A DNA stretch of 64,000 bases from Saccharothrix ecbatanensis. Lineage in GTDB: Bacteria; Actinomycetota; Actinomycetes; Mycobacteriales; Pseudonocardiaceae. Of the stretch, positions 1-64,000 are shown piece after piece. The position numbers were made by a program, and so were the translations under genes. The notes under the pieces are model-generated. The model was given only the letters and a program-made list of their open reading frames with translations. It searched no databases and was not told the origin of the DNA. Numbering within the stretch: the first letter of the stretch is position 1; each line of letters starts with the position of its first letter. Location: assembly GCF_014205015.1 (NCBI RefSeq), contig NZ_JACHMO010000001.1, positions 7,936,001 to 8,000,000 on the forward strand, written 5' to 3'.

Positions 1-660
1 CTCGCCGCCCGACTCGCGCACCGCCGCCGCCAGCATCACGCCGTTCGACTCGTAGATCTGCCCCGGCGCCAACTCCACACCCGGCCCCACCAGCTCGGAC
101 CCGGTCGACAGCACCAGCACGCGCGGTCGGCGGCGGACCGGCAGCGCGCCGAACCCCAACGCCGCCGCCAACCCCAACTGCGCCGGACCGAGCACCGTGC
201 CCGCACGCAGCACCGTCGTGCCCGCCGCCACGTCGTCCGCCATCCGCCGCACGTTCGCCCCGACGGCCACCCCGCGGTCGACCCGCACCACCGACGTGCC
301 GCCGTCCGTCCACTCCACCTGCACCACGGCGTCCGCGCCCACCGGCATCGGCGCGCCCGTCATGATCCGGTGCGCCGTCCCCGGCTCCAACGGCGCCGAC
401 GACGTGCGCCCGGCGGGGATGTCGTCCGTCACCGGCAACTCCACCGGCGCCGACGCCACGTCCGCCGCGCGCACCGCGTAACCGTCCATCGCCGAGTTGT
501 CGAACGGCGGCAGCGGCACGGACGCGACCACGTCGGCGGCCAGCACCAGGCCGAGGCAGTCGCCGACGGGGGACTCCACCACCGGCATCGTCCCCAGCAG
601 CCCGGCGACGCGGGCCTTGTGATCAGCGACTCGGGTCAGCGTGTTGGACACGTGCACCAT
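1..660 (-). CDS. moeA: Molybdopterin molybdenumtransferase MoeA (partial, C-terminus outside window)
   Basis: This enzyme inserts molybdate into adenylated molybdopterin, the last step of molybdenum cofactor synthesis, in the cytoplasm. The 220 visible codons begin at ATG 660 (MVHVSNTLTRVADHK) and cover MoeA domains I and II. They include the signature FDNSAMDGYAV near residue 60, the segment AHRIMTGAPMPVGADAVVQ near residue 105, and the start of the MPT-binding domain with STGSELVGPG near residue 180. The frame stays open to the window edge, so roughly the last 45% of a usual 400-aa protein is missing. It is divergent from the AIM24 gene. A MoeA beside groEL also occurs in mycobacteria (moeA2 and groEL2). 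The other Moco genes lie at 55.8-59.7 kb. Confidence 0.92.
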   Translation of the reverse strand, partial: MVHVSNTLTRVADHKARVAGLLGTMPVVESPVGDCLGLVLAADVVASVPLPPFDNSAMDGYAVRAADVASAPVELPVTDDIPAGRTSSAPLEPGTAHRIMTGAPMPVGADAVVQVEWTDGGTSVVRVDRGVAVGANVRRMADDVAAGTTVLRAGTVLGPAQLGLAAALGFGALPVRRRPRVLVLSTGSELVGPGVELAPGQIYESNGVMLAAAVRESGGE

Positions 661-714
661 CCTGCCCGCCTCATGGCAGACTGCTGCAACCGGCTGATCA
701 CGACAGGGGGAACG

Positions 715-1359
715 TTGCAGGTCAGGACCCGTCACACCCCTACGTTCGGGGTCGCCCGACTCGTGCTCGCACCCACCGAACCGGTGCTCGTGGAGCGCTC
801 TTCCGTGCTCGCGACCAGCTACGGCGTGGGTGTCGAGACCAAGGCCAAGGCGCCCGGCCTCACCGCCGCGCTGTGCACCGCGAGCGCCGAAGGCGGCTGG
901 GTGGACGTCGCACCGGCCCTGCCCGGCGACCTGCACGTCCTCGAACTCGACGGCACCACCGGCTGGTGCGTCAGCCGCAACGCCTGGCTGGCCTCGGCCG
1001 CGACGGTCCGCATCGACCCGTCCGCCCCGCCCGTGCGGGCACTGCACGGCGGCGACAACGGCTTTCTCGCTTACGCGTTCGGCACCGGCCCCGTGGTCCT
1101 CAGCTGCTATGGCACGCTCGACGTCGTCACTTTGGAACCCGGCGAACTCGTCACCCTCGACAGCGGCCACGTCGTCGCATTCGCCGACACCGTCCAGTGC
1201 CGGCTGCGCGCCGTTTCCCCCGGCGGGCCCCAATCGGTGCGGAACGGCGAAGGACTCGTTCTCGACTTCGCCGGCCCCGGTCTGGTGCTCACCCGGACCC
1301 GCAGCCCGCGAGCATTGGCCAGTTGGTTGCGGGACAACGGATTCAGCGCCCGCCCGTAG
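715..1359 (+). CDS. AIM24 family protein (TIGR00266/DUF124-like)
   Basis: This 214-aa protein has the repetitive beta pattern and N-terminus (MQVRTRHTPTFGVARL) of the AIM24/TIGR00266 family. Bacterial members have no established biochemical function; yeast Aim24 is linked to mitochondrial inner-membrane organisation. I chose TTG 715 because an AGGGGG stretch lies 4-5 nt upstream and the family normally begins this way; ATG 673 is the in-frame alternative and adds 14 residues. There is no signal peptide or membrane helix. Internal Gly-rich strands such as AYAFGTGPVVLSCYG are typical of the fold. It sits alone between moeA (divergent) and the cold-shock gene. Confidence 0.75.
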   Translation: MQVRTRHTPTFGVARLVLAPTEPVLVERSSVLATSYGVGVETKAKAPGLTAALCTASAEGGWVDVAPALPGDLHVLELDGTTGWCVSRNAWLASAATVRIDPSAPPVRALHGGDNGFLAYAFGTGPVVLSCYGTLDVVTLEPGELVTLDSGHVVAFADTVQCRLRAVSPGGPQSVRNGEGLVLDFAGPGLVLTRTRSPRALASWLRDNGFSARP

Positions 1360-1450
1360 CGTCGTCATGACTCCATAAGGAGGTATCGGCGAACCCCCTC
1401 GTGCCTCTAGCGTGGCGGTTTGCTCAGGGTATTTCTCAAAGGAGGACGTC

Positions 1451-1657
1451 TTGGCTGTCGGCACGGTCAAGTGGTTCAACTCGGAGAAGGGGTACGGCTT
1501 CATCGCGGCCGACGGCGGGCCCGATGTCTTCGTGCACTACTCGGCGATCCAGATGGAAGGCTTCCGAACGCTGGCCGAGGGCGACCGGGTGGAGTTCGAG
1601 ATCCAGGCGGGCCGCGACGGCCGCAGCCAGGCATCGGACGTCCGGAAGGCACTGTGA
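1451..1657 (+). CDS. Cold-shock domain protein
   Basis: This is a 68-aa single-domain cold-shock protein that binds single-stranded RNA or DNA and acts as an RNA chaperone. Both nucleic-acid binding motifs are intact: RNP1 ([12 protein letters not shown], residues about 7-18) and RNP2 (VFVHYSAI, about 27-34). The start is TTG 1451, with an ideal AAAGGAGG 5 nt upstream; GTG 1412 in the same frame would add 13 unrelated residues. It differs from many actinobacterial Csp proteins in having [11 protein letters not shown], with Met in place of the usual Gly. A GC-rich hairpin follows the stop codon, so it is probably monocistronic. Confidence 0.95.
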
Positions 1658-1661
1658 TCTA

Positions 1662-1691
1662 CGCCCGGCCCGCCACGCGGCGGGTCGGGCG
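1662..1691 (+). terminator. Hairpin after the cold-shock gene
   Basis: The arms CGCCCGGCCCGCC and GGCGGGTCGGGCG pair over 13 positions with one G-T wobble around a 4-nt loop, starting 4 nt after the stop codon. There is no U-tract, as is common for actinobacterial terminators. Confidence 0.6.
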
Positions 1692-1795
1692 CTTCCCCTG
1701 AGGCGGGCACCACCGGAGCGACGACGGTTGCCGGCCGGCAACGATTGCCGGGAACCCGGCGCCGGCCCCTGTACCGGGAGGTTAGGCTGCCCCGC

Positions 1796-3019
1796 GTGTC
1801 GGAGGACCTGAGCGGGCGACGGTTGGGCCATTACCGGATCGACGGGGTGCTCGGCCGGGGTGGCATGAGCGTGACCTACAAAGCCACGGACGTCCGGCTC
1901 GGTCGCAAGGTCGCCCTGAAGGTCATCGGCGAACACCTCACCGCGGACGCCGAGTTCCGGGAGCGGTTCGTCGACGAGGCCCGCAACACCTCGGCCATCG
2001 ACCACGCGAACATCGTGCCGCTCTACGACTTCGACGAGGTCGACGGGCTGCTCTACATCGCGATGCGGCTGGTCGACGGCCAGGACCTCGCGTCGCACAT
2101 CAAGGACGGCGCCCTCTCGCCCGCGCGCACCCTGACGCTGCTCGGCCAGGTCGCCGAAGCGCTCGACATGCTGCACGGCAAGGGCCTCGTCCACCTCGAC
2201 GTGAAACCGGCGAACGTGCTGGTCACGACCAAGGAAGCGGCGGGCGAGCACGTCTACCTCGCGGACTTCGGGCTGACCAGGCGCGGCGCCACCGGGCACC
2301 GCACCCGCACCGGCGACTTCCTCGGCTCACCCACCTACGCCGCGCCCGAGCACCTGCGCGGCGAACCGCTCGACGGCCGCACGGACCAGTACGCGCTCGC
2401 GTGCATGGTGTACGCCTGCCTGTCCGGACGGCCGCCGTTCCAGGGGACCGTGCAGGACGTCATCCAGGGGCACCTCGGCGCGGAGATCCCGCCGTTGACC
2501 GCGATCGTGTCGCTGCCGCCGGCCATCGACGACGTGCTGCGCAAGGGCACGTCCAAGGACCCGTCACAGCGGTACGGGTCGTGCGCGGAACTCGTCGCCG
2601 CGGCCCGTGTCGCGCTGGCCGCCGCGCCCCAGGGCACCCCGCCGCCCCGCCGTGACGCCGGCGCGCCGCCGATGGGCCCGCAGACCGGTGGCGTGCCCCA
2701 GCAGCAGCCTTACCGGCCGGCCTACCCGCAGCAGCCTCAGCCCGGTTTCCTCCAGGACCCGGTGCGGCTGCGCCCGCCGGCCCAGGTCGGCGCGAGCGCG
2801 TTCACCAGCACCGCCAAGTCCCGGCCCGCGTGGTTCGCGCCCGTCCTCGCCGGCGCGGCGGCGATCGTGCTGATCGTCGTCCTGGTGGTGATCTTCGCCC
2901 CGAAGGACGAACCGCCTCGACCGGGTGGCGGACCGGGCACCAGCCAGTCCATCGAGGTCGGGGGCACGACGAGCAGCAAACGCCTGCCCACGAGCGTCCC
3001 CGTTCGGACGTCCCGCTGA
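1796..3019 (+). CDS. Membrane-anchored Ser/Thr protein kinase (Hanks type, no PASTA)
   Basis: This 407-aa kinase has an N-terminal cytoplasmic catalytic domain (about residues 10-270), a Pro/Gln-rich linker (about 285-345), one transmembrane helix (PVLAGAAAIVLIVVLVVIF, about 352-370) and a short external tail of about 35 residues. The glycine loop (GRGGMSVTY), catalytic Lys (VALKVI), DFG, two Thr in the activation segment (RTRTGDF) and the APE motif are all present. The catalytic loop reads HLDVKPAN, so the usual Arg of HRD is Leu while Asp, Lys and Asn are kept. The tail is too short for PASTA repeats, so the external input is unknown. The start is GTG 1796; upstream codons read through unlikely GC-rich sequence. 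Targets cannot be inferred. Confidence 0.9.
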   Translation: MSEDLSGRRLGHYRIDGVLGRGGMSVTYKATDVRLGRKVALKVIGEHLTADAEFRERFVDEARNTSAIDHANIVPLYDFDEVDGLLYIAMRLVDGQDLASHIKDGALSPARTLTLLGQVAEALDMLHGKGLVHLDVKPANVLVTTKEAAGEHVYLADFGLTRRGATGHRTRTGDFLGSPTYAAPEHLRGEPLDGRTDQYALACMVYACLSGRPPFQGTVQDVIQGHLGAEIPPLTAIVSLPPAIDDVLRKGTSKDPSQRYGSCAELVAAARVALAAAPQGTPPPRRDAGAPPMGPQTGGVPQQQPYRPAYPQQPQPGFLQDPVRLRPPAQVGASAFTSTAKSRPAWFAPVLAGAAAIVLIVVLVVIFAPKDEPPRPGGGPGTSQSIEVGGTTSSKRLPTSVPVRTSR

Positions 3020-3028
3020 CCTGCTTTT

Positions 3029-3055
3029 CTTGCACTCTCCTCCGTCGAGTGCTAA
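3029..3055 (+). promoter_or_regulatory. CIRCE operator 1 (HrcA) overlapping the groEL promoter
   Basis: CTTGCACTC, nine bases, then GAGTGCTAA matches the CIRCE consensus TTAGCACTC-N9-GAGTGCTAA, with the right half perfect. A likely promoter lies inside it: -35 TTGCAC at 3030-3035 and -10 TAAACA at 3053-3058 with 17-nt spacing. HrcA bound here would occlude RNA polymerase. Confidence 0.9.
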
Positions 3056-3063
3056 ACACGGTG

Positions 3064-3090
3064 TTGGCACTCGGACCACCCGAGTGCCAA
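3064..3090 (+). promoter_or_regulatory. CIRCE operator 2 (HrcA)
   Basis: TTGGCACTC, nine bases, GAGTGCCAA. The inverted repeat extends outward to GTGTTGGCACTC/GAGTGCCAACAC (3061-3093). It lies just downstream of the predicted transcription start, so a bound repressor would act as a second block. Confidence 0.88.
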
Positions 3091-3111
3091 CACGCAGGCT
3101 GGGACTGGTGA

Positions 3112-4860
<1,749 letters not shown>

Positions 4861-4898
4861 TCGACCAGGGTCGCTGACCCGTCGATCGGCCGAAGTCA

Positions 4899-4937
4899 CG
4901 AAGGGCCCGGTTCGCCTCTGGTGAACCGGGCCCTTCG
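4899..4937 (+). terminator. Strong hairpin terminator of groEL
   Basis: The arms CGAAGGGCCCGGTTC (4899-4913) and GAACCGGGCCCTTCG (4923-4937) are a perfect 15-bp inverted repeat with a 9-nt loop, 39 nt after the groEL stop codon. Confidence 0.9.
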
Positions 4938-5422
4938 CCGTGCCCGGCATGCGGTGGAATGGGGTGGAAGTGGAATGGGGGTGGAATGGGGCGGAGCAGG
5001 AGCCGGCAGCCGACCGGATACACGATTGGGTGAGATCAGCCGCAAAGTGTACGGAAACACCGTTACCGCCCCTCGGTTAAACCAGACCGAACCCCGAACC
5101 ACCCCGGCACCCCGCCACCCCCGAACCACCCACGACCCCGAACGCCCGGCAACCCCTCCAACTCCGAAACCATCCGCGCCGCCGAACCACCTGCGACCCG
5201 AACGCCCGGCAACCCCCGGACACCCACCCCCTCCCGGTCACCCTGCTCGCCGCGCCGACCTGCTCGCTGACCCGCCTGCCCGCCGACCCGCTCGCTGCCC
5301 ACGCGTCCGCCCGTCCGCACGCCCGGCCTGTTCGCCCCGCCCGCTCACCGCCGTGCGCCGGCCCCGCCCGACTCGCCGTCACCGCCCCGCCCCGCTCGCC
5401 TACGAGGACTGGAGCCGACCAC
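4938..5422. other. Gene-free stretch with short direct repeats
   Basis: No credible gene is seen. Three perfect copies of GTGGAATGGGG lie at 4954, 4970 and 4981. From about 5080 the plus strand is strongly C-rich, and a segment GAACGCCCGGCAACCCC occurs twice (about 5138 and 5200). Open frames here are by-products of this composition. The 3' end must hold the promoter of the phosphodiesterase gene, but I cannot place it. Confidence 0.6.
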
Positions 5423-6202
5423 GTGCTCATCGCGCACCTGAGCGACCCGCACCTGCGCACCGACGCCCTGGCCGCCGAACCCGCCGCCTCCCTGCGCCTC
5501 GCGCTCGGCCGGGTGCTGGCACTGGACCCACGGCCCGACTGCGTGGTGATCACCGGCGACCTGACGGAGTACGGCGACGTCGACTCCTACGCCCAGCTCC
5601 GCGAGGTGATCGGCGCCTTCCCGCTGCCGCTCCACCTGACCACCGGCAACCACGACAACCCGGCCGCGATGCTGGACGTGTTCGGCGGCACGTCGTTCCT
5701 CGGCGGCGGGACGTCGGCGCACTACGCCGTCGCCCACCCCGGCTTCACGGTCGTCGCCCTGGACTCGTGGCGGCCGGACGGGCCTGCCGGGCAACTCGGG
5801 GACGATCAGCTGTCGTGGCTGGACGACGTCCTCGGCCAGCGCCCCGACGTGCCCGCGTTCGTGTGCCTTCACCACCCGCCGGTCGCGGTGGGTGTTCCGT
5901 TCCTTGATGGGATGCGGCTGGAGAACGGTCCGGCTCTTGGCGCTGTGCTTGCTCGTCATGGCAACGTGGCGCGGGTTCTGGCCGGTCATGTGCATCGGGC
6001 GATCAGCGTGCCGTTCGCGGGCACCTTGGTGACCGTCGCGCCGAGCACCTATCGCCAGACGTCGCTGACGCTGCGCGCGGACCGGGAGATCGGGTACCTG
6101 GCCGAGCCGACCGGGTTCCTGCTGCACGTGTCCACGGAGTCCGGGTTTGCCACGCACACCGTGCCGGTGAGCCACGCCGGTGCGTTGATCGGCGGGTTCT
6201 GA
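5423..6202 (+). CDS. Class III cyclic-nucleotide-phosphodiesterase-like metallophosphoesterase (CpdA-like)
   Basis: This 259-aa calcineurin-like phosphoesterase shows the full dinuclear metal site: DPHL (D-x-H, residues 8-10), VITGDLTEYGD (about 43-53), TGNHDN (about 74-79), CLHHPP (about 149-154) and AGHVHR (about 188-193). The arrangement is that of the CpdA/Icc cAMP phosphodiesterase subgroup, so cAMP hydrolysis in the cytoplasm is plausible but not proven. The start is GTG 5423 (MLIAHLSDPHL), with GAGGACTGGAG upstream. It is flanked by repetitive non-coding DNA on both sides and is probably monocistronic. Confidence 0.85.
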   Translation: MLIAHLSDPHLRTDALAAEPAASLRLALGRVLALDPRPDCVVITGDLTEYGDVDSYAQLREVIGAFPLPLHLTTGNHDNPAAMLDVFGGTSFLGGGTSAHYAVAHPGFTVVALDSWRPDGPAGQLGDDQLSWLDDVLGQRPDVPAFVCLHHPPVAVGVPFLDGMRLENGPALGAVLARHGNVARVLAGHVHRAISVPFAGTLVTVAPSTYRQTSLTLRADREIGYLAEPTGFLLHVSTESGFATHTVPVSHAGALIGGF

Positions 6203-6213
6203 CGGCCGGTGAG

Positions 6214-6420
6214 ATCGGCGCAGGTACGACGGCGGCCCAGGTACGACGGCGGCGCAGGTACGACGGCGGCGCAGGTACGACGGCGGCGCAGGTACGACGG
6301 CGGCGCAGGTACGACGGCGGCGCAGGTACGAAGGCGGCGCAGGTACGAATGCGGCGCAGGTACGAATGCGGCGCAGGTACGAATGCGGCGCAGGTACGAA
6401 TGCGGGTCGGTACGCATGCG
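6214..6420. repeat. 17-bp tandem repeat array (about 12 units)
   Basis: Units begin at 6224, 6241, 6258, 6275, 6292, 6309, 6326, 6343, 6360, 6377, 6394 and about 6410, each 17 bp. The core is GCGCAGGTACGACGGCG. The first seven carry GTACGAC; later ones drift to GTACGAAG and then GTACGAATGC, so variation is ordered along the array. Because 17 is not a multiple of three, coding is unlikely. There are no spacers of CRISPR type. Confidence 0.95.
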
Positions 6421-6827
6421 GGGCCGGCTGGAGGAAGGCGGGGCGGCTGAAGATCGGGGCCGGTGAGGGTGCGGCCGCGGCGATCGACCGGGCCGCCGGC
6501 GATTGACCGCTAAGTCGGTGCGGTCGTGGCCGCGCGAGGTCGCCTAGGGCGGTGATCGCAAGGGGGAGGCCGGGCTCCAGGGTGCGAGGCGGCGCCAGTC
6601 GACGAATGTGCGCCGGCGAACGGGCCGCTGACGGCGTGGGTGAGTGGTCGGTCCAGGCGGTCCAGGCGGTCCGGTTGGTCCGGTCGGTCTGGGTGACCGC
6701 GACCGTGATCGAGACGGCAACCGGCAAGCGTGACCGAGACCGAGACGGCAACCCCAGACGCCAACCGCTACCGCAACCGCAACCGCAACCGCTACCGCAA
6801 CCGCAACCGCAACCGCGCCACCGCCCG
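6421..6827. other. Intergenic DNA with further short tandem repeats
   Basis: No gene is supported. The segment 6651-6690 repeats GTCCAGGCG/GTCCGGTTG-like 9-mers. The segment 6762-6822 is a run of CGCAAC/CGCTAC hexamers, ending directly at the stop codon side of the reverse-strand gene at 6828. Confidence 0.6.
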
Positions 6828-7313
6828 CTACAACATGATCGTCGGTGTCACGACCGTCCGCCCACGCTCACCCCGGGCGTTCACCAGGTGCACCACGATC
6901 TGCGTAGTCCCGGCGGGTACGTCGGACAGGACGAAACGGCCACCGTCATCAGCCGTCGTGGTGCTCGAAGCGTGCTCCGCCACCCGCACCTCGACGGTGT
7001 GCTCACCGGCCGGCACCAACCAGCCGTCGATCCGATGTCTGGCCCCGGTCGACGTGAAGTTGACCATCAACGTCAGGTTGTCCACCGTGAACGTGATGGT
7101 CCCGGGGCTGCCACCACGCACCCCCGCGAACGAACCCGCCCGCTCCCAGCGGGCCACCTCGACGTCCAAGTTCTCCAGCGCCACCGCGAACTGGATCCGT
7201 TCGACGAGCCCCGGCGGGGGCGCGTCCAACTCGTACACCAAGCGGTTCAGTTCAGTGAGGACAGCGGTGTCCTCTTGGCCTCTGCGGTCATCGCGCGGGT
7301 CGATGTCGTTCAC
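6828..7313 (-). CDS. Conserved protein coupled to an ECF sigma factor (carboxypeptidase-regulatory-like C-terminus)
   Basis: This 161-aa soluble protein has two parts. The acidic N-terminus contains LNRLVYELDAPPPGLVERIQ and ALENLDVEVARWE, a segment I associate with small proteins encoded next to actinobacterial sigma factors. The C-terminal half is beta-rich (GEHTVEVRVAE, GRFVLSDVPAG) and resembles a carboxypeptidase-regulatory/transthyretin-like fold. There are no membrane helix and no zinc anti-sigma motif. The start is GTG 7313 with an ideal AAGGAGG 6 nt upstream; the GTG overlaps the TGA of the sigma gene (GTGA), so the two are translationally coupled. A role in modulating the sigma factor is inferred from this coupling only. 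Confidence 0.75.
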   Translation of the reverse strand: MNDIDPRDDRRGQEDTAVLTELNRLVYELDAPPPGLVERIQFAVALENLDVEVARWERAGSFAGVRGGSPGTITFTVDNLTLMVNFTSTGARHRIDGWLVPAGEHTVEVRVAEHASSTTTADDGGRFVLSDVPAGTTQIVVHLVNARGERGRTVVTPTIML

Positions 7314-7915
7314 CGCGATCCTCCTTCCGCGTCGAGATGTGTGCGCAACATCGTCAGACACCGACCCCTGGTGGGGCCGATGCTGCCGCGTGGCATGGAC
7401 AGTGCTTCTGCTACCGCGCGGTACTCCGCTCGGCCGGCCAGGACGGTGAGCCGCAGCAGCTCCTGGCACTTCTGCGACAGACGCCCGAATGCCCGCCACA
7501 GCCGGTGGTCCCGGTCGGTGACCAGGGCGGCGTCCTCGGGCAGGCCGTACTGACTTTCCAGTTGTTCCGCCAGCTCGTCGCTCAGCGCCGCTTCACGGCG
7601 AGCCGGTGTCCAGGTCCGTTGTGCCTCACGGCGCGTCGCCACGACGAGCCACCCGGCCAGCGCCCGCGGCTCGACCAGCCGGTCGAGGTGGCGCAGCAGC
7701 GCGAGCCAGACCGTCTGCACCACGTCCTCCGCGGTGTTGCGGTCCAGCCCGTGTCCGCGCGCGACGTGCCACACGAGCGGCGTCAGGTCGGCTACCAGCA
7801 CGTCGAGTGCCCGGCGGTCGCCGTCGCGCGCGGCGACGACGCAAGCGGCGTGCCGGTCCGTGCCGTCCAGACCTTCCCACGGTGGGCGCTCACCGGCCGT
7901 GCGCAGTTCTCCCAC
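7310..7915 (-). CDS. ECF-type RNA polymerase sigma factor
   Basis: This 201-aa sigma-70 family protein has only regions 2 and 4. Region 2 (about residues 25-95) contains AEDVVQTVWLALLRHLDRL. Region 4 (about 135-195) contains LSQKCQELLRLTVLAG and a helix-turn-helix around YRAVAEALSMPRGSIGPTRGRCL. The GSIGPTRGRCL motif is typical of ECF groups whose genes are followed by a small coupled protein. The start is GTG 7915 preceded by a perfect AAGGAGGTG. No classical anti-sigma gene is adjacent; the coupled 161-aa product is the only local candidate partner. Confidence 0.9.
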   Translation of the reverse strand: MGELRTAGERPPWEGLDGTDRHAACVVAARDGDRRALDVLVADLTPLVWHVARGHGLDRNTAEDVVQTVWLALLRHLDRLVEPRALAGWLVVATRREAQRTWTPARREAALSDELAEQLESQYGLPEDAALVTDRDHRLWRAFGRLSQKCQELLRLTVLAGRAEYRAVAEALSMPRGSIGPTRGRCLTMLRTHLDAEGGSR

Positions 7916-8338
7916 GTCGTCACCTCCTTCTCGGCGTCCCCCAGCCGAAGCTGATCGTCACACACCACCGCTGCCGGTGGTGCGGTGGCGGTCCGCGATG
8001 CCCCCCTCGCACCGCGGACCGCCTCCCCCCTCACTGCGGGCGACTCCCGATCGGCACCCCTCGAAGCCGACCGAGGCCACCCTTCCCCCAGCGGTCTCAG
8101 TCCGGCTCCCCGATGCCGGCGGGCCGGGCCTCGAGCCGCACGTCAGGCGGAGTGGCGCTCATGCGTTTCTCCTCTGTCGGGTCGAGGACCGGTCATCAGA
8201 TAAGGAGTGAGTAGTTCTACGCTGGATACGTCGCCTCCCGTTAACAGTTCACTGTTTGTGGTGGCGGGCTGACTGGACGCAGGCGTGAACCCCTTCAAGA
8301 CCACCCGGACGAGCTAACGCCGTCGTCAACCGCTCGGT
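7916..8338. other. Intergenic region upstream of the sigma factor and cutC
   Basis: About 420 bp between divergent genes. It must contain the sigma-factor promoter (leftward) and the cutC promoter (rightward). No gene, repeat or clear operator is recognised apart from the palindrome at its right edge. Confidence 0.5.
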
Positions 8339-8352
8339 ATGGTCTAGACCAT
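8339..8352 (+). promoter_or_regulatory. DasR-type operator (dre) at the cutC start codon
   Basis: ATGGTCTAGACCAT is a perfect 14-bp palindrome containing TGGTCTAGACCA, the core of the dre site bound by the GntR regulator DasR in actinomycetes. It abuts and partly overlaps the cutC ATG at 8351. A -10-like TATGGT (8338-8343) lies inside it, so binding should block initiation. Confidence 0.82.
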
Positions 8353-9004
8353 GCTTGAGGTCATTGCCCTGGACGCCGCCGACGCCGAGGCCGCGCAGGC
8401 CGGCGGGGCGCACCGCTTGGAACTCACCGTCGACATGGCCGCGGACGGGCTGACGCCCCCGGTCACCGTGCTGCGCGACGTGCTGGCCGCGACCGACCTG
8501 CCCGTGCGGGTCATGCTGCGCGACGCGCCCGGTTTCGCGCCCGGCGACCTGGACCGGCTCAGGAAGGACGCGGCGGCGCTGCGCGAGGCCGGTGCGTCCG
8601 AGTTCGTGTTCGGCTTCCTCGACGCGAACGCCTGGGTGGACGAAGCCGCGTGCGCGGCGCTGATCGGCGAGTTGGACGGCTGCGCGTGGACGTTCCACCG
8701 CGCGCTGGACAACTCCGCCGACCCGGAAGCGGCGTGGACGGTCGTCGCCGGACTGGGCTGCGACACGGTTCTCGCCGCCGGGAGCGCGCAGGGGGTTGCC
8801 GACGGCTTCGGGGTCCTGGAACGGTTGGCCGCACGGCAGGAAACGGTGCGACTCCTGGTCGGCGGTGGGCTGAAGGCCGAGCACGTCCCGGCGCTGAAAG
8901 CCGTTGGCGTCACGGGGTTCCACGTCGGCGGCGCGGTGCGGCCGGGCGGCTGGGGCGACCCCGTCTCCGCCGACGCGGTGCGGACCTGGGCGAATTTGGT
9001 CTAG
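8351..9004 (+). CDS. cutC: CutC family protein
   Basis: This 217-aa TIM-barrel protein of the CutC family starts LEVIALDAADAEAAQAGGA and contains HRLELTVDM, VRVMLRDAPG, FHRALDN and RLLVGGGLKAEHV, the conserved barrel-top motifs. CutC was named for copper homeostasis, but its enzymatic role is unsettled. Here both ends coincide with DasR-type operators and the next genes import and cleave chitin-derived sugars, so a role tied to amino-sugar use is a reasonable inference. ATG 8351 has no Shine-Dalgarno sequence; with the -10-like TATGGT just upstream the mRNA may be leaderless. The TAG stop lies inside the second palindrome. Confidence 0.88.
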   Translation: MLEVIALDAADAEAAQAGGAHRLELTVDMAADGLTPPVTVLRDVLAATDLPVRVMLRDAPGFAPGDLDRLRKDAAALREAGASEFVFGFLDANAWVDEAACAALIGELDGCAWTFHRALDNSADPEAAWTVVAGLGCDTVLAAGSAQGVADGFGVLERLAARQETVRLLVGGGLKAEHVPALKAVGVTGFHVGGAVRPGGWGDPVSADAVRTWANLV

Positions 9005-9007
9005 ACC
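8998..9007 (+). promoter_or_regulatory. DasR-type operator (dre) upstream of dasA, containing the cutC stop codon
   Basis: GGTCTAGACC repeats the core of the 8339 site; flanks (TT left, GC right) are less symmetric. It lies 88 bp before the dasA start codon. The TAG at 9002-9004 in its centre is the cutC stop codon. Confidence 0.8.
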
Positions 9008-9095
9008 GCTTGCCGATGCGGACATTAGCATCGCCGTTGCTTCCCTTGAAATAGCTGTTGCATATTGCGCAACGTTGCGAAAGAGGTGGCAAGTG

Positions 9096-10376
9096 ATGCG
9101 GTTCGCACTGACAGCAGCCGTCGTCGGCGTCGCCGTGCTGGCCGGGTGCACCCCGGTCCAGTCCGGCCCCGTCACGGGCACCGGCACGGACGAGAAGACG
9201 GGCCACTTCCGGGTCTGGCTGTTCGACGAGGTGAACCACGGCCCGAAGGAGGCGGTGGTCCAGGAAGCGATCACCGAGTTCCAGAACGCGCACGAAGGCG
9301 TCACCGTCGAGGTCCAGTACATCCAGGTGCAGACCCGCGCCGAGCGGTTCAAGGCCGCGTTCAGCGACCCCGCCAGCGCGCCCGACGTCGCCGAGTTCGG
9401 CAACACCGACTTGGCCGGCTACGTCGCGGGCGGCGGTTTCGCCGAGCTCGACCTCGGCCAGTGGCCCGACGCGAAGGACCTGCTGCCCGCCGTCCTCGAC
9501 ACCGGCAAGGTGGACGGCAAGGTCTACGGCGTCCCCTGGTACGTCGGCGTGCGCGCGCTCTACTACCGCACCGACATCTTCCAGGAGCTGAACCTCAAGC
9601 CACCGACGAAGCTGGACGAGATCGCCCCGCTCGCGCGGCAGGTCCGTGCCGCGAAACCGGACCTGCTCGGCATCTCCGCCGGCGGCAAGTACACGTACGG
9701 CGCGATGCCGTTCGTGTGGGCCAACGGCGGTGACATCGCCCGCAAGGACGGCGACAAGTACGTCTCCACCATCGACAGCCCCGAGGCCAAAGCCGGTCTC
9801 CGCCAGTACACCGAGCTCATCGCGGACGACATCTGCCCGCCGGCCCAGTGCGCGGGCAACGGCGGTGACGCGAGCGTCGAGGCGTTCCGCGCGGGCAAGG
9901 CGGCGATGGTGATCGGCGGCGACTTCAACCGCAAGTCGGTCGACGCGTCCAGCGCCGCCGGGAAGTACGCGGTCGTGCCGCTGCCGGGCAAGAACGCGGG
10001 TGAGATCGCGCCGGCGTTCGCGGGCGGCAACCTGCTCGGCGTGATGAAGGGCAGCCCGCGCAAGACGTTGGCGAACGAGTTCGTCCGGCTGCTGGGCGGC
10101 AAGGCGTACCAGCGCAAGATGTTCGACGCGATGGGCAACCTGCCGACGTTCGGCGACGTGCAGGCCGAGGTGGCGAAGGCGAACCCGGTGCTGGAGCCGT
10201 TCATCAAGACCTTGGAGTCGGGCACGCGGTTCGTGCCGGTCACGCCCGACTGGGCCAAGATCGACGCGCAGGCCGTGCTGCCGACGTTGTTGCAGCAGGT
10301 CGCCGCCGGTGGTGAGGACCTGGACCGGGCCGCCGCGCAGGCCGCCGAGCAGATGAACGCCGCCTTCGGCGGATGA
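9096..10376 (+). CDS. dasA: Sugar ABC transporter substrate-binding lipoprotein (DasA-like)
   Basis: This 426-aa lipoprotein has a signal peptide ending in the lipobox VLAGC (Cys about residue 16), followed by a family 1 solute-binding fold. Key stretches are HFRVWLFDEVNHGPKEAV, VQYIQVQTRAERFKAAFSD, APDVAEFGNTDLAGYVAG and GVPWYVGVRALYYRTD. In Streptomyces DasA binds N,N'-diacetylchitobiose. The upstream dre-like site and the downstream permeases and GH20 enzyme support the same substrate here. The start is ATG 9096, with AAGAGGTGG upstream; GTG 9093 is equally in frame. There is no ATPase gene in the cluster, as in das systems that share the MsiK ATPase. Its stop overlaps dasB. Confidence 0.88.
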   Translation: MRFALTAAVVGVAVLAGCTPVQSGPVTGTGTDEKTGHFRVWLFDEVNHGPKEAVVQEAITEFQNAHEGVTVEVQYIQVQTRAERFKAAFSDPASAPDVAEFGNTDLAGYVAGGGFAELDLGQWPDAKDLLPAVLDTGKVDGKVYGVPWYVGVRALYYRTDIFQELNLKPPTKLDEIAPLARQVRAAKPDLLGISAGGKYTYGAMPFVWANGGDIARKDGDKYVSTIDSPEAKAGLRQYTELIADDICPPAQCAGNGGDASVEAFRAGKAAMVIGGDFNRKSVDASSAAGKYAVVPLPGKNAGEIAPAFAGGNLLGVMKGSPRKTLANEFVRLLGGKAYQRKMFDAMGNLPTFGDVQAEVAKANPVLEPFIKTLESGTRFVPVTPDWAKIDAQAVLPTLLQQVAAGGEDLDRAAAQAAEQMNAAFGG

Positions 10377-11263
10377 TGCCGACGAGGAGGGGCGACGGGC
10401 GGATCGCGTTCGCCTACCTCGCCCCCGCGCTGCTGGTGCTGGCCGGGCTGATGGGCTACCCGGTCTACCAGCTCGTGCTGATCTCCCTGTTCGACTACGG
10501 CCAGGAACAGGTCAGCGGTGGGGCGCCGCTGGCGTTCCTGGGCCTGGGGAACTACACGAAGCTGCTGTCGCAGGACCGGTTCTGGGCCGTGCTGGGGCAG
10601 ACGGTCGGGTTCGCGGCGGTGTGCGTGGCCGGGACGCTGCTGGTCGGGGCAGTGCTGGCGGTGCTGGCCACGAGGGTCCGGACGTGGGCGCGGATGACGT
10701 TGTTCCTCGCCGCGCTGGGCGCGTGGGCGACGCCGGCGGTGGCCGGGTCGACCATCTGGCTGTTCCTGTTCGACGCCAACTTCGGGTTCGTCAACGAGGT
10801 CCTGGGCACCACCGGGTTCTCCTGGACCTACGACAAGTGGGTGGCGTTCGGTCTGGTCGCGGCGCAGGTGGTGTGGTGCTCGTTCCCGTTCGTCATGGTC
10901 ACGCTCTACGCGGGCATCAAGTCGATCCCCGGCGAGGTGCTGGAGGCGGCGGCGCTGGACGGGGCGTCGACCGTGAAGACGGCGACGAGCGTGATCCTGC
11001 CGCTGCTGCGACCGCTGCTGATCGTGGTGACCATCCAGTCGGTCATCTGGGACTTCAAGGTGTTCACCCAGATCTACGTCATGACCGGCGGCGGCGGGAT
11101 CGCCGGGCGGAACCTGGTGCTCAACGTCTACGCCTACCAGCAGGCGTTCGCCGCGTCCGAGTACGGGCTGGGCGCGGCCATCGGCGTGGTGATGACGGTG
11201 TTGCTGCTGGCCGTCACGGTCGGGTACCTGCGGGCGTTGCGGCGGAGCGGGGAGGTGCTGTGA
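10373..11263 (+). CDS. dasB: Sugar ABC transporter permease (DasB-like, MalF type)
   Basis: This 296-aa inner-membrane permease has six predicted helices, the first being AFAYLAPALLVLAGLMGY (residues 11-28). The EAA loop EVLEAAALDGASTVKTATSV (about 188-207) docks the ATPase. It overlaps dasA by ATGA and is followed by dasC through a TG overlap (11260-11263). Together with DasC it forms the channel of a carbohydrate uptake (CUT1) importer, here most likely for chitobiose. Confidence 0.9.
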   Translation: MMPTRRGDGRIAFAYLAPALLVLAGLMGYPVYQLVLISLFDYGQEQVSGGAPLAFLGLGNYTKLLSQDRFWAVLGQTVGFAAVCVAGTLLVGAVLAVLATRVRTWARMTLFLAALGAWATPAVAGSTIWLFLFDANFGFVNEVLGTTGFSWTYDKWVAFGLVAAQVVWCSFPFVMVTLYAGIKSIPGEVLEAAALDGASTVKTATSVILPLLRPLLIVVTIQSVIWDFKVFTQIYVMTGGGGIAGRNLVLNVYAYQQAFAASEYGLGAAIGVVMTVLLLAVTVGYLRALRRSGEVL

Positions 11264-12165
11264 ACCGGCAGGCGTCGCGGGGCGTCCAGTCGTGGGGCGT
11301 CACGTCGCGAGGGGGCACGTCGCGGTGGATCACGCCGCGGGGCGTCGCGGAGGCCGTCACGGTCGTGATCGCGGCGGTGGTGGCGTTCCCGCTGTACTGG
11401 ATGGTGCTGACGGCGCTGAAACCGGAGGCGGAGGTGATCTCGGCCGACCCCCGGCCGTGGACGCTCGCGCCGACGTTGGACAGCTTCGTGCGCGCGCTGA
11501 CCGTGCAGAGCTTCGGCCGCTACCTGCTCAACAGCATCGTGGTGGCGGTCGTGGTGGTGCTGCTGAGCCTGCTGATCTCGTTCCTGGCGGCCACCGCGCT
11601 GACCCGGTTCCGGTTCCGCGGCCGGACCACGTTGCTGATCATGCTGCTGGTGGTGCAGATGGTGCCGGTGGAGGCGTTGACCATCCCGCTGTTCTTCCTC
11701 ATGCGGTCCGTGCGGGACGTGGCGCCGGTGTTCGGGCTGAACCACCTGGGTTCGCTGGTGCTGGTGCACCTCGCGTTCAGCCTGCCGTTCGCGATCTGGA
11801 TGCTGCGCGGGTTCGTCGCGGCGGTGCCGGCGGAGTTGGAGGAGGCGGCCACGCTGGACGGCGCGTCCCGGTTCCGGTTCCTGTGGCAGGTGCTGTTCCC
11901 GCTGGTCGCGCCGGGGTTGGTGGCGACGAGCGTGCTGTCGTTCATCCACGCGTGGAACGACTTCCTGTTCGCCAAGACGTTCATCATCTCGGCGGCGGAG
12001 AACCAGACGCTGCCGTTGGCGTTGCAGGTGTTCGTGAAACCCGACCAGAACGACTGGGGCGCGATCATGGCAGGTTCGACGTTGATGACGATCCCGGTGC
12101 TGGTGTTCTTCATCCTGGTGCAGCGGCGGCTGGTCGCGGGGCTGGCGGGGGCGGTGAAGTCGTGA
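11260..12165 (+). CDS. dasC: Sugar ABC transporter permease (DasC-like, MalG type)
   Basis: This 301-aa inner-membrane protein is the second channel subunit. Helices include AVTVVIAAVVAFPLYWMVLT (about 30-49) and the EAA loop is ELEEAATLDGASRFRFLWQV (about 188-207). It ends with the usual CUT1 C-terminal helix IPVLVFFILVQRRLVAG. GTG 11260 overlaps the dasB stop codon. The first 26 residues are an unusual Arg/Gly/Val-rich extension derived from a GGCGTC-like DNA repeat; a later start is not available before the first helix. Confidence 0.9.
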   Translation: MNRQASRGVQSWGVTSRGGTSRWITPRGVAEAVTVVIAAVVAFPLYWMVLTALKPEAEVISADPRPWTLAPTLDSFVRALTVQSFGRYLLNSIVVAVVVVLLSLLISFLAATALTRFRFRGRTTLLIMLLVVQMVPVEALTIPLFFLMRSVRDVAPVFGLNHLGSLVLVHLAFSLPFAIWMLRGFVAAVPAELEEAATLDGASRFRFLWQVLFPLVAPGLVATSVLSFIHAWNDFLFAKTFIISAAENQTLPLALQVFVKPDQNDWGAIMAGSTLMTIPVLVFFILVQRRLVAGLAGAVKS

Positions 12166-13523
12166 TCCTGCCGCGTCCGGTGTCGTTCGTCCGGGGTGAT
12201 GGGGAAGTCGTCTTCGACGGCACGGTCCACGTATCGCGGGTGGACGTGCCGGCTGAGGGCTATCGGCTGTCCGTGGCCGCGGATGGTGTGCGGGTGTGGG
12301 CGTCCGACGACGCCGGGGAGTTCTACGCGCGGCAGACGGTGCGGCAGTTGAGCGGGCCGGGGGCGTTCCGGGCGGTTCCACCGGATCGGGTGACGCTGCC
12401 GGTGTGCGAGGTGGTGGACCAACCCCGGTTCGGGTGGCGCGGGGTGATGCTGGACGTGGCGCGGCACTTCCTGCCCAAGCACGACCTGCTGCGGTACGTC
12501 GACCTGCTGGCCGCGCACAAGCTGAACGTGCTGCACCTGCACCTGACCGACGACCAGGGCTGGCGGTTCGAGTCGGTGAGGTTCCCGCGCTTGCACGAGG
12601 TCGGCGGGTGGCGGGCCGACTCTCGGTTCGGCGACCGGCGGTCCGGCGGCATGGCCGGACGTCCGCACGGCGGGTACTACACCCAGGACGACCTGCGGGA
12701 AGTGGTCGCGTATGCGACGCAGCGGCACGTCACGGTGGTGCCGGAGATCGACGTGCCGGGGCACAGCCAGGCGGCGATCGCGGCGTACCCGTCCCTCGGC
12801 GTGGCAGGCGGCGGGGTGTGGACGGATTGGGGGATCAACCCGAACGTCATCGTGCCGGAGGAGTCCACTGTGGACTTCTATCGGCAGGTGTTCGACGAGG
12901 TGCTGGACGTTTTTCCCGCCGAGGTCGTCGGGTTGGGCGGTGACGAGACGGAGGGCGGCGACGGCCGGGTCGTGCGGCGGATCGCGGAGCACCTCCACCA
13001 GCGCGGACGGCGGGCGTTCGGGTGGGACGAGGTGCTCGACCGCGCATCGGACAGCACCGCCGGTCCGCTGCCCACCCGGATGATCGTGGCGTCGTGGCGT
13101 GGCGAGGAGCCTGGGCTGACGGCGTTGGAACGCGGGCACGACGTGGTGATGTGCCCTGAGCGGTACCTGTACCTGGACTACCGCCAGTCCGACGACCCCC
13201 GTGAACCCATCCCGGTCGGCACGGTCACCACGCTGGAGGACGTCTACGGGTACGAGCCGCCGGACCGGGTGCTCGGCGCACAGGTGAACCTGTGGACCGA
13301 ACACCTCGACTCACCGAGGCGGCTCGACTACGCCGCCTTCCCCCGGCTGAGCGCGTTCGCCGAGGTCGTGTGGAGCCCCGCCGGACGTGACGTGGCGGAG
13401 TTCCGGACCCGGCTGGCCGAGCACCACCTGCCGCGGCTCGACGCGCTGGGCGTCGAGTACCGCCCCCTCGACGGTCCCCGGCCGTGGCAGGAGCTCCCGG
13501 GCGTGCCCGGCTTCCCCCGGTAG
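12162..13523 (+). CDS. Intracellular beta-N-acetylhexosaminidase (GH20, DasD-like)
   Basis: This 453-aa glycoside hydrolase family 20 enzyme releases terminal GlcNAc from chito-oligosaccharides by substrate-assisted catalysis. The N-terminal small domain (about 1-85) contains SDDAGEFYARQTVRQL. The catalytic barrel contains RFGWRGVMLDVARHFLP, LHLHLTDDQGWR, PEIDVPGHSQAAI and the catalytic Asp-Glu pair in GLGGDETE (about residues 260-267). There is no signal peptide, so it should act in the cytoplasm on imported chitobiose. GTG 12162 overlaps the dasC stop (GTGA), closing a four-gene operon. In S. coelicolor dasD, a hexosaminidase, likewise follows dasABC. Confidence 0.9.
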   Translation: MILPRPVSFVRGDGEVVFDGTVHVSRVDVPAEGYRLSVAADGVRVWASDDAGEFYARQTVRQLSGPGAFRAVPPDRVTLPVCEVVDQPRFGWRGVMLDVARHFLPKHDLLRYVDLLAAHKLNVLHLHLTDDQGWRFESVRFPRLHEVGGWRADSRFGDRRSGGMAGRPHGGYYTQDDLREVVAYATQRHVTVVPEIDVPGHSQAAIAAYPSLGVAGGGVWTDWGINPNVIVPEESTVDFYRQVFDEVLDVFPAEVVGLGGDETEGGDGRVVRRIAEHLHQRGRRAFGWDEVLDRASDSTAGPLPTRMIVASWRGEEPGLTALERGHDVVMCPERYLYLDYRQSDDPREPIPVGTVTTLEDVYGYEPPDRVLGAQVNLWTEHLDSPRRLDYAAFPRLSAFAEVVWSPAGRDVAEFRTRLAEHHLPRLDALGVEYRPLDGPRPWQELPGVPGFPR

Positions 13524-13526
13524 GGC

Positions 13527-13748
13527 TCAGTCCTCTTCCGGCATGATGATCCACGCCGCGATGTAGAAGATGGCGCCGGCGCCGAAACCGAAGAGCGTGG
13601 CGGCGACCAGCAGGATGCGCAGCAGCGCCGCGTCCACGCCGATGAGCTTGGCGACGCCGCCGCACACACCGGCGACCATCTTGTCGTTCCGGCTGCGACG
13701 GAGCTTCTTGACCTTGGCGGTGGCTTCGTTGAGCACGTCGTTCGTCAT
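13527..13748 (-). CDS. PspC domain membrane protein
   Basis: This 73-aa protein is essentially one PspC domain. SRNDKMVAGVCGGVAKLIGV is followed by a DAALLRI segment and a hydrophobic helix (LLVAATLFGFGAGAIFYIAAWIIMP). The family takes part in envelope stress sensing. The short N-terminus (MTNDVLNEATAKVKKL) is charged. It converges on the GH20 gene with a 3-bp gap between stop codons. Start ATG 13748. Confidence 0.9.
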   Translation of the reverse strand: MTNDVLNEATAKVKKLRRSRNDKMVAGVCGGVAKLIGVDAALLRILLVAATLFGFGAGAIFYIAAWIIMPEED

Positions 13749-13819
13749 GGCTCAAGAGTGCTCTGCCAGGCGTTTCGGGACATCGGGGACGCACCCTGAC
13801 TTCCCCCGGACCCCCGCTC

Positions 13820-14641
13820 TCAGGGTTCCGTGCGGGTCGGCTCCACCAGGACTTTGCCCCTGAGGTCGCCCGCTTCGGCCCGGCGGTGGATCTCCGGAAG
13901 GTCGGCCAGGCCGTGCCGCTCGGACACGTCTATCACGACCACTCCTCGATCGACCAGACCGATCAACTCCGCGAGCTGCGCGGCGTCGAAGCGGGTGACG
14001 AAGTGGGCGTCGGGCGCGTCGCTCAGGGTCGCCGACACCACGACGCCGCCGAGCCGTGCCACTTCGGCGTCGGGGACCAGGTTGAGCACCACGTCGAACG
14101 TGCCGGTCGGCCCGTAGCCGACGACTTCGTCCGCACCCAGCTTCCGCACGACGTCGGCGCTGCGAGGGGACGCGGTGGCGGTGACGTGCGCGCCCGCGTG
14201 CTTGGCCAGCTGCACCGCGAACCCGCCGATGCCGCCGCCCGCGCCGTTGACCAGAACCCGTTGTCCCGCTTGCACTTGGCCGTGGTCGAACACCATCTGC
14301 CACGCGCTGAGCCCGGCCAGCGGGAGGGCGGCGGCGTCGGTCAGCGGGACGGTCGTCGGCGCGGGCGCCAGCCGGTCCGGCGCGGCCACCGCGTACTCGG
14401 CCGCCGCACCGTCGATCCAGCCGACCACCGGCTCGCCGTCGACCGTGCCCGCCACGTCCCAGCCGAGCGTGAGCGGCAGGGTGAGGCCGAACAGCCCCGC
14501 CCGCACCGCCACCTCGGTCGGGTTGAACGACGTCGCCGCCACCTCGACCAGCACCTCGCCCGGCCCCGGTGCGGGAATGGGGATGTCGTCGACCCGGATC
14601 ACGGACGGGCCACCGTACGCATGAATCCTCGCGCTCTTCAC
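13820..14641 (-). CDS. Quinone-oxidoreductase-like medium-chain dehydrogenase
   Basis: This 273-aa zinc-independent MDR enzyme begins MKSARIHAYGGPSVIRVDDI and carries the Rossmann motif NGAGGGIGGFAVQLAKHAG (about 131-149). There are no catalytic-zinc Cys/His ligands, pointing to NADPH:quinone or enal reductases. It is about 40-50 aa shorter than typical members because the loop regions are compact. It is divergent from the AraC-family gene (34-bp gap), so that regulator probably controls it. The substrate is unknown. Confidence 0.85.
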   Translation of the reverse strand: MKSARIHAYGGPSVIRVDDIPIPAPGPGEVLVEVAATSFNPTEVAVRAGLFGLTLPLTLGWDVAGTVDGEPVVGWIDGAAAEYAVAAPDRLAPAPTTVPLTDAAALPLAGLSAWQMVFDHGQVQAGQRVLVNGAGGGIGGFAVQLAKHAGAHVTATASPRSADVVRKLGADEVVGYGPTGTFDVVLNLVPDAEVARLGGVVVSATLSDAPDAHFVTRFDAAQLAELIGLVDRGVVVIDVSERHGLADLPEIHRRAEAGDLRGKVLVEPTRTEP

Positions 14642-14675
14642 AAGATGAACCTACGAACCGGACACAAGACGATCC

Positions 14676-15596
14676 ATGCTCACGCATCCCGACTTCATGT
14701 TCAATCGTCTCGTGGACGTGTTGAGTGACGTGATCGCCGTGATGCGGACGGGTCGGCCGGTCGTGGCCCGGGTGGCGTGGGAGAAGCCGTGGGGGCAGCG
14801 GTTCGCGCCGGTGCCGGGCGCGTCCGGGTTCCAGGTGGTGCTCAAGGGCGCGTGCTGGCTGCTGCGCGATCACGCCGACCCCGTCGAGTTGCGCGAGGGC
14901 GACGTCGTGTTCCTGCCCGACGGCCGGGGCCACGCGCTCGCGGACAGCCCCACCACCCCGTTGGCCACAGAGGCGTGCGACCCGGACTCCGTCGTGGACC
15001 ACCCCGTGCCCGCGCACCCGACCACCGTCACGTTGTGCGGCGCGTACGAGCTGGACCACGTCCACCCGCTGCTGCGCGACCTGCCCGGGACGGTCCTCGT
15101 GTCCGACCCCGAACTGCTCGCCGCCGCGGCCCTCCTCGCCGGCGAGCTCGAACACCCGCGCCTCGGCTCGGACGCCCTGGTGCCCGCCCTCCTCGACACG
15201 CTCCTGCTCTACCTGTTGCGCGCCTGGTCCACGGGGACGACCCACACCACCGGCTGGGCCGCCGCCCTGAACGACCCGGTCACCGCCACCGCGCTGCACC
15301 ACATCCACCGCGACCCCGCGCACCCGTGGACGGTCGCGCGGCTCGCCGCCACCGCCGGCCTGTCCCGGGCGCCGTTCGCCAAGCGGTTCACCGCCCTCGT
15401 CGGCCAACCACCGCTGACCTACCTGACCTGGTGGCGGATGACGACCGCCGCCCGTCTCCTGAAGGACACCGACGCGCCCCTGTCGACCATCGCGGCCCAG
15501 GTCGGCTACAGCTCGGAGTTCGCGTTCGCCGCCGCGTTCAAGCGGGCGCGCGGCACAGCGCCGGGCCGCTACCGCCGCCTACCCTCGACCACGTGA
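14676..15596 (+). CDS. AraC family transcriptional regulator (cupin + HTH)
   Basis: This 306-aa regulator has an N-terminal cupin_6-type ligand domain (about 10-190, with ELREGDVVFLPDGRGH) and a C-terminal double HTH (about 205-300). The HTH shows WTVARLAATAGLSRAPFAKR and AAQVGYSSEFAFAAAFKRAR, then the RYRR end. It is divergent from the oxidoreductase gene and likely regulates it. Start ATG 14676 is the first codon; ATG 14697 is a possible alternative. Its stop overlaps the moxR start (GTGA), although moxR belongs functionally to the Mo-hydroxylase operon. Confidence 0.88.
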   Translation: MLTHPDFMFNRLVDVLSDVIAVMRTGRPVVARVAWEKPWGQRFAPVPGASGFQVVLKGACWLLRDHADPVELREGDVVFLPDGRGHALADSPTTPLATEACDPDSVVDHPVPAHPTTVTLCGAYELDHVHPLLRDLPGTVLVSDPELLAAAALLAGELEHPRLGSDALVPALLDTLLLYLLRAWSTGTTHTTGWAAALNDPVTATALHHIHRDPAHPWTVARLAATAGLSRAPFAKRFTALVGQPPLTYLTWWRMTTAARLLKDTDAPLSTIAAQVGYSSEFAFAAAFKRARGTAPGRYRRLPSTT

Positions 15597-16468
15597 CGCC
15601 TGACGCACCTGAGGAGCTCGCCGCCGCGCTGGACCGGGTCGGCTACCTGCCGGACGCGGGTATCGCGACGGCGGCCTACCTGGCCCTGCGCATGCACCGC
15701 CCGTTGTTCTGCGAAGGCGAGCCGGGCACCGGCAAGACGTCCCTCGCGGTGGCGCTCGCGGAGGCGCTCGCCCTGCCGTTGATCCGCCTCCAGTGTCACG
15801 AGGGCATCGACGCGACCCAAGCCCTCTACGACTGGGACTTCCCCCGTCAGCTCCTGCACCTCCGCGCCCTCGAAGCGGCCGGCCCGGTGGACGCGGAGGC
15901 AGCCGAGGCGTCCCTCTACGCCCGCCGCTTCCTCCTCGCCCGCCCGCTGCTCCAAGCCCTCGAAGACGCGCCGTGCGTGCTGCTGGTCGACGAGGTGGAC
16001 CGGGCGGACGACGAGTTCGAGGCGTTCCTGCTGGAGGTGCTGGGCGAGAACTCGGTGACGATCCCCGAACTCGGCCGCGTCACCGCGAAGACCCCGCCGC
16101 TGGTCGTGCTGACCTCGAACCGCACCCGCGAGGTGCACGACGCCCTCAAGCGCCGCTGCCTCTACCACTGGCTGGAGCACCCCGACCTGGCCCGCGAGGT
16201 GGCGATCCTGCGGCGGCGGCTGCCCGGCGTCACGGAACGCCTCGCGCACCAGGTCGCGTCAGCCGTGCGGCGGTTGCGCGAACTCGACCTGCTCAAGCCG
16301 CCGGGCGTCGCCGAGTCCCTCGATTGGGCGGAAGCCCTGCTCACCCTGGGCCGCGCCGAACTGGACGCGGAAACCGCGGCCACCACGCTCGGTGCCGTCC
16401 TGAAGTACCGCGAGGACGCACAACGTGCCCTTTCTTCCGGCATCCTATGTCCTGCTGAATCGCTTTGA
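15593..16468 (+). CDS. MoxR-type AAA+ ATPase (CoxD-like)
   Basis: This 291-aa AAA+ chaperone has Walker A GEPGTGKTS (about residues 41-49), Walker B VLLVDEVDRADDEF (about 124-137) and sensor 1 VVLTSNRTREV. MoxR ATPases next to a VWA protein and xdhC mature molybdenum hydroxylases by inserting metal or sulfur (CoxD/CoxE role). Its expected partner, the VWA gene, lies 7.7 kb downstream; a reverse-strand defence island separates them. The last residues (SSGILCPAESL) look unlike the usual MoxR tail and may derive from the insertion. Start GTG 15593 overlaps the araC stop. The stop codon abuts the island's terminal stop codon with no spacer. Confidence 0.88.
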   Translation: MTPDAPEELAAALDRVGYLPDAGIATAAYLALRMHRPLFCEGEPGTGKTSLAVALAEALALPLIRLQCHEGIDATQALYDWDFPRQLLHLRALEAAGPVDAEAAEASLYARRFLLARPLLQALEDAPCVLLVDEVDRADDEFEAFLLEVLGENSVTIPELGRVTAKTPPLVVLTSNRTREVHDALKRRCLYHWLEHPDLAREVAILRRRLPGVTERLAHQVASAVRRLRELDLLKPPGVAESLDWAEALLTLGRAELDAETAATTLGAVLKYREDAQRALSSGILCPAESL

Positions 16469-17401
16469 TTATCGCGCCTCCTGATATGACGGCGTGTTCC
16501 GAAAACCTGGCGTGGTAAACGTGACGTCCATCTGGAGATTTGCCGGCTGCCAAGCCGCAGGAGGGGGTTTGATCAGGGCGGACTCGTTCCAGGTGAAGTT
16601 CGCCGAGTCAGGGGGGATCAGTGCGGAGAGTGTGTCGTGGGTCAATTTGAGAACGTCCTCGATGTGGGATGCATCCAGTTGGTCGGCGAGCATTGCGGAA
16701 CTCGCGAAAACGACCTGAATCAGTTCCCACTCTTTGCCGTGGTAACGACTCCTGTCGAATTCATTGCGAGTCAGATGAAACGCGCCGCGAGTCGTTGTGC
16801 CAGCCGCCTTCACTTCGATCCGTCTGATCACAGGCACCTGGGCCTCGATGTCGTATCCATACTTGTCGGATATGCGGGCCACGTGCACGGGTCGCGCACC
16901 GGCCCTCACCAGTGCGGCGAGCACGAACAGTTCGGCCGCATCGCCGATCGCCTTCCTCAGCGGCTCCTGGAACGGGGATGTCAGATCTGCACGGGCACCG
17001 AGGAGAACAGCGTCCAGATCAGGTTCGAGCCAACTGAGCGCGACCAGGTCTTCTTCGGGGATGTACTCACGTGCCACACCGGCGGAGGTGACCGCGACTC
17101 GCAGCCACAACGGAGGGTCGGCGGCCAGCAGGAGCCGGGCAATGCCGTGCAGTGTTGCCCGGTCAGCTGATTCGGACAAGCTGAGCAATCGCGACTCGAC
17201 GACTATCCCACCGCCCGCCGACCAAGCCAACCTGAGTTTGAACAGGACGTCGACCGGCTTTGCGAGATCGACCTCGGCGGACAGGAACGACCGGGGAGCC
17301 CTGGCCGCATCAATCCACTCGTCGACCTCGCGTCGCCGCTTGACGCGTGCCGCACGAGCCAGCAGGAAAACGCCGAACGCGAAGCCGTGCCTAGGGAGCA
17401 T
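16469..17401 (-). CDS. DUF3883-type protein with PD-(D/E)XK nuclease motifs (defence island)
   Basis: The C-terminal half of this 310-aa protein reads GDAAELFVLAALVRAGARP, then YGYDIEAQ, then RRIEVKAAG and FHLTRNEFDRSRYHG. This is the E...D...ExK series of the DUF3883 (NO VEIN C-terminal) branch of PD-(D/E)XK enzymes, so DNA cleavage or binding is likely. The N-terminal 160 residues are unassigned. I prefer ATG 17401 (MLPRHGFAF); ATG 17416 adds 5 residues and a longer overlap with the helicase gene. It is the last gene of the island operon; its TAA directly touches the moxR TGA. Overlap with the SNF2 gene suggests that the products act together. Confidence 0.78.
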   Translation of the reverse strand: MLPRHGFAFGVFLLARAARVKRRREVDEWIDAARAPRSFLSAEVDLAKPVDVLFKLRLAWSAGGGIVVESRLLSLSESADRATLHGIARLLLAADPPLWLRVAVTSAGVAREYIPEEDLVALSWLEPDLDAVLLGARADLTSPFQEPLRKAIGDAAELFVLAALVRAGARPVHVARISDKYGYDIEAQVPVIRRIEVKAAGTTTRGAFHLTRNEFDRSRYHGKEWELIQVVFASSAMLADQLDASHIEDVLKLTHDTLSALIPPDSANFTWNESALIKPPPAAWQPANLQMDVTFTTPGFRNTPSYQEAR

Positions 17402-19289
17402 GCGCCACCGCTTCACGGAGGTGGGCGATGACGGCCCGCTCGTCGTCGGCGAAAGCAGGCTGGTTCAACTGTCCGGCGTCGGGTTCGGGCAACGAAACCC
17501 GGACGAGTCCCGAATCATCCATCAACCGCCCGAGAGCCTGGACTTTCTCCCGCAACCTGCTGTCGACCGTCTGATCGATGGTGCCTTCGCTCAGCAGCAG
17601 GGTGAAACGCGTCATCACGTCATCACGCAGCCCCAAGCGGTGGATGCGGTCCTGGCTCTGGAGGAAGTGACCGGCGTTGAAGCTCCGGTCGAGGTACACG
17701 GCGTGGTGGCACCAGTGATGCAGGCTGACGCCTTCCCCGCACGCGGCCGGGTTGGCAAGCAACACGTGGCAGTCGTCCTCATGCCGGAATCGGTCGAGTT
17801 CCTGTTCGCGCGTGATCGCGTTCGCCGGTGCGCCGTCTTCCGGAGGAACACCACCGTGCACCACCGCCGGGTTGTGCTCCTCGAGAAGGAGGGCGAGCGA
17901 GCGGAGGTTGCGCACGAACGTCGACCAGACGATCACCTTCTGCTTCCTCGAAGCAGCCTCGGCCACGATCTCCCGCACCCGGTCGTATTTCCAAGGCACC
18001 TCGTACTCGCGGTACCGCTGCAACAGTTCGGCGAGCGGCTCGCCCTTTCGGATGTCCAGCGGAGGGTGCGCGAAGCCCTGGTCGTCATTCGCTTCGGATC
18101 CGGCGACCAGGAGCATCGGGTTGGTCGCCGCCTCCATCAGGTACATCACGATCCGGCCGAGCCGGTCGAATTTCCGGCGGGACGACGTGTCCAGGGCAAG
18201 GTGGCCTCGGTAGCGGCCGGCCAGGGCGTCGTAGATCGCCTTCTGGAGGGGGCGCATGGTGGCGAGTTCCACCGAGAAGGTCGTGGGTGGAAGGTCGAGT
18301 TTCGCCTTCGGGGTGCGGACGAAATAGCGGGCGATGGCGTTACCCGTCGCTTGCAGCACGTGGTCTTCGCGGCCATCACGCTCGACGTAGACGCTGGGTG
18401 GAAGGATTTGCCGGTCCTGGCCGGGATAGAGGAACCGCATCAGCGCTACGAGGTCGAAGGCTCCCTGTGGTGCGGGAGTGCCGGTGAGCACGTCGCGGCG
18501 TCGAGCCGCATACGCCAAGTCCAGCACCGCTCGGCCATGGACCCCGAGTTCGCCGCGCTTGATGCGGTGCGCCTCGTCGAGGACGACTTGAGTCGGCCGT
18601 CGGGCGACGAACTCCCGGATGCGGTCGTAGTCGGACGCGACGCGGTTGTAGTTGGTGAGGACGATATCCACGTCGTCCGGGATGAACGAGTTCGGCCCTG
18701 AGTGCACGGCGATGGTCGGAGCAGGCTCCAGACAGGCCGCCGCATCCTCCTTCCAGGTGTGGAAGGCGGCAATCGGGGCGATGACGAGCAGTTGCGCGAC
18801 CCGCCCCCGCGCCCGCCCGAGGGCGAAGTTGGCCAGGGCCACGCTGGTCTTGCCCGCGCCAGGCACTGAGAAGTCGGCTCCGTGCGGCAACCGGACGATG
18901 GTCGCCAGATTCTCCAACTGGAACGGCATCAGCTCGCGCCGCGTGAAGCCTGCGGCCCGCAGCTGCTCCGGCAGGGATGAGATGTCGTAGGTCTCCATCG
19001 GCGGGATCGCTCGCTCGCGTTCCAAGCGATCTGTTTTGAGCAGCTGCAGTTGATCCCGCAGCGTCGGACCGAGTTCGACGCTCTCTCCGAACAGACGTCG
19101 TATCTCCTGGATGGCGGCCAGCTCGGCGAAGAAGACGTCGACGCGCACGTCGATCCGGTTCAACGAGCCGCCGACGATGCCCCGCGAGAAAGCCTCCTGC
19201 AACCTTGCCCACGCGCCCGGATTGGCATCGGGCCCGGCGTTCGCGACGACTACCGGCCGGCCCCGCTGGTACAGCTCAAACTTGATCAA
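17391..19289 (-). CDS. SNF2-family helicase/translocase (defence island)
   Basis: This 632-aa superfamily 2 ATPase has motif Q/I at RRELMPFQLENLATIVRL and the Walker A ADFSVPGAGKTSVALANF (about residues 137-154). The DEAH box is VVLDEAHRIKRG (about 220-231), motif III is VLTGTPAPQG, and helicase C-domain motifs are VIVWSTFVRN and FLQSQDRIHRLG (motif VI). The N-terminal 110 residues and C-terminal 80 are unassigned. There is no nuclease domain within it; the following DUF3883 gene could supply one. The ATG overlaps the ParB-like gene (ATGA). Such ATPases translocate on DNA in several defence systems; target choice cannot be read from sequence. Confidence 0.9.
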   Translation of the reverse strand: MIKFELYQRGRPVVVANAGPDANPGAWARLQEAFSRGIVGGSLNRIDVRVDVFFAELAAIQEIRRLFGESVELGPTLRDQLQLLKTDRLERERAIPPMETYDISSLPEQLRAAGFTRRELMPFQLENLATIVRLPHGADFSVPGAGKTSVALANFALGRARGRVAQLLVIAPIAAFHTWKEDAAACLEPAPTIAVHSGPNSFIPDDVDIVLTNYNRVASDYDRIREFVARRPTQVVLDEAHRIKRGELGVHGRAVLDLAYAARRRDVLTGTPAPQGAFDLVALMRFLYPGQDRQILPPSVYVERDGREDHVLQATGNAIARYFVRTPKAKLDLPPTTFSVELATMRPLQKAIYDALAGRYRGHLALDTSSRRKFDRLGRIVMYLMEAATNPMLLVAGSEANDDQGFAHPPLDIRKGEPLAELLQRYREYEVPWKYDRVREIVAEAASRKQKVIVWSTFVRNLRSLALLLEEHNPAVVHGGVPPEDGAPANAITREQELDRFRHEDDCHVLLANPAACGEGVSLHHWCHHAVYLDRSFNAGHFLQSQDRIHRLGLRDDVMTRFTLLLSEGTIDQTVDSRLREKVQALGRLMDDSGLVRVSLPEPDAGQLNQPAFADDERAVIAHLREAVAHAP

Positions 19290-20599
19290 GGAAGCTCCTT
19301 GATCTCACGCGTCAACGCCTCCAGCTCGTCGAGCTTCGCCGTCAGGGCGCTCTCGTCCCAGCTCGGGTAGTCGCGAGCTTTCGGCAAGGCGATGAGCACG
19401 CGCTTCAGCTCCGCGATAGCCTTGTCGACGCGCGTTATCGGAGCCTTGACCGCGGTCTGGTCGCGTTCCTGTTCCTCGGCTTCTTCCGCCGCGTTGGTGA
19501 TGGCGTTGTTGAGGCTTTCGAGCACATCACGTGTCAGCACCCGCTCGCCGCCGGCAAGCTCGATGGTCTCCTCGGGCCTCTTCTGAGCCAGAAGCCCCAG
19601 CACGCCGTCCAGAGGTGAGGCGGTGCTCGGCGGGCCGACGAGATCGCCGATAAGGTCGTCGTCCACAGGATCTTCCGTCTGCTGCTCGACCGTCTCCAGC
19701 ACGAGCCGCAACGAGGCATCCCCCTCGACCTCACGCCTGACGAGCTCAGCCGCGTCATCCCGACGCAGGTTGCGCAGCTTGCGGTACTGCACGTTGGCCA
19801 GAGTGCCGAGGAAGTAGGCCGACCGAACGCTGGCAGCCTCGGCCTGGGGCTTGTTCTTGATGTGCTTGGCCAATTCGTCGAACGCCGACTCGTTGTCGTT
19901 GAAGTCGATGTGCAGACGCGCGCCGTTGGACAAGGACACGAGCTGGTGGACCTGTTGGAGCTTCTCGTGCAGCGAACGGACGCCGCTCGCGTCCCGGTGC
20001 ATCCGCTGGGCCACCTTCAGGTAGTCCTTGCCCTCCCGGTCGAACAGCTCCTCGATGAGCAGAGCCTCGTTGATCCACGAGTACTCCTGCTTGAAGTCGC
20101 GAGCCACTTGGAGCTCGGCCTCAAGGTCCACCAGCTCGTTCTCGGTTGCGTCCTGCGGCAGCACGAGACATTGCACGTACTGGGCCTTGAGGTGTCGGTC
20201 CTCGTACAACGCGCGTAGGGCTGCGGTCCGCCGGTTCCCGTTGATCAGGATGCCGTCGGCGGTGATGATCGCCGGCTCTTGTTGGCCGCGTTCCTTCAGA
20301 TCGTCCTTGAGGGAGTCGAAACCCTCCTGGCCGGCCAGAATCCGGTACTGCGCCTCCTGCGCCTCCTCGCCGAGCGGATCGGCCGTGAAGAGGTCAGGGC
20401 GACCCTTGGCGTGGATCTCGCGCCGTTGTTCGGCGGTGGTCCGGTGGTTCCTGGTGGAGAACCGGACCCAACTCACCTCTACTTCGACGCGCGGGAGCTC
20501 CTTGTCCGACCGGGGCCAGGCCGGCACGGCAACGTATCCCCTCTTGTCGCGTGCTTCGAGAAAGGCCGCCCGATCCTGGTCAAGTGCTGGATTCGGCAC
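19286..20599 (-). CDS. ParB/Srx-like DNA-binding protein (defence island)
   Basis: This 437-aa protein carries a ParB-like nucleotide-binding fold in its N-terminal third. EGFDSLKDDLKERGQQEPAI is followed by DGILINGNRRTAALRALYED, the GNRR box being equivalent to GERR/GEHRR in ParB. ParB-like domains can hydrolyse CTP or ATP or nick DNA. The middle (AQRMHRDASGVRSLHEKLQQ) resembles the helix-turn-helix after the ParB box. The C-terminus (about 370-437) is rich in Glu/Ala/Leu and probably coiled coil. It is 4 bp from the upstream gene and overlaps the helicase gene, so it is part of one operon. ParB here is not with parA, so plasmid partitioning is unlikely. Confidence 0.78.
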   Translation of the reverse strand: MPNPALDQDRAAFLEARDKRGYVAVPAWPRSDKELPRVEVEVSWVRFSTRNHRTTAEQRREIHAKGRPDLFTADPLGEEAQEAQYRILAGQEGFDSLKDDLKERGQQEPAIITADGILINGNRRTAALRALYEDRHLKAQYVQCLVLPQDATENELVDLEAELQVARDFKQEYSWINEALLIEELFDREGKDYLKVAQRMHRDASGVRSLHEKLQQVHQLVSLSNGARLHIDFNDNESAFDELAKHIKNKPQAEAASVRSAYFLGTLANVQYRKLRNLRRDDAAELVRREVEGDASLRLVLETVEQQTEDPVDDDLIGDLVGPPSTASPLDGVLGLLAQKRPEETIELAGGERVLTRDVLESLNNAITNAAEEAEEQERDQTAVKAPITRVDKAIAELKRVLIALPKARDYPSWDESALTAKLDELEALTREIKELP

Positions 20600-20603
20600 C
20601 GTG

Positions 20604-21446
20604 TCAACTCCTGTAGGTGGTGGATCGGAACGGGCCGAACCGTCCGGTGACGATGGTCTTCACGGCGCCTGCTCTCTGCTGGAAGCCGATGTGGCCGGTG
20701 AAGGTCGCCGCCTTCTCTGCGGTGATGCCGAAGAGGCTCAACAGCAGCTCGGGGAACACCCGGACCTGATGGCCCTTCCAGTTCCAGCCGTCCTCCGTCT
20801 CGTCATCGTCGGGCATGACGTAGACGCACGGAGGAGGTACGGACTGCCCCCCGATGTCAATCGAGTTGGACATCTTGGGACAGATGCGGTGCGGCGTGCC
20901 GCACAGCTCGTTGTGGAAGATGACGCCGTCGAGTCGACCAGGGCGCTCGGAGAAAAACCGCTTGCGCAACCGGGTGACGCCTTTGGTCACATGTTCGCCG
21001 GGGTGGTAGCGCATGCTGGAGCACAGCCACCACAGGTAGGTTTCGTCGGCCCACTTCGGCACTTCCCACGCCACGCTGCTGTGGTGGCCGTCCGGACAGC
21101 CCTTCTGGATCACCGCGATCTCGCCCCGGCCCTCGATGCTCAGCCGGTACACCGTCTCCTCGCCGGCCACGGGGGTGGTGAAGGCTCCGATCAGGCCTTT
21201 GTTCAGCATGGCTTCGAACAGGCCTTTCAGGAACTCGCGCCGCTCCACGTTATTCGCACTGACACGCCCCCGAATCGCCTCAATAGCCATCGGCAAAGCG
21301 CTACGGAATTCGGCTTCGGTAAGGCCGCGGCGGCTGAGGTAGTCAGCCTCTCCGGCGAGTTCGTTGATAAGTCTGGACACCTTGTCGACGATCTCCGGCG
21401 GAGGTGCGCCCGCATGACGACAGGGCGTCGCTTCCTCCGGGCTCAT
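20604..21446 (-). CDS. Unrecognised 280-aa protein of the defence island
   Basis: I do not recognise this family. Visible features are an N-terminal helical segment (PPEIVDKVSRLINELAGEA), a possible winged helix near residues 60-105 (FLKGLFEAMLNKGLIGAF, EETVYRLSIEG), then GEIAVIQKGCPDGHHSSVAW. Next come a Trp-rich stretch (KWADETYLWWLCSSM) and GRLDGVIFHNELCGTPHRIC. Paired Cys/His residues (C-P-D-G-H-H, ELCGTPHRICPK) could bind metal, and D-G-V-I-F-H-N-E is loosely reminiscent of restriction nucleases. It is 4 bp upstream of the ParB-like gene and 144 bp downstream of vsr, so it probably opens the second part of the island transcript. Function unknown. Confidence 0.7.
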   Translation of the reverse strand: MSPEEATPCRHAGAPPPEIVDKVSRLINELAGEADYLSRRGLTEAEFRSALPMAIEAIRGRVSANNVERREFLKGLFEAMLNKGLIGAFTTPVAGEETVYRLSIEGRGEIAVIQKGCPDGHHSSVAWEVPKWADETYLWWLCSSMRYHPGEHVTKGVTRLRKRFFSERPGRLDGVIFHNELCGTPHRICPKMSNSIDIGGQSVPPPCVYVMPDDDETEDGWNWKGHQVRVFPELLLSLFGITAEKAATFTGHIGFQQRAGAVKTIVTGRFGPFRSTTYRS

Positions 21447-21590
21447 GCGCCATCGCCCCTGCGTGCAATCAGCTCGACTCTTACGGATCCCATGCGTAAT
21501 GCCTTCACAACGGCAACATACTCCAGACGTCGAGACCGTGACGTCGACAAGGCGACGATTATCAGTTGATCGGGAGCCGATGCTCTTTTG
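21447..21590. promoter_or_regulatory. Internal gap in the defence island, possible promoter
   Basis: The 144-bp gap between vsr and the 280-aa gene is the only sizeable space in the island. By eye it is less G+C-rich than the surroundings (for example TTATCAGTTGATCGG, CTCTTTTGTTAG). It may hold a separate promoter for the four distal genes; no operator is recognised. Confidence 0.35.
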
Positions 21591-22022
21591 TTAGCCGCTG
21601 CGGTCGGGTCGCCGCTTGACCTGCTCCGCGATCGCTTCCGCCGCGACGTCGAGATCGTCGTGTTCCCACACCACGGTCAGCGTCCAGCCGGCCTCGGCCA
21701 GGCGCGCCGCGGTGTCCGCGTCCCGACGCATGTTGCGCTGCACTTTCTCCGACCAGTAGCCGCTATTGGAGGACGGCGCCCGGTAGTGCTGCGGGCATCC
21801 GTGCCAGAAGCACCCGCGGATCTCGACGGCGACTTTGGCCCTGCGGAAGACGATGTCGACCGTTCGGCGGACGTCGGGCAGCGGTCGGGTGCACACCCGG
21901 TAGCGCAGACCCATCGCGTACAGGGCCTTGCGGAGGCGCAACTCGGGTTTGGTGTCGCGGCTCCGGTTCGCCTGCATGGACTTGCGAGTCGCTCCACTGG
22001 TCGCCCAGGACGCTTCCGGCAT
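21591..22022 (-). CDS. vsr: Very short patch repair (Vsr) mismatch endonuclease
   Basis: This 143-aa Vsr nickase cuts beside T:G mismatches that arise when 5-methylcytosine deaminates. The diagnostic order is present: MQANRSRDTKPELRLRKAL near the N-terminus, GLRYRVCTRPLPDVRRTVDI with the catalytic Asp, then VAVEIRGCFWHGCPQH, which includes the structural zinc Cys/His ligands. Downstream is WSEKVQRNMRRDADTAARL. I chose ATG 22022, 19 bp after the restriction gene stop; ATG 22073 would add 17 residues and overlap that gene. Location beside a cytosine methyltransferase is the expected partnership. Confidence 0.93.
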   Translation of the reverse strand: MPEASWATSGATRKSMQANRSRDTKPELRLRKALYAMGLRYRVCTRPLPDVRRTVDIVFRRAKVAVEIRGCFWHGCPQHYRAPSSNSGYWSEKVQRNMRRDADTAARLAEAGWTLTVVWEHDDLDVAAEAIAEQVKRRPDRSG

Positions 22023-22041
22023 GCTGAACACCCTAGCCGGG

Positions 22042-22824
22042 TCACTCGAAGTCGAGTTCGAGCTCGCCGCCATCCGGGGTGTCGGTGTCCGAGGGCGTGA
22101 GCGGCCGTCGGACGCTGCCGACGAGGCCTTCCATGTGGATCACATCGGCATCGGGGGCGGAACGCCCTTCCGCCTCGGCGAGCCGGGTGGCGGCGAGGTA
22201 GGCGAGTCGGACCGCCTGGATGACCAGCACCCGCCGCAGACCTGTAGACACCTCACCCCGCTCGTGCGCGACCGCGGCCAGGCGGGAGACCGTTTCGGCC
22301 CGGCGTGCGATCCGGACGTCGGGGTGGCCGCGTTCCTCCCGGGTCTGGTCGCTGATCAGGGCGAACCGCTTGGACGGCGGCAGGTCGCCGAGATCGGAGA
22401 CCGGAGGGATCTTCTCGTTGAGGATTGCCTTGAATCGGCTCTCCTCGATGGCGAGGGTGTAGGCGTTGTACTCGACGCTGTCGAGGTGTCGTCTGGCCTG
22501 CTTGTTCGCGGCGGGGATGCCCTCGTACTCCCAAAGAGGCCAGAGCTGCATCTCGGCGACCTCGAAGACGTCCAGGATGCGCATCGCCACAGCATCGGTC
22601 CGCTGATTGCTCAGGTGTCGGCGAACGCGGGCGCGGAGTCGCTCGTTGGTCTGACCGACGTAGATCGGCTCGCCTTCGTAGTCGTAGAAAGCGTAACAAC
22701 CCCATTGGGCGTCCGCCCATTTGCGGCCTTGGTCGTCCTTGGTGTCCAAGGCGAGTTCGAGAAGAGCGCGGAAGTCCTGCACGGACTTCGCGGGAAGGCT
22801 TTTCTTCGTGGGTCTCGGAGACAC
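22042..22824 (-). CDS. GIY-YIG restriction endonuclease (Eco29kI-like), probable R protein
   Basis: This 260-aa protein has an N-terminal GIY-YIG nuclease domain. GCYAFYDYEGEPIYVGQT (about residues 42-59) gives the two Tyr of the GIY-YIG pair, LRARVRRHLSNQ (about 63-74) gives the Arg/His, and SVEYNAYTLAIEESRFKAIL followed by NEK gives the Glu and Asn. This is the residue pattern of the Eco29kI/NgoMIII class of type II enzymes, so it is the likely restriction partner of the adjacent methyltransferase (4-bp gap). The C-terminal 110 residues (RRAETVSRLAAVAHERGEV onward) are specific to this protein. The recognition site is not readable; CCGCGG would be the guess by family. Confidence 0.75.
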   Translation of the reverse strand: MSPRPTKKSLPAKSVQDFRALLELALDTKDDQGRKWADAQWGCYAFYDYEGEPIYVGQTNERLRARVRRHLSNQRTDAVAMRILDVFEVAEMQLWPLWEYEGIPAANKQARRHLDSVEYNAYTLAIEESRFKAILNEKIPPVSDLGDLPPSKRFALISDQTREERGHPDVRIARRAETVSRLAAVAHERGEVSTGLRRVLVIQAVRLAYLAATRLAEAEGRSAPDADVIHMEGLVGSVRRPLTPSDTDTPDGGELELDFE

Positions 22825-22828
22825 CCGA

Positions 22829-24031
22829 TCAGGCTCCCACAGCAGCCAATCGCGTGTCCGCGTTTTCGGACGCCAGTTGAGTCAGCGGCATCAGGTAGTG
22901 CTTGCCCAGCCAGGCCACGGCCGGCACGCACACGGCGTCGCCGAACCCGAAGATCAGGTGACCGTCCCGATGCCCGTCGATCATGTAGTCGCCCGCGCCC
23001 ATGAGTCGCGCGTACTCGATCCCCGTCATCCAGCGAACCTTCAGCTCGCCCTTGCCCACCTCGACGACCGCTTGCTTAGACGAGCCGCCACGCGCCGTGC
23101 GCAGGCAACCGGCGATGTCGTCCGAGCGGATCTCCCACTGGGGCTTGCCCTGCCTGGTCCTGCGGTAGGCCGTGCGATGTGTCGTCTTACGCGCCTTGCG
23201 CAGCTTTTCGAGCCGCTCCGATTGGATCGGCGACAGCTGGTTCTCGAAGGAGGCGACACGAATCGGGTCCCACCAGCGGGAATCGGACCCGTCCAAGCGT
23301 TCGACGACCTGTGACAGCGAAATATCGGGCGAGGGCTCGATGTCAGGGAGCAGGTAGCGATGAGTGTCGAGCGATTTGTCGCGGAAGGGGCCTTGCAGCC
23401 ACTCCGGGCGCAGGAGCGGGTTCGCGTCGGGTGTGTCCTTCGGAGGATTGAGCGCTCCGACGACGAACAGGCGCGGACGCGATTGCGGCACGAACCACCG
23501 CGCGTCCAAGGTGAGGACGTCGACGGAGTATCCGAGCTTGTTGAGCTCTTTGATCGCAGCTTTGAGATCTGCGCCGTTGTGGCTGGTGGCCAGCCCGACC
23601 ACGTTCTCCAGGGTGACCACCGGAGGGCGCTGGTCGAGCGGCAGTTCACGGAGGATGCGGGTGAACTGGTAGAACGCGGCGGACCGGGTGCCGCTCAATC
23701 CGAGTCGCGCGCCGGCCAGCGAGACGTCGACGCACGGGGACGACGCCCAAGCGAGCGCCAGTCGACCGGTTGGAAGGCTGTCGGCGTGGACCTCGGCGAT
23801 GTCTTCGAGGACGAACTTGTGCGTGTCCTCGGTGTCCTCGGTGAAGTGCTGCACGTACATGTTGCGCTTCGCCGGTTCGATGTCATTCGACCACGAGACC
23901 CGGAAGCCGGCCTGCTGAAGGCCAAGCCGGGCGAGGCCGATGCCGGCGAAGAACTCCGCTGCGACAGGCTCCGTGGGTTCGAACGGCAACGTCGGCTCGC
24001 TGGCCTGGGCTAGCTTCGACACGGCGCGCAC
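22829..24031 (-). CDS. DNA (cytosine-5) methyltransferase
   Basis: This 400-aa C5-methyltransferase shows motif I AAEFFAGIGLARLGL (about residues 24-38), motif IV ASSPCVDVSLAG with the catalytic Cys (PC then VDVS), motif VI TLENVVG, motif VIII WFVPQSRPRLFVVG and motif X GFGDAVCVPAVAWLG. The region between VIII and IX (about 205-320) is the target recognition domain. It is the first gene of the reverse-strand island; protection of host DNA against the GIY-YIG enzyme is the likely role. Start GTG 24031 is the furthest; GTG 24022 (MSKLAQASEP) is equally plausible and neither has a good Shine-Dalgarno. A CCGCGG hexamer lies about 20 bp upstream (24051). Confidence 0.93.
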   Translation of the reverse strand: MRAVSKLAQASEPTLPFEPTEPVAAEFFAGIGLARLGLQQAGFRVSWSNDIEPAKRNMYVQHFTEDTEDTHKFVLEDIAEVHADSLPTGRLALAWASSPCVDVSLAGARLGLSGTRSAAFYQFTRILRELPLDQRPPVVTLENVVGLATSHNGADLKAAIKELNKLGYSVDVLTLDARWFVPQSRPRLFVVGALNPPKDTPDANPLLRPEWLQGPFRDKSLDTHRYLLPDIEPSPDISLSQVVERLDGSDSRWWDPIRVASFENQLSPIQSERLEKLRKARKTTHRTAYRRTRQGKPQWEIRSDDIAGCLRTARGGSSKQAVVEVGKGELKVRWMTGIEYARLMGAGDYMIDGHRDGHLIFGFGDAVCVPAVAWLGKHYLMPLTQLASENADTRLAAVGA

Positions 24032-24170
24032 TGTACGAAACCTACTCTCTCCGCGGCGAGCCCTTGTCGGCAGGTCGCACTCTTGTTCGATCTTATGGGC
24101 ATTTGGCGGACATGTGCGCTGACATCGACACGATCATGCGTAAGTGTGGTGTCCAGAGCACAATCGTGGG

Positions 24171-25256
24171 ATGACCGGAGCCGGAGCGTCGACCGGGCTC
24201 GTGGGGTTCGCCCGCGCGCTCCGGCACGGTGGCGTGGCGTGCGGGCCGGATCGGGCGCAGGCGTTCGTCGCCGCCGTCGGCCACCTGGACCTCGCCGAAC
24301 GGGACCAGGTCTACTGGGCCGGGCGGCTCACCCTCTGCTCCGAGCCGGACGACCTGCCCCGGTACGACGCGGCGTTCACCGCCTGGTTCGGGGGGATGCC
24401 CCCGCGGGCTCCGGCTAAACGGGCACGGCAGACCAGCCACCTGGCCGCGCTGGGTGACGGCACGGCGAAGCGGAACGGGCGGGCGCCGACGGTCAAGGCC
24501 GCCGCCAGTGACGTGGAAGTGTTGCGGCGCAAGGACATCGCCAAGCTGAGCCCGGCGGAGAAGCGGCACCTCCAGGAGTTGCTGGCGGCCCTCGAACCGG
24601 TGCCGCCGACCCGCCGTGCACTGCGCCGCACGCCCGCACGGCGAGGTGGGATCGATCCACGCCGGACGCTGAAGGACATGCTGGCCACCGGCGAGTTGAC
24701 CAGGCCACGGCACCGCGACCGGAAGACCCGACCTCGCAAAGTGGTCCTGCTGATCGACGTGTCCGGCTCGATGAAGCCCTACGCCGACGCCCTCCTCCGC
24801 TTCGCGCACGTCGTCGCCCGCCGCATGCCCGTCGAGGTCTGCACGCTCGGCACCCGGCTGACCAGGGTCACCCGCCAACTCCGCCACCGCGACCCCGAAC
24901 AGGCCATGGCCGCCGCCGCCCGCGCGGTCCCCGACTTCGAGGGCGGCACCCGGCTCGGCGAGACGATCAAGGTGTTCCTGGACCGCTGGGGTCAGCGCGG
25001 CGCGGCTCGGCGGGCCGTGGTGGTCATCTGCTCGGACGGCTGGGAACGCGGTGACCCGGCGCTGCTCGCCGAACAGGCGCAACGGCTCAAACGCTTGGCG
25101 CACAAGGTGGTCTGGGTCAACCCGCACGCCGGGCACGACGGCTACCTGCCCGTCCAGTCCGGCATCGCCGCCGCCCTCCCGCACCTGGACCGGCTGCTCG
25201 CCGGCCACAGCCTCGACACCCTGCACGCCCTGCTTGAGGAGGTACGACTTGCGTGA
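24171..25256 (+). CDS. VWA domain protein (CoxE-like)
   Basis: This 361-aa protein belongs to the CoxE/VWA_CoxE family, the partner of MoxR ATPases in maturation of molybdenum hydroxylases. Its C-terminal VWA domain (about 185-360) has the metal-ion-dependent adhesion site LLIDVSGSMKPYADALLRFA with D-x-S-x-S, then FEGGTRLGETIKVFLDRW and VVVICSDGWERGDPALLAEQ. The N-terminus (GLVGFARALRHGGVACGPDRA) is standard. Start ATG 24171 (MTGAGAST). The moxR gene that should precede it is at 15.6 kb, with the defence island in between, so its original promoter may have been lost; it is now divergent from the methyltransferase gene (139-bp gap). Confidence 0.9.
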   Translation: MTGAGASTGLVGFARALRHGGVACGPDRAQAFVAAVGHLDLAERDQVYWAGRLTLCSEPDDLPRYDAAFTAWFGGMPPRAPAKRARQTSHLAALGDGTAKRNGRAPTVKAAASDVEVLRRKDIAKLSPAEKRHLQELLAALEPVPPTRRALRRTPARRGGIDPRRTLKDMLATGELTRPRHRDRKTRPRKVVLLIDVSGSMKPYADALLRFAHVVARRMPVEVCTLGTRLTRVTRQLRHRDPEQAMAAAARAVPDFEGGTRLGETIKVFLDRWGQRGAARRAVVVICSDGWERGDPALLAEQAQRLKRLAHKVVWVNPHAGHDGYLPVQSGIAAALPHLDRLLAGHSLDTLHALLEEVRLA

Positions 25257-26355
25257 CGTCCTGGCCGAACTGGCCCGTCGCGTCGACCGTGGCGAGACCG
25301 TCGGCGTCGGCACGGTCGTCGCCACGTTCAGCTCCGCCCCCCGACCGCCCGGCGCGTCGATGCTCGTCGGCGCGGACGACGAGGTGGTCGGCAGCGTCTC
25401 CGGCGGCTGCGTCGAAGGCGCCGTCTACGAGCTGGCCAAGGAGGTCGTCGACAGCGGCGAGCCGGTGCTCCAGCGGTACGGGGTCAGCGACGACGACGCG
25501 TTCGCGGTAGGCCTCACCTGCGGCGGGATCATCGACGTCTACGTGGAGTCGATCGACCGGGACTCGTTCCCCGAGCTGCCCGAGGTGCTGGAGGCGGTCG
25601 AGGCGCGCGAGCCGGTCGCGGTCGCCACGGTCGTGGAACACCCCGAGTGGGTCGGCCGGCGGCTGGTCGTCCGACCCGACCGGGCCACCGGGGACATCCC
25701 CTCGGACCGGGCGAGGGACGCGATCGCCGACGACGCGCGCGGCCTGCTCGCGACCGGCCGCAGCGGCACCCTGCACTACGGGCCGGACGGCCAGCGGCGC
25801 GGTGAGGGCATGACGGTGTTCGTGAACTCGTTCGAGCCGCCGCCCCGGCTGCTGGTGTTCGGCGCGATCGACTTCGCCGCCGCTCTGGCGAGGCTGGGCA
25901 CGTTCCTCGGCTACCGCGTCACGGTGTGCGACGCGCGCCCGGTGTTCGCCACGAAGACCCGGTTCCCGGAAGCGGACGAGGTGGTCGTGGACTGGCCGCA
26001 CCGCTACCTCGCCGCGCAGGCCGACGAGGGTCAGGTGGACGAGCGCACGGTCGTCGCCGTGCTGACCCACGACCCGAAGTTCGACGTGCCGCTGCTGGAG
26101 GTCGCGTTGCGGCTCAAGCTCGGCTACGTCGGCGCGATGGGCTCCCGCCGCACGCACGACGACCGGCTGCGGCGGCTCCGCGAGGCGGGCCTGACCGAGG
26201 GCGAACTGGCTCGGCTGTCGTCCCCGATCGGCCTCGACCTGGGCGCGCGCACGCCCGAGGAGACGGCGGTGTCGATCGCGGCGGAGATCATCGCGCTGCG
26301 GTGGGGCGGGGGAGGTGAGCGGCTGGCCCGGACGGACGGGTCCATCCACAAGTGA
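25249..26355 (+). CDS. XdhC/CoxI family Mo-cofactor maturation protein
   Basis: This 368-aa XdhC family chaperone binds Mo-cofactor and assists sulfuration and insertion into xanthine-dehydrogenase-like enzymes. The N-terminal domain contains [17 protein letters not shown] and [17 protein letters not shown]; the C-terminal Rossmann domain contains [19 protein letters not shown] and [20 protein letters not shown]. Start TTG 25249 has a strong GAGGAGGT 6-7 nt upstream and overlaps the VWA stop codon by 8 bp, so the two genes are coupled. The following structural genes are separated by 108 bp with a tandem repeat. Confidence 0.92.
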
Positions 26356-26360
26356 GGGGG

Positions 26361-26392
26361 GTTGCCACCAGAAGGGGTTGCCACCAGAAGGG
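26361..26392 (+). repeat. Perfect 16-bp tandem repeat upstream of the Mo-hydroxylase structural genes
   Basis: GTTGCCACCAGAAGGG occurs twice head to tail (26361-26376 and 26377-26392). It is directly followed by a -35-like TTGACG at 26397-26402 and lies 71 bp before the small-subunit start. The position suits an activator or repressor site; no regulator is known. Confidence 0.7.
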
Positions 26393-26463
26393 TTGTTTGA
26401 CGCGACAACTAAGAGCAGGCTCGGTTGTGACTCCCATCACCACCACACATGGAGGGTCGGTTC

Positions 26464-27009
26464 ATGAGGATCACCGTCACCGTCGACGGAGTCGACTACA
26501 GCGACGAGGTCGAACCCCGCACGCTGCTGGTACACCACCTACGCGAACGACTCGGCAAGACCGGCACCGTCGTCGGCTGCGACACCAGCAACTGCGGCGC
26601 GTGCACGGTCCACCTCGACGGCCACAGCGTGAAGTCGTGCGCCGTGCTCGCGGTGCAGGCCGACGGCCGCGAGGTCACCACCATCGAAGGGCTGGCCCGC
26701 GAGGGGAAGCTGCACCCGGTCCAGCAGGCGTTCCACCAGAACCACGCGCTCCAGTGCGGGTTCTGCACCCCCGGCATGATCATGCAGGCGATCGACCTGC
26801 TCGCGGACAACCCCGATCCCGACGAGGACGAGGTGCGGCACGGCCTGGAGGGCAACCTCTGCCGCTGCACCGGCTACCAGAACATCGTCCGCGCGGTCCG
26901 TGACGCGGCGCAGCAGATGCGCCCCGGCGCCGGTCCCGAAGCCGAGCGGGTGGACGAGACGAAGCTGGTCGGCCGCACCCCGACGCACGCGGGCGGTGGT
27001 GGGGAATGA
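26464..27009 (+). CDS. Molybdenum hydroxylase small subunit, [2Fe-2S] (CoxS/CutS-like)
   Basis: This 181-aa iron-sulfur subunit carries two [2Fe-2S] clusters. The plant-type cluster motif is [16 protein letters not shown] with a distal Cys ([11 protein letters not shown]), and the second, helical cluster is [15 protein letters not shown] plus [13 protein letters not shown]. It passes electrons from the Mo site in the large subunit to FAD in the medium subunit. Start ATG 26464 (MRITVTVDG) follows GGAGGGTCGGTTC; the 5-residue upstream start at 26449 is unlikely. The C-terminal 25 residues ([21 protein letters not shown]) are a small tail beyond the usual end. It overlaps the large-subunit gene (ATGA). 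Confidence 0.95.
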
Positions 27010-29450
27010 CCGCCACCGCCGACCCCGAGGCCGGTCGTGAAGTAGGCAAAGCCAGGCTGCGCAAGGAAGACGCCCGGCTGATCACCGGCGCCACCCGCTG
27101 GACCGACAACATGCAGCTCACCGGGATGCTGCACATGGCGGTGCTGCGCAGTCCCGTCGCGCACGCCCGGATCGCCGCGATCGACGTCACCGAGGCCGTG
27201 CGGATGCCCGGCGTGCTCATGGTCCTCACCGGCCAGGACGTCGCCGCCGAACAGGGCAGCCTGCCGTGCGCGTGGCCGATCACCGAGGACATGCTCGCCC
27301 CGCCCGCGCCGTCGTTGGCCGTGGACCAGGTGAACTTCGCCGGTGAGGCGGTCGCGCTGGTCGTCGCCCGGAGCGCGGCCGAGGCAGCCGACGCGCTGTC
27401 CGCGATCGACGTCGACTACGAGGACCTGCCGGTCGTGCTCGACCTGGAACGGGCCATCGCCGACGGCGCCGACCTCGTGCACCCCGACCTGGGCACGAAC
27501 AAGAGCGCCACCTGGGTGTTCGACTCCGCCGAAGCGGGCACCGGGTCCGAGGTCGACCAGGCCCTCGCGGGCTCCGACGTGGTGGTCGAGCGGACGTTCC
27601 GCCAGCAGCGGCTGATCCCGGCGTTCATGGAACCGCGCTCGGTCGTGGTCGACCCGTCACCCGACTCGGTGACCATGTGGTCCGCCACCCAGGTGCCGCA
27701 CATCCTGCGCTGGATGCTGTCCGCCGTGCTCGGCATCCCCGAGCAGCAGATCCGGGTCATCGCGCCCGACGTCGGCGGCGGCTTCGGCGGCAAGCTCCAG
27801 GTCACCCCCGAGGAAGTGCTGACGCTGCTCGTCGCGCGCCGGCTCGGCAAACCCGTCAAGTGGACCGAGACCCGCACCGAGTCGATGCTGTCCGCGCACC
27901 ACGGCCGCGACCAGCTCCAGCGCATCACCGTCGGCGCCCGCCGCGACGGCACGGTCACCGGCCTGAAGGTGGACCTGCTCGCCGACATGGGCGCCTACCT
28001 GCGGCTCGTCACGCCGGGCGTGCCGATCCTCGGCGCGTTCATGTACAACGCGATCTACAAGTTCCCGGCCTACCGGTTCACCTGCACGAACGTGTTCACG
28101 AACAAGACGCCGACCGACGCGTACCGGGGCGCGGGGCGGCCGGAGGCGACGTTCGCGATCGAGCGGATCATGGACGAGCTGGCCGCCGAACTCGGCGTCG
28201 ACCCGATGTACCTGCGCGAACGGAACTGGATCAAGCACGAGGAGTTCCCGTTCACCACGGTCGCCGGGCTCACCTACGACTCCGGCAACTACGAGGCCGC
28301 CACCGACAAGGCGAAGGAGCTGTTCGGCTACCCGGCGTTGCGCCGCGAGCAGTCCGAACGCCGCGCCAACGGCGACCCGGTGCAGCTCGGCATCGGCATC
28401 TCCACCTACACCGAGATGTGCGGGCTCGCCCCGTCACGCGTGCTCGGCGCCCTGCGCTACGCGGCGGGCGGCTGGGAGCACGCGGCCCTCCGGATGCTGC
28501 CCACCGGCAAGGTCGAGCTGATCACCGGCACGTCGCCGCACGGCCAAGGCCACGTGACGGCGTGGAGCCAGATCGTCGCCGACCGGCTCGGCGTGCCGTT
28601 CGAGGACGTCGAAGTGCTGCACGGCGACACCCGCGTCTCGCACAAGGGCATGGACAGCTACGGCTCCCGGTCGCTCGCGGTCGGCGGCGTGGCCGTCGTG
28701 CTCGCCGCCGAGAAGGTGCTGGCCAAGGCCCGCACGGTCGCCGCGCACCTGATGGAGGCCGGCGAGGGCGACATCGAGTTCACCTCGGGCAAGTTCACCG
28801 TCCGCGGCACGTCCACCGCCATGTCCCTCGGTGACGTCGTGGTCGCCGCGCACGTCGCGCACAACCTGCCCGACGGGATGGAACCCGGCCTGGACGCCGA
28901 GGCCACGTTCGACCCGGACAACTTCTCCTACCCGCACGGCACCCACCTGTGCGCCACCGAGGTCGACACGCGGACCGGCGCGGTGAAGATCCGTTCCTAC
29001 GTGTGCGTGGACGACGTCGGCAAGGTGGTCAACCCGATGATCGTGGAAGGCCAGGTGCACGGCGGCCTGGCGCAGGGCATCGCCCAGGCCCTGTACGAGG
29101 AAGCGGTGCACGACGAGTTCGGCACCCTCACCACCGCCACCCTCGCCGACTACCTGCTGCCGTCCGCGGTGGACCTGCCGCACTTCACCACCGACCGCAC
29201 CGAGACGCCCGCGTTGAGCAACCCGCTCGGCGTGAAGGGCGTCGGCGAGGCGGGGACCATCGCGTCCACTCCCGCCGTGGTCAACTCGATCGTGGACGCC
29301 GTGCGGCACATGGGCGTCGACGACGTGGAGATGCCGTGCACCCCGATGCGGGTGTGGAAAGCGATCCACCGCCGTGGTGACGGGGTGCCGACAACACCCG
29401 GCGCGGGCGGCGGGCTCGGTTCTCTTGACGCGCGGGGAGGTGCGGAATGA
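27006..29450 (+). CDS. Molybdenum hydroxylase large subunit, form-II CO-dehydrogenase-like
   Basis: This 814-aa Mo-binding subunit of the xanthine-oxidase family has [12 protein letters not shown] (about residues 258-269), the active-site loop [12 protein letters not shown] (about 370-381), [15 protein letters not shown], and the Glu-containing [14 protein letters not shown] near the C-terminus. The loop AYRGAGR marks form II; genuine CO dehydrogenases (form I) have AYXCSFR with the copper-binding Cys, absent here. It should therefore oxidise another substrate (aldehyde or heterocycle), which sequence does not define. About 30 C-terminal residues ([14 protein letters not shown]) are flexible. 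It overlaps both neighbours by ATGA. Confidence 0.93.
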
Positions 29451-30301
29451 TCCCGGCCGCTTTCGACTACATCGCGCCCACCACCGTGGACGAGGCGGTG
29501 CGCGCCCTCGCCGCCGGCGGTGAGGACGCCAAGGTGATGGCCGGCGGGCAGAGCCTCATCCCGGTGCTGCGGATGCGGCTGGCCGCGCCGACCCTGGTGG
29601 TCGACCTGTCCGGGCTGACCGAGCTGACCGGCGTGCACGACGACGGCGACTCGCTCCGGATCGGCGCCATGACCACGCACTACGAGGTGCAGCGCGACCC
29701 GTTGGTGCGCGAGCACGCCCGGTTGCTGTGCCTGGCCACGGACACCGTCGCCGACCCGCAGGTCCGGCACCGCGGCACGTTCGGCGGCTCGCTCGCCCAC
29801 GCCGACCCGGCCGGTGACCTGCTCGCGCCCGCGTTGGCGCTGGACGCGGTGATGGTGTGCGCGGGGCCGTCCGGGACGCGGGAGGTGCCGGCGGCGCAGT
29901 TCTTCCTCGACTACTTCACCACCGCGCTCGCGCCCGACGAGCTGCTGACCCACGTGAAGGTGCCCAAGCTGACCGGTTGGGGCGCGCACTACGAGAAGTT
30001 CAACCGGGTCGCCCAGGCGTGGTCGATCGTCGCGGTCGCGGCGGCGGTGCAGGTGTCCGGCGGTCGGATCACCGCGGCGCGGGTCGGCCTGACCAACATG
30101 GCGTCCACGCCGGTTCGGGCACGTGGGGTGGAGGAGGCGCTGGTCGGGCAGGAAGCGACGGCCGAGGCGATCACCGCCGCCGCCACCCACGCGGCCGAGG
30201 GCGTCGACCCGCCCAGCGACAACAACGCCGACGCCGACTACCGGTCGCACCTGGCCCGGGTGCTCACCGAACGCGCGGTGACGGCCGCGGTGAGCGCATG
30301 A
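29447..30301 (+). CDS. Molybdenum hydroxylase FAD subunit (CoxM/CutM-like)
   Basis: This 284-aa flavoprotein subunit of the FAD-binding PCMH fold shows the two FAD motifs AGGQSLIPVLRMRLA (about residues 32-46) and TFGGSLAHADPAGDL (about 110-124). It accepts electrons from the iron-sulfur subunit. Start ATG 29447 overlaps the large-subunit stop (ATGA), and its own stop overlaps coxG by ATGA. Length and motifs are normal. Confidence 0.95.
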   Translation: MIPAAFDYIAPTTVDEAVRALAAGGEDAKVMAGGQSLIPVLRMRLAAPTLVVDLSGLTELTGVHDDGDSLRIGAMTTHYEVQRDPLVREHARLLCLATDTVADPQVRHRGTFGGSLAHADPAGDLLAPALALDAVMVCAGPSGTREVPAAQFFLDYFTTALAPDELLTHVKVPKLTGWGAHYEKFNRVAQAWSIVAVAAAVQVSGGRITAARVGLTNMASTPVRARGVEEALVGQEATAEAITAAATHAAEGVDPPSDNNADADYRSHLARVLTERAVTAAVSA

Positions 30302-30936
30302 AGCTGGAACACAGGTTCACCGTTCCCGCGCCCGTGCCGGACGTGTGGGCGGCGCTGCTCGACCCGGAGAAGGTGGCGCCCTGCATGCCGGGCGCCACCC
30401 TCACCGGGGTGGACGGGCAGAAGTTCACCGGCACGGTCAAGGTCAAGCTCGGGCCGGTGACGCTGCTGTACAAGGGGACCGGCGAGTTCACGTCCGTCGA
30501 CGAGCGGGTGCACGCGGCCGTGCTGAAGGCGTCCGGGAAGGACGCCAGGGGCAACGGCACCGCTTCCGCCACCGTGTCCGTGGCGCTGACCTCCACCGAA
30601 GGCGCTCCCGGCACCGAGGTGTACGTCGTCACGGACATGAACATCACCGGGCGTCCGGCCCAGCTCGGCCGGGGCCTGATCAACGACGTCAGCGGCCGGA
30701 TCATCGGAGAGTTCGCGGAATGCCTGGCGACACGGCTCGCGCCGGCGGAAGCTGAACAGGTGACTACCGCGGAGACCGCCCCGCCCGCCCGGCCCAGGCT
30801 GCACGCCGTGCCGGACGAGCCGATCGACCTGCTCGACACCGCCGGTGTGCCCGTGCTCAAGCGGGTGCTGCCGGTCGTGGCCGGGCTGCTGGTGCTGGTG
30901 CTGCTGGTCCGCAGACTCCGCGGACGGCACCGCTGA
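30298..30936 (+). CDS. CoxG-like membrane anchor (SRPBCC/DUF2505-type) with C-terminal helix
   Basis: The first 145 residues of this 212-aa protein are a CoxG domain of the SRPBCC fold (MKLEHRFTVPAPVPDVWAAL, CMPGATLTGVDGQKFTGTVK). A Pro/Ala linker and one C-terminal helix (VLPVVAGLLVLVLLV) followed by RRLRGRHR, a positive cytoplasmic end, come next. CoxG attaches CO dehydrogenase to the cytoplasmic membrane in Oligotropha, so this probably docks the hydroxylase at the membrane near quinone. ATG 30298 overlaps coxM. Its TGA overlaps the probable CTG start of the next gene. Confidence 0.9.
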   Translation: MKLEHRFTVPAPVPDVWAALLDPEKVAPCMPGATLTGVDGQKFTGTVKVKLGPVTLLYKGTGEFTSVDERVHAAVLKASGKDARGNGTASATVSVALTSTEGAPGTEVYVVTDMNITGRPAQLGRGLINDVSGRIIGEFAECLATRLAPAEAEQVTTAETAPPARPRLHAVPDEPIDLLDTAGVPVLKRVLPVVAGLLVLVLLVRRLRGRHR

Positions 30937-32036
30937 ACGGGCGTGGCGGGCGACCGGTCCTCGGGCTGGTCGCCTGCCTGGTCGTGCTGGCGGCCTGCAC
31001 GGGGTCGCCGGTGGTGATCACCGCGCCGCGTGCGCCCGCGCCGACGACCACGTCTTCGGCGGTCCCCGAGCTGCCGTCGTTCACGCTGGCCGCGGGCGGG
31101 GACATTCTGATCCACCCGGCGTTGACCGAGCAGGCGGACCGCGACGGCGCCCGCGACTTCGTGCCGCTGCTGGAAGGCCTGCGCGAGGCGATCGCCGCCG
31201 ACGTGTCGATCTGCCACCTGGAGACGCCGCTGTCCGCGCCCGGTGAGCCGACGTACGGGTACCCGGCGTTCAGCGCGCCGCACGAGGTGGCGTCCGCGTT
31301 GAAGGCGATCGGCTACGACAGCTGTTCCACCGCGTCCAACCACACGTTGGACCGGGGCGCGCCGGCGATCAAGACGACGCTGGACGTGATGGACGAGGCG
31401 GGGTTGAAGCACACCGGCTCGTTCCGTTCGCCGGAGGAGTCCGCGACACCGTTGCTGCTGGACGTGGGCGGGGTGAAGGTCGGGCACATCGCGTTCACGT
31501 ACGGCTTCAACGGCATTCCGCTGCCGAAGCCGTGGATGGCGAACCAGCTGTCGACGGAGGGTGTGCTGGCGGCGGCGCGTGCGGCTCGGGAGGCCGGGGC
31601 GGAGGTCGTCGTGGCGAGCCTGCACTGGGGCAACGAGTACCAGCACGAGGCGACGCCGCAGCAGCGTGAGATGGCGCGGGCCGTGCTCGCCGACCCCGCC
31701 GTGGATTTGATCATCGGCACGCACGTGCACGCCGTGCAGCCGATCGAGCAGATCAACGGCAAGTGGGTCGTCTACGGCATGGGCAACGAGGTGGCCCGCC
31801 ACTCCGAGCCCCGCGGCATCACGGAGGAAGGCATCATCACCCGCTTCAAGTTCGTCAAGGGCCCGTCCGGCTGGGCCGTCCAAGAGGCCACCTACATCCC
31901 GACGTTGGTCGAATTCGGCCCCCCGATCCGCGTGGTCGACCTGACCCGGGTCCCCGCCAACCCCCGCCGAACCGAAGCCCTGACCCGCACGGACACCATC
32001 GTCCACAGCCTCGGCTCCACCATCGCCCACCCCTGA
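30933..32036 (+). CDS. CapA-family metallophosphatase-like lipoprotein, probable CTG start
   Basis: This 367-aa protein of the CapA/PgsA family (poly-gamma-glutamate synthesis protein fold, calcineurin-like) contains TLAAGGDILIHPALTEQA, ICHLETPLS, ASNHTLDRG, ASLHWGNEYQ and IIGTHVHAVQPIE. No ATG/GTG/TTG gives a signal peptide: GTG 30984 would leave only MLAAC. In the same frame CTG 30933 yields NGRGGRPVLGLVACLVVLAAC, a full lipoprotein signal with its lipobox Cys. That CTG overlaps the coxG stop (CTGA), as GTGA/ATGA do elsewhere in this operon. I therefore infer a CTG start. The link to the Mo-hydroxylase is unclear; it may act on envelope polymers. Confidence 0.82.
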   Translation: MNGRGGRPVLGLVACLVVLAACTGSPVVITAPRAPAPTTTSSAVPELPSFTLAAGGDILIHPALTEQADRDGARDFVPLLEGLREAIAADVSICHLETPLSAPGEPTYGYPAFSAPHEVASALKAIGYDSCSTASNHTLDRGAPAIKTTLDVMDEAGLKHTGSFRSPEESATPLLLDVGGVKVGHIAFTYGFNGIPLPKPWMANQLSTEGVLAAARAAREAGAEVVVASLHWGNEYQHEATPQQREMARAVLADPAVDLIIGTHVHAVQPIEQINGKWVVYGMGNEVARHSEPRGITEEGIITRFKFVKGPSGWAVQEATYIPTLVEFGPPIRVVDLTRVPANPRRTEALTRTDTIVHSLGSTIAHP

Positions 32037-32040
32037 CCCC

Positions 32041-32106
32041 CGCGAGTCCTACGTTCAGAACGCGCGAGTCCTACGTTCAGGACCCCCGAGTTCAACGCTC
32101 AGAACG
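32041..32106. repeat. Three diverged 22-bp direct repeats
   Basis: CGCGAGTCCTACGTTCAGAACG begins at 32041 and recurs at 32063, with a degenerate copy (CCCGAGTTCAACGCTCAGAACG) at 32085. The last copy runs into the end of the MenC gene, whose stop codon and last residues lie in it. Confidence 0.8.
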
Positions 32107-33055
32107 TGCGACCTGCGTGTTCGAGCACACCGCGGACCCGGTCCAGACGGGTGAGCCAACGGTCGGTTGTCTCGGGGTCCGCGGCGAAGTCGGCGAAACG
32201 GTCCGGTGCCGGGGCCTGCGCGGGCACGGGGAGCCAGCCGTCGACCGGACGCAGCGAGTCGACCGCCACGTCACCGTCCAGCAGCGCCAAAGTCCCCAAC
32301 CCGCAGGCGAAGTCCAGCTCCGGCAACGCCCCCGCCAACGCCAGACCGGCCGCCATCCCCACCGACGTCTCCACCGCCGACGACACCACGCACGGCAGCC
32401 CGCACGCCTCGGCCACGGCCAACGCCCGACGCACCCCGCCCAACGGCGCCACCTTGATCACGGCCACGTCCGCCGCCCCCGCCACCGCCACCCGCAACGG
32501 GTCCTCCGCCCGCCGGATCGACTCGTCCGCCGCGATCCGCACGTCCACCCGACGCCGCACCGCCGCCAACTCCTCGATCGTCCGGCACGGCTGCTCCACG
32601 TACTCCAACCCCCGCGCCGCCCGCTCCAACGCGCGGATCGCCACCACGGCCTCGTCCACGTCCCACGCCATGTTCGCGTCCACCCGGATCGCCCCCGACG
32701 GCCCGAGAGCGTCCCGCACCGCCGCGACCCGCTCCAGGTCCGAGGCCAGCACCGACCCCGGATCGGCCACCTTCACCTTCGCCGTCGAACACCCCGACGC
32801 CGCCACGATCGCGTGCGCCCGCTCCGCCGACACCACCGGAACCGTGCAGTTGACCGGAATCCGCGACCGGACCGGCGCCGGCCACCCGTCCTGAGCCGAC
32901 TCCAGGGCGCAAGCCAGCCAGGGCGCGGACTCGGCGTCCGAGTAGTCCTCGAACGCGCAGAACTCGCCCCACCCCGCCGACCCCTCCAACAACACCCCCT
33001 GACGAACGGTGATGCCGCGGAACCGGTTGCGCATCGGGATCGAGTAGACCAGCAC
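32099..33055 (-). CDS. menC: o-Succinylbenzoate synthase (MenC)
   Basis: This 318-aa enolase-superfamily enzyme dehydrates SHCHC to o-succinylbenzoate in menaquinone synthesis. The barrel residues are in order: TAKVKVADPG (catalytic Lys), IRVDANMAW (metal Asp), EYVEQPC (Glu), RIAADESIRR (Asp) and VAVIKVAPLGG (second Lys). The N-terminus IPMRNRFRGITVRQGVLL is typical of actinobacterial MenC. Start GTG 33055 is chosen by homology to that N-terminus; it lacks a Shine-Dalgarno and lies 32 bp after the amine oxidase stop. No other men gene is nearby. The stop lies in a 22-bp repeat. Confidence 0.88.
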   Translation of the reverse strand: MLVYSIPMRNRFRGITVRQGVLLEGSAGWGEFCAFEDYSDAESAPWLACALESAQDGWPAPVRSRIPVNCTVPVVSAERAHAIVAASGCSTAKVKVADPGSVLASDLERVAAVRDALGPSGAIRVDANMAWDVDEAVVAIRALERAARGLEYVEQPCRTIEELAAVRRRVDVRIAADESIRRAEDPLRVAVAGAADVAVIKVAPLGGVRRALAVAEACGLPCVVSSAVETSVGMAAGLALAGALPELDFACGLGTLALLDGDVAVDSLRPVDGWLPVPAQAPAPDRFADFAADPETTDRWLTRLDRVRGVLEHAGRTF

Positions 33056-33087
33056 CCGGTGATCGTAGAGGCGACCCGGATAGCCGA

Positions 33088-34818
33088 TCAGGGACGCATC
33101 GCACGCGAATCCGGCACCCGGTGCACGACGGGCGGCTGCCGGCGTTCCGGGTCGGTCACCAGCCCCACCACGTACTCCGCCGACATCAGCGCGCCCTCCT
33201 GCCACCCCGGCAACGGCGACACCTGGTCCCCGACCACGTAGAACCGGCCCTTGTCCGGCGCGAGCAGCGTGCTGTAGACGATGGCCGCGCTCGGGTCGGC
33301 CGGGTTCCAGTGCGCCGAGACCCCCGCCTGGTAGGGGATGTGGTGCCACGCGATGGACAACCCGTTGGGCCGGACGATGTCCTTGTCCGCGAACTCGGGG
33401 TGCAGCCGGGCCGCCGACTCGCGGGCCACCTTCAACCGGTCCGCCGGCGCCATGTCGCCGAGCTTGATCGCGTCCGCGTCGAAGTTGTACGCGCCGGTCA
33501 TCGTGCCCTTGTCGCCGAAGTAGTCGTTCGACGGGTACCAGACCTGGTTGATGATGTCATTCGTCCAGCTGATGCCGCCGTAGATCTGGTACTCGTCGTT
33601 CTCCCAGAACCGCTTGTCCGCCTGCCACCCCACCTTGCACGACGGATCGAACTGCACGTAGTCGATCGCCTTCAGGTAGGCCGTCGAGAACCCGCTCTTC
33701 TCCATGCCGCTGAGCACCGGCACCGGGATGTTGCTGACGACGTGTTGCACCTCCGCGGACGTGGTCTGGCCCTGCTGCCGCCACGTCACGCGCACCCCGT
33801 CGTCCAGGATGTCGATGGCGGTGACCGGCGCGTTGTAGGTGATCACGCCGTCCGGCAGCTCGGCGACCAGCGCGTCGACGATCTTGTCCATGCCGCCGAC
33901 CGGCTGGAACATCGTGCCCTGCCACAGGTAGTCGATCGGGTTGTAGAACTGGTGGTCCCAGAACTTCGCGTCGACCAGTTCGGTGAGCGGCACGGGCGGT
34001 GGCGGCTCCGGGAAGATGTCCATGTCCAACGGCTTGCGGTAGCCGGCGCGGGTGGAGCCGGTGTACGCGTAGTCGTGGCCGCGGTCCAGGTCGCCGAACT
34101 TGACCAGCAGTTCCAGCAGGCGTCGCTGCTGGTCGGCGTCGAGCAGGGCGAGTTCGTTGACCAGCTTGCCCTTCTTGATCGCGTGGTGGAGCAGCGCGGC
34201 GAGGTGGCCGCGGATGTCGTTGGCCACGGTCCGATTGGTCTGCGCGGCGTCTTCGAAGCCGCCGGCCCACAGGTTGGCGCAGTTCTCCATGACGTACGGC
34301 TCCAGCTCCACACCCGTGCGCGTGCAGAACTCGATCACCCGCCGGTGGTGGTACGGGATCCGGCCGGGCCCGAGGTTGAGGTACAGGCCCTCGTCGAACG
34401 TGCACTCCTGCACGGTCGATCCGCCGCCCTTCAGCACCTCGACGACCTTGGTGCCCTTCCTGGCGGTGAAGTTCCGCCCACCCGGCCGGTCCAGCGCCTC
34501 CAGGACCTTGACGTCGTACCCCTCGTCCAGCAGCTGCCGAGCGGCACTCAGGCCGCCGATCCCCGCGCCGAGGACGAGCACGGTCTCGCCGTTGCGGGCC
34601 TTCCGCGGTGTGTCCCGCCGCCGAAGCGGCGCCGCCTCGACCGGCGCGGCGCCCGTCATGGACTGGAGCAGCGCGGACGACGCCGTCACCGCGCCCAGCG
34701 CGCCGAGGAAGCGGCGACGTGAGGTGCCGGCCTGCACCTCCGGCACGTCGTCCGGCGACGGGGTGACGGCGGTGCCGCCTGGCGTCGGGTCGTCGGAGGG
34801 TTTGTCAGTGGTGGGCAC
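33088..34818 (-). CDS. Tat-exported FAD amine oxidase (L-amino-acid oxidase-like)
   Basis: This 576-aa flavin amine oxidase has a twin-arginine signal (TSRRRFLGALGAVTASSALL, about residues 32-51), so folded export with FAD is likely. The dinucleotide fold is TVLVLGAGIGGLSAARQL (about 80-97), with YDVKVLEALDRPGGR, and the C-terminal FAD contact is GRFYVVGDQVSPLPGWQEGA. The ~400-residue middle resembles L-amino-acid oxidases and monoamine oxidases rather than polyamine oxidases. It is flanked on the same strand by a thiamine-diphosphate enzyme upstream (105-bp gap) and MenC downstream (32-bp gap). A 2-oxoacid made from an amino acid could be the substrate of the TPP enzyme, but the two may sit in different compartments. 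Confidence 0.87.
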   Translation of the reverse strand: MPTTDKPSDDPTPGGTAVTPSPDDVPEVQAGTSRRRFLGALGAVTASSALLQSMTGAAPVEAAPLRRRDTPRKARNGETVLVLGAGIGGLSAARQLLDEGYDVKVLEALDRPGGRNFTARKGTKVVEVLKGGGSTVQECTFDEGLYLNLGPGRIPYHHRRVIEFCTRTGVELEPYVMENCANLWAGGFEDAAQTNRTVANDIRGHLAALLHHAIKKGKLVNELALLDADQQRRLLELLVKFGDLDRGHDYAYTGSTRAGYRKPLDMDIFPEPPPPVPLTELVDAKFWDHQFYNPIDYLWQGTMFQPVGGMDKIVDALVAELPDGVITYNAPVTAIDILDDGVRVTWRQQGQTTSAEVQHVVSNIPVPVLSGMEKSGFSTAYLKAIDYVQFDPSCKVGWQADKRFWENDEYQIYGGISWTNDIINQVWYPSNDYFGDKGTMTGAYNFDADAIKLGDMAPADRLKVARESAARLHPEFADKDIVRPNGLSIAWHHIPYQAGVSAHWNPADPSAAIVYSTLLAPDKGRFYVVGDQVSPLPGWQEGALMSAEYVVGLVTDPERRQPPVVHRVPDSRAMRP

Positions 34819-34923
34819 GATCGGATCTCCTCGCTGCGGTGCCGAACCTGGGTGCCGGACGTGGGATGCCGGACCGGGGTGCCGAAACGGACGCGGCGGT
34901 GGGGAGGGGGAGAACCGGTCGGG

Positions 34924-36834
34924 TCAGGCCGGGCCGATCCAGCCGAACGGGTCCTCGTCGCCGCCTCGCGCCGCGTAGAGGACGTCGATGCGCGGCATCT
35001 CCGCCGGTTCCGGCTCGGTCATCACTTCCAGCACGTAGGGCAGGCGTTCGTCCCGCACCACCCGCAGCGCCTTCACCAGCTCACCCGCGAGCGCCGACCG
35101 CGCGGACACCTGCGCACCCCGCTCCACCCCGAACGACGCGGCGATCCGCACGAAGTCGAGCTTCGGCGGCGGATCGATCCTCAGGTAGTCGGCGGGACCC
35201 GAGGGCTTCCAGCCGTACGTCGCCTCCACCACCTCCATCCCCTTGATCAACGTCTGGTACCGGTGGTTGTTGGTGATGATGTAGAGGATCGGCATCGAGA
35301 ACTTCGCCGCCGTCCACCACGCGTGCGGGTAGAACAGCGCCGACCCGTCACCCACGATGTTGACCACGGTCGCGCCGTCGCCGAGCGCGAGGTGGGTGCC
35401 GAGGGCGGCCGGCATGGAGAACCCGAGCGACCCGCCCTGCGCCTCGAAGTAGTCGGTCGGCGCGCGGAAGTCGACGTACTGCTGCAACGCGGCCGAGTCC
35501 GAGACCGCCTCGTTGACCAGCACCAACCGGCCGATCACCTCGCCGTTCGCCCCGCTGTGGCCACGTTGCAGGTCACGCAGCGCGCGGGCGATGTCCGAAC
35601 CGTGGATCACCTCGTCGGCCCGGTCCGACCGGCCCGCGTAGTCCTCGAAACGCTGCGTCCGGGCGTGCGACAACTGCCCGAGCTCTTCCCGCCGCTTCCG
35701 GGCACGATCCTCGTCGAACGTCCGGTCGCCGGGGATCTTCTCCAGGATCTTCGGCAACGTCACCTTGATGTCGCCGAGCACGGCCGCTTCGCCGAAGTGG
35801 TTCTTCCCGATCTGCCACGGGTCGTTGTGCAGGTACACCTGTCGGACGCCCTTGGGAATGAGCGGCCCGGTCGCCCAGTCGAACACCACGAGTTGTGCTT
35901 GGGCGTTGAACCCGCAGAAGAAAGCGACGTCGTGCACGCCCAGCTTGGCCCGCATCCCCTCCTGCGTGCCGGGCAATTCCCCCTGCCATTCCGGCCGGTC
36001 GTTGGGGTAGTTCATGTAACTGCTCAACTGTTCGGTGTAGACGGGCGCGCCGAGCTTCTTCGCCAGGGCTTCCACTTCGTCCCACGCGTTCGCGGCGCCG
36101 ACACCGTCACCCGCGACGATCACCGGGGCGTTGGCGTCCGCGAGGATTTTCGCCAGTTTCGCCACTTCGTCCAGGTCGCCCAGGAATTTCCGCCCGATCC
36201 TGGTGAACCGGCCGTCGCCGCCGTCGGTCGGCTGCACGGGCCGGATCAGGAACTCCCACGGGATCGACAGGAACACAGGGCCCATCGGCGGCGCCATGGC
36301 GACCTTCAACGCCCGCTGCATCGCCATCGCCAACTCGTTCGGCCCACGCACCTCGTACGACCACTTGGTGTACTGCTCGGCCACCTTGACCAGGTCGGAT
36401 GCCAGCAGCGGCTCCTGCAGCAGCAGGTTGCTGTGCTGCTGGCCGCAGAGCACCACGAGCGGAACGTGCGACTTCGCCGCGTTGAACAGGTTCCCGAGCG
36501 CGTGGCCGATGCCCGGCGTGACGTGCAGCTCCACGACGCCCGGGACGTCCTTCGCGCGGGCGTATCCCATGGCCGCGCCGAGCGCGATGTTCTCGTGCAG
36601 GCAGGGCACGTACTCGATGTTGTTCTCGGGCACGTCGGTGCCGTCGATCAGCGGGATCTCGTTCGTGCCCGGCACACCGAAGATGCGATCGACATTCGCA
36701 TTCCGCAAATACCGGAATATCACATCCCGACCCAGCGTCAGTCCCGAGCCGACATCCCGGACGGCCTGCACGGGCACCGCCCCGTCGGGTGCCGCGGGCT
36801 CCTGGACGGACACCGGTTCTTCGAGTTGCGTCAC
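34924..36834 (-). CDS. Thiamine-diphosphate-dependent enzyme (acetolactate synthase/benzoylformate decarboxylase-like)
   Basis: This 636-aa ThDP enzyme has the PYR domain with catalytic Glu (CLHENIALGAAMGYAR, about residues 78-93), a central domain (VIVAGDGVGAANAWDEVEAL, about 226-245) and the PP domain with the GDG-(x)~25-NN cofactor motif (NIVGDGSALFYPHAW to ITNNHRYQT, about 483-520). Its overall pattern is nearest to benzoylformate/indolepyruvate decarboxylases, so decarboxylation of an aromatic 2-oxoacid is plausible, but ligase activity cannot be excluded. It is about 80 aa longer than benzoylformate decarboxylase, partly because of a 30-residue N-terminal extension. Start ATG 36834 has GGATCC-type weak context. 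It is the first gene of a TPP enzyme, amine oxidase, menC row. Confidence 0.85.
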   Translation of the reverse strand: MTQLEEPVSVQEPAAPDGAVPVQAVRDVGSGLTLGRDVIFRYLRNANVDRIFGVPGTNEIPLIDGTDVPENNIEYVPCLHENIALGAAMGYARAKDVPGVVELHVTPGIGHALGNLFNAAKSHVPLVVLCGQQHSNLLLQEPLLASDLVKVAEQYTKWSYEVRGPNELAMAMQRALKVAMAPPMGPVFLSIPWEFLIRPVQPTDGGDGRFTRIGRKFLGDLDEVAKLAKILADANAPVIVAGDGVGAANAWDEVEALAKKLGAPVYTEQLSSYMNYPNDRPEWQGELPGTQEGMRAKLGVHDVAFFCGFNAQAQLVVFDWATGPLIPKGVRQVYLHNDPWQIGKNHFGEAAVLGDIKVTLPKILEKIPGDRTFDEDRARKRREELGQLSHARTQRFEDYAGRSDRADEVIHGSDIARALRDLQRGHSGANGEVIGRLVLVNEAVSDSAALQQYVDFRAPTDYFEAQGGSLGFSMPAALGTHLALGDGATVVNIVGDGSALFYPHAWWTAAKFSMPILYIITNNHRYQTLIKGMEVVEATYGWKPSGPADYLRIDPPPKLDFVRIAASFGVERGAQVSARSALAGELVKALRVVRDERLPYVLEVMTEPEPAEMPRIDVLYAARGGDEDPFGWIGPA

Positions 36835-37037
36835 AACGGATCCCTTTCACATCGGGGTGCTCCCTTTGTGGAAGGTATCCGGGAAGAACTGCCGCGAAAG
36901 TGCCGTCCCCCGCAAATCACGGCCTACCACCCGGTGGTGGAAACGGGATCGCGCTGGGTGTCCGGAATGCGGTGGCGTCGCCGCCGGAATTCACGACAGC
37001 CCAGTCAAGTGGACCCCTGGAGGTGACAGGCGGATCC

Positions 37038-37694
37038 CTAGTGCAACGGGTCGAGGGAGGCGACGCGGCGCAGCGCGCTGTCGGTCAGGTCCGGGTCGGA
37101 CTCCTCCACGATCTCCTCCGCGACGATCCGCAACGCGTCCTCGAACTGGTCCAGCCGCCGGTCCAGTTCGGCGAGCTCACGGGTCGTCTCGGCGATCGCG
37201 GCGGCCAGACCGGGCCGGTTCTCGGCCCGCCGCAACGCGTCCCGCACGACCAGGCTGTCCCGCAACGCCACCAGCGCCCGCCACAGCAGCAGCTCCACCT
37301 GGGCGACCCGCCGTGCTTCCAGGCCGCGCAACGCGTCGAAGTGCACGCACAGCCGGCCGGCCCGACGGCGTTGGACCGGATCGGTGAACTGCCCGCAGTG
37401 CACGACATCCCGCGCGCTGCCCGCCAGCACCACGTCCCAGTCGGCTAATCGGACCGGTAGGACGGCGACCAACGCCAAGACGAGCAACGGCACGCAGGCC
37501 AGCCCGACCCACCACCACTTCGGCGCCGTCACCCCCAACACCCCGGCCAGCACGCCGGCCGACACGACCGCGAGAACGGCGACAGGCCGGATCCGGTCCC
37601 GTCTGGCACGGCGGGTGGCGGCACGTCGAGCCGGCCCCACCTCGGCTTCCGGACGCCACATCCACCAGCGGGGTAACGGCACCACCTGGTTCAT
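37038..37694 (-). CDS. Hypothetical membrane protein with two helices
   Basis: I do not recognise this 218-aa protein. It has an Arg-rich N-terminus (RRAATRRARRDRIRP), two adjacent helices (VAVLAVVSAGVLAGVLGV and WWWVGLACVPLLVLALVAVL, about residues 42-80), then a soluble part with ARDVVHCGQFTDP and a predicted coiled coil (TTRELAELDRRLDQFEDALR, about 170-190). ATG 37694 (MNQVVPLPRW) is preferred; ATG 37703 adds 3 residues. It is followed by a 10-bp gap to the DUF397 stop, on the same strand. Confidence 0.65.
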   Translation of the reverse strand: MNQVVPLPRWWMWRPEAEVGPARRAATRRARRDRIRPVAVLAVVSAGVLAGVLGVTAPKWWWVGLACVPLLVLALVAVLPVRLADWDVVLAGSARDVVHCGQFTDPVQRRRAGRLCVHFDALRGLEARRVAQVELLLWRALVALRDSLVVRDALRRAENRPGLAAAIAETTRELAELDRRLDQFEDALRIVAEEIVEESDPDLTDSALRRVASLDPLH

Positions 37695-37703
37695 GTCCAC
37701 CAA

Positions 37704-37871
37704 TCAGCGGGTCGCGAGGAACGCCCTGAACGCTTTGGGGGAGAAGGAAAGCACAGGGCTCGCGTCACCCAACTTGGAGTCCCGCACACCGACGACGGTG
37801 GGGGAGGACCCGATCTCGACACAGCCGTTCTGAGCTTCGCTGTAGGACGACTTACGCCACCGGTACTTCAT
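37704..37871 (-). CDS. DUF397 domain protein
   Basis: This 55-aa protein is a single DUF397 domain: KYRWRKSSYSEAQNGCVEIG, then VGVRDSKLGDASPVLSFSP and AFRAFL. DUF397 proteins are small partners of XRE-DUF5753 regulators in actinomycetes and often modulate development or act like toxin-antitoxin pairs. The start is ATG 37871, 5 bp after the regulator stop, so the two form an operon. Gene length is normal. Confidence 0.9.
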   Translation of the reverse strand: MKYRWRKSSYSEAQNGCVEIGSSPTVVGVRDSKLGDASPVLSFSPKAFRAFLATR

Positions 37872-37876
37872 CGAGA

Positions 37877-38746
37877 TCACAAGTCCTTCGCAGTCTGCTT
37901 GACCCAGCGGGCGAAGTCTTCCGGCTTGTCCGCTTGGACCCGCAGGCGGGTCAACGCGTCCCGGTACAGCATTACCTGCGCGGGCTCCTCGTAGTAGACG
38001 CCCTTCGCCCTGGTTTCGGTGTACACGCAACCGGGGTCATGCTCAAGCTCGTTTGGGAACGTCAGCACTGTGAAGGCGCCTTCGGCGCCGGTGTGCGCAC
38101 CGGCGGTCGCGGGCAGAACCTGCATCTCGATGTTCGGGTGCTCGCGCAGTTCCACCAGGTGTTCCAACTGAGCGTTGAGGATCGCCGGACTGCCGACCCG
38201 CAGGCGTAGCGCGGCCTCCGAGATCACCGCCCAGACCTGGGGAGCGTCTTCCTGGTCGAGCACCTCGTCCTGGCGCGCCATCCGCAGCTCTACCCGCTTC
38301 TCCACTTCGGTGGCGGGGAACTCGGGGCGGCCACCCCGGATGATCGCGCGGGCGTAGTCAGGTGTCTGGAACAGGCCGGGAACCACGATGGCGTCCCAGC
38401 TCTCGATCTTCACCGCCGACGACTCCAGCCCCAGGAAGAGCTTGAAGTACTCCGGCACCGCCGAGTCATCGAAGCCGATCCACCAGTCACGGCCCTTCTT
38501 CGCGCGCAGCCGCAAGTCGAGGAAGAATTCCGCCCGTTCCGGCACGCCGTACAGCTCCAGCAACCGCTCCAACTCCAGCGGTTTCGGCAGGGAGCGGCCG
38601 GTCTCCACATGGCCGATCGCGGGCACCGAGCCCTTGATCGCCGCTGCCGCCTCCTCCCGGCTGATGCTCCGGTCCTCGCGCAGTTTGCGCAGCTCGAAGG
38701 CGATCCAGCGCTTGAGCACGGTCGGGCTGCTGGACGAGGTCACCAC
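37877..38746 (-). CDS. XRE-family regulator with DUF5753 domain
   Basis: This 289-aa protein has an N-terminal helix-turn-helix (WIAFELRKLREDRSISREEA, then VPAIGHVETGRSLPKPLELE, residues about 14-62) and a C-terminal DUF5753 ligand/effector domain (about 95-280, with WDAIVVPGLFQTPDYARAII and VYYEEPAQVMLYRDAL). Start GTG 38746 has GAGGAG 6 nt upstream. It is divergent from a small gene at 38874 and co-transcribed with DUF397. This pair type is abundant in Pseudonocardiales and usually has an unknown signal. Confidence 0.93.
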   Translation of the reverse strand: MVTSSSSPTVLKRWIAFELRKLREDRSISREEAAAAIKGSVPAIGHVETGRSLPKPLELERLLELYGVPERAEFFLDLRLRAKKGRDWWIGFDDSAVPEYFKLFLGLESSAVKIESWDAIVVPGLFQTPDYARAIIRGGRPEFPATEVEKRVELRMARQDEVLDQEDAPQVWAVISEAALRLRVGSPAILNAQLEHLVELREHPNIEMQVLPATAGAHTGAEGAFTVLTFPNELEHDPGCVYTETRAKGVYYEEPAQVMLYRDALTRLRVQADKPEDFARWVKQTAKDL

Positions 38747-38873
38747 GGACGTCTCCTCACTCGAATGAGCTATTTCAGACGTAGGATGCTCAGAACTATC
38801 GTCATCGACGATAGGTTGAGCGAACCGATGGTGATCAGATTACCGGCTCTACGGCTGAGGGAGAGGTGTCCAC

Positions 38874-39131
38874 GTGTTCACGAATGGTGGAATCGCGGTC
38901 GACTCGTGGGTTCGAATCGAGAAGGGCTGCGCGATCGAGTGCGACGTGGTGGGTGACGAAGCCCAGTTCACCTTCGGCGGCCGGCGGGGCGGTGAGCTGA
39001 ACATGATCGTCACCGAGGACGGCTTGGAGCAGGTGGTCGAGCACTTCCAGCGAGCGCTCGACCAGTTCCGGGCCAACCCGGCGCCAACGGCGGCGTCGAC
39101 GCCGCCGTCGACCAACGGCAGCGTCAGCTGA
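38874..39131 (+). CDS. Small hypothetical protein (85 aa)
   Basis: This 85-aa acidic protein (MFTNGGIAVDSWVRIEKGCA start, ELNMIVTEDGLEQVVEHFQR centre, Pro/Thr-rich tail) has no family I can name. GTG 38874 follows GAGGGAGAGGTGTC, a good Shine-Dalgarno context. It is divergent from the XRE gene and may be its target. The last 8 bp overlap the 3' end of the convergent helicase gene. Confidence 0.55.
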   Translation: MFTNGGIAVDSWVRIEKGCAIECDVVGDEAQFTFGGRRGGELNMIVTEDGLEQVVEHFQRALDQFRANPAPTAASTPPSTNGSVS

Positions 39132-40785
39132 TCTCGGGCAGCTTCGGGCCTAGCAGGTCGTCCGCGTCCACGATCTTGTACGCGTACCCCTGCTCGGCGA
39201 GGAACCGCTGTCGGTGCGCCGCGTAGTCCGTGTCCAGCGTGTCCCTCGACACCACCGAGTAGAAGTGCGCCTGCCGCCCGTCACCCTTGGGCCGCAACAG
39301 CCGACCGAGCCGCTGCGCCTCCTCCTGCCGAGACCCGAACGTCCCCGACACCTGCACGGCCACCGACGCCTCGGGCAGGTCGATGGAGAAGTTCGCCACC
39401 TTCGACACCACCAACGTCCGCAGCTCACCGCGCCGGAACTGGTCGAACAGCGCCTCGCGCTCCTTGTTCTTGGTCGATCCCTGGATGATCGGCGCGTTCA
39501 GGGCCTCGCCCAGCGACTCCAACTGGTCCAGGTACGCCCCGATCACCAACGTCGGCTCGCCGGGGTGCCGGTCCAGGATCGCCTGCACCACGGGCAGCTT
39601 CGTCCGCGCCGTGGAGCACAGCTTGTACCGCTCCTCCGGCTCGGAGGTCGCGTACTCCAGGCGTTCGTTGTCGGTCAGCGTCACCCGGACCTCGGTGCAC
39701 TCGGCCGGCGCGATCCAGCCCTGCGCCTCGATGTCCCGCCACGGGACGTCGTACCGCTTCGGCCCGATCAGCGAGAACACGTCGCCTTCCTGGCCGTCCT
39801 CGCGCACCAACGTCGCCGTGAGCCCGAGCCGACGCCGTGACTGGAGGTCCGCGGTCATCCGGAAGACCGGCGCGGGCAGCAGGTGCACCTCGTCGTAGAC
39901 GATCAGGCCCCAGTCCCGCGAGTCGAACAGCTCCAGGTGCCGGTACTCGCCCTTCGACTTGCGGGTGATCACCTGGTACGTCGCGATGGTGACCGGGCGG
40001 ATCTCCTTGCGCTCGCCCGAGTACTCGCCGATCTCGTCCTCGGTCAACGTCGTCCGCGCGACCAGCTCGCGCTTCCACTGGCGTCCGGCGACGGTGTTCG
40101 TCACCAGGATCAACGTGGTCGCGCCCGCCTCGGCCATCGCCGCCGCGCCGACCAGCGTCTTGCCCGCGCCGCACGGCAGCACGACCACGCCCGAACCGCC
40201 CGCCCAGAACGCCCGCGCGGCCAGCCGCTGGTAGTCGCGCAGCTGCCAGCCGTCCTCGACCAGCCCGATGGGGTGGGCCTCGCCGTCGACGTACCCGGCC
40301 AGGTCCTCCGCCGGCCACCCGATCTTGAGCAGCAGCTGCTTGAGCCGGCCGCGTTCGCTCGGGTGCACGACCACGGTGTCGGCGTCGAGCCGGTCGCCGA
40401 GCATCGGCTTGACCTTCTTGTGCCGGAGCACCTCCTCCAGCACCGCGCGGTCCAGTGAGTTCAGGACCAGGCCGTGGGTGGGGTGGTTGGCCAGCTGGAG
40501 CCGGCCGAACCGGCCCATCGTGTCGACCACGTCCACCAGCAGCGGCTGCGGGACGGGGTAGCGGGAGAACCGGACCAGCGCGTCGACCACCTGCTCGGCG
40601 TCGTGGCCGGCGGCGCGCGCGTTCCAGAGCGCCAGCGGCGTGACCCGGTAGGTGTGGATGTGCTCGGGGGCACGTTCGAGCTCGGCGAACGGCGCGATCG
40701 CGGTGCGCGCGTCGTCCGACAGCGGGTGCTCGACCTCCAGCAGCAGGGTCTTGTCCGACTGGACGATCAATGGGCCGTCGGTCAC
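39124..40785 (-). CDS. XPB-type DNA repair helicase
   Basis: This 553-aa SF2 helicase of the XPB/Rad25 type has an N-terminal damage-recognition domain (about 1-180) and motif I VVVLPCGAGKTLVGAAAMAE (about 197-216). Further motifs are II IVYDEVHLLPAP (a DEVH box), III LGLTATLVREDGQEG with the RED motif, and VI RQEEAQRLGRLLRPKGDG. It unwinds DNA in nucleotide-excision-type repair. In M. tuberculosis the corresponding gene is Rv0861c, followed by Rv0862c; the counterpart of the latter lies here at 50681-52936. Start ATG 40785 (MTDGPLIVQSDKT). Confidence 0.94.
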   Translation of the reverse strand: MTDGPLIVQSDKTLLLEVEHPLSDDARTAIAPFAELERAPEHIHTYRVTPLALWNARAAGHDAEQVVDALVRFSRYPVPQPLLVDVVDTMGRFGRLQLANHPTHGLVLNSLDRAVLEEVLRHKKVKPMLGDRLDADTVVVHPSERGRLKQLLLKIGWPAEDLAGYVDGEAHPIGLVEDGWQLRDYQRLAARAFWAGGSGVVVLPCGAGKTLVGAAAMAEAGATTLILVTNTVAGRQWKRELVARTTLTEDEIGEYSGERKEIRPVTIATYQVITRKSKGEYRHLELFDSRDWGLIVYDEVHLLPAPVFRMTADLQSRRRLGLTATLVREDGQEGDVFSLIGPKRYDVPWRDIEAQGWIAPAECTEVRVTLTDNERLEYATSEPEERYKLCSTARTKLPVVQAILDRHPGEPTLVIGAYLDQLESLGEALNAPIIQGSTKNKEREALFDQFRRGELRTLVVSKVANFSIDLPEASVAVQVSGTFGSRQEEAQRLGRLLRPKGDGRQAHFYSVVSRDTLDTDYAAHRQRFLAEQGYAYKIVDADDLLGPKLPEIS

Positions 40786-41007
40786 TGGTGCGCACTCCTG
40801 TCGCTTGGCGTTCCTCCAGTGTGCATACGGGGTGCAAGTCGGTAGCGGACGGTGCTCGCCCGGCTACCCACCGCGTACGGACTCGGTTCGGTAAAGCCCT
40901 ACCCGAACGGATGATCGGCTTCCGGCCGGCCCGATAACTTCCCTGCGCCCCGCCACGCGACCATACGCGCGGACCTCCGGGGCTTCCCGGATGAAACGAA
41001 GGTCTTC

Positions 41008-41583
41008 ATGAGCACGGACACGCCCGCGTCCGCCCCGCAGTACCAGAACGCCCCGCAGGGCGAGGCGATTCCCCAGGCTCCGAAGAAGCCGAGCGTCATG
41101 TCCCGCATCCTGCGGGCCGTCCTCGGCCTCATCGTGGCCGGCGCGGTGGTCTACGGCATCAACTACTTCACCAGCGACGCGGCCCAGTCCAAGGCCGGCG
41201 AGTGCGCCAGCGTGACCGGCACGACGTCGAAGCCGGAGTTCAAGGTCGTGGACTGCGGCGCGGCCGAGGCGAACTACACCATCGGCAAGGTGCTGGGCTC
41301 CACCACCGAGTCGTGCAACGGCGACTACGACGAGTACACCGAGTCCGCGCGTCGCGGCCCGGACTCGAAGCTCTGCCTCGTGCCGAACCTGGTCGAGGGC
41401 AAGTGCTACGAGGAGGGCACGGGGATGGGCTACCCGGCCGTCGACTGCGCCAAGTCCGGCGCGGTCAAGCTGGTCAAGCTGGTCAAGGGCGCCGTGGACG
41501 AGGCCGCGTGCGGCGAGGCGACTCCGATGACGTTCCCGGAGCCGAAGACGACGTTCTGCTTCGGGCTGCCCGACAGCGCCTGA
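41008..41583 (+). CDS. LppU-like secreted/membrane protein, paralogue 1
   Basis: This 191-aa protein is the first of four tandem paralogues. It has a Pro/Ala/Gln-rich cytoplasmic start, one membrane helix (ILRAVLGLIVAGAVVYGINYF, about residues 33-53) and an external Cys-rich domain. The domain follows the LppU (SCO3897-like) pattern: GECASVT, KVVDCGAAEANYTIGKVLGS, LCLVPNLVEGKCYEEGT, then C-V-C pairs and TTFCFG. Start ATG 41008. Its function is unknown; conserved cysteines suggest disulfides on the cell surface. Confidence 0.8.
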   Translation: MSTDTPASAPQYQNAPQGEAIPQAPKKPSVMSRILRAVLGLIVAGAVVYGINYFTSDAAQSKAGECASVTGTTSKPEFKVVDCGAAEANYTIGKVLGSTTESCNGDYDEYTESARRGPDSKLCLVPNLVEGKCYEEGTGMGYPAVDCAKSGAVKLVKLVKGAVDEAACGEATPMTFPEPKTTFCFGLPDSA

Positions 41584-41665
41584 CCCGCCTCGCGGGTGCG
41601 CGTGCCGCGGCCGAAGTGCCGTACCTTTCGGGGCGGTCACGCGCACCCGTCAAGCGAGGATCACC

Positions 41666-42223
41666 ATGAGCGACGAGTCGAGCCGGCCCTCCGGCGACGC
41701 GCCCCAGGCCCACTCCCGGTCCGGTGGCAGCGTGAAGAAGATCCTGGTCGGCGTGCTTGCCGTCGTGGTGATCGCCGCCGTCGCGTACGGGGTGCGCTAT
41801 CTCACCAATGACGCCGCGACCGCCGAGGCCGGGGACTGCGTGGGCGTCGCGGCCGAGGCGGATGGCCGTGCGGACGTCACCACCCTGGACTGCGACGCGG
41901 ACAAGGCGTCGTTCAAGGTCGGCAAGGTCCTCGAAGCGACCGACGACTCCTGCCCCGAAGAGGGCATCTACACCGAGATCGTGCCGAACGGCGCGGTCGG
42001 CGACGGCTACAAGCTGTGCCTGATCCCGAACATGGCCGAGGGCTCCTGCTACGGGCCGGCCGAGGCCAGCGGGTTCGACAAGATCGAGTGCACCGGGCCC
42101 GAGACGTTCAAGGTCACCAAGGTGATCCAGGGGTCCACCGACACGACGGCCTGTCCGAGCGGCTCCGGCATGGCCTACCCGGAACCGGCGGTCACGTACT
42201 GCCTGGCCGCCGCCGACAGCTGA
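41666..42223 (+). CDS. LppU-like secreted/membrane protein, paralogue 2
   Basis: This 185-aa paralogue has a membrane helix (ILVGVLAVVVIAAVAYGVRYL) and the same external motifs: AGDCVGVAAEA, TLDCDADKASFKVGKVLEAT, LCLIPNMAEGSCYGPAE, ECTGPETFKVTKVIQG and VTYCLAAADS. Start ATG 41666 after GGATCACC. It lies 82 bp after paralogue 1 and 65 bp before paralogue 3, in the same direction. Confidence 0.8.
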   Translation: MSDESSRPSGDAPQAHSRSGGSVKKILVGVLAVVVIAAVAYGVRYLTNDAATAEAGDCVGVAAEADGRADVTTLDCDADKASFKVGKVLEATDDSCPEEGIYTEIVPNGAVGDGYKLCLIPNMAEGSCYGPAEASGFDKIECTGPETFKVTKVIQGSTDTTACPSGSGMAYPEPAVTYCLAAADS

Positions 42224-42288
42224 ACTCCGGTCCTGCCCCGCCGGTCCTGAACACGCGTGGGTGAACCTGCTCAACCGGGCGGGCGGGC

Positions 42289-42780
42289 GTGCCGATGCCC
42301 TGTTCCATGCGGAAGATCGGATGGGGCGTCGCGGCGGTCGGGGTGCTGGTGGCGGGGGCGTTCGCGTTCACGCTGCTCGACGGCGGCCCCAGGAGTCCCG
42401 AGCCGGGCGTCTGCGGGCATATCGAACGGGTGAACGACGCCGACGGCGCCAAGTACCGGGCCATCGACTGCGCGGCCGAGAGCGCCAACGTGCGGGTCGC
42501 CAAGGTCGTGGACGACGCCTCCCAGTGCCCCACCGGCGGTTCGCCGTACACGATCTTCACCCGCTCGGCGACGTTGTGCCTGATCCCCAACTTCGTCGAG
42601 GGCGCCTGCTACGAGGGCGACAAGACCGCGGGCATGCGGAAGGTCGACTGCACGAAGGCCGAGGCGGTCCGCGTGATGAGCGCCGCCAAGGGACCCACGG
42701 AGTGCGCGAACGGGCACAAGGTCACGTACCCGGAGCCGGCCGTCACGTTCTGCCTGGTCCGGGTGGCGGAGATGCGCTGA
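42289..42780 (+). CDS. LppU-like secreted/membrane protein, paralogue 3
   Basis: This is the shortest copy, at most 163 aa. A membrane helix (IGWGVAAVGVLVAGAFAFTLL) is near the N-terminus, then GVCGHIERVNDADGAKYRAI, a DCAAESANVRVAKVV segment, LCLIPNFVEGACYEGDKT, DCTKAEAVRVMSAAKG and VTFCLVRVAEM. Starts GTG 42289, ATG 42295 and ATG 42307 are all possible; 42307 (MRKIGWG) would give the simplest signal-anchor. The N-terminal linker of the other copies is missing. Confidence 0.75.
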   Translation: MPMPCSMRKIGWGVAAVGVLVAGAFAFTLLDGGPRSPEPGVCGHIERVNDADGAKYRAIDCAAESANVRVAKVVDDASQCPTGGSPYTIFTRSATLCLIPNFVEGACYEGDKTAGMRKVDCTKAEAVRVMSAAKGPTECANGHKVTYPEPAVTFCLVRVAEMR

Positions 42781-42843
42781 ACCGCTGCGCCGCCGCCCCG
42801 CGCGCAGGTACGTTCCGCTCGTCTGACGCGAGAGGAACACCAG

Positions 42844-43734
42844 GTGACCACGCCCCCCAACCAGCCGCCCTACGGCCCGCCGCAGGGTTTCCCGCCACCT
42901 CAGCAGCCGGGCTGGGGGTCGTCGCCGCAGGGCTCGCCGGCGCAGGGCTTCCCGGCCCAGCCGCCCGTCCCGCCGCAGTACCAGCAGCCGGGTCAACAGT
43001 CGGGTCAACAGCCAGGTCAGCCCGGTTTCCCGCAGGACCCCGGCTACCAGGGGCAGCCGCAGTACCAGCAGCCGCAGTACCAGCAGCCAGGTCAGCCCGG
43101 CTTCGCGCAAGACCCCGGTCTCCAAGGCCAGCCGCAGTACCAGCCAGGCCAACCGGGTCAGCCCGGCTACCAGGGCCACTACCCGCCCGGTCAGCCCGCC
43201 TACCCCCAGGAGCCCGCCCCCACCAAGGGCACGTCACGCGGCGCGAAGACGTTGATCGCCGCGGTCGGTCTGGGCATCGTCGGCGTAGTCGTCGCCGGGA
43301 TCATCGCGAGCACCTCCGCCCCGGCGGGCGCCGAGGTCGGCGACTGCATCAAGGTCGTCTCCTCCACCGCCACCTCGACCAAGGTGGACAAGATCGAGTG
43401 CTCCTCGATGGAAGCCACCTTCAAGGTCGGCGCCAACCTGGACCGCAGCACCGCCTCGTGCCCGTCCGGCGACTACGCCAAGTACAGCGACCGCGGCGGC
43501 CGGCGCAGTGACGGCTTCGCCCTCTGCCTGATGCTGAACGCCGCCGAGGGCGAGTGCTTCAAGCAGGAAGGCACGCGCTCGGCCGACGCCGTCAAGGTCA
43601 CCTGCGATTCGAGTGCCACTCACAAGGTGGTGAAGGTCTCCGAAGGCCGGTCGGACGAGAACGAGTGCGCAAGTGGCGAAATCGTGTTCGTCTACTCACA
43701 GCCAGCGACCACGATCTGCTTGACCGAGGAGTGA
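42844..43734 (+). CDS. LppU-like secreted/membrane protein, paralogue 4 with Pro/Gln repeats
   Basis: This is the largest copy (296 aa). The first 120 residues are a Pro-Gly-Gln-Tyr-rich repeat (GQPQYQQPQYQQPGQPGF and similar units) on the cytoplasmic side. A membrane helix follows (TLIAAVGLGIVGVVVAGIIA, about 137-156), then the same Cys-rich domain (VGDCIKVVSST, ECSSMEATFKVGANLD, LCLMLNAAEGECFKQEGT, VTCDSSATHKVVKVSEG, TTICLTEE). GTG 42844 has GAGGAACACCAG upstream. It is followed by a bidirectional terminator. Confidence 0.8.
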   Translation: MTTPPNQPPYGPPQGFPPPQQPGWGSSPQGSPAQGFPAQPPVPPQYQQPGQQSGQQPGQPGFPQDPGYQGQPQYQQPQYQQPGQPGFAQDPGLQGQPQYQPGQPGQPGYQGHYPPGQPAYPQEPAPTKGTSRGAKTLIAAVGLGIVGVVVAGIIASTSAPAGAEVGDCIKVVSSTATSTKVDKIECSSMEATFKVGANLDRSTASCPSGDYAKYSDRGGRRSDGFALCLMLNAAEGECFKQEGTRSADAVKVTCDSSATHKVVKVSEGRSDENECASGEIVFVYSQPATTICLTEE

Positions 43735-43770
43735 TCCGGTCCTAATCGATCCATAAAAGGGGAAAAATCA

Positions 43771-43797
43771 GGGGCCTTCCCGCAATGGGAAGGCCCC
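43771..43797. terminator. Bidirectional hairpin terminator
   Basis: GGGGCCTTCCC (43771-43781), loop GCAAT, GGGAAGGCCCC (43787-43797): a perfect 11-bp stem between two convergent genes. Confidence 0.9.
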
Positions 43798-43828
43798 CTC
43801 TCGCAATGCTTTGGACGCTGACGGTGAG

Positions 43829-44806
43829 TCAGTTGGTGGTTCCGGGCGGCAACAATCCGCCGACGTCCAACCGCTCCGGAAGCACCTCTTCGGTGTCCAT
43901 CATGTCCGCGACGCGCTGCAACCGGACCGGGTTGAGCGACAGCGGGAACGTGCCCACCGACACCAGCGCCGCGGTCTGCTGGTCGACGTCCATGTAGCCG
44001 GTCAGCGCGTTCTGCACGGACAGCTTGTCGTTCGACGCCGCTTCCTGCGCGTCCCGCAGGACCTGCCGGAACAGGGCCAGCGTGCGCGGGTTGGTGTCGG
44101 CGAACTTCTTGCTCGAGGAGTAACCCGACATGGGGAAATCCTTGGTCGGGCCGACCGCCGTGTCGGTGAGGATGCGGGCGCCGGCGTCGCGCTGGGCCTG
44201 CGTGATGTACGGCTCGGTCATCCACGCCGCGTCGACCTGCCCGGCCCGCAGCGCGTCCACCATCTGCGCGAACGGCATCTCCTCGGGCTTGATCCGCTGC
44301 TTCTCCACGCCCGCCGTCTTGAGCACGGCCTTCGTGGTCAGCGCGCCGACGTCGCTGCTGGACGGCACGGCGATGCGCGGGCTGGGCAGCTTGCCGGGGC
44401 TGTCGTACGCCTCGTCCAGCGTGACCAGCGCCATCGTGTTCGTGCCCGCCTGGTACGCCTCGCCCTGGAGCTGCAGCGCGGTGCCCTCGGCGAAGCTGCG
44501 GAACAGCGTGACGTGCGTGGACCACGTCAGGTCGAGCGTGGTGTCGAGCTGCTTGATGCCCTCGACCTCGCTGTTCAGCGGCACCAGCTGCACCTGGAGG
44601 CCGGCCTTCTCGAACAACTTGTTGTTGTAGGCGAGGCGGAGCGGTGCGACGTCCACCACTGGCAGCACACCGATGCGCAGAGTGTCGCGCTCCACATCGG
44701 GGCGGTCGTTCCCGTCGGTTCCGGGAAGGAGTCCGCATGCCGTCAAGGTGGCGGCACAAGCGAACAACGCTGCCGCACGTCGCAGAACACGTGCTGGGGT
44801 AGGCAT
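43829..44806 (-). CDS. Orphan NMT1/THI5-like substrate-binding lipoprotein
   Basis: This 325-aa lipoprotein has a signal peptide ending in LTACG (lipobox Cys about residue 24) and an SsuA/NMT1-like fold. Markers are LRIGVLPVVDVAPLRLAYNN, DLTWSTHVTLFRSFAEGTAL, GKLPSPRIAVPSSSDVGAL and DALRAGQVDAAWMTEPYI. The family binds nitrate, sulfonates, taurine or thiamine precursors. No permease or ATPase gene is nearby. It is divergent from a conservon whose kinase has a NIT (nitrate/nitrite-sensing-like) domain. A sensory partnership is possible but is only an inference. Start ATG 44806. Confidence 0.87.
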   Translation of the reverse strand: MPTPARVLRRAAALFACAATLTACGLLPGTDGNDRPDVERDTLRIGVLPVVDVAPLRLAYNNKLFEKAGLQVQLVPLNSEVEGIKQLDTTLDLTWSTHVTLFRSFAEGTALQLQGEAYQAGTNTMALVTLDEAYDSPGKLPSPRIAVPSSSDVGALTTKAVLKTAGVEKQRIKPEEMPFAQMVDALRAGQVDAAWMTEPYITQAQRDAGARILTDTAVGPTKDFPMSGYSSSKKFADTNPRTLALFRQVLRDAQEAASNDKLSVQNALTGYMDVDQQTAALVSVGTFPLSLNPVRLQRVADMMDTEEVLPERLDVGGLLPPGTTN

Positions 44807-45145
44807 GGCACCTCTCGCCGGGATGACCTAGAGAGCGGGGTCTATTTGATCAACGAATTCTCGACGCAGTTGTCGATGCGGGGGATCGTAACCACCCAGA
44901 GGTATGAAACGACAGCCCTGCTCCGATACGGTGAGTGCTTCCGGAGTCTTCCCCGACGCCGGGGTCGAGCACTACGCTCCCCGCCTGGTGGCACTGGTCG
45001 TCGCTGACCGTGGTGTCCCTGTGCGGGGTGGGGTGCCTAGCCGGCACCACCGCTCCTGTGCTGCAATTCGGCCCGATTTCGAGTCCATGCTTCGGTCCGC
45101 GGGGGAGAGGCCGGGGAACACTGCTGCCGGAAGAGGAAGCCCAGG
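44807..45145. promoter_or_regulatory. Divergent promoter region, substrate-binding protein / conservon
   Basis: The 339 bp between divergent genes have no credible open frame of their own. Promoters for both sides must be here. No operator palindrome was recognised; AT-richer pockets occur around 44835-44880. Confidence 0.5.
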
Positions 45146-48100
45146 GTGGCCCGTCGAGAGAGAGGTCCCAGCCAGACAGGCGTGGGGATTACACCGCGCT
45201 CCGAAAGGCCCGGAACGGGTGACGGACTGGCTGCGCAGAGTGATGGAATGGTGACCGAGTCAACGGGTGCCCGGCCGAGTCCGGTGAACAGGGCCGCGGC
45301 CGACCGCGAGGCGAAGGCCCGCGGCGGTGCGGGCTGGCGGCTGCGCAACTGGCGGCTGCCCACCAAGCTGACCGCCGTCCTGCTGATCCCCACCATCGCC
45401 GCGGTCGCCCTCGGCGGCCTGCGGGTGAACTCGGACCTCGCCGACGCGACCGACCTGAACCAGCTGGCGAACCAGGTCCAGCTGGAGTCGGCGGTCGCCG
45501 ACCTGGTGCAGCAGCTCCAGCGTGAGCGCGACCTGAGCGCGAGCCACGTGGCGTCCGGCAAGAAACTCGACCGCGTCGTGCTGGACCGCCAGCTGCGCCG
45601 CGTGCAGGACACCGTGCAGGCGCTCAACGGCAAGATCGCCGAGCTCAGCGCGGACCTGGACGACGAGGTGGTGACCCGGTTCCGCCGGGCGTCCAGCCAG
45701 CTCGACCGGCTCAACAGCCTGCGCAACGCGGTCCGCGACACGCAGTACCCGTCCGAAGCCGTGATGCGCACCTACTCCGAGTCCGTGGAAAGCCTCCTGG
45801 ACCTCGGTGAACAGGCCATCGCGGGCATCAACGAGCCCGAACTGGTGCGACTGCACCTGGCCACCAACGCGATCGCCCGGATCAAGGAGCAGGAGTCGCG
45901 CAAGCGCGGCATCATGCTCGACGTCTTCCAGGGCGGCGTGTTCGGACCGGGCCAGGAGCGCGCCCTGCTGGCGGCGAACGCCGAGCTGGACGCGGCCCGC
46001 AACGACTTCCGCAAGTCCGCGACCGCGGACCAGGCCAAGATCTACGACGACACGGTCACCGGTCTGATCGTCGACACCGCGAACGACATGCAGGAGACGG
46101 CGCTGAACCTGGCCGCGGCCGGGAAGCCGATGACGTCCCTGCGGCCGGAGAAGTGGGACATCGCGTCCACGCTGACGGTGAACCTCACCCGTGACGTGGA
46201 GAACCTGCTGCTGGAGCGGTTGCAGACCCGGACGGACGAGCTGACCGGCACGGCCCGTGCCGCCGCGTTCCGCGACTCCGGCATCGTGCTGGGCGCGTTG
46301 CTGCTGGCGTTGGTCATGGCGCTGTTCGTGGCCCGCTCGATCCTCAACCCGCTGCGCGTCCTGCGCCGCACCGCGCTGGAGGTGGCCGACCGCGGCCTGC
46401 CCGAGGCGGTCGGCCGGATCCTGGCGGACCCGAACCCGCACGAGGCGGCCAAGACGGCCATCGCGCCGGTGCCGATCACCACCCGCGAAGAGGTCGGCCA
46501 GGTGGCGCGGGCGTTCGACGCGGTGCACGGCGAGGCGGTGCGGCTGGCGGCCGAGCAGGCGCTGCTGCGCGACAACGTCAACTCGATGTTCGTCAACCTG
46601 TCCCGCCGTTCGCAGGCCCTGGTCGAGCGCCAGCTGAACCTGATCGACCGGCTGGAGCAGGACGAGCAGGACCCGGACCAGCTGGCCAGCCTGTTCGAGC
46701 TGGACCACCTCGCCACCCGCATGCGGCGCAACAGCGAGAACCTGCTGGTCCTGTCCGGCACGGACCTGTCCCGCCGGCTGACCCGCCCGGTCCCGGCCGC
46801 CGAGGTGCTCGGCGCCGCCGTGTCCGAGGTCGAGCAGTACGCCCGGGTGCAGGTCGGCCAGACCCCGGAGCTCACCGTCCAGGGCCGCGCGGTCAACGAC
46901 CTCGTGCACCTGATCGCGGAGCTGCTGGACAACGCCACCGCGTTCTCCGACCCGGTGACGAAGGTCACTGTGCGGACCGCGCGCACCCGCAAGGGCGAGC
47001 TGGCGATCGAGATCCAGGACCGCGGCGTCGGCATGGGCGAGCAGGAGATCACCGACGCCAACGTCCGGCTGGCCGACCCGCCCGACGTGGACGTCGCGGT
47101 GTCCCGCCGGATGGGCCTGTACGTGGTCGCGCGGCTGGCCAAGCGGCACGACATCAAGGTGCGGCTGCGCGCCAACGAGGACATCGAGGGCGGCACCACC
47201 GCGCTCGTCGTCGTGCCCGAGAACCTGGTCCAGTCGCCCGGCGCGATGGGCTCCCCGATGGGCGCCGAGCCCAGCCCCGCGTTCGGGGACTCCGGTTTCG
47301 GCGGCTTCGGCGGCGAGCAGGCGTTCGGCGAGTCCGGTTCGGGCAACACGGCGCAGCGCGCGTCCGGCATCGCCGGGGCGTTCGGCACCGGCACCCTGTC
47401 CCGCCTGGACGACGACGTGAGCTTCCCGAGCATCCCGCGGGTCGAGGACGAGCCGGCGTTCCCGGTGAGCTTCGTGCAGGGCGAGGGCGACCACGACCCG
47501 GTGCGGATGCCGGCGTTCGGCGACACGCCGACGTTCGGCCAGGCGCCTTCGGAGACATCGGGCGAGCTGTCCCAGTGGCTGCCGATGGGCGAGGAACGCG
47601 ACGTCGAACGCGAGCCCGAGGGCTCGTTCGGCGAACCGACCCTGTTCACCGCCTACGAGGACCGCGAAGAGCACGACACCGCGTACGAACACGGGTTCGA
47701 GACGACGCAGTTCACGCCGGCGCTGGACCAGGGCTTCCTGGTCGACCCGGAGCCCGAGCCGGCGCACCTCAACGGCTCGTCCGCCGAGCCCGTCGCCGAG
47801 CCCGCGCCACTGCGCCGGATCGAGCACGACGACGCGCCGACCGAGCGGTTGCCGATCTACGAGGCCGTCCTGTCGCAGTGGTTCCAGTCCGTGGGCAGCG
47901 AGACGTCGGCGGCCACCGCGCAGGCGGTGCCACCGGCGGCCGACCCGGAGCCGGTAGCCCGTGAGGAGTCGGTGCTGCCGACCCGCACGCGCCGTGCCGT
48001 GCCGCCGGTCGCGCCCACGACGTCCGAGGACGCGCTCCCTCAGCGCGGCTCGCTGGACCCGTTGGCGAACCGCCTTTCCCCGCGGGAGACCGAAAGCGGC

Positions 48101-48592
48101 CTCCCACAACGGGGCGAGGTCGCCGCCGCCCGCGCGGAGGGCACTAGTCTGACCGAGGGCGGGCTGCCCAAGCGGCAGCCTGGCTCATCCGACAACCTGC
48201 CCAAGCGCGCCGCGGAGGTGCACCGCGTGACCGAGCCCGAACCGGTCGCCGAACCCGAGCCGGCCGCGCTGCCCGCCGAGTCGGTGTGGGAGTCCCCCGC
48301 CGACGAAGGCTGGCACGCAGCGCAGGCCTTGCTCAGCAAGGAACCAGAGACCACGACACAGGCGGGGTTGCCCAAGCGGGTACCCAAGGCTCAGCTTGTG
48401 CCGGGATCCGCCGCACCGAAGCCGCAGGCCTCGGAGCGGCAACCGCAGCGGCCCCCGCTGCCACCACGATCGGCTGACGCGATCCGTGGACGCATGTCGA
48501 GTCTTCAGCAGGGCGTCCGTCGAGGGCGACACGCTTTGATCGACGCTTACGCTGGTGACATGTCGAGCCGGCAAGACGAGGAGCAGGAGTGA
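45146..48592 (+). CDS. Conservon sensor histidine kinase CvnA-like with NIT domain
   Basis: Residue positions in this 1148-aa kinase: membrane helix 1 ([18 protein letters not shown], 75-92); NIT-type external sensor (about 100-375, with [20 protein letters not shown]); helix 2 ([16 protein letters not shown], 381-396); HAMP (about 397-465); dimerisation segment [20 protein letters not shown] with His 521; and HATPase (591-698: [22 protein letters not shown]). The 450-residue C-terminal tail is disordered, acidic and Pro-rich and carries six LP(K/Q/T)R motifs. Start GTG 45146 has GGAAGAGGAAG 8 nt upstream; ATG 45248 ([10 protein letters not shown]) is the alternative. It is the first gene of a cvnABCD-type operon that signals to a Ras-like GTPase. 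Confidence 0.93.
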
Positions 48593-49008
48593 CGACCGCA
48601 GCTCAGCCAGGCAGCTTTGGTTGGCTTATCACCGACTTCGTGCGCCGGGTTCCCGGTGTGGCACATTCCGTGGTCGTGTCGGCGGACGGGCTACTGCTCG
48701 CCGGCTCGCAGGGTCTGCCCCGCGACCGCGCCGAACAGCTGTCCGCCGTGGCATCCGGGCTCGTCAGCCTCACGGCGGGCGCGGCGCGGTGCTTCGAGGC
48801 GGGCACGGTGAACCAGACCGTGGTCGAGATGGAGCGGGGTTACCTGTTCCTGATGTCGATCAGCGACGGGTCGTGCCTCGCGGTGCTCGCGGCCCCGAAC
48901 TGCGACATCGGCCTCGTCGCGTACGAGATGACGCTTCTGGTCGAGCGCGTGGGCCAGCAGCTCACCCCGGAGCTGCGCGCGCAGCTCCAGGGTGTGGTTC
49001 GGCGGTAG
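48589..49008 (+). CDS. Conservon roadblock/LC7 protein CvnB-like
   Basis: This 139-aa roadblock/LC7-domain protein ([60 protein letters not shown]) belongs to the family that regulates MglA/Rab-like GTPases. GTG 48589 overlaps the kinase stop (GTGA). In conservons CvnB forms a membrane-associated complex with CvnA, CvnC and CvnD. Confidence 0.95.
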
Positions 49009-49038
49009 CTCCTCATGAGATCGTGGGGGTGAAGGCAG

Positions 49039-49797
49039 ATGGCTGATCGATCTGGTGCCGGCGGCCGACGCTTCGGTAGGAACTTCAACTACCAGGAGTG
49101 GGCGGTCGGCGGCTTCCAATTCGCTGAGCCCGATGCCGACCCCGCACAGGACGAGGAAGCCGAGGACGCACCCAACTCGTGGTCGGGCCGCCGGGCGGAG
49201 CGGGCGCGGCGACCACGGGTCGAAGGCACAGGGCAGGGGCAAGACGATATGTCTCAGCGTGAGGTTGACGACTCGTCGTACGACTACGACGACGTTCCCA
49301 ACCGGTTCGACATCGACGGGTACGGCAGCGGCCTGTTCGGCGGTCCGGGAGCCGATCTCTTCGGTGCCCACGGGCTGCCCGACAGCGTGCCGGAACAGGT
49401 GCCCTACGCGACCGGCCCGCAGCCGGTCGTGCGGCGCGAGGAGAACCCGGCGGCCGAGTCCGGGTCCCTGGTCCGCCCGTACACCCGGACCGGTGGCCGC
49501 ACCCGGCCCGATTACGACCTCGCGATCGAGGCGCTGATCTCCACCAGCGAAAAGGGTCTCGAACGCGACGCGGCGGTGCTCCCCGAGCACCGGTCGATCT
49601 GCGGGCTGTGCACCGACACCAGGTCGGTGGCCGAGGTGGCCGCACACCTCAGGCTCCCGCTCGGTGTGGCACGGGTGCTGATCGGCGATATGGCGAGCAT
49701 GGGTTTGGTTTTGATTCATCAGGGCGGCTTGATCGCGGGGGACAAGCCGTCCATTGATTTCCTTGAGAGGGTGCTCAGTGGGCTTCGCAGGCTCTAG
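49039..49797 (+). CDS. Conservon DUF742 protein CvnC-like with long N-terminal extension
   Basis: The last 110 residues of this 252-aa protein form the DUF742 domain: SLVRPYTRTGGRTRPDYDLA, HRSICGLCTDTRSVAEVAAH, then LPLGVARVLIGDMASMGLVL. The first 140 are acidic and disordered (VDDSSYDYDDVPNRFDIDGY), whereas typical CvnC proteins have about 120 aa in total. DUF742 has a winged-helix look. ATG 49039 follows GGGGGTGAAGGCAG. The stop overlaps the GTPase start region by 20 bp. Confidence 0.92.
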   Translation: MADRSGAGGRRFGRNFNYQEWAVGGFQFAEPDADPAQDEEAEDAPNSWSGRRAERARRPRVEGTGQGQDDMSQREVDDSSYDYDDVPNRFDIDGYGSGLFGGPGADLFGAHGLPDSVPEQVPYATGPQPVVRREENPAAESGSLVRPYTRTGGRTRPDYDLAIEALISTSEKGLERDAAVLPEHRSICGLCTDTRSVAEVAAHLRLPLGVARVLIGDMASMGLVLIHQGGLIAGDKPSIDFLERVLSGLRRL

Positions 49798-50383
49798 CCC
49801 CAACGCGGCCGAAGGCGAACGGAAGCCGACGACCTCCGCGAAGATCGTGGTGGCCGGTGGCTTCGGCGTGGGCAAGACTACGTTCGTCGGTTCCGTGTCG
49901 GAGATCGTTCCGCTGACCACCGAAGCGGTGATGACCGAGGCCAGCGCCGGGGTCGACGACCTCTCGGCCACGCCGAACAAGGTCACGACCACGGTGGCCA
50001 TGGACTTCGGCCGGGTGTCGCTGGACCAGGATCTGATCCTGTACCTGTTCGGCACACCGGGCCAGCACCGGTTCTGGTTCATGTGGGACGACTTGGTGCG
50101 GGGCGCCATCGGCGCGATCGTGCTGGTCGACACCCGCCGGTTGGCCGACGCGTTCGCGTCGATCGACTTCTTCGACGACCGGCAGCTGCCGTACGTCGTC
50201 GGCGTCAACTGCTTCGACGGCCTGCTGCACCACCGCATCGAGGACGTCCGCGACGCGCTCACCATCGACCAGTCCGTGCCGATAGTGACTTGCGACGCGC
50301 GCAACCGGCAGTCGACCAAGCAGACGCTCATCACGCTGGTCGAGCACGCCATGCGCCAATGGATGTCGGTCCGCGCGGGCTGA
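49778..50383 (+). CDS. Conservon GTPase CvnD-like
   Basis: This 201-aa Ras-like GTPase has the P-loop KIVVAGGFGVGKTTFVGSVS (about residues 21-40), DFGRVSLDQDLILYLFGTPG as switch II (GTPGQ), and the base-recognition region VGVNCFDG. The usual Asn-Lys-x-Asp is replaced by NCFDG, as in other CvnD proteins. GTG 49778 follows GAGAGG with 7-nt spacing; an upstream start at 49754 would lie inside cvnC and is less likely. It is the last gene before a terminator. Confidence 0.94.
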   Translation: MGFAGSSPNAAEGERKPTTSAKIVVAGGFGVGKTTFVGSVSEIVPLTTEAVMTEASAGVDDLSATPNKVTTTVAMDFGRVSLDQDLILYLFGTPGQHRFWFMWDDLVRGAIGAIVLVDTRRLADAFASIDFFDDRQLPYVVGVNCFDGLLHHRIEDVRDALTIDQSVPIVTCDARNRQSTKQTLITLVEHAMRQWMSVRAG

Positions 50384-50423
50384 TCGTCCCCTCGGGGTCG
50401 ACGCTCTCGCTGATCTGACGACT

Positions 50424-50615
50424 TCACCGCGCCGAAGGGCGGTCTCCTCGCCGGAGGCCGCCCTTCGGCGTGCCCGGGGTCAGGCCCCGGCGGTGGTCGA
50501 GGATGTAGGCATGAGTCCGGTGACGCGCGTCCTCACGGGCCTGTGGCATGTCACGGCCGGCTGAACTGTCGCGGTCCGCCTTGTCCGCCTTGACGTCGTT
50601 CCACGAACGAGCCAT
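50424..50615 (-). pseudogene. Remnant of an XRE-type antitoxin gene (63 codons)
   Basis: The start MARSWNDVKADKADRDSSAG then DMPQAREDARHRTHAYIL matches the N-terminal helix found just before the HTH in HigA-like antitoxins of actinomycetes. After HAYILDHRRG, where the HTH should begin, the sequence becomes unrelated and ends inside the conservon terminator hairpin. A good ATG (50615) and a GGAG upstream remain. I read it as a truncated remnant; a short functional protein cannot be excluded. Confidence 0.5.
50430..50470 (+). terminator. Long hairpin terminator after the conservon
   Basis: CGCCGAAGGGCGG (50430-50442) pairs with CCGCCCTTCGGCG (50458-50470), and inside the loop CTCC/GGAG (50444-50447 / 50453-50456) can extend the stem. 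It lies 47 nt after the GTPase stop. Confidence 0.88.
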
Positions 50616-50680
50616 TGGTCAGTCACTCCTGCTCACTCGGTCCGGCTACGACTTCGCGATCGAGGTGCCGGCCGCCAGTG

Positions 50681-52936
50681 CTACGCGCGGTCGTCTTCGA
50701 CCAGGGCGGCGGACGTGATGCGGTGCAGGGGGAAGCGGCGGACTTCGCCGTAGCTGACGTCCACGCCCTCCAGGACGCCACCGCCCACGTACTGCGGCGT
50801 GATCACGCGGCGGGCGGCGGTGCCGTGGCTGTCCACGAAGTCGACCAGGACGCTGCGGCCGTCACGCGCCGCCTGTTGCAGCAACGCCAGAGTCGCCGAC
50901 GGCCCGGCGCCCAGGTGCCCTGGAACGGAGACCCGTGCGCCGCCGGTGGTCGTCGCCGCACGGTCGCCCGCCTGGACCAGCCGGACCAGCTCGCCCAGCT
51001 GCTCGTCGGACGGCATGGTCGGCTGCACCCGCTGGCGGCGGCCCTTCCCGGCGATCCGGCGACCACTGACCCGCAGGTCCAGCACGTGACCGTCCGGACC
51101 CTCGGCGGCCGGCGCGAACCCGGCCGCGCGCAACCCGTCCAGCACCTCGGCCAGCGGCAACGGGCTCACCACCACGGTCGGCGCGATCTTGCGCAACGCC
51201 AACCGCTCCGCCGCCGCGTGCGACAGCACCTCCGTGATCAGCACCGGGTCGTCACAGCGCAGGAACGACCCGGCCGTCCCGCCCCGCAACCGGCCGTGCC
51301 GACGGGCCGCGTCGTCGATCAGGTACGTCAGCGACTGCGGAACCGGGGTGCGTGACCGGGTCTTGAACAGCTCGTGCAGGTCGGCGGCACTCCTACCGGC
51401 GTCGAACGCGCGCCGCACCGAACCCTCGCGCACCCGGTACACGGTGGCGCTGCCCGACGACTCGACGTCCGCCACCAACGCGATCTCGTCGGCCAGTTCC
51501 GGGTCCAGCCGACCGGGCGCGACGACCGTCAGGTCCGCCTGGACCAGCACGTGGTCGACCGGGGCAGGCAACGCGTCACCCAGCCGTTTCGCCGCCGGGC
51601 CAGGGCCTTCGGTGAGCAGCGTCCGACCCTGCGCGGTGATCGCGTTGTGCGCCAGGACACCCATCTTGGTGCCCTCTTCCACGGTCCAGCGCACCAACTC
51701 GTCACGCAGCCGCCCGCCACGCCTCGGCGCCCGCCACGCCAGCACGGCCGCCAACTCGTCTGGGTCGGTCACGACGGTGCCCGGCTCCAACGCCGCCATC
51801 GCTTCGAGGATCCGCCTGCGGTCCCTCGGCGCGCCCGGCCGGTTCAGCTCGGGGGCCAGCGGGTTGAGCAGGCGGTCGCGGTCGTCGCGCTGCCCGATCA
51901 GGCCGGGCAGGCGGGGCAGGTCGAGCCACGACTGGGCCAGCGTCGCCCACCGGTGCTCGGGCGCGGCGATCAGCCACGGGTCGGCCTGCGTGGTCGGCAC
52001 CCACTCGGGTTCGACGCCCTCGGTGTCGGCGACCAGGCCCGCGTTCACCACCAGTTCGACCAGCAGCGCGGCCTGGCGGTCGTCCACGTCCAGGTCCTTG
52101 GCGAGCTTGCGCAGGTCCCGCACACCGAGACCGCCCGACCGCAGCACCGCCGGCGGGTCCTCCGACCAGCTCTTGAGCAACGTCTCGACGTGCCGCGACA
52201 GCTCCAACGCCTCACCGCCACCGGTGTGGTCGATGCCGGACGGGTCGCGGCGGGCGGTGGTGAGCGGCGGTTCGGTGGTCTGGATGACGCCCAGCGGCCG
52301 GTCGCCCCGGACCTTCAGACCGACCTCGCGGGGGAGTTCGACGGTCAGCGAGTCGCGGCGGACCAGCAGGCCGCGGGCGAGGAGCTTCTGGATCGGCGTG
52401 CGCGCGTTGGCGAGGGAGACGACTTGTGCGGCGTCCTTGGTCTGGCCGACGGGCGGGCCGGCGGCCAGCGTTCCGAGCACGCGGAGCTCGTCCGGTTCCA
52501 ACGCCGTCAGGTCGACGTCGGCGAGACGCGGCACCGACCGGCCCAGACCGCAGGGGAACGGGTTGACCGCGTCCCTGGTGGCGGGCGGGGTGGAGATCGT
52601 GTCGTCGTCGCCCCACAGCAGGGCGCGGGCGCGGAGGTGCTCGACGGCGGGTCGGATGTCCGTTGAACCGAACAGCTCCTGCACCGCGGACCTGGGCACG
52701 GGGGCGAGGTCGGCGTCCAGCACGAGCAGCGCTTCCAGGACGGTCAACGTCAGCGTGTCGAGGTCTTCGCAAGCGCGTGCCACGGAAGCCCGCGACCCTA
52801 TGCGGGTGGCGAGCACGGTCGTGTCGGCCGGTGGGGGCGTCGCCAGATCCGGACGGGCGCGCAGCAGAGCCACGAGCGCCGTGTCGTCCTGCGCCCGCAG
52901 CCACTCGGCGAGGGTGGTGCCGGACATCCCCACCAC
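50681..52936 (-). CDS. XPB-associated protein (helicase C-terminal_3 and WYL-like)
   Basis: This 751-aa protein (about 748 from ATG 52927) lacks helicase motifs. Its N-terminal 350 residues resemble the Ssl2-like N-terminal domain (LAEWLRAQDDTALVALLRAR, VPRSAVQELFGSTDIRPAVE). The middle (about 470-590) is the Helicase_C_3-like domain (HVLVQADLTVVAPGRLDPEL, YLIDDAARRHGRLRGGTAGS). The C-terminal 90 residues resemble WYL (VLVDFVDSHGTAARRVITPQ). In M. tuberculosis the equivalent, Rv0862c, follows the XPB gene Rv0861c. Here the two are separated by 10 kb. A role assisting XPB is inferred. Confidence 0.82.
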   Translation of the reverse strand: MVGMSGTTLAEWLRAQDDTALVALLRARPDLATPPPADTTVLATRIGSRASVARACEDLDTLTLTVLEALLVLDADLAPVPRSAVQELFGSTDIRPAVEHLRARALLWGDDDTISTPPATRDAVNPFPCGLGRSVPRLADVDLTALEPDELRVLGTLAAGPPVGQTKDAAQVVSLANARTPIQKLLARGLLVRRDSLTVELPREVGLKVRGDRPLGVIQTTEPPLTTARRDPSGIDHTGGGEALELSRHVETLLKSWSEDPPAVLRSGGLGVRDLRKLAKDLDVDDRQAALLVELVVNAGLVADTEGVEPEWVPTTQADPWLIAAPEHRWATLAQSWLDLPRLPGLIGQRDDRDRLLNPLAPELNRPGAPRDRRRILEAMAALEPGTVVTDPDELAAVLAWRAPRRGGRLRDELVRWTVEEGTKMGVLAHNAITAQGRTLLTEGPGPAAKRLGDALPAPVDHVLVQADLTVVAPGRLDPELADEIALVADVESSGSATVYRVREGSVRRAFDAGRSAADLHELFKTRSRTPVPQSLTYLIDDAARRHGRLRGGTAGSFLRCDDPVLITEVLSHAAAERLALRKIAPTVVVSPLPLAEVLDGLRAAGFAPAAEGPDGHVLDLRVSGRRIAGKGRRQRVQPTMPSDEQLGELVRLVQAGDRAATTTGGARVSVPGHLGAGPSATLALLQQAARDGRSVLVDFVDSHGTAARRVITPQYVGGGVLEGVDVSYGEVRRFPLHRITSAALVEDDRA

Positions 52937-53347
52937 GGTATATGTCGACCACCCGGTCCGCGCTGACCAGCCCCTGAAACCTGCGTCCCGCAGGCCCCCG
53001 ACCCAGCCCGGGAACCCCCTCGACTGCGCTCGACCCGACCCCCGACCCGACCCGACCCGACCCGACCCCCGACCCCTCGCCCGCCCGACCGACCGACCGC
53101 CCGACCGCGCCCGCCCGACCGACCGCCCGACCGCGCCCGCCCGACCGCGCCCGCCCGCCCGCGCCCGCCCGCCCGCGCCCGCCCTCGCCCGTCCGCGACC
53201 GACCGCCCGCCCGCGCTTGACCGGCCCCGACCGCGCTAACCGCCGGAATTGTCGTACCCCGCAGGTAGGCTGAAGATCAGGGTTCCCCTGGCCGGGGACC
53301 TCTGCGTGAGCCAGCCGTTCGTCAGCGGCAGCGCGGGGCCGTGTGCC
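52937..53347. other. Gene-free low-complexity CCGACC/CCGCCC tract
   Basis: About 53030-53215 is a strand-asymmetric pyrimidine-rich microsatellite: GACCC units, then GACCGACC and CGCCCGCC units with nearly no A or T. Open frames spanning it are compositional artefacts. The rest shows nothing I can name. Confidence 0.75.
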
Positions 53348-53947
53348 CTAGAGGTACGCGTCGGCCGGCGTGGTGGGGGTGGACGGCCAGGCGTTGCGGG
53401 CGGCCAAGTGAAGTACAAGGGCGGCGATGTTCCAGGCGTCGTCCTCGCCCCGGTGGTGCCTGCCCTCCAACGGGAGGCCGGCGATGGTCAGGGCCTGCGC
53501 CATCCCCGGCCGTTTCCGCAGCCCGTGCGCCTGCGTGAACACGAGCTTCGCGTTCCAGTGCCGCCGCCCGAACGGGTACCGCACGCCCGTCGCCCGACAC
53601 TGACGGGTGAACTGGTTCCGGTCGTAGTCGCCCCAGCTCGCCCACGCCCGCACGCCCGCCTGGTGCTCCACCTCCAGCAGTCGGCACGCCTCGGCGAACG
53701 TCACGCCGGTGTCGACCTCCGCCTGCGTCAGCCCCGTCAACTCCGTGCAGAACGACCCGACAGCGGACCGCTGCGGGCGCACCAGGATCCGGTGCCGCCC
53801 GACCCGCTCGCCCGCGGCCAGGTCGACCGTCGTCAACCCGATCTCGATGATCTCGCTCACCTCACCGGGAGGCGGCTCGCCGTCCCAGCACGTCGCCTCG
53901 ATGTCGACCACGTTGACCACGTTGACCAGTGCCGCCGGAGTGCTCAC
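53348..53947 (-). CDS. DEDDh-family 3'-5' exonuclease
   Basis: This 199-aa exonuclease of the ERI-1/KapD-like type has ExoI NVVDIEATCWDGEPP (D-x-E), ExoII around RAWASWGDYDRNQF (Asp), and ExoIII HHRGEDDAWNIAAL with the H-x4-D pair. Substrate (RNA or DNA) is unknown. GTG 53947 (MSTPAALVNVV) is chosen because it places the first catalytic Asp at about residue 15; an upstream ATG 53974 adds 9 residues. It is divergent from the 61-aa gene. Confidence 0.87.
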   Translation of the reverse strand: MSTPAALVNVVNVVDIEATCWDGEPPPGEVSEIIEIGLTTVDLAAGERVGRHRILVRPQRSAVGSFCTELTGLTQAEVDTGVTFAEACRLLEVEHQAGVRAWASWGDYDRNQFTRQCRATGVRYPFGRRHWNAKLVFTQAHGLRKRPGMAQALTIAGLPLEGRHHRGEDDAWNIAALVLHLAARNAWPSTPTTPADAYL

Positions 53948-54008
53948 CCGGACGAGGGTAGGGATGAGGCACACTTGTCCCGACCGCAGGCATCACCGAG
54001 GAGGAACC

Positions 54009-54194
54009 GTGGCCAAGGCCCGCCCCGAGCGCATCGACCCGCACTGGCCGGAGCCGCCGGTCGGCGAAGAGCACCCGGTCACCGAGCTCACCAGTCACCT
54101 CCAGGGCGCGCTGTCCCCGTTCGGCACGACCACCTTCCCGCTGCCGGTCGAAGAGCTGGGCTACCACCACCCTGTGACCGAGATCAACCGCTAG
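54009..54194 (+). CDS. Small conserved hypothetical (61 aa)
   Basis: This 61-aa protein (MAKARPERIDPHWPEPPVGE, VTELTSHLQGALSPFGTTTF, ELGYHHPVTEINR) has no known domain. GTG 54009 is preceded by GAGGAGGAACC, an excellent Shine-Dalgarno, and is followed by a terminator hairpin, so it is a real monocistronic gene. Its position between the XPB-associated gene and moaC recalls the small Rv0863 of M. tuberculosis, but homology cannot be claimed. Confidence 0.75.
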   Translation: MAKARPERIDPHWPEPPVGEEHPVTELTSHLQGALSPFGTTTFPLPVEELGYHHPVTEINR

Positions 54195-54201
54195 CACCCG
54201 G

Positions 54202-54229
54202 ACGCGCGCGGCCGTCGAGCCGCGCGCGT
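54202..54229 (+). terminator. Hairpin terminator after the 61-aa gene
   Basis: ACGCGCGCGGC (54202-54212), loop CGTCGA, GCCGCGCGCGT (54219-54229): a perfect 11-bp stem 7 nt after the stop codon. Confidence 0.8.
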
Positions 54230-54290
54230 TCCGTATTCCGGCGCGGACTACTCTCGAACCCTCTTGAGCTGTGCTGTTCTGGGAGGTTCG

Positions 54291-55679
<1,389 letters not shown>

Positions 55680-55782
55680 CCCAGACCTCACCACCACGCG
55701 AGGTCGCGAGCGGTCGACTTCCCAGGCGACCGAGCCGCCGTCTGCGGAGCAGCGGCCATTGAGCACCGCCTAGCATCACAAC

Positions 55783-56253
55783 ATGACTCAGTTCACCCAC
55801 TTGGACGCTTCCGGTGCGGCGCGGATGGTCGATGTGTCGGAGAAGGAGCCCACCGCGCGGACGGCGGTCGCTTCCGGTGTGCTGCGCACGACGGCCGAGG
55901 TGGTGGGGTTGTTGGGGAGCGACACCCTGCCGAAGGGTGACGCGCTGGCCACGGCCCGGATCGCCGGGATCATGGCGGCCAAGCGGACCTGGGAGTTGGT
56001 GCCGCTGTGTCACCCGATCGCGTTGTCCAGCGTGAAGGTGGACCTGGTGTTGGGCGACGCCGAGGTGCGCATCACGGCGACCGTCCGCACCACGGACCGC
56101 ACGGGCGTGGAGATGGAAGCCCTGACGGCGGTCTCCGTGGCCGGGCTGACGCTGCACGACATGGTGAAGGCGGTCGATCCGGCGGCGTCCCTGGACGCGG
56201 TGCGGGTGGAGCGCAAGGAGGGCGGCAAGACCGGCCTCTGGGAGCGGAAGTGA
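55783..56253 (+). CDS. moaC: Cyclic pyranopterin monophosphate synthase MoaC
   Basis: This 156-aa MoaC, which with MoaA converts GTP into cPMP, shows MVDVSEKEPTARTAVASGVL, PLCHPIALSSVKVDL (with the catalytic His region), GVEMEALTAVSVAGLTLHDM and a VKAVD segment. It overlaps the next gene by 4 bp. It opens a moaC-mog-moaE operon, with the order of M. tuberculosis Rv0864-Rv0866. Confidence 0.97.
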   Translation: MTQFTHLDASGAARMVDVSEKEPTARTAVASGVLRTTAEVVGLLGSDTLPKGDALATARIAGIMAAKRTWELVPLCHPIALSSVKVDLVLGDAEVRITATVRTTDRTGVEMEALTAVSVAGLTLHDMVKAVDPAASLDAVRVERKEGGKTGLWERK

Positions 56254-56753
56254 CCTCCGACGTGCGTCCCGAGGCCGCGTCGAGGACCGGCCGTGTGATC
56301 ACGGCGTCGAACCGGGCGTCGGCGGGCGTGTACGCGGACCGCGGCGGGCCGATCATCGCCGACTGGCTGCGTGAACGCGGCTACGACGTGCCGGACCCGG
56401 TGGTCGTGCCGGACGGCGAGCCGGTCGCGGAGGCGTTGCGGGCGGCCGTCGCGGACGGTGTCGCGGTGGTCGTCACGACCGGTGGCACGGGCATCAGCCC
56501 CACCGACCGCACACCGGAGGCGACCCGGTCCGTGCTGGACTTCGAGGTGCCGGGTGTGGCGGACGCCATCCGCATGTCAGGCTGGCCACGGGTGCCCACC
56601 GCCGTGCTGTCGCGCGGGGTGGCGGGTGTCGCCGGCCGCACGTTCGTGGTGAACCTGCCCGGCTCGACCGGCGGGGTCCGGGACGGGCTGGACGTGCTGG
56701 CGACCCTGCTGGAGCACGCCGTCGACCAGGTTGCCGGAGGTGACCACTCATGA
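56250..56753 (+). CDS. mog: Molybdopterin adenylyltransferase (MogA/MoaB family)
   Basis: This 167-aa enzyme activates molybdopterin by AMP transfer before MoeA. It contains GRVITASNRASAGVYADRGG, VVTTGGTGISPTDRTPEATR (the family signature) and LPGSTGGVRDGLDVL. GTG 56250 overlaps moaC (GTGA), and its stop overlaps moaE (ATGA). Confidence 0.94.
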   Translation: MTSDVRPEAASRTGRVITASNRASAGVYADRGGPIIADWLRERGYDVPDPVVVPDGEPVAEALRAAVADGVAVVVTTGGTGISPTDRTPEATRSVLDFEVPGVADAIRMSGWPRVPTAVLSRGVAGVAGRTFVVNLPGSTGGVRDGLDVLATLLEHAVDQVAGGDHS

Positions 56754-57175
56754 CCGAGATCCTGCGCGCGACCGTCAGCGATCAGCCGCTGTCGGTGGAG
56801 GAGCACGCCAAGCTCGTGGAGCACGCGGCGGCGGGGGCGGTGGTGACGTTCGCCGGGGTGGTGCGCGACCACGACCACGGGCGTTCGGTTCGCGAACTGG
56901 AGTACGTCGGGCACCCGACGGCCGGCGCCGTGGTCGCCGAGGTGGTGGCGGACGTCGTGGCCCGGTTCGAGGGCGTCCGCGCGGTCGCCGTGTCGCACCG
57001 GGTCGGACCGCTGGCGATCGGGGACGTGGCGCTGGCGTGCGCGGTGTCCGCGGAGCACCGGGCCGAGGCCTTCGCGGTGTGCTCGGAACTCGTCGACGAG
57101 GTGAAGCGGCGGCTGCCCGTGTGGAAGCGGCAGGTCTTCGCCGACGGCACCGACGAGTGGGTCAACATGCCCTGA
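56750..57175 (+). CDS. moaE: Molybdopterin synthase catalytic subunit MoaE
   Basis: This 141-aa large subunit of MPT synthase takes sulfur from MoaD thiocarboxylate. Typical parts are GAVVTFAGVVRDHDHGRSVR, LEYVGHPTAGAVVAEVVAD, VSHRVGPLAIGDVALACAVS and KRRLPVWKRQVFADGTDEWV, which includes the catalytic Lys. ATG 56750 overlaps mog. It ends at a convergent terminator. Confidence 0.97.
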   Translation: MTEILRATVSDQPLSVEEHAKLVEHAAAGAVVTFAGVVRDHDHGRSVRELEYVGHPTAGAVVAEVVADVVARFEGVRAVAVSHRVGPLAIGDVALACAVSAEHRAEAFAVCSELVDEVKRRLPVWKRQVFADGTDEWVNMP

Positions 57176-57240
57176 ATCGGCATGCACTGAATCAAAGGGC
57201 GGCCGGGTTCAGGGAACCGAATCAGGCCTGGAACGGGTTG

Positions 57241-57278
57241 GGGACCCCGGACCGCCGAGGGGGGCGGTCCGAGGTCCC
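57241..57278. terminator. Bidirectional hairpin between moaE and rpf
   Basis: GGACCCCGGACCGCC (57242-57256) pairs with GGCGGTCCGAGGTCC (57263-57277) apart from a two-base internal mismatch, around a 6-nt loop. It lies between convergent genes. Confidence 0.85.
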
Positions 57279-57313
57279 TGTTCCGTGGTGCGCCGGCTCT
57301 CGCCGACCGGAGA

Positions 57314-58215
<902 letters not shown>

Positions 58216-58360
58216 GTAACGCGTGCGGGTGACGCCACGAACGCGACGTTTATCGAGGTCAGGGCACCGTTATCGGTCTGTTTCCGTACCGAGATCCACC
58301 GAGATCAATCACGTTCGGTGAGGTATAGCTCACCCGTTAACCCGTAAGTGGAGGTCGCAC

Positions 58361-58615
58361 TCATCCCCCGGCGAAGGGAGGCAACACGTCCAGTTGCGCC
58401 CCGGTCGACACGGGCGTGTCGTGATCGCGGACGGCCACCCCATCGAGAAGGAAGCTGCACGCGGGCAGAACGCGCCCCAACCGGTCACCGTGTCGCACCC
58501 GAAGAGCCTCGATCGCGGACGCCACGGTGGCGCCGTCACCGGACAGCTCGACGCTCTCGTCGGCGACGCCCGCCGCCGCCCGCGCACCCGCGAAGTACCG
58601 CACCGACAGCCGCAA
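58361..58615 (-). CDS. moaD: Molybdopterin synthase sulfur carrier subunit MoaD
   Basis: This 84-aa ubiquitin-like protein ends in PPFAGG, the C-terminal Gly-Gly that becomes thiocarboxylated. It begins MRLSVRYFAGARAAAGVADE and contains LLDGVAVRDHDTPVSTGAQL. Start TTG 58615 has GGAGG 7 nt upstream, inside the end of moaA; the gap between moaA stop and moaD start is 1 nt. It works with MoaE on the opposite strand. Confidence 0.95.
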   Translation of the reverse strand: MRLSVRYFAGARAAAGVADESVELSGDGATVASAIEALRVRHGDRLGRVLPACSFLLDGVAVRDHDTPVSTGAQLDVLPPFAGG

Positions 58616-58616
58616 C

Positions 58617-59675
58617 TCAGCCTCCGATCGCGCTCATGGGACGGTCCGGCTGGCTGAACCCGGCCGTGTTGATGCCGTGCCCGGCCGCCTTGGCCCACGA
58701 GTTCCCGCGCCACTTCCCGGCGATCTCCTCGTCCGACGCGCCACCGCGCAGCAGGGACCGCAGATCGGTCTCCGACTGGCTGAACAGGCAGTTCCGCACC
58801 TGGCCGTCGGCGGTGAGCCGGGTCCGGTCGCAGGCCGCGCAGAACGGGCGGGTCACCGACGCGATCACGCCGACCACGGCCGGACCGCCGTCCACCAGCC
58901 ACCGCTCGGCGGGCGCGCCGCCCCGGTCGCCCGGCTCGGGCGTCAGCGTGAAACCGGTGCGCAGGGCGGCCAGGATCTCCTCGGCGGTCACCATGTCGTC
59001 CCGGTTCCAGCCGTGCTGCGGGTCCAGCGGCATCTGCTCGATGAACCGCAGCTGGTAGCCGTTGTCCAGGCAGTACCGGAGCAGCGGCACGGCCTCGTCC
59101 TCGTTCACGCCGCGCATCAGCACAGTGTTCACCTTGACCGGCGTCAACCCGGCCTCCCGGGCCGCGGCCAGCCCCGCGAACACGTCCGACAGCCGGTTGC
59201 GCCTGGTCAGCTCGTGGAACCGGGCCGGGTCGAGGGTGTCCAGCGAGACGTTCACCCGGTCGAGGCCCGCGGCCACCAGCCCGGCGGCCCGCCGCGCCAA
59301 CGTCAACCCGTTCGTGGTCATCGAGATGCGCGGTCGGGGCGTCAGCGCCGCGGTCGCCGCGATCACGTCGTCGAGGTCGGGTCTGAGCAGCGGCTCGCCG
59401 CCGGTGAACCGGATGTCGGTCACGCCGAGGCGGGTCACCGCGATGCCGATGAGCCTGGTCAGCTCGGCTCCGGTGAGGAGCTCGGGCTTCGGCAGCCAGT
59501 CGAGGCCCTCGGCGGGCATGCAGTATGTGCAACGCAGGTTGCACCGGTCGGTCAACGACACGCGCAGGTCGGTGGCGATCCGGCCGAACCGGTCCACCAG
59601 CAGTGGTGAGTCCGGCCGTCCGGACGTGTCCGGGTTGCCGCGCACGACGGGTAGCCCCAACTCGACAGCTGTCAC
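58617..59675 (-). CDS. moaA: GTP 3',8-cyclase MoaA (radical SAM)
   Basis: This 352-aa radical SAM enzyme rearranges GTP in the first step of Moco synthesis. The N-terminal [4Fe-4S] motif is SLTDRCNLRCTYCMPAEGL (C-x3-C-x2-C) and the C-terminal cluster motif is RPFCAACDRTRLTADGQVRN, with a third Cys in NCLFSQ. It also has RFTGGEPLLRP and ends in the activating Gly-Gly (MSAIGG). The start is ATG 59675. It forms an operon with moaD. Confidence 0.97.
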   Translation of the reverse strand: MTAVELGLPVVRGNPDTSGRPDSPLLVDRFGRIATDLRVSLTDRCNLRCTYCMPAEGLDWLPKPELLTGAELTRLIGIAVTRLGVTDIRFTGGEPLLRPDLDDVIAATAALTPRPRISMTTNGLTLARRAAGLVAAGLDRVNVSLDTLDPARFHELTRRNRLSDVFAGLAAAREAGLTPVKVNTVLMRGVNEDEAVPLLRYCLDNGYQLRFIEQMPLDPQHGWNRDDMVTAEEILAALRTGFTLTPEPGDRGGAPAERWLVDGGPAVVGVIASVTRPFCAACDRTRLTADGQVRNCLFSQSETDLRSLLRGGASDEEIAGKWRGNSWAKAAGHGINTAGFSQPDRPMSAIGG

Positions 59676-59791
59676 CCCTACCAGGGTAATCGGCTCACAC
59701 TTGTGGGTGCTGGGAGAAATGGGGGATGGCCGGGCGCGGCGAGGTGGACGAGGATGCCGATCCGCGCGCCGCGAACGCTAAATTGCCTGCC

Positions 59792-60256
59792 ATGACCAGT
59801 GAGCACGACGTGCCCGCCGACGTGCTGGAGCGGTTCAGCGCCTACGCGCGCGAGAGCAGCGCGCTCACCGTCCTGTTCCACAGCCGGGTGGCCGAGCAGA
59901 TGGGCCTGTCCCCGACCGACGAGAAGTGCCTGGACCTGGCGATGCGCGCGGACGGCCCGATCACGGCCGGCCGGATCGCCGAGCTGTCCGGCCTGTCCAC
60001 CGGCGCGGTGACCGGCGTGATCGACCGGCTGGAACGCGCGGGGTACGTGCGGCGCGTGCGTGACCCGCACGACCGGCGGAAAGTGCTGGTAGAGGTCACG
60101 GTGGGGGACGAGGGGAAGTTCGAGCACCTCTTCGCGGGCGCCCAGGAGACCCTGCGCGAGGTGCTGTCCCGCTTCACCCCCGAGGAGCGGGACGTGCTGG
60201 AGCGGTACAACCAGATCCTCATCGAGACGTTCCGCCGGCACGTGATCGACCGCTGA
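59792..60256 (+). CDS. MarR family transcriptional regulator
   Basis: This 154-aa winged-helix regulator has ITAGRIAELSGLSTGAVTGV as the recognition helix-turn-helix and LERAGYVRRVRDPHDRRKVL as the wing. Start ATG 59792 (MTSEHDVPADV) has no Shine-Dalgarno, and TAAATT (59779-59784) is a -10-like hexamer 7 nt before, so the transcript may be leaderless. It is divergent from moaA and 18 bp before the HAD gene, which may be its target. Confidence 0.9.
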   Translation: MTSEHDVPADVLERFSAYARESSALTVLFHSRVAEQMGLSPTDEKCLDLAMRADGPITAGRIAELSGLSTGAVTGVIDRLERAGYVRRVRDPHDRRKVLVEVTVGDEGKFEHLFAGAQETLREVLSRFTPEERDVLERYNQILIETFRRHVIDR

Positions 60257-60274
60257 GCCGGCAGCATTGCGCGC

Positions 60275-61069
60275 ATGGCCGCTCAGTGGAACTACCTGAT
60301 GGACATGGACGGCGTGCTCGTGCACGAGGAGCACCCGATCCCGGGCTCCGGCGAGTTCGTCGCCGAGCTGACCGCGAACGACATCCCGTTCATGGTGCTC
60401 ACGAACAACTCCATCTACACCCAGCGCGACCTGCGCGCCCGGCTCGTCCGCACGGGCCTGGACGTGCCCGAGGCCGCGATCTGGACCTCCGCGCTGGCCA
60501 CCGCGAAGTTCCTCGACTCGCAGCGGCCCGGCGGTTCGGCGTACGTGATCGGCGAGGCGGGCCTGACCACGGCGCTGCACGAGATCGGGTACGTGCTCAC
60601 CGACCGCGACCCGGACTACGTGGTCCTCGGCGAGACCCGCACCTACAGCTTCACCGCGATCACGAAGGCGATCCGGCTGGTGGAGCAGGGCGCGAAGTTC
60701 ATCGCGACGAACCCGGACGCCACCGGCCCGTCCCGCGAGGGCTCGCTGCCCGCCACGGGCTCGATCGCCGCGCTGATCGAACGCGCCACCGGCCGCGCGC
60801 CCTACTACGTGGGCAAGCCGAACCCGTTGATGATGAGGTCGGCGCTGCGCGCGCTCGGCGCCCACTCCGAGACGACGCTGATGATCGGCGACCGGATGGA
60901 CACCGACGTGCGCGCCGGCCTGGAGGCGGGCCTGCGCACGATCCTGGTGCTCACCGGCATCTCGGCCGAGTCGACCGCCGAGCTGTACCCGTACCGGCCG
61001 ACGCGGGTGCTCAAGTCCATCGCGGACCTGGTCGGTCACTCCGCCGACCCGTTCCCGGATGGGATCTGA
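60275..61069 (+). CDS. HAD-IIA sugar phosphatase (NagD-like)
   Basis: This 264-aa HAD-superfamily IIA hydrolase has motif I LMDMDGVLVHEEHPIPG with nucleophile and acid Asp (residues about 9 and 11), motif II VLTNNS, motif III GKPNPLMM (Lys) and motif IV IGDRMDTDVRAGLEAGL. NagD-type enzymes dephosphorylate nucleotides or sugar phosphates. Start ATG 60275 is 18 bp after the MarR gene. The substrate is unknown. Confidence 0.9.
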   Translation: MAAQWNYLMDMDGVLVHEEHPIPGSGEFVAELTANDIPFMVLTNNSIYTQRDLRARLVRTGLDVPEAAIWTSALATAKFLDSQRPGGSAYVIGEAGLTTALHEIGYVLTDRDPDYVVLGETRTYSFTAITKAIRLVEQGAKFIATNPDATGPSREGSLPATGSIAALIERATGRAPYYVGKPNPLMMRSALRALGAHSETTLMIGDRMDTDVRAGLEAGLRTILVLTGISAESTAELYPYRPTRVLKSIADLVGHSADPFPDGI

Positions 61070-61120
61070 CACGGATGGGATCTGACACCGACGGGATCTG
61101 ACACCTGACGGGGTCTGACG
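61056..61120. repeat. Four diverged 16-18 bp repeats after the HAD gene
   Basis: GGATGGGATCTGACAC lies at 61056 and 61074, CGACGGGATCTGACAC at about 61090 and CTGACGGGGTCTGAC at about 61105. The first copy contains the stop codon region of the HAD gene. Confidence 0.8.
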
Positions 61121-61128
61121 GCTCGCGG

Positions 61129-61500
61129 TTATTGCTGCGGCGCCTCGGGCTGGAGCGCGTGGTTGTGCTGGACGACGGCGCGCAGGTGGCTGCCGCGCTG
61201 CTCCGGCGGCCCGACCCGGCGTGACGGTGGACGGTCCGCGGCGGGCATGCGGTTGATCCGGTCGGCCAGGCGTTCGGCCCGGTCGCGCAGCAGCTCCGCA
61301 CGGCCTGTGACCGGGCCGCCACAGGCCGCGCCCAGGCGGTCGAGCAGGTCCGCCTGGAGCCGCAGCCAGTCCACGTGCTGCCACGGGTGCCAGGCGTGCC
61401 CCGCTTCGGCGGCGATGGCCACCATCGCCTCGTCCAGTTCGCCCGCGACCTGTTCGAGTTGCTCTCTCATGGCGAGGAGATGCCGCCGCGCGCCCGTCAT
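61129..61500 (-). CDS. Hypothetical 123-aa protein
   Basis: This soluble protein with helix-rich character (MREQLEQVAGELDEAMVAIA, WLRLQADLLDRLGAACGGPV, ELLRDRAERLADRINRM) matches no domain I know. ATG 61500 (MTGARRHLLAM) is one choice, ATG 61470 or GTG 61527 others; none has a convincing Shine-Dalgarno. It is divergent from the phosphatase gene at 61623. Confidence 0.55.
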   Translation of the reverse strand: MTGARRHLLAMREQLEQVAGELDEAMVAIAAEAGHAWHPWQHVDWLRLQADLLDRLGAACGGPVTGRAELLRDRAERLADRINRMPAADRPPSRRVGPPEQRGSHLRAVVQHNHALQPEAPQQ

Positions 61501-61622
61501 CACGGCATGGGGCCCAATCTCCCCCACACGGGGGAGGCGCGCGGGTGCGTGGCCGAAGCCGCCCGGCGCACGGCTGATCGACTTTTCCGCACCACACCGC
61601 CGCGTCGCTTATCGTCGCGGGT

Positions 61623-62408
61623 GTGGATAGACCGCTCTTCGTGGTCGGCGACGTGCACGGGCACCTCGCCGAGCTGACCCGCGCCCTGCACGCCTCGGAT
61701 CTGGTCGACGCCGACGGCGACTGGTGCGGCGGGGACGCGGAGCTGTGGTTCCTCGGCGACTTCGTCGACCGGGGCCCGGACGGCATCGGCGTGATCGAGT
61801 TCGTGATGCGGCTGGCCGAGCAGAGCGAGGGCCGGGTGGACGCCCTCATCGGCAACCACGAGGTTCTGCTGCTGGGCATGCACCGGTTCGGCGACCGGAA
61901 CGTTCCGGGTGCGCCGACCCCGCGCAGCTTCGCCCGCAGCTGGCTGCTCAACGGCGGCATGCGCAGCGACCAGGACCGCCTCACCGACGCCCACATCGAC
62001 TGGCTGACCAGCCGTCAGGTGCTCACCGAGGTGGACGGCCACCTGCTGATGCACTCCGACACGCTCGCCTACCTGGAGTGGGGCGACACGATCGACGAGG
62101 TCAACGAGGCCGTGTGGGACGTCCTCAAGGGCGACGACCTGGACCACTGGTGGGAGTGCTGGCGGAAGATGACCACCCGCTACGCGTTCCGCGGCCCGGA
62201 CGGCGCGGCGGTGGCGGACGAGCTGCTCGAAGTCCTCGGCGGCCGGGAGGTCGTGCACGGCCACAGCGTCATCGCCGACCAGCTCGGCGTGGCGCCGGAG
62301 CAGATCGACGGCCCGCTGCGGTACGCCGACGGCCGGGTGCTGGCCGTCGACGCGGGCCTCTACAGCGGCGGTCCGTGCCTGGTCGTGGAGCTGGACCACG
62401 ACTACTAG
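61623..62408 (+). CDS. Calcineurin-like metallophosphatase (PPP/ApaH-like)
   Basis: This 261-aa phosphatase carries the three PPP motifs FVVGDVHGHLAELTRALHAS (GDxHG), LGDFVDRGPDGIG (GDxVDRG) and LIGNHEVLLLG (GNHE), and the metal His in VVHGHSVIADQLG. This is the bacterial Ser/Thr phosphatase/diadenosine-tetraphosphatase-like class. GTG 61623 is the start. It could dephosphorylate proteins or nucleotides; no linked kinase is nearby. Confidence 0.88.
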   Translation: MDRPLFVVGDVHGHLAELTRALHASDLVDADGDWCGGDAELWFLGDFVDRGPDGIGVIEFVMRLAEQSEGRVDALIGNHEVLLLGMHRFGDRNVPGAPTPRSFARSWLLNGGMRSDQDRLTDAHIDWLTSRQVLTEVDGHLLMHSDTLAYLEWGDTIDEVNEAVWDVLKGDDLDHWWECWRKMTTRYAFRGPDGAAVADELLEVLGGREVVHGHSVIADQLGVAPEQIDGPLRYADGRVLAVDAGLYSGGPCLVVELDHDY

Positions 62409-62415
62409 GGGCGCT

Positions 62416-62790
62416 CTAGGGCGCGGGGACGATCTCCTTGCCCAGCGGCATCAGGGACACCGGCACCATCTTGAAGTTCGCGATGCCCAGCGGGATGCCG
62501 ATGATCGTCACGCACAGCGCCAGGCCGGTGACGACGTGGCCGATGGCGAGCCAGATGCCCGCGACCACGATCCACACCACGTTGCCGATCAGCGACGCGC
62601 CGCCCGCGCCGGGCCGGTCCACCACCGTGCGACCGAACGGCCACAGCGCGTAGTTCGCGATCCGGAACGACGCCAGCCCCCACGGGATGGTGACGATCAG
62701 CACGCAGCAGATGATGCCGGCGACCGCGTACCCGACGGCCAGCCAGAAGCCGCTCAAGACCAGCCAGATCAGGTTCAAGATGATCCTCAC
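62416..62790 (-). CDS. YccF domain membrane protein
   Basis: This 124-aa inner-membrane protein carries two YccF (DUF307) repeats: LNLIWLVLSGFWLAVGYAVA with FRIANYALWPFGRTV, then NVVWIVVAGIWLAIGHVVTG with FKMVPVSLMPLGKEI. Its function is unknown; the family is broadly conserved. ATG 62790 is a good start. It converges on the phosphatase gene with 7 bp between stops. Confidence 0.92.
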   Translation of the reverse strand: MRIILNLIWLVLSGFWLAVGYAVAGIICCVLIVTIPWGLASFRIANYALWPFGRTVVDRPGAGGASLIGNVVWIVVAGIWLAIGHVVTGLALCVTIIGIPLGIANFKMVPVSLMPLGKEIVPAP

Positions 62791-62822
62791 GTGTCCATCT
62801 TGCCCGATTAAGCTCCGGTCCC

Positions 62823-63782
62823 GTGCCGAACAAACTCCGCTGGGGCGTTGTCGCGACGGGCGGCATCGCCGACGTCGTCACCGGCGACCTCCGCCTGCTG
62901 CCCGATGTCGAAGTGCTCGCGGTGTCGTCCCGCGCGCTGCCCAAGGCCGAAGCGTTCGCGGCCAAGCACGAGATCCCGCGTGCCTACGGCGACTACAAGG
63001 ACCTCCTCGCCGACCCGGACGTGGACGTCGTCTACGTGGCGACGCCGCACGTCCAGCACCACGAGGTGACGCGTGCGGCGTTGGAGGCGGGCAAGCACGT
63101 GCTGTGCGAGAAGCCCGCCACGCTCACGCTGCCGCACCTCCAGGACGTGGTGGACCTCGCGCGCGAGCGCGGCCTGTTCTTCATGGAGGCCATCTGGAGC
63201 CGCTTCAACCCGCTCACCGTGAAGCTCCGCGAAGTGGTCGCGGAAGGCGCGATCGGCGAGATCCGATCGGTTCGGGCCGACTTCGGGTTCACCCTCGAGC
63301 ACGACCCGGCCCACCGGCTGTGGAACCGGGCCCTCGGCGGCGGCTCGCTGTTCGACCTGGGCATCTACCCGGTGTCGTTCGCCCACATGCTGCTCGGCGA
63401 ACCGGAGACCGTCGCCGCGCACGGTTCCCTGGTCGACGGCGTCGACGCCGAGGTCGGGATGCTCCTCGGCTACCCCGGCGGCGAGACCGCTCTGCTGGCG
63501 TCGTCGCTGGTCAGCCCGCTGCTGTCGAGGGCGGCCGTGTACGGGACGCGTGGCCTGGTGGAGCTGCCGGGCATGCACCACGCCCCGACCGCCATCCTCG
63601 TGAACGGGGTGGAGCACCGGGCGGAGATCGAGGGCGCCGGGTACGTGCCGCAGCTGCGCGAGGTCGTCGCGCGGGTGAAGGCCGGTGAGGTGGAGAGCCC
63701 GTCGATCTCGCACGCCGAGTCGCTGGCGATCCTGCGCACCATGACCAAGGTCGCCGACCAGGTCGGCCTCGGCTACGACTAG
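62823..63782 (+). CDS. Gfo/Idh/MocA family NAD(P)-dependent oxidoreductase
   Basis: This 319-aa oxidoreductase has the N-terminal Rossmann fold (LRWGVVATGGIADVVTGDLR, with YVATPHVQHHEVTRAALEAG) and the family motif VLCEKPATLTLPHLQDVVDL, where the Glu-Lys-Pro Lys is catalytic. The C-terminal domain contains GGGSLFDLGIYPVSFAHMLL. It resembles trans-1,2-dihydrobenzene-diol or glucose-fructose oxidoreductases, but the substrate is not readable. GTG 62823 is the start. Confidence 0.93.
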   Translation: MPNKLRWGVVATGGIADVVTGDLRLLPDVEVLAVSSRALPKAEAFAAKHEIPRAYGDYKDLLADPDVDVVYVATPHVQHHEVTRAALEAGKHVLCEKPATLTLPHLQDVVDLARERGLFFMEAIWSRFNPLTVKLREVVAEGAIGEIRSVRADFGFTLEHDPAHRLWNRALGGGSLFDLGIYPVSFAHMLLGEPETVAAHGSLVDGVDAEVGMLLGYPGGETALLASSLVSPLLSRAAVYGTRGLVELPGMHHAPTAILVNGVEHRAEIEGAGYVPQLREVVARVKAGEVESPSISHAESLAILRTMTKVADQVGLGYD

Positions 63783-63786
63783 CCAC

Positions 63787-64000
63787 TCACCCGTCCCGGC
63801 CCGCGGCCAGCAGCGCTTCCGTCACGTGCACGACCGCCTCGATCGGGCGGCTGCCCGGCGTGAGCAGGTGGCTCAACGCCATCCGCACGATCGTCTCGGC
63901 GATCAGGTGCACCCGCGGGTCGGGCAGGTCGGGCCAGTGCCGCCGGATGTGCCGGGCGAACACCGAGGTGGCGAGCTTGAGCACCGGCCGGCCCCTGGTG
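63787..64000 (-). CDS. TetR family regulator, C-terminal part (partial)
   Basis: The visible 71 codons (GRPVLKLATSVFARHIRRHW, AETIVRMALSHLLTPGSRPI, then EAVVHVTEALLAAGRDG) match the end of a TetR-type ligand domain. The helix-turn-helix lies beyond the window edge. It converges on the oxidoreductase gene with a 4-bp gap. Confidence 0.7.
   Translation of the reverse strand, partial: TRGRPVLKLATSVFARHIRRHWPDLPDPRVHLIAETIVRMALSHLLTPGSRPIEAVVHVTEALLAAGRDG

Follow-up and report, generated by a model that had tools for sequence, protein, structure and literature searches.

We propose, at odds slightly below even (a probability of about 0.48), that the seven genes at positions 16469..24031 of the 64,000-nucleotide stretch of DNA analysed here (the window) make up a mobile composite restriction-modification (R-M) island whose four distal proteins are a second, ATP-dependent restriction machine working under the same methyl mark. 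The evidence computed in support of this proposal consists of a fixed gene order, the linkage of these genes to a C5-cytosine DNA methyltransferase (MTase) with a shared motif, the conserved active sites of a nuclease and of a motor, the loss of an acid in a restriction-enzyme homologue, and a ParB/KorB/Noc-like predicted fold.

An ORF check of the window placed all seven genes on the minus strand, with one gap of 144 bp, in agreement with the arrangement and coordinates given by an earlier, sequence-only reading. From the 5′ end of that strand, they encode a C5-MTase of 400 aa (22829..24031; PF00145, 1.4e-37; PADLOC MTase_II, 1.2e-150), a GIY-YIG nuclease of 260 aa (22042..22824; PF01541, 2.2e-5), the T:G mismatch nicking endonuclease Vsr, of 160 aa (21591..22073; PF03852, 1.3e-18; TIGR00632, 1.1e-36), a 280-aa protein hereafter called R280 (20604..21446; PADLOC REase_II PDLC03501, 4.1e-23), a ParB-like protein of 437 aa made of a ParB/Srx domain and a DNA-binding domain (19286..20599; ddrB-ParB, 9.4e-4), a SNF2-family ATPase of 632 aa (17391..19289; PF00176, 7.7e-16), and a NOV_C/DUF3883 protein of 315 aa, predicted to be a PD-(D/E)XK nuclease (16469..17416; PF13020, 8.7e-8). 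The coordinates of the latter correspond to the first in-frame start, and a start 15 bases later fits its relatives better. The MTase and GIY-YIG genes are 4 bp apart, GIY-YIG and vsr overlap by 32 bp, and the 144-bp gap separates vsr from R280; R280 and ParB are again 4 bp apart, while ParB/SNF2 and SNF2/NOV_C overlap by 4 and 26 bp, respectively. Matches in Pfam, NCBIfam, and PADLOC agree with the calls made earlier for the MTase, GIY-YIG, Vsr, SNF2, and DUF3883/PD-(D/E)XK proteins. The ParB-like call is also sustained by the Pfam ddrB-ParB match, which lies below that model's own cut-off, together with the structure prediction considered below; among the PADLOC models, none for ParB was matched at 0.001. 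The 280-aa protein, previously listed as unknown, turns out to be a homologue of type II restriction enzymes; it also matches an unnamed PHROG (1.7e-24) and has no match in Pfam. The candidate restriction nuclease, C5-MTase, and Vsr lie in one operon, as is characteristic of an R-M-V triad.

The four distal genes, R280, ParB, SNF2, and NOV_C, form a fixed, conserved module whose members travel together. A scan in which each species was represented by a single genome, and in which 19 aligned ParB-like proteins served as the query, yielded 33 loci, 29 of them close (L002–L030, 43–66% identity) and four distant. R280 lies directly upstream of ParB in all 29 close loci, SNF2 directly downstream in all 28 whose contig leaves room for it (L030 ends inside ParB), and NOV_C comes next in 25 of the 26 with room, the copy in L008 being cut by the contig end. 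NOV_C is missing from four close loci, of which L022, L027, and L030 end too soon, leaving L017 as the only true absence. The R280–ParB gaps range from −4 to +10 bp and the ParB–SNF2 gaps from −14 to +3 bp (mostly −4), values that depend on the starts chosen by our script. Because the R280–ParB–SNF2 order recurs in the genomes of other species (29 loci), it goes beyond chance, and the co-occurrence proposed earlier as a check on the four distal genes is thus found. The hosts belong to the Actinomycetota, the Alpha-, Beta-, and Gammaproteobacteria, and include a Verrucomicrobiales metagenome-assembled genome (MAG); ParB-like matches covering over 80% of the protein also occur on four plasmids, three of which were read. 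In the protein database, 422 of 7999 scored sequences were relatives at an E-value of 0.001. The nearest named ParB homologues come from Saccharothrix (72%), which makes Pseudonocardiaceae the probable family of the window. The close module is rare in the genomes sampled, being present in 2 of 297 genomes of the family to which the window belongs and in 1 of 396 of its phylum, namely the genome of the window itself.

The island is a mobile and composite element, inserted as a block of lower GC content (64–66%, vs. about 70–73% in the flanks) between a moxR-like AAA gene and a coxE-type VWA gene. A full coxE locus was found in 11 of the 17 genomes of the same genus that were searched (G010 holds only fragments and five hold none). 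In nine of these 11 loci moxR adjoins coxE and the site is empty, and in two (G002 and G008) it is filled. Homology to three empty congeners, whose own moxR–coxE gap is 21–27 bp, stops at 16434–16440 and restarts at 24156, delimiting an insertion at 16441..24155. In G002, nothing but MTase-GIY-Vsr (85, 84, and 78% identical to those of the window) occupies the spot, with moxR directly next, and in G008 the same three genes are accompanied by a 311-aa ORF, which had no Pfam match above cut-off and no PADLOC match. Since the triad occupies the same spot without the module, triad and module are separable cassettes. This finding would also suit a scenario in which the R-M-V triad and an unrelated defence system have met by chance in a common hotspot. 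Such a scenario is strongly disfavoured, to the point of being hardly credible, by the recurrent association of the module with a C5-MTase carrying the shared motif (27 of the 29 close loci, in several phyla) and by the C5-MTase found beside a sister ParB-SNF2 pair in 16 of 18 genomes.

The four-gene module is tied to a C5-METHYLTRANSFERASE. The MTase lies within 10 kb of the module in those 27 loci, and in the two exceptions (L008 and L022) the contig stops 2.7 and 2.1 kb beyond ParB, respectively; 24 of the 29 loci also have Vsr. The genome of the window (9.69 Mb) contains six C5-methylase stretches, which corresponds to a chance of about 1.4% that a given stretch of 22 kb includes one. The MTase is upstream of the module in 15 loci and downstream in 12, on the same strand in 18 and on the opposite strand in nine, and its occurrence in either orientation and on either side indicates that the linkage is more than operon inheritance. 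The module-linked MTases fall into two clades, 49–63% and 31–37% identical to that of the window, and the motif CLRT..GGSS[KR]Q, located at the end of the target-recognition region, is found in the window MTase and in all 30 others aligned (27 from the loci and three from plasmids). Between clades, identity around this motif (38–43%) matches that of the first core region (39–44%), and it drops to 22–30% when the entire recognition region is compared. Judging from these alignments, a specificity common to both clades is plausible rather than proven. Nocardia tenerifensis (L010) combines a module of actinobacterial type and a GIY-YIG gene with an MTase of the other clade. The earlier reading had the triad joined to a distinct distal module. 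Both parts are indeed present and separable; given that the module lacks an MTase in only two of the 29 loci, both on short contigs, the whole is better described as one R-M family with a probable ATP-dependent arm.

A restriction-enzyme homologue inside the module raises the question of its catalytic competence. We compared 32 module copies of R280 (window, 29 loci, and two plasmids) with seven separate copies, of which three (L028, L029, and L075) are near a module and four (L086–L089) were read with 1.3 kb flanks. The two sets are about 25% identical, and their alignment hence rests on the KG anchor. With this alignment, separate copies have D99 in 7/7 and, in 6/7, an acid (D or E) at position 113, two residues ahead of K115 (A in L029), and module copies, which all retain K115, have V or I at position 99 and I or V at position 113 in 32/32. 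No module copy displays a full D...(D/E)xK motif; a possible stand-in for the first catalytic acid is D97, which occurs in 28 of the 32. The separate relatives come immediately after a C5-MTase on the four plasmids read for them and on pRL11, and the four partner MTases of L086–L089 carry the shared CLRT..GGSS[KR]Q motif. The AF2 model of R280 is of fair quality, with a pLDDT of 86, and its fold comparison was weak. From its sequence, R280 is thus best regarded as a homologue of type II restriction enzymes with a lost catalytic motif acid, and we propose that it is a site reader without a cutting role.

The three remaining proteins of the module have features of a clamp, a motor, and a cutter. 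The predicted structure of the ParB-like protein follows the DNA-binding proteins ParB, KorB, and Noc over 199 residues, covering the N-terminal and DNA-binding domains, and its layout is that of the ParB/Noc/KorB proteins, a ParB/Srx domain followed by a DNA-binding domain; the box L-x-NGNRR is conserved. On the strength of this model, we propose that it may be an NTP-gated clamp. In the SNF2 protein, FSVPGAGKT, DEAHR, and QDRIHR are invariant in the 15 proteins aligned (window and 14 of 28), and we propose that it is a double-stranded DNA motor. In NOV_C, GYD189 and E201-x-K203 are invariant in the 21 aligned (window and 20 of 25); this protein keeps its PD-(D/E)XK site and is the putative cutter. 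The roles could also be reversed, with the ParB-like protein as the effector, either a nickase or a nucleotide-consuming enzyme, and SNF2 and NOV_C as its regulators. Nuclease and NTPase activities of ParB/Srx proteins are a subject of PMC12839542 and PMC10853773, and the ParB-SNF2 pair is retained where NOV_C is missing (L017 and sister loci). We consider this very improbable, because the model resembles ParB/KorB/Noc across both domains over 199 residues, which favours a clamp, and because the active site of NOV_C is complete.

Beside the module, a second candidate nuclease of varying family is present in 24 of the 29 close loci. It is a GIY-YIG protein in 14, a DUF4928 protein beside the MTase in five (L004, L017, and L018 by Pfam, L016 and L021 by similarity to those), a DUF4928-SduA (Shedu) fusion in one (L009), an R280 homologue beside the MTase in two (L028 and L029), and an HNH_2 ORF beyond NOV_C in two (L006 and L026); three contigs are too short to judge (L008, L022, and L030). 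L005 has an HNH ORF in addition to GIY-YIG. PADLOC models of type II restriction enzymes matched one of the DUF4928 proteins (6.8e-75) and one of the R280 homologues (2.3e-120). A Methylocystis plasmid has MTase, R280 homologue, and GIY-YIG in a row, and a Kozakia plasmid has MTase, GIY-YIG, and a split R280 homologue along with R280-ParB-SNF2-NOV_C. In the GIY-YIG proteins, G42, Y44, Y55-V-G57, R66, R69, H70, E118, and N136 are invariant in the 14 aligned (window and 13 of 14). The GIY-YIG protein is likely to be an ordinary type II restriction enzyme and a swappable partner.

Such a swappable partner is what would be expected under the chief rival of our proposal, in which the partner nuclease cuts the DNA first and the module completes its destruction. 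The module would then have no target choice of its own and would load onto the ends or nicks that the partner type II enzyme (GIY-YIG, DUF4928, or R280-like) leaves, with the ParB clamp and the SNF2 motor distributing the NOV_C nuclease along the invading DNA. The presence of related ParB-SNF2 pairs beside R-M genes of several types, including types I and III, also fits such a general aid. We nonetheless hold this explanation to be rather unlikely, as it leaves a fixed restriction-enzyme homologue in the module unexplained, and as no second nuclease was recognized in L019 and L020 in a survey in which 15 chosen ORFs of the close loci were scanned with Pfam. In L019, the order is vsr-MTase-R280-ParB-SNF2-NOV_C, and the ORFs viewed there, of which one was scanned, showed no other recognizable nuclease, suggesting that the module may suffice.

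In the restriction machine that we propose, the C5-MTase would mark one class of sites in the host, Vsr would curb mutation at the methylated sites, and the GIY-YIG protein would cut the same site class as an ordinary ATP-independent restriction enzyme. R280, its catalytic motif lost, would recognize the unmethylated site of the MTase, at which the ParB-like protein would close on the DNA as a clamp gated by a nucleotide; the SNF2 protein would then travel along the DNA or remodel the complex of the four proteins, and the PD-(D/E)XK protein NOV_C would cut, presumably restricting phage DNA. A reader, a clamp, a motor, a cutter, and a methyl mark would together supply everything that an ATP-dependent restriction enzyme needs, divided among four genes. 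The same anatomy might serve a guard or addiction device, in which methylated sites would keep the module silent, and a failure of methylation, or an inhibitor that blocks the first-line enzyme, would set it on host or invader DNA. The rarity and patchy spread of the module reported above, its carriage on plasmids, and the redundant nucleases beside one MTase would suit such a device, which we judge improbable, since no feature of the anatomy sets it apart from ordinary restriction and the listed matches of the seven island proteins include no toxin-type domain.

Beyond the close loci, a distant ParB was found in 18 further genomes of the 297 in the family of the window, an SNF2 of the same subfamily adjoining it in 18/18, a C5-MTase lying within 4.6 kb in 16/18, and Vsr within 5.7 kb in 16/18 (as two fragments in G043); G101 and G151 have neither C5-MTase nor Vsr near the pair. 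These 18 genomes come from one family and are not independent. In L060–L062, ParB is preceded by a protein of ~230–260 aa, one of which matches a winged helix weakly; the MTase of L060 has an NgoMIV-type enzyme next to it. NOV_C gave no match in L058–L062, and L032 gave no SNF2 match. Other contexts are more varied: ParB-SNF2-NOV_C, an EcoO109I-type enzyme, and an N4/N6 MTase in a row on a Cenarchaeum (archaeal) contig; a putative D12-type MTase, read by eye, directly before ParB and then SNF2 on a Bacteroidota contig; C5-MTase, ParB, PLD-SNF2, a MutH-fold protein, and Vsr on a Lactiplantibacillus plasmid; type I HsdS-HsdR followed 0.55 kb on by an 815-aa protein, ParB, and SNF2 on an Enterococcus lactis plasmid; and type III Mod-Res, the end of which overlaps ParB, then SNF2 on a Lactococcus plasmid. 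On two Exiguobacterium plasmids, the pair lies beside a large protein, with bacterial-Ig repeats in the one scanned, and no R-M gene is listed in the stretch around it. Streptomyces albidoflavus has ParB-SNF2 with a weak NOV_C match in an unlisted stretch, and no MTase was found beside the pair there or in Paracoccus using two C5 proteins as the only queries. All ten SNF2 proteins tested scored 157–474 bits on the window-family profile and contain NFSVPG[AS]GKT (DFSVPGAGKT in that of the window) and DE[AVS]H, and seven ParB proteins scored 87–456 bits on a wide profile built from eleven others. We tentatively suggest that the ParB-like protein and this distinct SNF2 subfamily (Walker A [ND]FSVPG[AS]GKT) could be a general, undescribed R-M plug-in, a clamp-and-motor pair which, with a separate NOV_C or a fused PLD nuclease, joins R-M systems of types I, II, and III in archaea as well as bacteria and, once a single unmethylated site has been recognized, destroys the DNA processively along its whole length, the branch of the window having taken in a dead restriction enzyme as site reader. 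The pairs for which no R-M neighbour was found in Exiguobacterium, S. albidoflavus, and Paracoccus, together with the lack of an SNF2 match in L032, count against such generality.

If our proposal is true, some ordinary type II systems have behind them an ATP-driven machine organized around a ParB clamp, a type of protein familiar from the partitioning of chromosomes and plasmids, and two fields become linked. It would also give a meaning to genes annotated as ‘hypothetical’, ‘ParB’, or ‘DEAD/DEAH helicase’ that adjoin R-M genes, and a clean test case for a dead restriction enzyme as specificity subunit. Barriers to gene transfer in actinomycetes may outlast the removal of the obvious restriction enzyme, and the module may have a role in bacterial cutting of foreign DNA that has so far been overlooked.

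The earlier statements that the island corresponds to no nameable system, and that markers of DISARM, BREX, Zorya, and Druantia are absent, stand: PADLOC models assign no system to the whole set, and these markers are not among the matches of its proteins. Like DISARM, the island combines an MTase (DrmMII, 2.2e-20) with an SNF2-like helicase, which matches DrmD weakly (7.6e-8; 29 bits vs. a 610-bit cut-off in NCBIfam); there is no DrmB or DrmC among the listed PADLOC matches of the island proteins (the best 25 of 48 for the MTase), and DrmA appears only at 2.5e-4, with SNF2. Neither PglZ nor BrxC (BREX/Pgl) is among the listed matches of the seven island proteins and of three from the flanks, and none of these ten matches ZorA/B, the similarity to ZorD (3.3e-18; 25.9 bits vs. 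an NCBIfam cut-off of 1500) being that of helicases only. The MTase matches DruM2 of Druantia type II at 3e-100, but DruE, DruF, and DruG are not among the listed matches. The C-terminal, NOV_C/DUF3883-type likeness to PADLOC TmtA, of the Tiamat system, covers no more than the last ~90 residues of a model with 1655 positions (9.2e-8).

In the CglI and NgoAVII systems, the MTase is a C5 enzyme and Vsr can accompany it. These are R-M systems with separate helicase-like ATPase and nuclease subunits and NTP-dependent cutting from a recognized site, as outlined in the available parts of PMC5737866 and PMC4267653, but they use one nuclease and one DEAD-family ATPase, whereas the island has ParB-like, SNF2, and NOV_C proteins and a degenerate restriction-enzyme homologue. 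R.CglI-type proteins carry a PLD according to the accessible text of PMC6459918, and this hallmark has no match in the seven island proteins. A PLD match is carried by the distant Lactiplantibacillus SNF2 protein. That protein is also headed by a PbeA-type N-terminal region (PADLOC PbeA, 5e-67 over residues 2–220), recalling the archaeal PbeABCD system, which is phosphorothioate-based and in whose description ParB and SNF2 have 0 occurrences (main text of PMC6459918). The MORC/paraMORC operons similarly group C5-MTase, Vsr, SWI2/SNF2 helicase, and restriction-fold nucleases, but centre on a GHKL ATPase, for which the island has no match, having a ParB-like protein instead; the word ParB has 0 occurrences in the main text of PMC2292703, where they are described. 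BREX-related (BR) systems share with the island an MTase, an SWI2/SNF2 helicase, a PD-(D/E)XK or HKD effector, and a proposed R-M-like defence, and differ by an N6-MTase, TUDOR domains, and other subunits, ParB being mentioned in the available text of PMC12839542 only in GmrSD- or DndB-type contexts. Individual associations have precedents, such as a fusion of SNF2 with DUF3883, noted there as a restriction-fold domain, and the occurrence of ParB close to MTases in HEPN settings (PMC3710099, in part), or AAA ATPase, Vsr, DUF4928, and C5-MTase found together (PMC9035990, in part). No published description of the R280/ParB/SNF2/NOV_C and MTase set was recognized in the literature searched, which covered few subscription or bioRxiv-only works. 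Set beside these systems, the island appears as a real, conserved, and mobile form of ATP-assisted R-M and not as an isolated oddity, the recurrent link between ParB-SNF2 and R-M genes being its most interesting part.

The moxR-coxE junction (window 16434-16440 and 24156; loci L063-L067) is a recurrent landing place, which we found in four states in the window and its congeners: empty; occupied by the C5-methyltransferase (MTase), GIY-YIG nuclease and Vsr genes; occupied by this triad and a 311-aa ORF; and occupied by the whole island, in which the triad is accompanied by the R280-ParB-SNF2-NOV_C module. In the same-genus genome G008, sequence comparison revealed that the beginning of coxE (about 42 bases) is present again directly after moxR, and this recurrence suggests a duplication on insertion at the junction. 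The 311-aa ORF of G008 (L063:1383-2318, minus strand) takes the module's position beside the same triad and is a candidate alternative effector in its place; it had no Pfam match over the cut-off and none in PADLOC. Elsewhere in the window, GC is lower (about 67%) over 35001-40000, which may be a second acquired block.

In Nocardia tenerifensis (L010:4173-7076), an MTase of the proteobacterial-type clade, accompanied by Vsr, lies beside an actinobacterial module, with what we judged by eye to be a transposase-like ORF in between, an arrangement that looks like an MTase replacement. A Kozakia plasmid carries, in addition to R280-ParB-SNF2-DUF3883, a separate homologue of R280, the proposed site reader; this homologue is split and annotated as two short ORFs (L077:15675-16533). 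On a Streptomyces albidoflavus plasmid, an unlisted stretch immediately after SNF2 gave a NOV_C-like match (L080:10538-10930; 1.2e-7), so that ParB-SNF2-NOV_C is present; R280 and MTase were not found at this locus.

In Enterococcus lactis, an 815-aa protein without Pfam or PADLOC match (L082:4498-6945) has a gene for type I HsdR on one side and ParB-SNF2 on the other. Upstream of ParB in the sister family, the distant ParB-SNF2 pairs of the window's own family, lies a family of ~230-260-aa proteins (L060:8293-8982, L061:7870-8655, L062:7889-8587), perhaps this family's site reader, substituting for R280. Finally, near the module and MTase of L009, a DUF4928 N-terminal part is fused to a C-terminal domain of Shedu SduA (14123-15595, minus strand).
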